Assembly (NCBI GenBank): GCA_023701085.1
Contig: JAMPXR010000006.1
Span: forward strand, 1 to 18,643
DNA length: 18,643 nt
Reading direction: 5' to 3'
From: Ramlibacter sp.
Lineage (GTDB): Bacteria; Pseudomonadota; Gammaproteobacteria; Burkholderiales; Burkholderiaceae_C
Below are positions 1 through 18,643 of the stretch, in pieces. Made by a program: the position numbers and the translations under genes. Positions within the stretch are counted from its first letter, which is position 1, and every line of letters begins with the position of its first letter. The notes under the pieces were generated by a model, which was given only the letters and a program-made list of their open reading frames with translations, made no database searches and was not told where the DNA came from.

Positions 1-2
1 AG

Positions 3-890
3 GAGCGCTTCCAGAACTTGCCGGGCTGTCCCTGGGAGCCACGGTACACGAGTGAGCTTGCGTCCCTGGCCGGGCTTCGCATGCACTACCTCGACGAGGG
101 GCCGGCCGCCGGCCTCGCGCAGGACGATCGTCTCACCTGGCTTTGCCTGCACGGCAATCCCGCCTGGGCTTACCTGTACCGCAAGATGATCCCGGTGTTC
201 CTGGGGGCGGGCGACCGGGTGGTGGCGCCGGACCTGATCGGGTTCGGCCGCAGCGACAAGCCCAAGAAAGACACGGCCCACAGCTTCGGCTGGCACCGGC
301 AGGTGCTGCTCGAATTCGTCGAAGCGCTCGACCTGCGAAACCTCGTGCTCGTGGTGCAGGACTGGGGCGGCCTGCTGGGCCTGACCCTGCCGATGGCGGC
401 GCCGCCGCGGTACAAAGGCCTGCTGGCCATGAACACCATGCTGGGCACCGGCGACGTGCCTCTGAGCCCGGGCTTCCTGGCTTGGCGCGAGATGTGCGCC
501 AAGAACCCCGACTTCGATGTGGCCCGCTTGTTCGCGCGGGGCAACCCCCACATGAGCCCGGCCGAATGCGCCGCCTACAACGCGCCGTTTCCCGACCGTG
601 GCCACAGGGCCGCGTTGCGGGCCTTCCCGGAAATGGTCCCGGATCATCCGGAGGCCGACGGCGCCGCCGTTTCGCGCCAGGCGCGCCATTTCTGGTCCAC
701 GCACTGGTCGGGGCGCAGCATGATGGCCGTCGGCGCGAAGGATCCGGTGCTGGGACCGCCCGTGATGGAGGCCTTGCGCCAGTGCATCCGCGGCTGCCCC
801 GAGCCCATGGTCATCGAGGAGGCGGGGCATTTCGTCCAGGAGCATGGCGAGGCCGTGGCACGTGCGGCGGTGGGATACTTCCGCCCGTGA
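3..890 (+). CDS. Haloalkane dehalogenase (alpha/beta hydrolase), 5' end outside window
   Basis: The product is predicted to hydrolyse carbon-halogen bonds of haloalkanes to alcohols in the cytoplasm (EC 3.8.1.5). The reading frame is open to the window edge, with ERFQNLPG before the first internal start (TTG at 18), which is how family members begin; a few N-terminal codons are therefore probably missing. Visible motifs are the oxyanion-hole HGNP (His codon at 150), the nucleophile elbow VVQDWGG with Asp at 360 followed by the halide-binding Trp, a candidate catalytic acid in GAKDP (741), and the catalytic His in GHFVQEHG (828). An Asp nucleophile followed by Trp separates dehalogenases from esterases and resembles the DhlA/DhmA branch. 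The stop overlaps the GTG start of the next gene (GTGA), so the two are probably cotranscribed. Substrate range cannot be read from the sequence. Confidence 0.85.
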   Translation, partial: ERFQNLPGCPWEPRYTSELASLAGLRMHYLDEGPAAGLAQDDRLTWLCLHGNPAWAYLYRKMIPVFLGAGDRVVAPDLIGFGRSDKPKKDTAHSFGWHRQVLLEFVEALDLRNLVLVVQDWGGLLGLTLPMAAPPRYKGLLAMNTMLGTGDVPLSPGFLAWREMCAKNPDFDVARLFARGNPHMSPAECAAYNAPFPDRGHRAALRAFPEMVPDHPEADGAAVSRQARHFWSTHWSGRSMMAVGAKDPVLGPPVMEALRQCIRGCPEPMVIEEAGHFVQEHGEAVARAAVGYFRP

Positions 891-1801
891 CAAAGCACAT
901 CTATATCTATTCGCCGTCGAGCGCCGTCCGCAGCAGGGCCGTGATTCGCCGGGGCGTGGCGCGCCTGCAGGCGCTCGGCTATGAGGTGGAACTGGACGAG
1001 GCGGCGTTCGCCCGATCCATGCGCTTCGCCGGCGACGACGCAACGCGCTTGGCGGCCATCCACCGCGCTGCCGCGAGCGGGGCCGACGTGGCCCTGATCA
1101 CGCGCGGAGGTTACGGTCTGACCCGGCTGTTGCCCCACATCCGCTACAAGGCGGTCGCCAGGGCCATCGAAACAGGCATGCGATTCGTGGGCCTGAGCGA
1201 TTTCACCGCGTTCCAGAACGCGGTCCTGGCCCAGACGGGCGCCACCACCTGGGCCGGACCGGCGCTGGGCGAAGACTTCGGCGTGGACGGGACGCCCGAT
1301 GAAATCATGCAGGCCTGCTTCGAGGATCTGGTCAGCGGCCAGGGGGAGGGGGCCGGCTGGCAACTGCCCCGCACCGAAGCGGCCGCACGACCCATCGAGC
1401 TGAAAGGCCAGTTATGGGGAGGCAACCTGGCGATCCTGGCCACGTTGACCGGAACGCCCTGGCTGCCCGGCATCAAAGGCGGCATCCTGTTCCTGGAAGA
1501 CGTGCACGAGCATCCTTACCGGGTCGAGCGGATGTTGACCCAACTGCTGTACGCGGGCGTGCTGGCAAGGCAAAAAGCGATCGTGCTGGGCCATTTCACC
1601 AATTACAAGCCCGTGCCCCACGACCGGGGCTACCGTTTGCAGACGGTGATCGACTGGCTGCGCGGGCAGGTGAAGGCGCCGGTGTTCACGAACCTGCCTT
1701 TCGGTCACGTGGCCACCAAGGTGGCACTGCCGGTGGGGTCGAAAGTCCACCTGGCGGTGGATGGCCGTGACGCTTTCCTGCTGTGGGGCCACCGCCACTG
1801 A
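887..1801 (+). CDS. ldcA: S66-family muramoyl-tetrapeptide (LD-) carboxypeptidase
   Basis: This 304-aa protein should remove the terminal D-alanine from murein tetrapeptides during cytoplasmic peptidoglycan recycling. I chose the GTG at 887 because it overlaps the upstream TGA and because the protein then opens with the typical KHIYIYSPS strand; an upstream extension of the same frame lies antiparallel in codon use over the dehalogenase and is a shadow. The family triad is visible: Ser104 in GLSDFT, Glu204 in FLEDV followed by the EHPYR segment, and His274 in LPFGH. The RGGYG motif (near residue 75) is also present. The length matches the family. Translational coupling to a haloalkane dehalogenase gives no obvious pathway link. 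Identification is strong; the exact peptide substrate is inferred from the family. Confidence 0.9.
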   Translation: MTKHIYIYSPSSAVRSRAVIRRGVARLQALGYEVELDEAAFARSMRFAGDDATRLAAIHRAAASGADVALITRGGYGLTRLLPHIRYKAVARAIETGMRFVGLSDFTAFQNAVLAQTGATTWAGPALGEDFGVDGTPDEIMQACFEDLVSGQGEGAGWQLPRTEAAARPIELKGQLWGGNLAILATLTGTPWLPGIKGGILFLEDVHEHPYRVERMLTQLLYAGVLARQKAIVLGHFTNYKPVPHDRGYRLQTVIDWLRGQVKAPVFTNLPFGHVATKVALPVGSKVHLAVDGRDAFLLWGHRH

Positions 1802-1815
1802 GGCGGCGTCCGTGT

Positions 1816-2160
1816 TCAGCCGACCAGGGGGCTGGGCCGCGAATTCAGGCCGGCTGGCAGCAGGCCCTTGAACATGCGCGTCACGCGGGCGACCTTTTCG
1901 CGGGCCGTCACCTCACCGTGCAGCGTCGCCAGGGCGGCCATCAGGTCGCCGCGCAGATACCAAAGCGCCTGGATGTCGTTGGCATAACGGATGCGGCGCG
2001 TGACTTGCGGAAAGTCTTTCGGCCCTGCCTCGCCAAGCACGTCCAGCATCGACTCGCGAATGTCCTCGGTTCCGCTTTCCAGCATCGATTCGGACGGCGC
2101 CACGGGGTTGCCCAACAGGCTGTAGATGCTGTTTCTGAGATTCGGTTTCAGCCAACGCAT
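1816..2160 (-). CDS. Hypothetical protein, 114 aa
   Basis: I do not recognise this protein. It starts MRWLKPNLRNSIYSLLGNP, has no signal peptide or membrane segment, and is mostly helical by composition, with a central stretch (ANDIQALWYLRGDLMAALATLHGE, given here as residues about 60-83) that could pack as a helical pair. It converges on ldcA with only 14 bp between the stops. The ribosome-binding site is weak (GGCGGAT about 10 nt upstream of the ATG). Reading-frame length, start position and the absence of a better competing frame support a real gene. It resembles the many small conserved proteins of unknown function in Bordetella and Achromobacter genomes, but that is an impression and not a search result. 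Confidence 0.6.
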   Translation of the reverse strand: MRWLKPNLRNSIYSLLGNPVAPSESMLESGTEDIRESMLDVLGEAGPKDFPQVTRRIRYANDIQALWYLRGDLMAALATLHGEVTAREKVARVTRMFKGLLPAGLNSRPSPLVG

Positions 2161-2376
2161 GAGTGTTATCCGCCCGACCTGAAAACAAAGGGCTGTTGAT
2201 GAGTAAGGGAAGATAGCGCAGGGCCGAAAAAGAGCAAGGAAAATCAGTGATCCAGTTAACGCGAGACAACAGGGAACGCGCCGACTTGGTAACCAAACGT
2301 GAAAAATGGACAGTCCTGGCCGGCGTAGGCGCCCGCCCGCTCATCTACCATTGACGCCAAGTCTCCGGAGTTTTCA

Positions 2377-3315
2377 ATGCACACCACAATGCGCACCATG
2401 GATCCATGGCAGCACGACCACGTATTCGACGAAGGAAACGAGGCGGGAGAGCGCAGCACCCGCGTCGTGATGTGGATCACCGCCGGCATGATGGTGGTCG
2501 AGGTGGCGGCGGGCTGGATTTACAACTCGATGGCGCTGCTGGCCGACGGTTTTCACATGAGTTCCCATGTGATCGCGATCGGCTTGAGCGCGTTTGCGTA
2601 CCGGGCGGCCAGGCGCTACGCACCGGACCGGCGGTTTGCCTTCGGCACCTGGAAAATAGAGATCCTGGGAGGCTTCGCCAGCGCCGTCTTCCTGCTCGGC
2701 ATCGCGGCGCTCATGCTGGCGGGCTCGATCGAGCGCCTTGTCTCTCCTCAACCCATCCAGTACCAGCAGGCCATCGTCATCGCCGTCGTGGGGCTGGTGG
2801 TGAACGTCGCCTGCGCGGTGCTGCTCGGCCGTGCGCATCACCACGGCCATGACGGGGATCATCACCATCATGGTCACCATCAGGACCTGAACCTGAAATC
2901 GGCTTATCTGCATGTCGTGGCCGACGCGGCGACCTCGGTTTTCGCCATCCTGGCGCTGGTCGCGGGATGGCTTCTCGGCTGGGGATGGATGGACCCGCTC
3001 GCGGGGATGCTGGGAGCCGCGCTGGTCGCGTTCTGGGCCAAAGGCCTGATCACCGAGACCGGCAAAGTCCTGCTGGACCGCGAAATGGACCATCCCGTGG
3101 TGGACGAAATCCGCGAAGCGGTGGAGGTTGGTGGCCGCGAAACCGCGACCCGAATCACGGACCTGCACGTCTGGCGGGTAGGGAAGGGCAGTTATTCATG
3201 CGCGATCACGCTGGTGACGCACGGTCCGGATCTGTCGCCCGCGCAGGTCCGCGACTGGCTGTCCCAGCATGACGAGATCGTGCATTCCACGATAGAGATC
3301 CACTACAGCACCTAG
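2377..3315 (+). CDS. dmeF: CDF-family Co(II)/Ni(II) efflux transporter
   Basis: A 312-aa cation diffusion facilitator expected to export divalent cobalt or nickel across the inner membrane in exchange for protons. The N-terminus HDHVFDEGNEAGERSTR is characteristic of the DmeF branch. Six membrane spans can be traced, with the metal-site residues in LLADGFHM (second span) and HVVADA (fifth span). A histidine-rich cytosolic loop starts near residue 154 (HHHGHDGDHHHHGHH), and a C-terminal cytoplasmic domain follows (LHVWRVGKGSYSCAI). The ATG at 2377 has a CGGAG ribosome-binding site about 8 nt upstream. I see no adjacent dmeR-type regulator, and the upstream 216 bp shows no operator that I can name. 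DmeF identity is based on the N-terminal motif; zinc transport cannot be excluded. Confidence 0.88.
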   Translation: MHTTMRTMDPWQHDHVFDEGNEAGERSTRVVMWITAGMMVVEVAAGWIYNSMALLADGFHMSSHVIAIGLSAFAYRAARRYAPDRRFAFGTWKIEILGGFASAVFLLGIAALMLAGSIERLVSPQPIQYQQAIVIAVVGLVVNVACAVLLGRAHHHGHDGDHHHHGHHQDLNLKSAYLHVVADAATSVFAILALVAGWLLGWGWMDPLAGMLGAALVAFWAKGLITETGKVLLDREMDHPVVDEIREAVEVGGRETATRITDLHVWRVGKGSYSCAITLVTHGPDLSPAQVRDWLSQHDEIVHSTIEIHYST

Positions 3316-3341
3316 GGCCTTCCCGGCTTTCAGCGCGGCTT

Positions 3342-3740
3342 TCAGCCCGGCTGTTGGGCCGGCGTGCCGGGTGCGACGGCGGGCGATTTGGCTGCGCACG
3401 GTGTGGCCAGCTCCACGCCGCGGGCCATGGCGGAATTGGCCTTCTGGCAGCTGGCCAGGTCCGCATAGTGCGCCTGGACCAGCATGTCCCCAGGGTTGTA
3501 GCGCAGCGTGGCGCCCGCCTGCAGCTCGCCTTCCGCCGACTTGCTCTCGCAACGTGAGTCCCGCCGCGCCACGGACTCGACCCTGCGGCAGAACTCGGGC
3601 GACGGATAGTCGAACTGCATGGTGGGCTTGCCGGCCGCATCGCGGTAGACGAGGTGCCTGCCGGTTTCCGCCGCCGGACGGCTGGCGCATCCGGCGAGGA
3701 CGATGGCCGAAACGATGAACAGGCGGTAGGTCGGCTGCAT
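3342..3740 (-). CDS. Small periplasmic-facing lipoprotein, 132 aa
   Basis: The N-terminus MQPTYRLFIVSAIVLAGC ends in a clear lipobox (VLAGC), so the mature protein should be lipid-anchored at Cys18 of the precursor. The remainder is soluble with five further cysteines (for example in PEFCRRV, SRCESK, ASCQKA and TPCAA), suggesting disulfides, and it ends in a Pro/Ala-rich tail. No catalytic motif is evident and I cannot name the family. It converges with dmeF (26 bp between stops) and is divergent from the next gene at 3940. Function is unknown; an envelope role is inferred from the lipobox alone. Confidence 0.75.
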   Translation of the reverse strand: MQPTYRLFIVSAIVLAGCASRPAAETGRHLVYRDAAGKPTMQFDYPSPEFCRRVESVARRDSRCESKSAEGELQAGATLRYNPGDMLVQAHYADLASCQKANSAMARGVELATPCAAKSPAVAPGTPAQQPG

Positions 3741-3939
3741 GGTGGCTTCCTGGAGCGGCCCCGGGCCCGGCGCCGGGTCCCCTGGTTTTTACCGCGGCGC
3801 GGCCCGGAATGGGGATCGTCGTAACAGCTTGCGCGGCCCTCCCAAAAAGAACTTGGAACATTCCGGCGGGCGGTCCGTTGAAGTCGTCGGAGCGCCACGC
3901 AGGTGGCACCCGAACCCTTCACCTCTCACGGAGCACACC

Positions 3940-4416
3940 ATGAAATCACCGATCACCCTGATCCTGGCAATTGCCCTTTCATCCCCCCTGGCCGTGCTGG
4001 CCGCGGATGCCCACGACCACGGCAAGTCCGCGCCGCACAAGCTCGAACTCAATGCGGGCAAGAAGTGGGGCACCGACCCGGCACTGCGCCAGGCCATGTC
4101 GGGCATCCACGGCTCGGTGGCGCATACGCTGCCTGCGGCGCATTCGGGCAAAGCCACGCCCGCCGACTACGATGCCTTCGGCAAGGAAGTCACGGCGCAA
4201 ATCACGTACATGGTGGAAAACTGCAAGCTCGACCCCAAGGCGGATGCGCAGCTCCACCTCATCGTGGCCGACATCATGGAGGGCGTGGAGGCCGCCCAAG
4301 GCAAGCATGGCGAGAAGAAGCGCGCCACGGGCGTGGTCAAGGTCGCCCAGGCCGCCAATGCCTACGGCAAGCACTTCGATCACGCCGGCTGGCAGGCGAT
4401 CAAGCTGCCGCACTGA
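3940..4416 (+). CDS. Secreted DnrO-like protein beside copper receptor, 158 aa
   Basis: The ATG at 3940 gives a clean signal peptide (MKSPITLILAIALSSPLAV, then LAADA), so the mature protein is periplasmic; the longer upstream frame is rejected for that reason. The mature part is helical, with a GIHGSVAHTLPAAH segment near residue 50, an ENCKLDPKADAQLH segment near residue 90 holding a single Cys, and a C-terminal FDHAGWQ motif. Proteins of this shape are often found next to TonB-dependent copper receptors and have been labelled DnrO in some genomes; the biochemical role is not established. The receptor gene begins 109 bp downstream on the same strand, so cotranscription is plausible. The His and Met content would suit metal handling, but this is inference. 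Confidence 0.75.
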   Translation: MKSPITLILAIALSSPLAVLAADAHDHGKSAPHKLELNAGKKWGTDPALRQAMSGIHGSVAHTLPAAHSGKATPADYDAFGKEVTAQITYMVENCKLDPKADAQLHLIVADIMEGVEAAQGKHGEKKRATGVVKVAQAANAYGKHFDHAGWQAIKLPH

Positions 4417-4525
4417 GCGGCATCAGCCAGTCGCCGTCCGAGAGCTGACCTTCTCTCCAGCGCCCCGCCACCAGGCGGGCGTGCTGCATGGGCGTGCGCA
4501 CCCGTGCGTACAAGAAACAATAAGC

Positions 4526-6790
4526 ATGACTTCAACGCTCAATCCTCGCCTCCGCGCGCATCGCCGACCCCGGCGGCTGCACTCCACCCCTTTGTTATCA
4601 GCGCTCCTGGCGACCTTGCCTTGGGTGGCAGTCGCTCAGGACGGAACGCTTCAGCCTGTCACTGTCAAGGCTTCCGCAAACGCCGCACAGCCTCTTGGCG
4701 CCGTCACACCGGACCCGGCCGACCTGAAAGCCGACCGCGCGTTCACCAGCGACACTGCCGGCCTGCTGCGCAATTTGCCGGGTGTGGGCCTGTACGGTGC
4801 CGGCGGGGTATCCAGCCTGCCCAGCGTCCACGGCCTGGCTGATGATCGGCTGCGCATCCAGGTAGACGGCATGGATCTGGTGTCCGCCTGCGGCAACCAC
4901 ATGAATCCGCCCTTGTCGTACATCGATCCCACGCGCGTGGGCAGCGTGCGCCTGTTCGCGGGCATCACGCCAGTCAGCGTGGGCGGCGACAGCATCGGCG
5001 CGACCATCCAGGTGGATTCCCCCGAGGCGGAGTTCGCCGCGCCGGGACGGGGCAGCCTGGTCAAGGGGGAACTGGGCGCCAGTTACCGCAGCAACGGCGA
5101 CAGCCTGGCGGCCCACGCCTCGGCCAGCTACGCCACCGAGCAGCTGAACCTGCGCTACGACGGATCCAGCGCGCGCTCCGGCAACTATCGTGCCGCCCGT
5201 GCGTTCAAGGCGGAGGGCGCGGCTGCAAGCGACAAGCCCGATCGCCGGTTGAGTGGCGACGAAGTAGGCTCCACCAGCTACCGCAGCCGCAACCACGCGC
5301 TGGCCGTTGCGGCAAAAAGCGACCGGCATCTCCTCGAAGCCAGGCTCGGTCTGCAAGACATCCCCTACCAGGGATTTCCCAATCAGCGCATGGACATGAT
5401 CGGCAACGACAGCAGCCAGGTCAATTTGAGCTACCGTGGCCGATTCGATTGGGGCGCGCTGCAGGCGCGCGCGTATCGCGAGAAGACGCGGCACTCGATG
5501 CAGTTCGGCCACGACAAGCAGTTCTGGTACGGAACCACCAGCAACGTACCCGGCATGCCCATGGATACCGAGGGCGTCAACACGGGCGCCCAAGTCAAGG
5601 CCGAGATGGCGCTGAACGCGCGCGACACGTTACGCGTCGGCGCCGAAGCGCAGCGCTATCGGCTGGATGACTGGTGGCTGCCCTCCGGCGGCGGCATGGC
5701 GCCCGACACTTTCTGGAGCATCCGCGACGGCCGGCGCGACCGTCTCGACGTATTCGGCGAATGGGAGGCGCGCTGGAGCCCGCAATGGTTGTCGCAGGTC
5801 GGCGTGCGCAGCGCCAACGTGCGCAGCGACACGGGGCCCGTGCAGGGCTACAACGCGGGCTACGCGGCCGAAGCCGCGGCGTTCAACGCGCGCGACCGCA
5901 AGCGCACCGACAACAACGTCGATTTCACCGCACTGGCCCGCTATGTTCCCAATGCCGTGGCCACCTACGAATTCGGATATGCGCACAAGACACGCTCGCC
6001 CAACCTGTACGAGCGCTACGCCTGGTCGACAGGCGGAATGGCCATGCGCATGATCAACTTCGCCGGCGACGGCAATGGCTACGTGGGGGATATGGACCTG
6101 CGGCCCGAAGTCGCCAACACCGTGAGTGCCACTGCGGACTGGCACGATCCGAGCGGAGAGGCCTGGAGCGTTCGCCTGACGCCCTACCTGAGCTACGTCC
6201 ATGACTTCATCGATACGAAGCGCTGCGGTGGCGGTGGCGCCATGAGTGCGTGCAGCGCGGCAAACTCAGGCGCCCGCGAGGGCTTCGTGTACCTGCGCTT
6301 CGCCAATGAGGACGCTCGACTCTACGGCTGGGACCTGTCGGGGTCCACCGAACTGGCGCGCACGCAGAACTGGGGCAGCGTTACCTTGAGCGGCCTGCTC
6401 AGTTACGCCAGGGGAAAGAACCGCAGGACGGGCGACAACCTCTACAACATCATGCCGCTGAACGCGCGGATCACCCTGAACCACCGGATGGGCGGCTGGC
6501 GCGCTGCCGCCGAGGTCCTCCTGGTCGCCAGCAAGGAGCGCCTTTCGAGCGTGCGCAATGAAGTGGCCACGGCCGGGTATGCGCTGCTGAATCTGCGCGC
6601 CAGCCATGAGTGGGCGAGGGTGCGGCTGGATGTGGGCATAGAAAACGTCTTCGACCGCTTCTACAACCACCCGCTGGGCGGAGCCTACTTGGGCCAGGGC
6701 CGCACCATGGCGGCCACCGCCGTGCCATGGGGCGTGCCCGTGCCCGGGATGGGCCGCTCGATCAATCTGGGAATGACAATGACGTTCTAG
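4526..6790 (+). CDS. oprC: TonB-dependent copper receptor, OprC/NosA type
   Basis: A 754-aa outer-membrane receptor. The ATG at 4526 is followed by a long signal peptide with cleavage expected after AVA (before QDG); a longer open frame upstream is a shadow of the preceding gene. Residues about 30-150 form the plug, with the N-terminal TLQPVTVKA box, LRNLPGVG and VDGM motifs; the rest is a 22-strand barrel ending in Phe (MTMTF). The copper site known from Pseudomonas OprC, CxxxM plus HxM, is present: C122/M126 in SACGNHMNPP and H323/M325 in TRHSMQFGH. Uptake or binding of ionic copper is therefore the best call. Typical members are 650-720 aa, so this one is slightly long because of its N-terminus. 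Regulation is not visible. Confidence 0.88.
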   Translation: MTSTLNPRLRAHRRPRRLHSTPLLSALLATLPWVAVAQDGTLQPVTVKASANAAQPLGAVTPDPADLKADRAFTSDTAGLLRNLPGVGLYGAGGVSSLPSVHGLADDRLRIQVDGMDLVSACGNHMNPPLSYIDPTRVGSVRLFAGITPVSVGGDSIGATIQVDSPEAEFAAPGRGSLVKGELGASYRSNGDSLAAHASASYATEQLNLRYDGSSARSGNYRAARAFKAEGAAASDKPDRRLSGDEVGSTSYRSRNHALAVAAKSDRHLLEARLGLQDIPYQGFPNQRMDMIGNDSSQVNLSYRGRFDWGALQARAYREKTRHSMQFGHDKQFWYGTTSNVPGMPMDTEGVNTGAQVKAEMALNARDTLRVGAEAQRYRLDDWWLPSGGGMAPDTFWSIRDGRRDRLDVFGEWEARWSPQWLSQVGVRSANVRSDTGPVQGYNAGYAAEAAAFNARDRKRTDNNVDFTALARYVPNAVATYEFGYAHKTRSPNLYERYAWSTGGMAMRMINFAGDGNGYVGDMDLRPEVANTVSATADWHDPSGEAWSVRLTPYLSYVHDFIDTKRCGGGGAMSACSAANSGAREGFVYLRFANEDARLYGWDLSGSTELARTQNWGSVTLSGLLSYARGKNRRTGDNLYNIMPLNARITLNHRMGGWRAAAEVLLVASKERLSSVRNEVATAGYALLNLRASHEWARVRLDVGIENVFDRFYNHPLGGAYLGQGRTMAATAVPWGVPVPGMGRSINLGMTMTF

Positions 6791-6937
6791 CGTCCGATTC
6801 GACCGGGCTGCTCCCTGATGCCAATGCGCAGCAGTTGGGTCCGAGGCGCGGCAGCTGGTCAGAAACGAGGAAATCCCTTTTAGCGGGGCCAATCAGCATC
6901 CCGTGATAGATGGCATCAGCTCGAACCGGACCTTAAG

Positions 6938-6965
6938 AGTTAACATAATATACAGAGACGTCGCG
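6938..6965 (+). repeat. dif-like site, left att of element A
   Basis: The XerD arm is AGTTAACATAA (6938-6948), one base different from the reverse-complemented E. coli arm. The core TATACA (6949-6954) matches exactly. The XerC arm GAGACGTCGCG (6955-6965) is unrecognisable. The left arm is therefore interpreted as chromosomal and the right arm as belonging to element A. The site also encodes the last codons (CILC and stop) of the regulator on the minus strand. Confidence 0.75.
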
Positions 6966-7215
6966 CTGCTTCCGTGAGGGCGGAGCGGACGGCCGGGTTT
7001 TTCGTGCGCTCGGCGTACTGATCCAGCAAGACCGCTTCCGGCCGTTCTCCGAGGGCTGCGGCAACCTTGATGGCGGAATCCTCGTCCAACGTCATTGGGC
7101 GGACCCGCCAGTTGCTTATGGCGGTGCGGCTTAGGCCGATCTCCTTCGCGGCTCGGTAGTCGCTTTCCCATCCACGTTGTTTTTTTACACGGTCAATCCA
7201 CTCTGATGCTTTCAT
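6940..7215 (-). CDS. Phage HTH regulator, 3' end changed by integration
   Basis: A 91-aa protein with a helix-turn-helix at about residues 18-42 (RAAKEIGLSRTAISNWRVR), followed by a helical AIKVAAALGERPEAVLLDQ segment, as in small phage repressor/Cro-like regulators (DUF3693-like, tentatively). It is read leftwards from a promoter at 7256-7283 and probably controls the divergent early operon. In the integrated state it ends CILC-stop, with the TAA contributed by the chromosomal XerD arm. In the circular form the minus strand would instead continue through the att core to a stop at 17036-17038, adding 23 residues beginning KVPEALELL for 114 aa in total. Regulator length may therefore differ between prophage and free phage. 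DNA binding is inferred from the motif. Confidence 0.8.
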   Translation of the reverse strand: MKASEWIDRVKKQRGWESDYRAAKEIGLSRTAISNWRVRPMTLDEDSAIKVAAALGERPEAVLLDQYAERTKNPAVRSALTEAARRLCILC

Positions 7216-7229
7216 TTGCCCGCACTCCT

Positions 7230-7247
7230 TAAGGACACCGGTCCTTA
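7230..7247. promoter_or_regulatory. Inverted repeat, candidate operator of the regulator
   Basis: A perfect inverted repeat TAAGGAC, spacer ACCG, GTCCTTA lies 15 bp upstream of the regulator ATG and just downstream of its promoter. The left half also contains the palindrome CCTTAAGG (7228-7235). The sequence CTTAAGGACA here matches 9 of 10 positions of the CTTAAGGGCA core of the origin iterons. Autoregulation by the regulator is inferred from position. Confidence 0.55.
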
Positions 7248-7255
7248 GAGCGGGA

Positions 7256-7283
7256 AGGATAGCCCATAGGGGTCGGACGTCAA
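7256..7283 (-). promoter_or_regulatory. Leftward promoter of the regulator
   Basis: Read on the minus strand there is a -35 TTGACG (7283-7278), a 16-nt spacer and a -10 TATCCT (7261-7256). The -35 hexamer overlaps a direct repeat GTCAATG (7279-7285 and 7287-7293) and a palindrome CGTCAATGACG (7286-7296), which are further operator candidates. Confidence 0.55.
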
Positions 7284-7314
7284 TGCGTCAATGACGTTGG
7301 ATGATCCAACTGGC

Positions 7315-7343
7315 TTGACCGTCCATTGCAAGTGGACTACATT
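7315..7343 (+). promoter_or_regulatory. Rightward early promoter with palindrome in the spacer
   Basis: TTGACC (7315-7320), a 17-nt spacer and TACATT (7338-7343) form a good sigma-70-type promoter about 110 bp before the first early gene. The spacer itself begins GTCCA and ends TGGAC, an inverted repeat centred between the two hexamers, so a bound repressor would block RNA polymerase. The pairing with the leftward promoter gives a lysogeny-switch layout. Confidence 0.6.
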
Positions 7344-7454
7344 CCCTTTGCCACGGTCCACCCGTACCAAACGGGCCGCCCGCACAGCGAAATCCTGGGC
7401 CGTGGCTCCTTTCGAGGGGTGCGGGCCGGCGCCGACACCTGAGGGATTTCAACC

Positions 7455-7781
7455 GTGCAAACACCCGCAGTCAATCCGGCAGGCTCACCCGCAGCCGCGC
7501 AGAAAAACGACCCCGTTTACAGCTTGCCGTTCAGGGAGAAGTTTTTCGACTTTGTCGAGGGGACTTCGCTTGAGGTGAGCCCGCGCGTCCAGTCCGGCCT
7601 GGCCGCCTACGCGCCGCCATACGGCGCAATCGTCGGTCTGCACATCCGGGCAGGAAGCCTTTCGATGCAACACGACATGAGGGCCGACCAGGCGCGCGCA
7701 CTGGGGCAATTCTTGCTGAGGTGCGCCGACGCCTGCGACTGGCTTGAGCCACACCCGAGCGCGGGGAGGGGCGACGAATGA
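7455..7781 (+). CDS. Early phage protein, 108 aa, unknown function
   Basis: First gene of the rightward early operon. The GTG start at 7455 has a GAGGGA ribosome-binding site 7 nt upstream. Residues 1-20 are Ala/Pro-rich and probably disordered. The remainder is a compact domain with FFDFVEGTSLEVSPRVQSG, YAPPYGAIVGLHI and SLSMQHDMRADQARALG segments. Similar small proteins occur in dif-associated prophages of beta- and gammaproteobacteria, including filamentous ones, but I know of no assigned function. The stop overlaps the next start (ATGA). No membrane segment or catalytic motif is visible. Confidence 0.75.
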   Translation: MQTPAVNPAGSPAAAQKNDPVYSLPFREKFFDFVEGTSLEVSPRVQSGLAAYAPPYGAIVGLHIRAGSLSMQHDMRADQARALGQFLLRCADACDWLEPHPSAGRGDE

Positions 7782-7987
7782 GAACGACCCTGATCCGCCC
7801 GGACGGTCAGCGGCTCGTCATCGAGCCATCCCATACCTTTCGAAGCGTCCGCATTTGGTCCCCTGGCGGGGAACCTGGCGAAATCATCACCGTGCCCCGG
7901 GAGCTGACCGGCGCATTCTGCCAAGCGGTAGAGGGCGCCGCGCAGGCCATAGAGCAGACTGACCGCCTCACGTCTGCGGAGGGCTGA
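7778..7987 (+). CDS. Early phage protein, 69 aa, unknown function
   Basis: The ATG at 7778 overlaps the preceding TGA (ATGA), and GGAGGGG lies about 7 nt upstream, so translation is coupled. The protein is small and mainly beta in its first half (TTLIRPDGQRLVIEPS), then helical (LTGAFCQAVEGAAQAIEQ). No family is recognised. Its position between two other small early genes suggests an accessory role in replication or host takeover, which is inference only. Confidence 0.65.
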   Translation: MRTTLIRPDGQRLVIEPSHTFRSVRIWSPGGEPGEIITVPRELTGAFCQAVEGAAQAIEQTDRLTSAEG

Positions 7988-7990
7988 AAC

Positions 7991-8218
7991 ATGGCCCGCA
8001 TCCTCAAGTCCAGTATCCGCGCCGCGCCGGCGCCGCACCTGACGAAAGGGCCGCCGGGCGTGGCCTACTGGTCCGCTGACCGCTGCGCGCGGTTCAAGCG
8101 CGACCTGCGAACGATCAATGAGTCGCGCGAAAGCGTGGACACCATGATGCTCGCCGCCCGGCGCCTGGCTGACGCCTACGGCCTGCCGTGGGAAGCCGTC
8201 AAGCCGGCCGAAGAGTGA
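7991..8218 (+). CDS. Early phage protein, 75 aa, unknown function
   Basis: Starts at ATG 7991, with GGAGGG upstream and 3 bp after the previous stop. The N-terminal third is basic and Pro/Ala-rich (ARILKSSIRAAPAPHLTKG), followed by a helical region (DRCARFKRDLRTINESRES) and a short conserved-looking C-terminus (RLADAYGLPWEAVKP). It could be a small DNA- or protein-binding factor. The stop overlaps the GTG start of the initiator candidate, indicating coupled expression with it. No recognised family. Confidence 0.65.
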   Translation: MARILKSSIRAAPAPHLTKGPPGVAYWSADRCARFKRDLRTINESRESVDTMMLAARRLADAYGLPWEAVKPAEE

Positions 8219-8622
8219 GTCAGTACGGCCCGGCCGCCGGCGCCAGCGGGGGGCGGGCGCCGCTGCTGTCTGTCGTCCACGTCCCCGAGTTCCTGCGCCT
8301 GGATCACGCCGAGCTGGCCGCGCTGCTGGGCAAGCTGCGCGACCCGCTCTGCACGCATGTGTTCATCCTGGTCCTAGCTCATGGCCTGTTCGAAAACGGG
8401 GAGTTCCTGGGCGGCTATGCCCGCCTGATGGATCTGTGCCGGCCGTCGCACCCGGAGCGCGGCACGCGCCGGCCGGGGCCTTCAATGAAGCAGATTCGCC
8501 GCGCCGTGGCCGACCTGATCGGCATGGGCTTGCTGTCCCGCGACGCGGGCGCGAACAAGGCGCAAGGGCAGCTGAGGCTACGTGCGATGCCACGGCAGAC
8601 AAAGCTGCGTCCGGCGGCTTAG
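8215..8622 (+). CDS. Winged-helix replication-initiator candidate, 135 aa
   Basis: The GTG at 8215 overlaps the TGA of the previous gene (GTGA) and is preferred over an in-frame GTG at 8188. After a Gly/Ala-rich N-terminus, residues about 20-125 read as a winged-helix domain: a first helix (FLRLDHAELAALLGKL), HVFILVLAHGLFENGEF, a segment YARLMDLCRPSHPERG, the recognition helix candidate GPSMKQIRRAVADLIGMGLL, and a basic wing. This pattern resembles initiator-type winged helices of iteron plasmids and small phages. The gene ends immediately before tandem 12-bp repeats and a DnaA box, the classical layout of an iteron replicon. No rolling-circle HUH or two-Tyr motif is present. A transcription-factor role remains possible. 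Confidence 0.55.
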   Translation: MSQYGPAAGASGGRAPLLSVVHVPEFLRLDHAELAALLGKLRDPLCTHVFILVLAHGLFENGEFLGGYARLMDLCRPSHPERGTRRPGPSMKQIRRAVADLIGMGLLSRDAGANKAQGQLRLRAMPRQTKLRPAA

Positions 8623-8689
8623 AGGGCAGGCTTAAGGGCAGGGCTCCACAGAGGGAAAACCGGCTCTTAAGGGCAGGCTTAAGGGCAGG
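8618..8689 (+). repeat. Iteron-like 12-bp direct repeats
   Basis: CTTAAGGGCAGG occurs exactly three times, at 8631-8642, 8666-8677 and 8678-8689. A fourth copy with one inserted base (CTTAGAGGGCAGG) lies at 8618-8630. They form two tandem pairs, each pair being immediately adjacent copies. The position directly after the initiator candidate suggests binding sites for it. Confidence 0.7.
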
Positions 8690-8699
8690 GGTATCAACG

Positions 8700-8837
8700 A
8701 TGGAATTCAATACCTACTACGCGCGCGTTGGCCGCGCGCTGCGCACAGCTTTTTCCACCGACTTATCCACACCAGGCCCCCGCAAGCGGGGGCAGAAGAA
8801 CCCCCGCCGGCCGCTCCTACGGGCGGCCGGGGCCTGA
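8700..8837 (+). CDS. Possible 45-aa ORF overlying the origin
   Basis: The ATG at 8700 follows AGGGG by about 9 nt and opens a 45-codon frame beginning MEFNTYYARVGRALRTAF, then a basic Pro/Arg-rich tail. It runs over the DnaA box and both hairpins, so its second half could be chance. The first 18 residues look protein-like and amphipathic. I rate it as possible only. Confidence 0.25.
   Translation: MEFNTYYARVGRALRTAFSTDLSTPGPRKRGQKNPRRPLLRAAGA
8776..8793. repeat. Perfect 8-bp hairpin beside the DnaA box
   Basis: GCCCCCGC and GCGGGGGC are separated by AA only, giving a very tight stem beginning 4 bp after the DnaA box. No T-run follows, so it does not look like a terminator; a role in the origin or in strand initiation is possible. 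Confidence 0.5.
8807..8830. repeat. Second origin-proximal hairpin
   Basis: CCGGCCGC (8807-8814) pairs with GCGGCCGG (8823-8830) across an 8-nt loop. It stands 13 bp after the first hairpin. No T-run follows. Confidence 0.45.
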
Positions 8838-9084
8838 ACCGCCGCCGCTGACGATGCAGGCCCGCGCGCCGCACCAGGCGCCGCCCGGACATCCGTTTTT
8901 CAGGAAGGGGGGGCGCGAGCTGCCGGGGCGGCTGCGCACCAGGCCGCGCCCGATCAACCAGGATTGCGCCAGAGCCGCGAACGCAAGCGGCCTAAGGGGG
9001 TAGGGGCGGGATGTCGGGAAAACGGCTCCAAGGGCCTAAAATCTCGTCCGTGTGCTGGCGGCCCGGTTTAGAGGGATACCAGCT

Positions 9085-9339
9085 ATGGCTGAAAAAGTGG
9101 GGCGCGGGCCGTGCCCGCATTGCGGCGAACCGGTCACGTTCAAGCGCACAACGGGCGGGAAGCTGTCGTTTTCGTGCGACGCCGACGATTGCGACTCGTC
9201 GGGCTATGCCGAGCCGGATTCGGGCCAGTACCGCCGATGGATGGCAAGTGTCAGGAAACCGGCCGCCGCCGCGCCGCCCGCACCGACCGAAGCGCCCAAG
9301 CCCGCCGGCAAACCCGGCTTCAGCCTGGGGGCCGTGTGA
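9085..9339 (+). CDS. Zinc-ribbon protein, 84 aa
   Basis: First gene of the late operon, starting at ATG 9085 with AGAGGGA upstream; an extension to 9052 adds codons without a ribosome site. Residues C10, C13, C31 and C36 (GPCPHCGE and SCDADDC) form a zinc-ribbon-like four-cysteine set within the first 40 residues. The second half is an Ala/Pro-rich flexible tail. Zinc ribbons of this size in phages often act in transcription or DNA binding, so a late-gene activator is a reasonable guess but unproven. The stop overlaps the next ATG (TGATG). Confidence 0.75.
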   Translation: MAEKVGRGPCPHCGEPVTFKRTTGGKLSFSCDADDCDSSGYAEPDSGQYRRWMASVRKPAAAAPPAPTEAPKPAGKPGFSLGAV

Positions 9340-9908
9340 TGGTCCGCCGCGTGAATGCAGACGCCGCCGACCAGGCCGCCGACCAGGCCGCGCCGTCCGG
9401 GCTGGAATCGCTGGCCGCCGAAGCCGAATCGACGTTGAACCCGCCGCCGCTCGGCGAGGGCGTTACGGACCTGGACGTGGACGCGCAGGCCAACGGGCCG
9501 GCCGTGCCGCCGATGACGAATGCGCAATGCATCCTCATGGCCGTGCAGCTCGTGCGCGGGACGCTCGACACCGTGGCGCACCTGAAAACGCCGGCCGTCA
9601 CGCTGTCCGACGCGAAGATCGAACCGGCCGCCGCCGCGCTCGGCGCCGTGTTCGATAAGCACGGCTGGAACCTGCAACAGTGGGCCGGCGACTACGCCGC
9701 CGAAATCGCCGCCGTGGCCACGGCCGGGCCGGTGGCCTGGGCCGCCTGGCAGGGAATCAAGGGGGAGCTGGCCGAAGCGAAGAAAGCGAAGCCGGCCGCC
9801 GCGCCGGCCGACCCGGACAACCCGGACCAGGCCGTGACCGTGGCCGCCGGCAATGTGGCTGTGTTCCCAAAGGGTGATCCGCGCAATGTCTCGCTCGACC
9901 GGGGCTGA
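9339..9908 (+). CDS. Phage protein upstream of the packaging ATPase, 189 aa
   Basis: The ATG at 9339 lies in a TGATG overlap with the zinc-ribbon gene. The first 60 residues are acidic and Ala/Pro-rich. Residues about 65-115 are helical (ILMAVQLVRGTLDTVAHL), and a moderately hydrophobic segment follows at about 117-138 (YAAEIAAVATAGPVAWAAW). The C-terminus is Lys/Ala/Pro-rich. It could be a membrane-associated or internal virion protein, but no homologous family is recognised. Its end overlaps the start of the ATPase gene by 23 bp, which suggests coupled translation and a related role in assembly. Confidence 0.7.
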   Translation: MVRRVNADAADQAADQAAPSGLESLAAEAESTLNPPPLGEGVTDLDVDAQANGPAVPPMTNAQCILMAVQLVRGTLDTVAHLKTPAVTLSDAKIEPAAAALGAVFDKHGWNLQQWAGDYAAEIAAVATAGPVAWAAWQGIKGELAEAKKAKPAAAPADPDNPDQAVTVAAGNVAVFPKGDPRNVSLDRG

Positions 9909-10572
9909 CAAACCGCTGATGGTTGGATTTTTCGGGGCGCGCGGCACCGGTAAGACGGTCGGCGCGCTGCGCTACCTGCGCGCCGCTCGGCCGGCTCGCC
10001 TAATCGGCTGGGATTACAAACACGACCCGACGCTGTCCGGCCTGGGCCGCGAAGTGACCGCGCTTCCCGCGCTGATCCGCGCCATGCGCGCGGATCGGTT
10101 CGCGCTGCGCTATCTCGTGGACCACGACCGCGACATCGCAGCGCAGTTCGACCTGTTCTGCCGCGCCGCCTGGCTGGCTGGCGATCTAACGATGTTCGTT
10201 GACGAGGTGCCGGAAGTCACGAAGCCGGGCAGGGCGCCGCCGGCCTGGAAAAAGCTCGTCAACGTGGGACGCCAGTACCGGCGCGCGGACGGCCGCGTGG
10301 TCGGAGTTTCGATCCTGGCCGCCGGGCAGCGCGCGGCCGAAGTCGATAAGTCGTTCATGGCTAACCTGGACGTGGTGCGATCCGGGCGCCTGGGCCATGA
10401 GGATGACGCGCGCACGATGGGCAAGCTGCTCGGTGTGCCGTGGGCCGAGCTGCTGGCCCTGCCCGACCTGGCGTGGGTCGAGCGCACGGCCGGCGGGGCT
10501 GTGTCGCGCGGGCGCATCAGCTTTACAAAAAAAAATCCGACCGCACGGCCGGCCCTTAGGAGGGTGGCCTAA
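9886..10572 (+). CDS. Genome-packaging ATPase, A32/P9 (FtsK-HerA) type
   Basis: A 228-aa P-loop ATPase predicted to drive DNA into the preformed membrane-containing capsid. The ATG at 9886 has an AAGGGTGA-like ribosome site and overlaps the previous gene. Walker A is GARGTGKT (residues 17-24); Walker B is LTMFVDEV with D106/E107; a sensor-like SILAAGQR segment lies near residue 143-150. Size and motif spacing fit the PRD1 P9/PM2 P9 group. It lacks the C-terminal membrane span expected of the filamentous-phage pI/Zot ATPases, which are the main alternative. It stands two genes before the capsid candidate, the usual order in double-jelly-roll viruses. Near its 3' end is a run of nine A (10527-10535). 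Confidence 0.8.
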   Translation: MSRSTGADKPLMVGFFGARGTGKTVGALRYLRAARPARLIGWDYKHDPTLSGLGREVTALPALIRAMRADRFALRYLVDHDRDIAAQFDLFCRAAWLAGDLTMFVDEVPEVTKPGRAPPAWKKLVNVGRQYRRADGRVVGVSILAAGQRAAEVDKSFMANLDVVRSGRLGHEDDARTMGKLLGVPWAELLALPDLAWVERTAGGAVSRGRISFTKKNPTARPALRRVA

Positions 10573-10576
10573 GGGC
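10552..10576. terminator. Stem-loop across the ATPase stop codon
   Basis: GCCCTTAGG (10552-10560) and CCTAAGGGC (10568-10576) form a perfect 9-bp stem with a 7-nt loop. It includes the TAA at 10570-10572. No T-run follows, so it may be an RNA-processing or attenuation element, or an operator because CCTAAGGG resembles the iteron and operator core. Classification as terminator is tentative. Confidence 0.35.
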
Positions 10577-10656
10577 GCGAATTTGCGCACCGCGCCGCCC
10601 GCGTGGCAGCCTCGGGGCTGTCAATTTCGACATGCAATTCCGAGGACACCAGACCT

Positions 10657-10812
10657 ATGGATTCCGCCGCTCTCACCAAGGCCGCCATCGGCCTGGGCAT
10701 CGCTCTCGCCGTGTACAAGTTCGTCGGCAATGCCGCCGTCAAGGCCGCCGCGCTCGGCGTGGCCGGCATCATCGTCGCCAAGCAAATCCCGTTCGTTCAG
10801 GACGCCATCTGA
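10657..10812 (+). CDS. Small membrane protein of the virion, 51 aa
   Basis: The ATG at 10657 has GAGGA about 11 nt upstream; a longer frame from 10603 lacks a signal. The protein is hydrophobic over residues about 6-45 (AAIGLGIALAVYKFVG and AALGVAGIIVAKQIPF), so one long or two short membrane segments are expected. It lies between the packaging ATPase and the capsid gene, where double-jelly-roll phages with an internal membrane often encode small membrane proteins. An internal-membrane structural role is inferred from this position. The 76 bp to the capsid gene contain a direct repeat of GGGCCGCTGAC. Confidence 0.7.
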   Translation: MDSAALTKAAIGLGIALAVYKFVGNAAVKAAALGVAGIIVAKQIPFVQDAI

Positions 10813-10888
10813 GCTGACCGACCCGGCGGGCCGCTGACCGTGGGCCGCTGACAAGTTCGCACCCTTCGACACTTCGAAAGCACCCACC

Positions 10889-11758
10889 ATGAATCAGCTC
10901 AAGCCCTGTCAAGCCTTCCAAAACGTCGCCGCCAGTTCCACGGCCATCGTTGACCTGTTGCCCACGGCAGGCGGTAACACACTGGAAGCAATCTGGCTCA
11001 CGCTCGGGGGCGGGAACACCATCGCCAACATCACGGCATGGAGACTCAAGGCCAACGGCAAAACTATCCGCGAATCGACCGGCCCGCACACCGACACGAT
11101 CAATCAGTTCTACGGCTACAACAGTGCCGCGACGCAGCTGCTGATCGACTTCATGTTTCAGCCTGGCCGCACGCCCAACGCGCACCAGGCCGGCGCGCTG
11201 GAACTGTCCGCAAATTCGGGCATCAAGCAGCTGACGCTGGAAGTGGACCTGGGCGCGGGCGTGGGTCCGACCATGAGCGCACACGTGGCGCTGTCGCCGG
11301 CCGGCCCGCGACCTGGCGAAGAACGAATCCGCTTCATCATGTTGAAGCAGACGAAGGCAACCATCAACGTGCCGGCGGCTGGCGAGTTCGCCATTGCCAT
11401 TCCGCACTCGAAGCCGGAAGCCGGCGGCTCGGTGTTCATGGGCGTCCACATGTTCGCCGCGAATATCACTTCGCTGCGCGTGCGCCGGCAGGGAATTGAC
11501 GAATGGACCGGGAGTGTCACGCTGTTGGACGAAATCCAGACTTACGCCAAGCGTGTCCCGCAGGCCAATCACGTCGCTTTCGATCCCGTGGTGGACAACA
11601 TCGTCGCCGGCCGCGTGTGGGACACAACCAGTCGCTCGCCGGCTGACCCGGTGCGGCCTGGCGCTGGCGTGACGTCCGCCGAGTTCCTCGTTACCGTGTC
11701 GGGCGCCGAAACATTCGACGTCGAAACGCTCGAACTGATCTACCTCAACGACTATTGA
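10889..11758 (+). CDS. Major capsid protein, double-jelly-roll candidate, 289 aa
   Basis: The protein is almost entirely beta-like with no membrane segment, and its length is near that of PM2 P2 (269 aa). Features typical of double-jelly-roll phage capsid proteins can be seen: an early strand pair (LEAIWLTLGGG), the segment ITAWRLKANGKTIRE followed by TINQFYGY, a strand of the form KQLTLEVDLG near residue 115, and a second sheet domain from about residue 165 (ATINVPAAGEFAIAIP). The packaging ATPase and a small membrane protein precede it and single-span membrane proteins follow, as expected for a tailless virus with an internal membrane. The call rests on pattern and context and not on an alignment; a structure prediction would settle it. 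Confidence 0.75.
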   Translation: MNQLKPCQAFQNVAASSTAIVDLLPTAGGNTLEAIWLTLGGGNTIANITAWRLKANGKTIRESTGPHTDTINQFYGYNSAATQLLIDFMFQPGRTPNAHQAGALELSANSGIKQLTLEVDLGAGVGPTMSAHVALSPAGPRPGEERIRFIMLKQTKATINVPAAGEFAIAIPHSKPEAGGSVFMGVHMFAANITSLRVRRQGIDEWTGSVTLLDEIQTYAKRVPQANHVAFDPVVDNIVAGRVWDTTSRSPADPVRPGAGVTSAEFLVTVSGAETFDVETLELIYLNDY

Positions 11759-11775
11759 TCTGAGGGCCGCGCGCC

Positions 11776-12060
11776 ATGACGCAGGATGAATTTGCAGCGA
11801 ACGACGCGCAGGACGCCGCGCGCTTCTATTCGCTGTTCCTGGCCGCTGCGCATTCGGCGCTCGGCGTTGATCTTGGCGCGCCGGCCTACGATGGCCCGAT
11901 AACCAATCCGGTAGGCCAAAACCAAGTGCTCAACATCAGCACGGGCACGGCGGTACAGGGGCAGGCCGCCACCGTGCGGACAACCGTTCTCGGGCAAACC
12001 TTTTCGCTTCCGCTGGTGCTGGTGCTTGGCGCTGGCGCGTGGTGGCTGTTGAGGAGATGA
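11776..12060 (+). CDS. Virion membrane protein with C-terminal span, 94 aa
   Basis: Starts at ATG 11776 soon after the capsid stop. Residues 1-35 are helical (EFAANDAQDAARFYSLFLAAA), the middle is polar and beta-like (ITNPVGQNQVLNISTGTAV), and residues about 76-91 form a single membrane span ending WWLLRR. The tail-anchored shape suits a minor capsid protein that links the shell to the inner membrane. The next gene begins one base after its stop. No family is recognised. Confidence 0.7.
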   Translation: MTQDEFAANDAQDAARFYSLFLAAAHSALGVDLGAPAYDGPITNPVGQNQVLNISTGTAVQGQAATVRTTVLGQTFSLPLVLVLGAGAWWLLRR

Positions 12061-12061
12061 C

Positions 12062-12619
12062 ATGAGCGAATCAGTACCCGCACTTGGCGCCGGCACCGTG
12101 CCGGAAGGGCAACAGGTGGAGATCGCTGGCCCTGCGATCAACGGCGCGCCGCTGCACGCCATCGATCAAGACTACTGGGCGGCCGAGCTGGCGCGGCAAG
12201 CGGAGGAAGATCGGAAGCGCAACGAGCTGACTCTGGCACGCCAAAAGCCATACGACGATGCAGCGGCAGCGCAAAACGCGAAATACATCGCCGAGGGAAA
12301 CGAGTATTGGATCAACGCCGAGAACGTCAGCAACGGCGCGCCGTCTGTCAACGTGTTTGCGACCGGCGCCAGCTTCGGCGGTCAGGCCATGCCGTACACG
12401 GCGCCAGCCATTGCTGACAACTTTGTGGCCGGCACCAACATCCCAGGCACGCCGACCGCGCCGTCCACAATTGCACCCGCAACGGTTGCGCCATCGGCGC
12501 CGGCCGCCGGCCCGGCGACCACCGGGCAAACCAAACCGGCCGCGCTGCCGCCTGACGTCATGCCGCTGGTGCTGGCCGCTGTCGCTGCCGGCCTGACAGT
12601 GCTGGTCCTCAAAAAATGA
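12062..12619 (+). CDS. Virion membrane protein with C-terminal span, 185 aa
   Basis: The ATG at 12062 follows the previous TGA by one base. Residues about 35-75 form a charged helix (YWAAELARQAEEDRKRNE), possibly coiled coil. A Gly/Asn-rich globular part follows, then a Thr/Pro/Ala-rich linker from about 130 to 160. Residues about 165-182 are a membrane span (PLVLAAVAAGLTVLVL) ending in KK. The arrangement (outer domain, flexible linker, tail anchor) matches the neighbouring genes. Probably a minor capsid or membrane-vertex protein; its stop overlaps the next start (ATGA). Confidence 0.7.
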   Translation: MSESVPALGAGTVPEGQQVEIAGPAINGAPLHAIDQDYWAAELARQAEEDRKRNELTLARQKPYDDAAAAQNAKYIAEGNEYWINAENVSNGAPSVNVFATGASFGGQAMPYTAPAIADNFVAGTNIPGTPTAPSTIAPATVAPSAPAAGPATTGQTKPAALPPDVMPLVLAAVAAGLTVLVLKK

Positions 12620-13317
12620 GCTGGCTCGACGTCCTGCGCGCCCGGCCCGACCTGTCCACCAGTGGGGCGCCAAACGTCGCGGACTACCGCGACCCGGAAT
12701 CCGGCCGCGTGTTCCGCATCGCGTTCTCGGAAACCTTCATCGGCGGGGCCGAAGGCGGGGAGCGCATCGTAACGCGCATTGGGTATATCAGCCATGACGG
12801 CAAGCCTTGGTATCCGGGCCAGCGCGCCAGCATTCACGGCCTGGACGGCGCCGTGACCGGATCATTCGAGATCGAAGACCCTAACGCCGTTGATTGGGGG
12901 CTTCGCGCCGCGATGCTTGTGGTTGGAGCAATCGCGCTAGGCGCCGCCGCATGGTCGTTCGGGCTTCTGCCTGGCGCACCGGCCGGCGCCGCGCCGACTG
13001 CAAGCCTGGGCACCACCGCCGCGACCACCGCCGCGACCACCGCCGGCACCACCGCCGCCGCGACCACCGCCGCCGCGACCACCACCGCCGGCACCACCGC
13101 CGCGACCATCGCCACCGGCGCTAAGGTGATCGGCGCCGCGCTGCCGCTGCTTGGAGCTGTCGGCGGTAGTGGAGGGGCCGGAACATCAGCCGGCGGGGCG
13201 CCGCCGCTACAGTCCGGGCCGCCCGGCGCCGCGCTGCCGCGTCAGACCGTGCCCGGCGGGATGGACAACATTTTGCTGATCGCTGCCGGCCTGGCCGCGT
13301 TCGTGGCATTCGGGTAA
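12616..13317 (+). CDS. Membrane protein with Thr/Ala low-complexity region, 233 aa
   Basis: Starts in an ATGA overlap. Residues 1-92 form a soluble beta-containing domain (VFRIAFSETFIGG, GYISHDGKPWYPGQ). A membrane span lies at about 94-117 (AAMLVVGAIALGAAAW). Residues about 130-167 consist almost entirely of Thr and Ala encoded by near-repeats of ACC GCC GCG. A second hydrophobic stretch follows near 170-185, then a Gly/Pro-rich part, and residues 216-233 form a C-terminal span. A structural role in the virion membrane is likely by context. The repeat is a probable site of length variation. No family is recognised. Confidence 0.65.
   Translation: MSWLDVLRARPDLSTSGAPNVADYRDPESGRVFRIAFSETFIGGAEGGERIVTRIGYISHDGKPWYPGQRASIHGLDGAVTGSFEIEDPNAVDWGLRAAMLVVGAIALGAAAWSFGLLPGAPAGAAPTASLGTTAATTAATTAGTTAAATTAAATTTAGTTAATIATGAKVIGAALPLLGAVGGSGGAGTSAGGAPPLQSGPPGAALPRQTVPGGMDNILLIAAGLAAFVAFG
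13010..13111. repeat. ACC/GCC-rich low-complexity repeat
   Basis: About 100 bp of imperfect repeats built from ACCGCCGCG and ACCGCCGGC units inside the preceding gene. All units keep the frame and encode Thr-Ala-Ala or Thr-Ala-Gly steps. Confidence 0.7.
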
Positions 13318-13326
13318 AGGGGCGCC

Positions 13327-13947
13327 ATGAGCGACATGCAGCGGTATCCGTTTAATCTTGCCGCCAATGGCTCGCAAATTCTGCAAGTCATGGGCACAAG
13401 TTTTATCGTGCTATCTGCGACAGGCGCGCTAAGTGCGCGCATGGATCAGGGCGGGGCGCTGGTGAACATCACGGCCGGCATGGGGAAAAAGGGCCGCGAG
13501 TTTACCGGCCTGACGCTGACCGACCTGAGCGGGGCGCCGAACTCTGGCTTCATCCTCGTTTCGGATGACGAGTTTTTGAATCAGACTTTCTCGGGGAGTG
13601 TGTCCGTCACGGCATTGCCCAATGTCACGATTGGGGCAATGCCGAGCGTGGTCGTGTCCTCGATGCCCGTTCCAATGACCGGCGCTATGGCTTCTGCCGC
13701 TGCGACCGTGACGAACGCGAGCGGGCAGCTCAAGGCGGCGAACGCAGCGCGCAAGTATCTGCTGATCCAGAACAATGACGCGTCGGGAACCATCTACGTG
13801 CAGCCGTCCGCGGCGGCAGCTACGGCAGCCAACGGAATCAAGATCGGGCCGGGCGGGTATTGGGAACCGGTAATCATCCCGACCAGTGAAATCCGCGCCA
13901 TCGGCAGCATCGCCAGCAACGCCAACATCGTGGTCGTGGAGGGCTGA
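13327..13947 (+). CDS. Beta-rich spike or minor capsid protein, 206 aa
   Basis: No membrane segment is seen. Residues 1-85 form a beta domain (QILQVMGTSFIVLSATG, FTGLTLTDLSG). A connecting segment of short beta repeats follows (SVSVTALPNVTIGAMPSVVV at about 90-109). From about residue 135 there is a second domain with AARKYLLIQNND, GTIYVQPSA and IKIGPGGYWEPVIIP, a pattern common in phage tip, decoration and receptor-binding proteins. The domain order (base, thin stalk, head) suggests a vertex spike for host attachment. It is followed closely by another small beta protein. Function is inferred from shape. Confidence 0.65.
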   Translation: MSDMQRYPFNLAANGSQILQVMGTSFIVLSATGALSARMDQGGALVNITAGMGKKGREFTGLTLTDLSGAPNSGFILVSDDEFLNQTFSGSVSVTALPNVTIGAMPSVVVSSMPVPMTGAMASAAATVTNASGQLKAANAARKYLLIQNNDASGTIYVQPSAAAATAANGIKIGPGGYWEPVIIPTSEIRAIGSIASNANIVVVEG

Positions 13948-13951
13948 CGCC

Positions 13952-14296
13952 GTGCCCGCTCAATCCTCATCGCAGTCCGGAAGTTTTCCTGGGCTCACGC
14001 TCAAGGCCTGGGCGCTGGTCGCAAACGTGGCAGGCAACGTCGCGCAAACGCTCGTCAAGAGTTCGAACGTGACTAGCATTACTCGAATAGGCGCGGGCAA
14101 CTTCACCGTGGTTTTAACGACGAATCTGTCAACCGCCAGCTATGTGGTCGTCGGGGAAGTCGGTGGCACGGGCGGGACGTTGTTGGCGCTGACGCAGCAA
14201 TCAAAGGCAGTAGGGGGGGGCAGCGTTCGGTGCGATTCCCCCGCGGGCGTCCTGACCGACCCGCCTTCCGGCTGGTATCTGGCCTACTACGAATGA
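13952..14296 (+). CDS. Small beta-rich protein, possible spike tip, 114 aa
   Basis: The GTG at 13952 has GGAGGG about 8 nt upstream and follows the previous stop by 4 bp; the longer upstream frame overlaps the preceding gene and is rejected. The protein is beta-rich (ALVANVAGNVAQTLVKSS, GNFTVVLTTNLSTASYVVVG) with no membrane segment. It lies next to the spike candidate and before the lysis genes. Such small all-beta domains occur as trimeric tips of phage fibres, so a role with the previous protein in receptor binding is plausible. The stop overlaps the next start (ATGATG). Confidence 0.6.
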   Translation: MPAQSSSQSGSFPGLTLKAWALVANVAGNVAQTLVKSSNVTSITRIGAGNFTVVLTTNLSTASYVVVGEVGGTGGTLLALTQQSKAVGGGSVRCDSPAGVLTDPPSGWYLAYYE

Positions 14297-14454
14297 TGCG
14301 CCGCGCTGCCGCCGTTTTTTTCCAGCAGCAAGCCCGCTATTGGGCCAAGCTCACGCCGCAACAAAAGCTCGACTTCCAACGCCGCGCCGCGCTGGTGCTG
14401 CCAGAGCAGACGGCCGAATATGCGCAGATCACCGCGACGTTGCCCGCGAAATGA
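14293..14454 (+). CDS. Small helical protein, 53 aa
   Basis: ATG 14293 overlaps the previous TGA (ATGA); ATG 14296 is an equally good start. The protein is basic and helical (VFFQQQARYWAKLTPQQKLD, then FQRRAALVLPEQ) with no membrane span. Its stop overlaps the start of the transglycosylase (ATGA), so it is coupled to genes on both sides. No family is recognised; a small internal virion protein is possible. Confidence 0.55.
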   Translation: MMRRAAAVFFQQQARYWAKLTPQQKLDFQRRAALVLPEQTAEYAQITATLPAK

Positions 14455-15140
14455 AATGGCTGACCGCTGCCGCCGCTGCCGTGCTTGCCGCCTACTGGCT
14501 GACCAGGCCGGCGCAGGCCGGCGGGCTGTTCTTGCTGCCCGATGGATGGGCGGGCGAAGCGGCGCCGCCGGACGAAGCGCCGCCGGACGAGGTGCCGCAG
14601 TTGCCTACCGTACTTGAAACCATCGCCGTGACAATGGACCCGACCACCTACGAAACCGGCACGCTGCCGGGCGACCTGGCCGCCGCGAATGAGCGCGCGT
14701 TTCTCGACATGCTCGCGTATGCCGAAGGCACCGCGGGACGCGGCGACGATGGCTACAACGTGGTGTTCGGCGGCGGGCTGTTCGCCAGCTACGCCGATCA
14801 CCCGCGCCGATATTTCACCTTCACGCGCACCGATGGCACCACCGGCCGCACCAGCGCCGCCGGCCGCTATCAGTTCATCGCGCCGACCTGGGATGACCTG
14901 GCGCCGCGCATGGGCCTGGGCGACTTCGGTCCGTCGAATCAGGACGCCGCCGCGCTCGAGCTGGTGCGTCAGCGCGGCGCGCTCGAGGATGTGCGCGCCG
15001 GCCGCTTCGCTGATGCCGTGCGCAAAGTGTCGCGCACCTGGGCCAGCCTGCCGGGGAACGATTACATGCAGTTCGGCGGGCGATCGCTCGCGCAAGTGGC
15101 CGCCGCTTTCGAATCGGCCGGCGGCACGATCACCGCGTAA
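14451..15140 (+). CDS. Membrane-anchored lambda-type lytic transglycosylase (GH104-like), 229 aa
   Basis: Residues 1-20 are hydrophobic (KWLTAAAAAVLAAYWLT), then come an acidic Pro-rich linker (about 30-60) and a catalytic domain from about residue 83 to the end. The domain closely follows lambda R endolysin: AFLDMLAYAEGT with the catalytic Glu92, GYNVVFGGGLF, DHPRR, AAGRYQF, and SLPGNDYMQFGG near the end. It should cleave peptidoglycan glycan strands with formation of 1,6-anhydro ends. An N-terminal anchor and linker instead of a free endolysin suggest a virion-membrane enzyme for genome entry, like PRD1 P7, although secretion for lysis is also possible. Coupled by ATGA to the previous gene. 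Confidence 0.85.
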   Translation: MKWLTAAAAAVLAAYWLTRPAQAGGLFLLPDGWAGEAAPPDEAPPDEVPQLPTVLETIAVTMDPTTYETGTLPGDLAAANERAFLDMLAYAEGTAGRGDDGYNVVFGGGLFASYADHPRRYFTFTRTDGTTGRTSAAGRYQFIAPTWDDLAPRMGLGDFGPSNQDAAALELVRQRGALEDVRAGRFADAVRKVSRTWASLPGNDYMQFGGRSLAQVAAAFESAGGTITA

Positions 15141-15148
15141 GGACCACC

Positions 15149-15565
15149 ATGAGCACGCTCAACCTTTCCCCGAAAAACCCGCTGATGGTTGCCGCGCTGG
15201 CGCTTGGCGCCGTCTGGTTCCTGTCGCGCCGGCAGGCCGTGGCGTCGCCCAATGTGCGGCAGCCGACTGTCGGCGCCGCCTCCATAACTCCGTCGCTGGT
15301 CGATTCCGCGCTACGCGCCGTCACATCGCTGTTCGGCGGCGGCACGCGCAGCACGCAGAGCCAAGAGGAAATGGCCGCGCGTGACGCCGCGCAGGCCGCC
15401 GTGCGCGCGGGCGATCCGTACTATGGGGGCGCCGAGGGCATCGCCGGCACCGTGCCCAGCGAAAGCTGGTATGAGCAAGTGCAGGCCGACGCCGCCGCCT
15501 ACGGCGCCGCCTCCGAGGGTTGGATTGATTACGGCACGGGCGACCCGTACCACGGCGGCTATTGA
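15149..15565 (+). CDS. Membrane protein with N-terminal span, 138 aa
   Basis: The ATG at 15149 is 8 bp after the transglycosylase stop, with AAGGA upstream. Residues about 10-27 form a membrane span (PLMVAALALGAVWFLSRR). The remainder is soluble, with a helical stretch near 70-85 (SQEEMAARDAAQAAVR) and two similar motifs, DPYYGG and DPYHGG, the second at the C-terminus. The aromatic Gly motifs could bind glycan or protein. Likely a virion membrane component by context; no family recognised. Confidence 0.65.
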   Translation: MSTLNLSPKNPLMVAALALGAVWFLSRRQAVASPNVRQPTVGAASITPSLVDSALRAVTSLFGGGTRSTQSQEEMAARDAAQAAVRAGDPYYGGAEGIAGTVPSESWYEQVQADAAAYGAASEGWIDYGTGDPYHGGY

Positions 15566-15568
15566 CGC

Positions 15569-15904
15569 ATGAAAGTTCCGGCCGTCCCGCTGCTGGTCCT
15601 GGGCGCGCTCGGCGTGCTGGCCGTGCTGTGGCTGGCATCGCGCGCAAGCGCCGGCACCGTGGGCCAGAGCATCGGGCGCAACGTGATCGAAGGCGCGGAC
15701 GGCGCCGTCGCGGGCGCCGTGGTGGCCCTGGGTGACATCGTGGGCATTCCCGAAACCGACGCCGATCAATGCACGCTCGACCTGGCGCGCGGGGATCTGT
15801 GGGCCGCCTCGTTTTCGTGCCCGGCGCCGCGTTTCGTCAAGGCCGTGGCATCGGGCGACTATGGCGCGCGCACCACCGGCAGCGGCGCTGAGGGTGGCTG
15901 GTAA
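15569..15904 (+). CDS. Membrane protein with N-terminal span, 111 aa
   Basis: Residues about 4-24 are a membrane span or uncleaved signal (VPLLVLGALGVLAVLWLA). The rest is soluble with a Gly/Ala-rich helix (IEGADGAVAGAVVALGDIVG) and two Cys (DQCTLD and FSCPAP). It starts 3 bp after the previous stop, and its stop shares a base with the start of the phospholipase-like gene (TAATG). Close coupling to that gene suggests they act together. No family recognised. Confidence 0.6.
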   Translation: MKVPAVPLLVLGALGVLAVLWLASRASAGTVGQSIGRNVIEGADGAVAGAVVALGDIVGIPETDADQCTLDLARGDLWAASFSCPAPRFVKAVASGDYGARTTGSGAEGGW

Positions 15905-16164
15905 TGGCGCGCGACTGGTGCTCCGCTGTCCCGGATTTTCATTTCGGGGAAACCTGTTGCAAGCGGCACGATAAGGACTACGCCGAGGGCAAGAAAACCC
16001 GCCGCGCCGCCGACAGGGACATGCTGGTTTGCATCGCGCAGGCAGACGCGCCGGCCCGCGCCGTGCTCTATTGGCTTGGCGTGCGCGCCTTCGGCTGGTT
16101 GCACTGGAAACGCAAGGCCCGCGCCCGACGCCGCGCCGCCGTCGCCAGCGAGGTCGCATCGTGA
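15904..16164 (+). CDS. Phospholipase A2-like protein, 86 aa
   Basis: The motif CCKRHDKDY (residues 18-26) followed by a RRAADRDML segment (33-41) matches the catalytic helix of secreted phospholipases A2, in which His22 and Asp23 would be the His-Asp pair and Asp37 the supporting Asp. Further Cys residues (C6, C43) could form disulfides. The canonical glycine-rich calcium loop is not obvious, so activity is uncertain. The C-terminal third is hydrophobic then strongly basic (YWLGVRAFGWLHW, KRKARARRR). In a phage with an internal membrane, such a domain could act in membrane fusion, entry or lysis; parvoviruses use one in their capsid for endosomal escape. The GTG of the next gene overlaps its stop. 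Confidence 0.6.
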   Translation: MARDWCSAVPDFHFGETCCKRHDKDYAEGKKTRRAADRDMLVCIAQADAPARAVLYWLGVRAFGWLHWKRKARARRRAAVASEVAS

Positions 16165-16328
16165 TAGAGCTGCTGCCCTGGCTGAACCTGCTGTTGCTGC
16201 CGACACTGGGCTACGTCATCCGCATGGAACACCGGCTCACGCGCCTGGAAGCCTTGCGCGAGGCCGACCGCGACGCGCGCGCGGATGGCAGCCATGTTCA
16301 CCGCAGGCGCACCGACCCTCAACCCTGA
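16161..16328 (+). CDS. Small membrane protein with charged tail, 55 aa
   Basis: The GTG at 16161 overlaps the previous TGA (GTGA). Residues 1-20 form a membrane span (IELLPWLNLLLLPTLGYVI) followed by a highly charged helix (RMEHRLTRLEALREADRDAR). This is the shape of an inner-membrane spanin or pinholin partner, but the length is short for an i-spanin. Because a small lipoprotein follows two genes later, a lysis role is possible. No family is recognised. Confidence 0.6.
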   Translation: MIELLPWLNLLLLPTLGYVIRMEHRLTRLEALREADRDARADGSHVHRRRTDPQP

Positions 16329-16338
16329 AAGGACCATC

Positions 16339-16437
16339 ATGGCCGCCAAACGCAAAGCCAAGAAAAAGCCCGCCCGCCGACTGCCGCCGCGCCACAAGTC
16401 CGGGCCGAAAAAAGGCCAGTTCAAGAAGCGCAGTTGA
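16339..16437 (+). CDS. Highly basic 32-aa protein
   Basis: The ATG at 16339 has a GAAAGGA ribosome site 7 nt upstream and encodes 32 residues, about half Lys/Arg (for example AAKRKAKKKPARR), ending GQFKKRS. No membrane segment is present. Its stop overlaps the next gene's ATG (TGATG), which supports translation. A DNA-binding or DNA-condensing virion component is the most natural idea for a protamine-like peptide in the structural operon, but no homologue is claimed. Confidence 0.65.
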   Translation: MAAKRKAKKKPARRLPPRHKSGPKKGQFKKRS

Positions 16438-16643
16438 TGCGCGCCGCGCTGCTGGCCGCCGTCGCGCTGCTGGCCGGCTGTGCCGGGCTCACGCCTGGCG
16501 CGCCGCCGCTGGAAAACCGCGTTGTATGCACCGTCGCGCGCGACCGGGCTTACACCGTATCCCTGTGGGGCCCGGCCGGCCTGACTGCGCAGATCGCCGC
16601 CGCAGACGCCGCCGTGATCTGCGCGCGCCCGCCGCCGCCATAG
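16437..16643 (+). CDS. Small lipoprotein, possible o-spanin, 68 aa
   Basis: The ATG at 16437 lies in a TGATG overlap. The N-terminus MRAALLAAVALLAGC ends in a lipobox (LLAGC), so Cys15 should be lipidated. The mature part is about 54 residues with two further Cys (VVCTVA and VICARP) and a Pro-rich end. As the last gene of the late operon it could be an outer-membrane spanin for lysis or an exclusion lipoprotein; the Pro content weakly favours spanin. The strong hairpin and terminator downstream mark the operon end. Confidence 0.65.
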   Translation: MRAALLAAVALLAGCAGLTPGAPPLENRVVCTVARDRAYTVSLWGPAGLTAQIAAADAAVICARPPPP

Positions 16644-16651
16644 GCCGCACC

Positions 16652-16679
16652 CGCGCGGCGCTGATCGGGGCGCCGCGCG
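16652..16679. repeat. Strong GC hairpin after the late operon
   Basis: A 10-bp stem, CGCGCGGCGC (16652-16661) with GCGCCGCGCG (16670-16679), has an 8-nt loop. No direct T-run follows (GCCCGCTCTTTC), so it may protect the mRNA 3' end or assist the terminator 34 bp downstream. Confidence 0.5.
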
Positions 16680-16712
16680 CCCGCTCTTTCAAAATTCGCA
16701 GTTGAGCATTCA

Positions 16713-16748
16713 ACCCCGGCGGGGTACTCCAGTCCGCCGGGGTCTTTT
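16713..16748 (+). terminator. Rho-independent terminator of the late operon
   Basis: ACCCCGGCGG (16713-16722) pairs perfectly with CCGCCGGGGT (16734-16743) across an 11-nt loop and is followed by CTTTTC. It lies between the late operon and the converging gene at 16748-16987, whose transcript it could also stop. Confidence 0.85.
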
Positions 16749-16987
16749 CAATGCCATCGAAAGCGCAGCCACCAATGGGCCGGCGCGGCAGCGCGCGGGG
16801 CCGTCAACGCATCGAAGTGGCCCGCCAGCTTGGCGCGCGTGATCTTGTCCACCACGTGCCACGCCCGCGCGTAGTGCTCGGCGCGCGGTCCGTCAGGGTC
16901 GATGCGCGGCACGGCCGCCAACCACGCGCGCACGTCCGAAATGGTGACGATGACCTGGCCGAAAAGGTCCGTTCGATATGGCTCCAT
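16748..16987 (-). CDS. Leftward phage protein, 79 aa, at the right end of element A
   Basis: The protein starts MEPYRTDLFGQVIVTISDV, then has a helical region (VRAWLAAVPRIDPDG, AEHYARAWHVVDKIT, AKLAGHFDALT) and an aromatic C-terminus. No membrane or catalytic motif is visible. Small proteins with this opening (YRTDLFG) occur in dif-associated prophages, with unknown function. In the integrated state it stands alone at the right end. In the circular form it lies 48 bp downstream of the end of the extended regulator on the same strand, so it probably belongs to the regulator operon. Integration would separate it from that promoter. Confidence 0.7.
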   Translation of the reverse strand: MEPYRTDLFGQVIVTISDVRAWLAAVPRIDPDGPRAEHYARAWHVVDKITRAKLAGHFDALTAPRAAAPAHWWLRFRWH

Positions 16988-17102
16988 GAGTCCCGCCTGG
17001 ATGAACTTGTGCGGGGGAGTGTGCCGGGTAATCGGTCAGCAAAAAGCGAGGGATGTGCCGGTGGCGCGGGCGGCGGAGGCCAGCAATTCGAGTGCCTCGG
17101 GG

Positions 17103-17130
17103 ACTTTACATAATATACATCGTATCAATC
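17103..17130 (+). repeat. dif-like site between elements A and B
   Basis: XerD arm ACTTTACATAA (17103-17113) matches 9 of 11 bases of the left chromosomal arm; core TATACA (17114-17119); XerC arm TCGTATCAATC (17120-17130) matches 8 of 11 bases of the right chromosomal arm, including the first six. It is the only one of the three sites with two recognisable arms and so the best candidate for a working dif in this chromosome. Confidence 0.75.
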
Positions 17131-17762
17131 AGAATCACGGGCAAAGGCGCCCTCGCAACGGCCAGCAAGAGCGCGCGCTCATTGGGGCGCGCTTCAAGGT
17201 GCTGTGCGCGGATGCGGGCCTGTCCATCGATCAAACTGCGAAAGCCTTGCACGTGACGCCCCGCACGGTGCGGTACTGGATTTCCGGGCGCGTGGCCGTG
17301 CCCTATGCGGCCTACCGGCTGGTGCGCATCCTGGGGGGCTATGAGCTGCCCGATCCGGCCTGGGCGGGCTGGGTGTTCCACTCGGGCAAGCTGTGGTCCC
17401 CTGAGGGTCATGGCTTCGTGCCCAGCGATTCGAACTGGTGGGGGCGCCTGGTCAGCCAGGCGCGGCTGTGGCGGGAGCAGTACGAGCGAGGTAGGCAGTT
17501 CGACCTACTGATGCTGCGGGCCGGTCGGTCTGCGCCGGGGCCGAGCGGAGCCGCTTGCGGCCCGCCGGCTGCGGCGCAGTCCGCACCGAACGGCGAAGCC
17601 GGGCGGGCGGCGCAGCCGCCCGGCCTAGATTTATCCCTAGGAAACTTTGGTACATCAGGACCGGGAAACGGGCCGTCTACAGAGGGAAACCGGGGCAGCG
17701 CTGGCGCAGCGCAGCGGGTGGCCGAGATTCCATCTTGTGAAAACGGGGAGGACCGGCCATGA
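17115..17762 (+). CDS. XafT-like Xer recombination activation factor (start lost to att site)
   Basis: The body holds a helix-turn-helix (FKVLCADAGLSIDQTAKALH, then VTPRTVRYWISGR) and a DUF3653-like part (PDPAWAGWVFHSGKLWSPEG, then FVPSDSNWWGRL and a helical RLWREQYERG). A Gly/Pro/Ala-rich tail makes up the last third. This domain pair is that of VC1465 (XafT) of the satellite phage TLC-phi, which activates XerCD-dif recombination without FtsK. In the integrated state no convincing start exists: the frame runs back through the att site into element A, where only GTG 17055 or 17061 or a distant ATG 16902 are available. Circular closure supplies ATG 18157 and an N-terminus MKEFQMKSTTCKHIHRINQ, for 228 aa in total. 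The stop overlaps the orf133 start (ATGA). Confidence 0.7.
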   Translation: MHRINQNHGQRRPRNGQQERALIGARFKVLCADAGLSIDQTAKALHVTPRTVRYWISGRVAVPYAAYRLVRILGGYELPDPAWAGWVFHSGKLWSPEGHGFVPSDSNWWGRLVSQARLWREQYERGRQFDLLMLRAGRSAPGPSGAACGPPAAAQSAPNGEAGRAAQPPGLDLSLGNFGTSGPGNGPSTEGNRGSAGAAQRVAEIPSCENGEDRP

Positions 17763-18160
17763 GTGCGGCCATGTTGCGGGCGCTCGATGCGGTTAATGAC
17801 CGGCTGATCCTGGCCGAGGCGATCGGGCAAGCCCTGGACCAAGTGGCGGGCGAAGAGGATCAACCTTTGGTACTCGTGTACCGCAGGCAGGTGCAAGCCA
17901 TTGGCGAGGCCTGTGAAGCCCTGGAGGAGCTGGTCAGGGGGTGCGGCGCGAACGAGCCACCTTCCCCCGCGCCACGTGCCCAGCGCACGGCTGAAAGCGG
18001 CCCTAGCGCGCCTGAGTTGGCCCAGGGCGGTGCCCTGCCCGATCCGCTGGCGTTCACGGCTTGCGCGCCCTGTGGACAGTCTGCCGCGGGGCTGGGTGCC
18101 CGATCCGATGCGCAGTGCCCTGCGCGCCCTGCCAAACGGTCTTTCTCGGCCCACGAATGA
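17759..18160 (+). CDS. Small helical protein of element B, 133 aa
   Basis: Starts in an ATGA overlap with the xafT-like gene. Residues about 5-62 form two amphipathic helices (LRALDAVNDRLILAEAIGQA, and YRRQVQAIGEACEALEELV), recalling small phage and plasmid proteins of unknown function. The rest is Pro/Ala/Gly-rich with several Cys and appears disordered. Its TGA at 18158-18160 overlaps an ATG at 18157 that leads into the third att site. A partner or regulator role for XafT is inferred only from coupling; a replication role cannot be supported from sequence. Confidence 0.65.
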   Translation: MSAAMLRALDAVNDRLILAEAIGQALDQVAGEEDQPLVLVYRRQVQAIGEACEALEELVRGCGANEPPSPAPRAQRTAESGPSAPELAQGGALPDPLAFTACAPCGQSAAGLGARSDAQCPARPAKRSFSAHE

Positions 18161-18200
18161 AAGAATTTCAAATGAAATCAACGACTTGCAAACATATACA
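18157..18200 (+). pseudogene. Detached 5' end of the xafT-like gene
   Basis: The ATG at 18157 overlaps the orf133 stop (ATGA) and reads MKEFQMKSTTCKHIHR through the third att core. At the equivalent core position the xafT body continues in the same frame (HIHRINQ). After integration this start instead reads into chromosomal DNA (HIHRIKYIIP). An AAAG at 18160-18163 could serve the alternative ATG at 18172. Confidence 0.7.
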
Positions 18201-18211
18201 TCGTATAAAAT
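18184..18211 (+). repeat. dif-like site, right boundary of element B
   Basis: XerD arm ACTTGCAAACA (18184-18194) is poor; core TATACA (18195-18200) is intact; XerC arm TCGTATAAAAT (18201-18211) is interpreted as chromosomal. The 12 bp TATACATCGTAT are identical with the middle site. Bases 18212-18289, between this site and the ankyrin gene, hold no visible gene. Confidence 0.7.
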
Positions 18212-18289
18212 ACATAATCCCAAGTCGGCAACACCAACCCGCCATGAAATTCTTCGCATTTCACATGAACATTGGTAGAAAGCAGCTTG

Positions 18290-18643
18290 TCACCATTTGC
18301 CTTTTGGCTTCGACCTGCGCACCGTCGCTGCGATCAAGTCTGCAGCTTCCTGGCGTCCGGCGCGATGCGCAAAGTCGATGGCGCTCAGCCCGAGCTGATT
18401 CCTCATGGCGGTGTCCGCGCCGGCGTCCAGCAGCAACTTAACGGCGGCTGGCGTGCCGTAATGGGCCGCCATCATCAGCGGCGTCGTGCCGTTCGGCGAT
18501 TCGGCATCGATGAATGCGTGCTGCTCCAGCAGCAGTTCCATGATCGCCAGATGCCCGGCGGTGGCCGCGTAATGCAGCGGCGTCCAGCCCGGCTTGTTGA
18601 CGTCGGCGTCGCGCTTGATGAGCTTCTTGACCATTTCGAGGTG
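18290..18643 (-). CDS. Ankyrin-repeat protein, 5' end outside window
   Basis: The visible C-terminal 118 residues contain about three ankyrin repeats with canonical signatures: [40 protein letters not shown] and a last degenerate copy [20 protein letters not shown]. The frame stays open to the window edge (HLEMVKKL), so the internal Met at 18634 is not taken as the start. Ankyrin repeats mediate protein binding; bacterial examples are often periplasmic, but the signal region is not in view. The gene is read towards the mobile elements and ends about 80 bp from the third att site. Confidence 0.85.

What the first reader, a model, noticed from the sequence alone, without database searches (positions are those of the whole stretch)
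17114..18200. Circularising a 1,081-bp element restores a split xafT-like gene
In the integrated state the xafT-like gene lacks a credible start and its frame runs through a dif-like core. The third att site, 1,081 bp away, is preceded by an ATG in the matching frame (18157). Joining the cores gives a continuous 228-codon gene beginning MKEFQMKSTTCKHIHRINQ. Moreover, xafT and orf133 overlap by ATGA at 17759-17762, and orf133 and the restored xafT overlap by ATGA at 18157-18160. A two-gene, almost fully coding circle with reciprocal start/stop overlaps is unlikely by chance. It means integration would disconnect the recombination activator from its own start, and excision would restore it: a natural switch.
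Basis: partly seen in the sequence, partly recalled or inferred. Interest (0 to 1): 0.9.

Follow-up and report, generated by a model that had tools for sequence, protein, structure and literature searches.

The report
Gene split by its own integration
A tiny (about 1 kb) piece of mobile DNA at the bacterial chromosome's dif site carries a recombination-helper gene whose beginning and body lie at opposite ends of the inserted piece, so that the gene is whole only when the piece is circular or tandemly repeated; the same layout recurs in dozens of relatives.

Summary
Confirmed and generalised. Two dif-type att sites bound a 1,081-bp module whose xafT-like gene (NCBIfam VC1465 family, 90 bits, cut-off 70) runs start-less from att2, while an in-frame start lies just before att3. 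I collected 56 XafT bodies; 36 had both module ends. An open ATG within 25 codons of the far core lies in the body's own frame in 30 of 36, in the wrong frames in 9 of 72 (one per cluster: 20 of 25 versus 7 of 50). The frame differs between lineages and the start follows it. In 33 of 37 copies with a dif-type arm an in-frame stop lies within 4 codons upstream. Joined forms exist: a split body in L076 equals protein P0095 at 185 of 185 residues, and P0095's extra N-terminus is coded at the module's other end. Most relatives' start is 8 codons before the core (18172), not 18157; both remain possible. A GAA-N5-TTC palindrome near the core (33 of 36) may be XafT's site. That integration silences the gene is inferred: 27 of 37 such copies have a start-like codon soon after the core.

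The parts
17103..17130 (+). att2 (module left end): XerD-type arm ACTTTACATAA (from element A), core TATACA 17114-17119, XerC-type arm TCGTATCAATC
17115..17762 (+). xafT-like gene, body without its start (VC1465 family, HTH + DUF3653)
   Evidence: (NF040522 90 bits, cut-off 70; PF12375 37.4 bits, cut-off 22.4)
17759..18160 (+). orf133, small partner gene; overlaps the xafT stop by ATGA; its first 60 residues or so recur in 9 of 36 modules, the window included
18159..18169 (+). GAA-N5-TTC palindrome, 36 bp before the core; candidate XafT binding site
   Evidence: 33 of 36 module right ends, 6 of 36 left flanks, 282 of 18,000 random 60-mers
18172..18195 (+). probable start of xafT (ATG + 7 codons, MKSTTCKH), contiguous with the body in the circle; alternative ATG at 18157
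   Evidence: P0002 begins MKSTTCKHIHRIKQN
18184..18211 (+). att3 (module right end): degenerate XerD arm ACTTGCAAACA, core 18195-18200, chromosomal XerC arm TCGTATAAAAT
6938..6965 (+). att1: chromosomal XerD arm AGTTAACATAA, core 6949-6954, element A end
17061..17117 (+). GTG-started extension used by a gene caller in the integrated state (P0001); probably spurious
17036..17113 (-). detached 3' tail (CKVPEALELLASAARATGTSLAFC) of element A's regulator gene, whose body is 6940-7215 minus strand

Best explanation
The 1,081-bp stretch is an integrated Xer module: a two-gene mobile unit (xafT plus a small partner gene) inserted at dif by the host's XerC/XerD. Its attachment site lies inside the 5' end of its own recombination-activator gene, about 8 codons after the start. 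As a circle, or between tandem copies, the activator gene is complete; a single integrated copy has the start at the right end and the body at the left end, where the dif arm usually supplies an in-frame stop. Shown by sequence: the split, the frame match, its recurrence, natural joined copies. Inferred: that XafT promotes the Xer reaction on an attP with a degenerate XerD arm (by membership of the VC1465 family), that it binds the GAA-N5-TTC palindrome beside that arm, and that integration lowers or ends XafT production, making single insertions stable while tandem copies or a newly arrived circle can mobilise them.
For: Family membership. Same layout in 36 modules of 875-2,728 bp, median about 1.4 kb: same-frame ATG in 30 of 36 (32 of 36 with GTG, one search list), wrong frames 9 of 72; by body frame 8 of 8 (YTS), 21 of 27 (IHR), 1 of 1 (IVS); one per 70%-identity cluster 20 of 25 versus 7 of 50, p = 3e-8. 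Copies with a dif-type arm: in-frame stop within 4 codons in 33 of 37, any upstream start in 3 of 37; copies preceded by another module: in-frame start in 8 of 9. Natural joined product: P0095 = first L076 body, 185 of 185 identical, plus MRKLNPA, which L076 codes before that module's right core; P0002 begins with the same 8 residues as the window's piece before att3. Junctions between tandem modules read through with an ATG in L039, L044, L061, L065, L076. The dif-type pattern occurs exactly once in each of 7 of 14 genomes, each time at the module's left end. Of 4 IHR-frame modules with an ATG inside the XerC arm, where the split would be harmless, 3 have lost the upstream start but kept the palindrome.
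Against: No reads, expression or excision data. In 27 of 37 copies with a dif-type arm a start-like codon follows the core within 24 codons (counted), so a shortened XafT may be made after integration; in the window GTG 17061 could start a fusion. 4 of 36 modules have no ATG/GTG in frame (L037, L061 second, L076 second, L064). One module with an ATG in the XerC arm (L032 first) and joined proteins P0022, P0103, P0114 keep an upstream start all the same. The second bodies in L032 and L052 use another frame than the first module's start; L052's gets an ATG 13 codons up, L032's none, so tandem neighbours do not always restore the gene, and where they do it is a hybrid of two modules, some very different. 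20 of 56 bodies could not be tested: 10 without a recognised left core, 10 without a right core. The partner gene's function is unknown and no replication gene was recognised.
Confidence: 0.8

Rival explanations
1. The split matters little: integrated copies are translated from a downstream or accidental upstream start (codons 9-29 after the core, or GTG 17061 in the window), giving a nearly full activator all the time.
For: Gene callers start many homologues at such codons (one search list); 27 of 37 copies with a dif-type arm have a start-like codon within 24 codons (counted); P0001.
Against: The position of such codons varies, 10 of 37 have none within 24 codons, and L054 first, L061 first and L067 none within 45; in the window the first one (codon 28) lies inside predicted helix 1 (residues 16-32); R19 in the N-terminal tail is nearly invariant in the 23-row alignment; 33 of 37 have a stop right upstream.
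Confidence: 0.3
2. The ATG before att3 is a by-product of a conserved DNA site (palindrome and XerD-arm spacing) and not a selected start.
For: The palindrome's letters (TGAAAGAATTTC) contribute to the ATGA at 18157, and the palindrome is kept where the start is lost.
Against: The shared start at 7-8 codons lies outside the palindrome, its frame changes with the body's frame, and database proteins are called from there.
Confidence: 0.07
3. The 1,081-bp stretch is a decayed remnant of a larger TLC-like satellite or phage rather than a complete mobile unit.
For: No replication or packaging gene recognised; two genes only.
Against: 36 modules of 0.9-2.7 kb share ends, xafT at the left end and mostly the palindrome, and some stand in arrays.
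Confidence: 0.15

Closest known systems
TLC satellite phage of Vibrio cholerae and its Xer activation factor XafT (VC1465)
   Same: VC1465 family protein; attP with dif-like core and XerC arm but degenerate XerD arm (PMC4246890, passages); XafT lets TLC escape FtsK dependence (PMC9765430, passage); VC_1465 lies next to an att site (PMC6458141, passage)
   Different: TLC has an autonomous replication module (PMC4246890, passage) and is much larger (size recalled); whether its xafT is split by attP could not be checked: the 2014 and 2019 PNAS papers are not held and I found no TLC record
Archaeal suicidal (SSV-type) integrases
   Same: attP inside the element's own recombination gene, which is split on integration; [quoted passage not shown]
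   Different: Here bacterial; the split gene is an activator of host recombinases, not a recombinase, and it is cut close to its start
Integration-dependent immunity of mycobacteriophage BPs
   Same: attP inside a regulatory gene so that integration changes the product (PMC4557955, abstract); like element A's regulator here
   Different: There the C-terminus is lost and the short form is the active one
dif (pdif) modules of Acinetobacter
   Same: Small gene units flanked by Xer sites (starts of abstracts)
   Different: Sites here are direct repeats with one degenerate arm and the module encodes an activator; that pdif modules have inverted site pairs is recalled

Membership tests
VC1465 / XafT family (NF040522) | curated HMM cut-off (70 bits) | tested here: met
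   90 bits, residues 32-127
VC1465 / XafT family (NF040522) | activates XerD recombination independently of FtsK | not testable with these tools
   needs biochemistry
TLC-type satellite | attP: dif-like core and XerC arm, degenerate XerD arm | tested here: met
   ACTTGCAAACA before TATACA at att3; the right-end arms of relatives are equally unlike dif
TLC-type satellite | own replication module | tested here: not met
   the 1,081 bp hold xafT and orf133; no replication family matched
TLC-type satellite | packaged by a filamentous helper phage | not testable with these tools
   -
Suicidal integrase element | attP within the element's recombination gene, split on integration | tested here: met
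Suicidal integrase element | the split gene encodes a tyrosine recombinase | tested here: not met
   HTH + DUF3653; best fold matches are XRE-type HTH proteins, none at E <= 0.001
Element using Xer at dif (IMEX) | sits at the chromosome's single dif | tested here: inconclusive
   relatives: dif-type pattern once in each of 7 of 14 genomes, at the module; the other 7, the window's own included, have no exact match

The most novel reading that the evidence does not exclude
A new class of replication-free, self-silencing Xer cassettes: about 1-kb circles that carry little more than their own Xer activator, insert at dif by the host recombinases, switch themselves off by cutting the activator from its start, and are re-armed by tandem insertion or by a newly arrived circle. 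The bacterial counterpart of suicidal integrases, with GAA-N5-TTC as the activator's site beside a deliberately poor XerD arm.
Probability: 0.4. Interest if true: 0.87.

Novelty: new variant of a known kind. Interest (0 to 1): 0.77.

Why it matters
How elements that borrow Xer avoid excising again, and how the activator is controlled, would become testable: here the attachment site itself would be the control. Self-disrupting recombinases have been described as exclusively archaeal (PMC8371274, passage); this is a recurrent bacterial case with an activator instead of a recombinase. It offers very small natural substrates for studying FtsK-independent Xer activation, explains why XafT homologues are often called with odd starts (theirs lies at the other end of the element), and the modules are missing from the one virus collection searched by the alignment.

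Tried and rejected
Looking for relatives by the single protein in viral contigs and genome contigs found none; the alignment A1 gave 30 loci in genome contigs and none in viral contigs. Plasmids: none. Phages: 3 records with weak hits; two of the Vibrio/Stenotrophomonas phage regulators score below the family cut-off (45.7 and 40.9 versus 70) and that line was not pursued; the 80 loci were not analysed. I found no TLC record. Wider sampling: 17 of 399 genomes of the family over the cut-off, 8 of 399 in the order and 2 of 369 in the class by alignment at E <= 1e-15, 2 of 398 in the phylum over the cut-off; each count includes the window's own genome and the sets share genomes. The structure model is middling (pLDDT 67.6, pTM 0.41).

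L055 plus L059 as one array of identical copies: rejected, 37 mismatches in 502 bases. GTG 17061 as a real start: considered unlikely, because the opposite strand codes a conserved regulator tail. I first dismissed the second ATGA overlap as incidental; the check showed that it recurs, so I withdrew that and leave 18157 and 18172 both open, 18172 favoured. I also first wrote that in-frame stops appear in all modules with an ATG in the XerC arm and no upstream start; they do in L037 and L061 second, not in L076 second.

Full report
What is in the window. The window is the whole of one 18,643-bp contig of a draft genome. Three dif-type sites share the core TATACA: att1 with core at 6949, att2 at 17114, att3 at 18195. 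The outer arms, left of att1 and right of att3, are dif-like (AGTTAACATAA and TCGTATAAAAT). Between att1 and att2 lies a 10.2-kb element A (terminase-like ATPase and endolysin by PHROGs). Between att2 and att3 lies the 1,081-bp module of the finding, with two genes: the xafT-like body and orf133.

The gene. The body (17115-17762) matches the NCBIfam VC1465 Xer recombination activation factor family with 90 bits (cut-off 70) and DUF3653 with 37.4 bits (cut-off 22.4). The predicted structure has its first helix at residues 16-32 of the translated piece. Its frame runs leftwards through the core into element A. The same frame immediately before the att3 core reads MKEFQMKSTTCKH.

Is it more than chance? 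I gathered XafT bodies from 17 regions of the same family (16 genomes over the family cut-off and G351 just under it), 30 named loci from genome contigs, 6 from other families of the order and the window. 56 bodies remained; 46 had a recognisable left core and 36 also a right core within 3 kb. The start of each module's gene was looked for before its own right core. An open ATG within 25 codons was found in the body's frame in 30 of 36, in the other two frames in 9 of 72. The body's frame is not always the same: 27 modules read IHR through the core, 8 read YTS and 1 reads IVS; the right-end ATG follows (21 of 27, 8 of 8, 1 of 1). Taking one module per 70%-identity cluster gives 20 of 25 versus 7 of 50 (Fisher p = 3e-8). 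With GTG it is 32 of 36 (one search list). The match across different frames is the strongest argument, since a merely conserved DNA end would not produce it.

The integrated state. Of 46 left cores, 37 carry a dif-type arm (ending ACATAA; in the window this arm comes from element A). In 33 of these an in-frame stop lies within 4 codons upstream, since TTAACATAA holds a TAA in both main frames; only 3 (L032, L038 and the window) have any start codon in the open frame upstream. Of the 9 left cores with a module-type arm, that is second copies in arrays, 8 have an in-frame start; L032's second has none, and L052's second only an ATG 13 codons up, in another frame than the first module's own start. 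In the window a gene caller took GTG 17061 (P0001), a stretch antisense to a real coding tail (see 'noticed'). A reservation: 27 of 37 copies with a dif-type arm have some start-like codon within 24 codons after the core (my count from the list), so silence is not proven.

Natural joined forms. Among the 120 listed homologues (of 234), 19 read across the core from non-dif residues and 2 from dif-type residues; the other 99 start later or lack the motif. P0002 begins MKSTTCKHIHRIKQN, the same first 8 residues as the window's detached start. For L076 the match is exact: the body of its first module (dif-type arm, stop upstream) equals residues 8-192 of P0095 in 185 of 185 positions, and P0095's first seven residues, MRKLNPA, are what L076 codes before that module's right core. 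P0095's contigs are at most 1,473 bp, so whether they are circles, arrays or something else is not known. Junctions between tandem modules read through with an ATG in L039, L044, L061, L065 and L076 and with a GTG in L054 and L055; there the start of one module meets the body of the next, and the two modules range from about 90% alike in part (L065) to nearly unrelated (L076).

A natural experiment, with an exception. Four of the 27 IHR-frame modules have an ATG inside the XerC arm (TCGTATGAAGT), so their gene could start after the core. In three (L037, the second of L061, the second of L076) the upstream start is gone, with in-frame stops in the first two, and the palindrome remains. The fourth (L032 first) keeps its upstream ATG, and so do joined proteins P0022, P0103 and P0114. 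L064 also lacks a start codon there and may be defective.

A candidate XafT site. GAA-N5-TTC occurs in the 60 bases before the right core in 33 of 36 modules, 32-37 bases from the core in all but one of these (45 in L035), against 6 of 36 before the left core and 282 of 18,000 random 60-mers from the same loci. L040, L044 first and L050 lack it. It is kept in four modules that lost the start and lies far from the start in L035, so it is unlikely to be only a ribosome-binding site. An HTH protein that must act beside a poor XerD arm is the obvious candidate ligand; this is inference.

Which start? All 21 IHR-frame modules with an ATG have one 7 or 8 codons before the core (18172 in the window); 5 of 21 have another at 13 (18157). 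The letters of the palindrome help to make the latter.

The partner gene. orf133 has no Pfam or NCBIfam match above a cut-off and one database relative besides itself, but its N-terminal part recurs in 9 of 36 modules, the window included, at E <= 1e-10 (8 of these 9 were seeds of the profile, picked by the BLAST). ATGA at the xafT stop is found in 19 of 36 modules. The smallest modules (875-907 bp) have room for little more than xafT.

How it likely works. Circle: whole xafT is made; XafT helps XerD use the degenerate arm and recombine with dif. TLC's attP has the same anatomy (PMC4246890, passages), and XafT is described as TLC's XerD-activating factor that avoids FtsK dependence (PMC9765430, passage). 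Integrated: start and body part, output falls, the insertion is stable. A tandem neighbour or a newly arrived circle can supply XafT again. Shown: split, frame match, recurrence, joined copies, position at the only exact dif-type match in 7 of 14 genomes. Inferred: activation, binding, silencing.

Novelty. The logic equals that of archaeal suicidal integrases, which a review calls exclusively archaeal (PMC8371274, passages), but with an activator and in bacteria. Searches for XafT, TLC with Xer and dif, Xer activation factor, attP with Xer and start codon, suicidal integrase, DUF3653 or Xer, elements exploiting Xer, VC1465, and integration-dependent repressors listed no title or abstract start describing a split xafT or such modules; I saw listings and passages of some papers only, and the original XafT papers are not held. 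VC_1465 lies next to an att site in V. cholerae (PMC6458141, passage), so TLC may share the arrangement and it may already be known.

Noticed in passing
6940-7215 and 17036-17113, minus strand: Element A's own HTH regulator gene also crosses its attachment site. The prophage form ends in the dif arm (91 aa...RRLCILC); element A's other end codes a further tail. Of 120 listed homologues, 36 end there, 72 run on (most near 114 aa) and 12 lack the motif; P0127 ends CILCKVPQALELLASAARATGTSLALC, two letters from the window's detached tail. It looks like integration-dependent change of a repressor, as in mycobacteriophage BPs.
   Followed up: partly
6955-17102: Element A is a 10-kb dif-integrated prophage with a terminase-like ATPase and an endolysin; several other proteins tested gave no family. 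Its attP has a good XerD arm and no XerC arm, the reverse of the small module.
   Followed up: no
L055 1-963: The contig starts with the same 62 bases that precede its right core 900 bp later, as expected of a tandem or circular 900-bp module.
   Followed up: partly
L032 5867-8595 and L072 932-2910: These larger modules share a second gene of about 290 aa (42% identity over 292 residues), function unknown.
   Followed up: no
L079-L084, L046, L066, L069: XafT-family genes without a recognised TATACATCGT core; their attachment sites, if any, differ.
   Followed up: no
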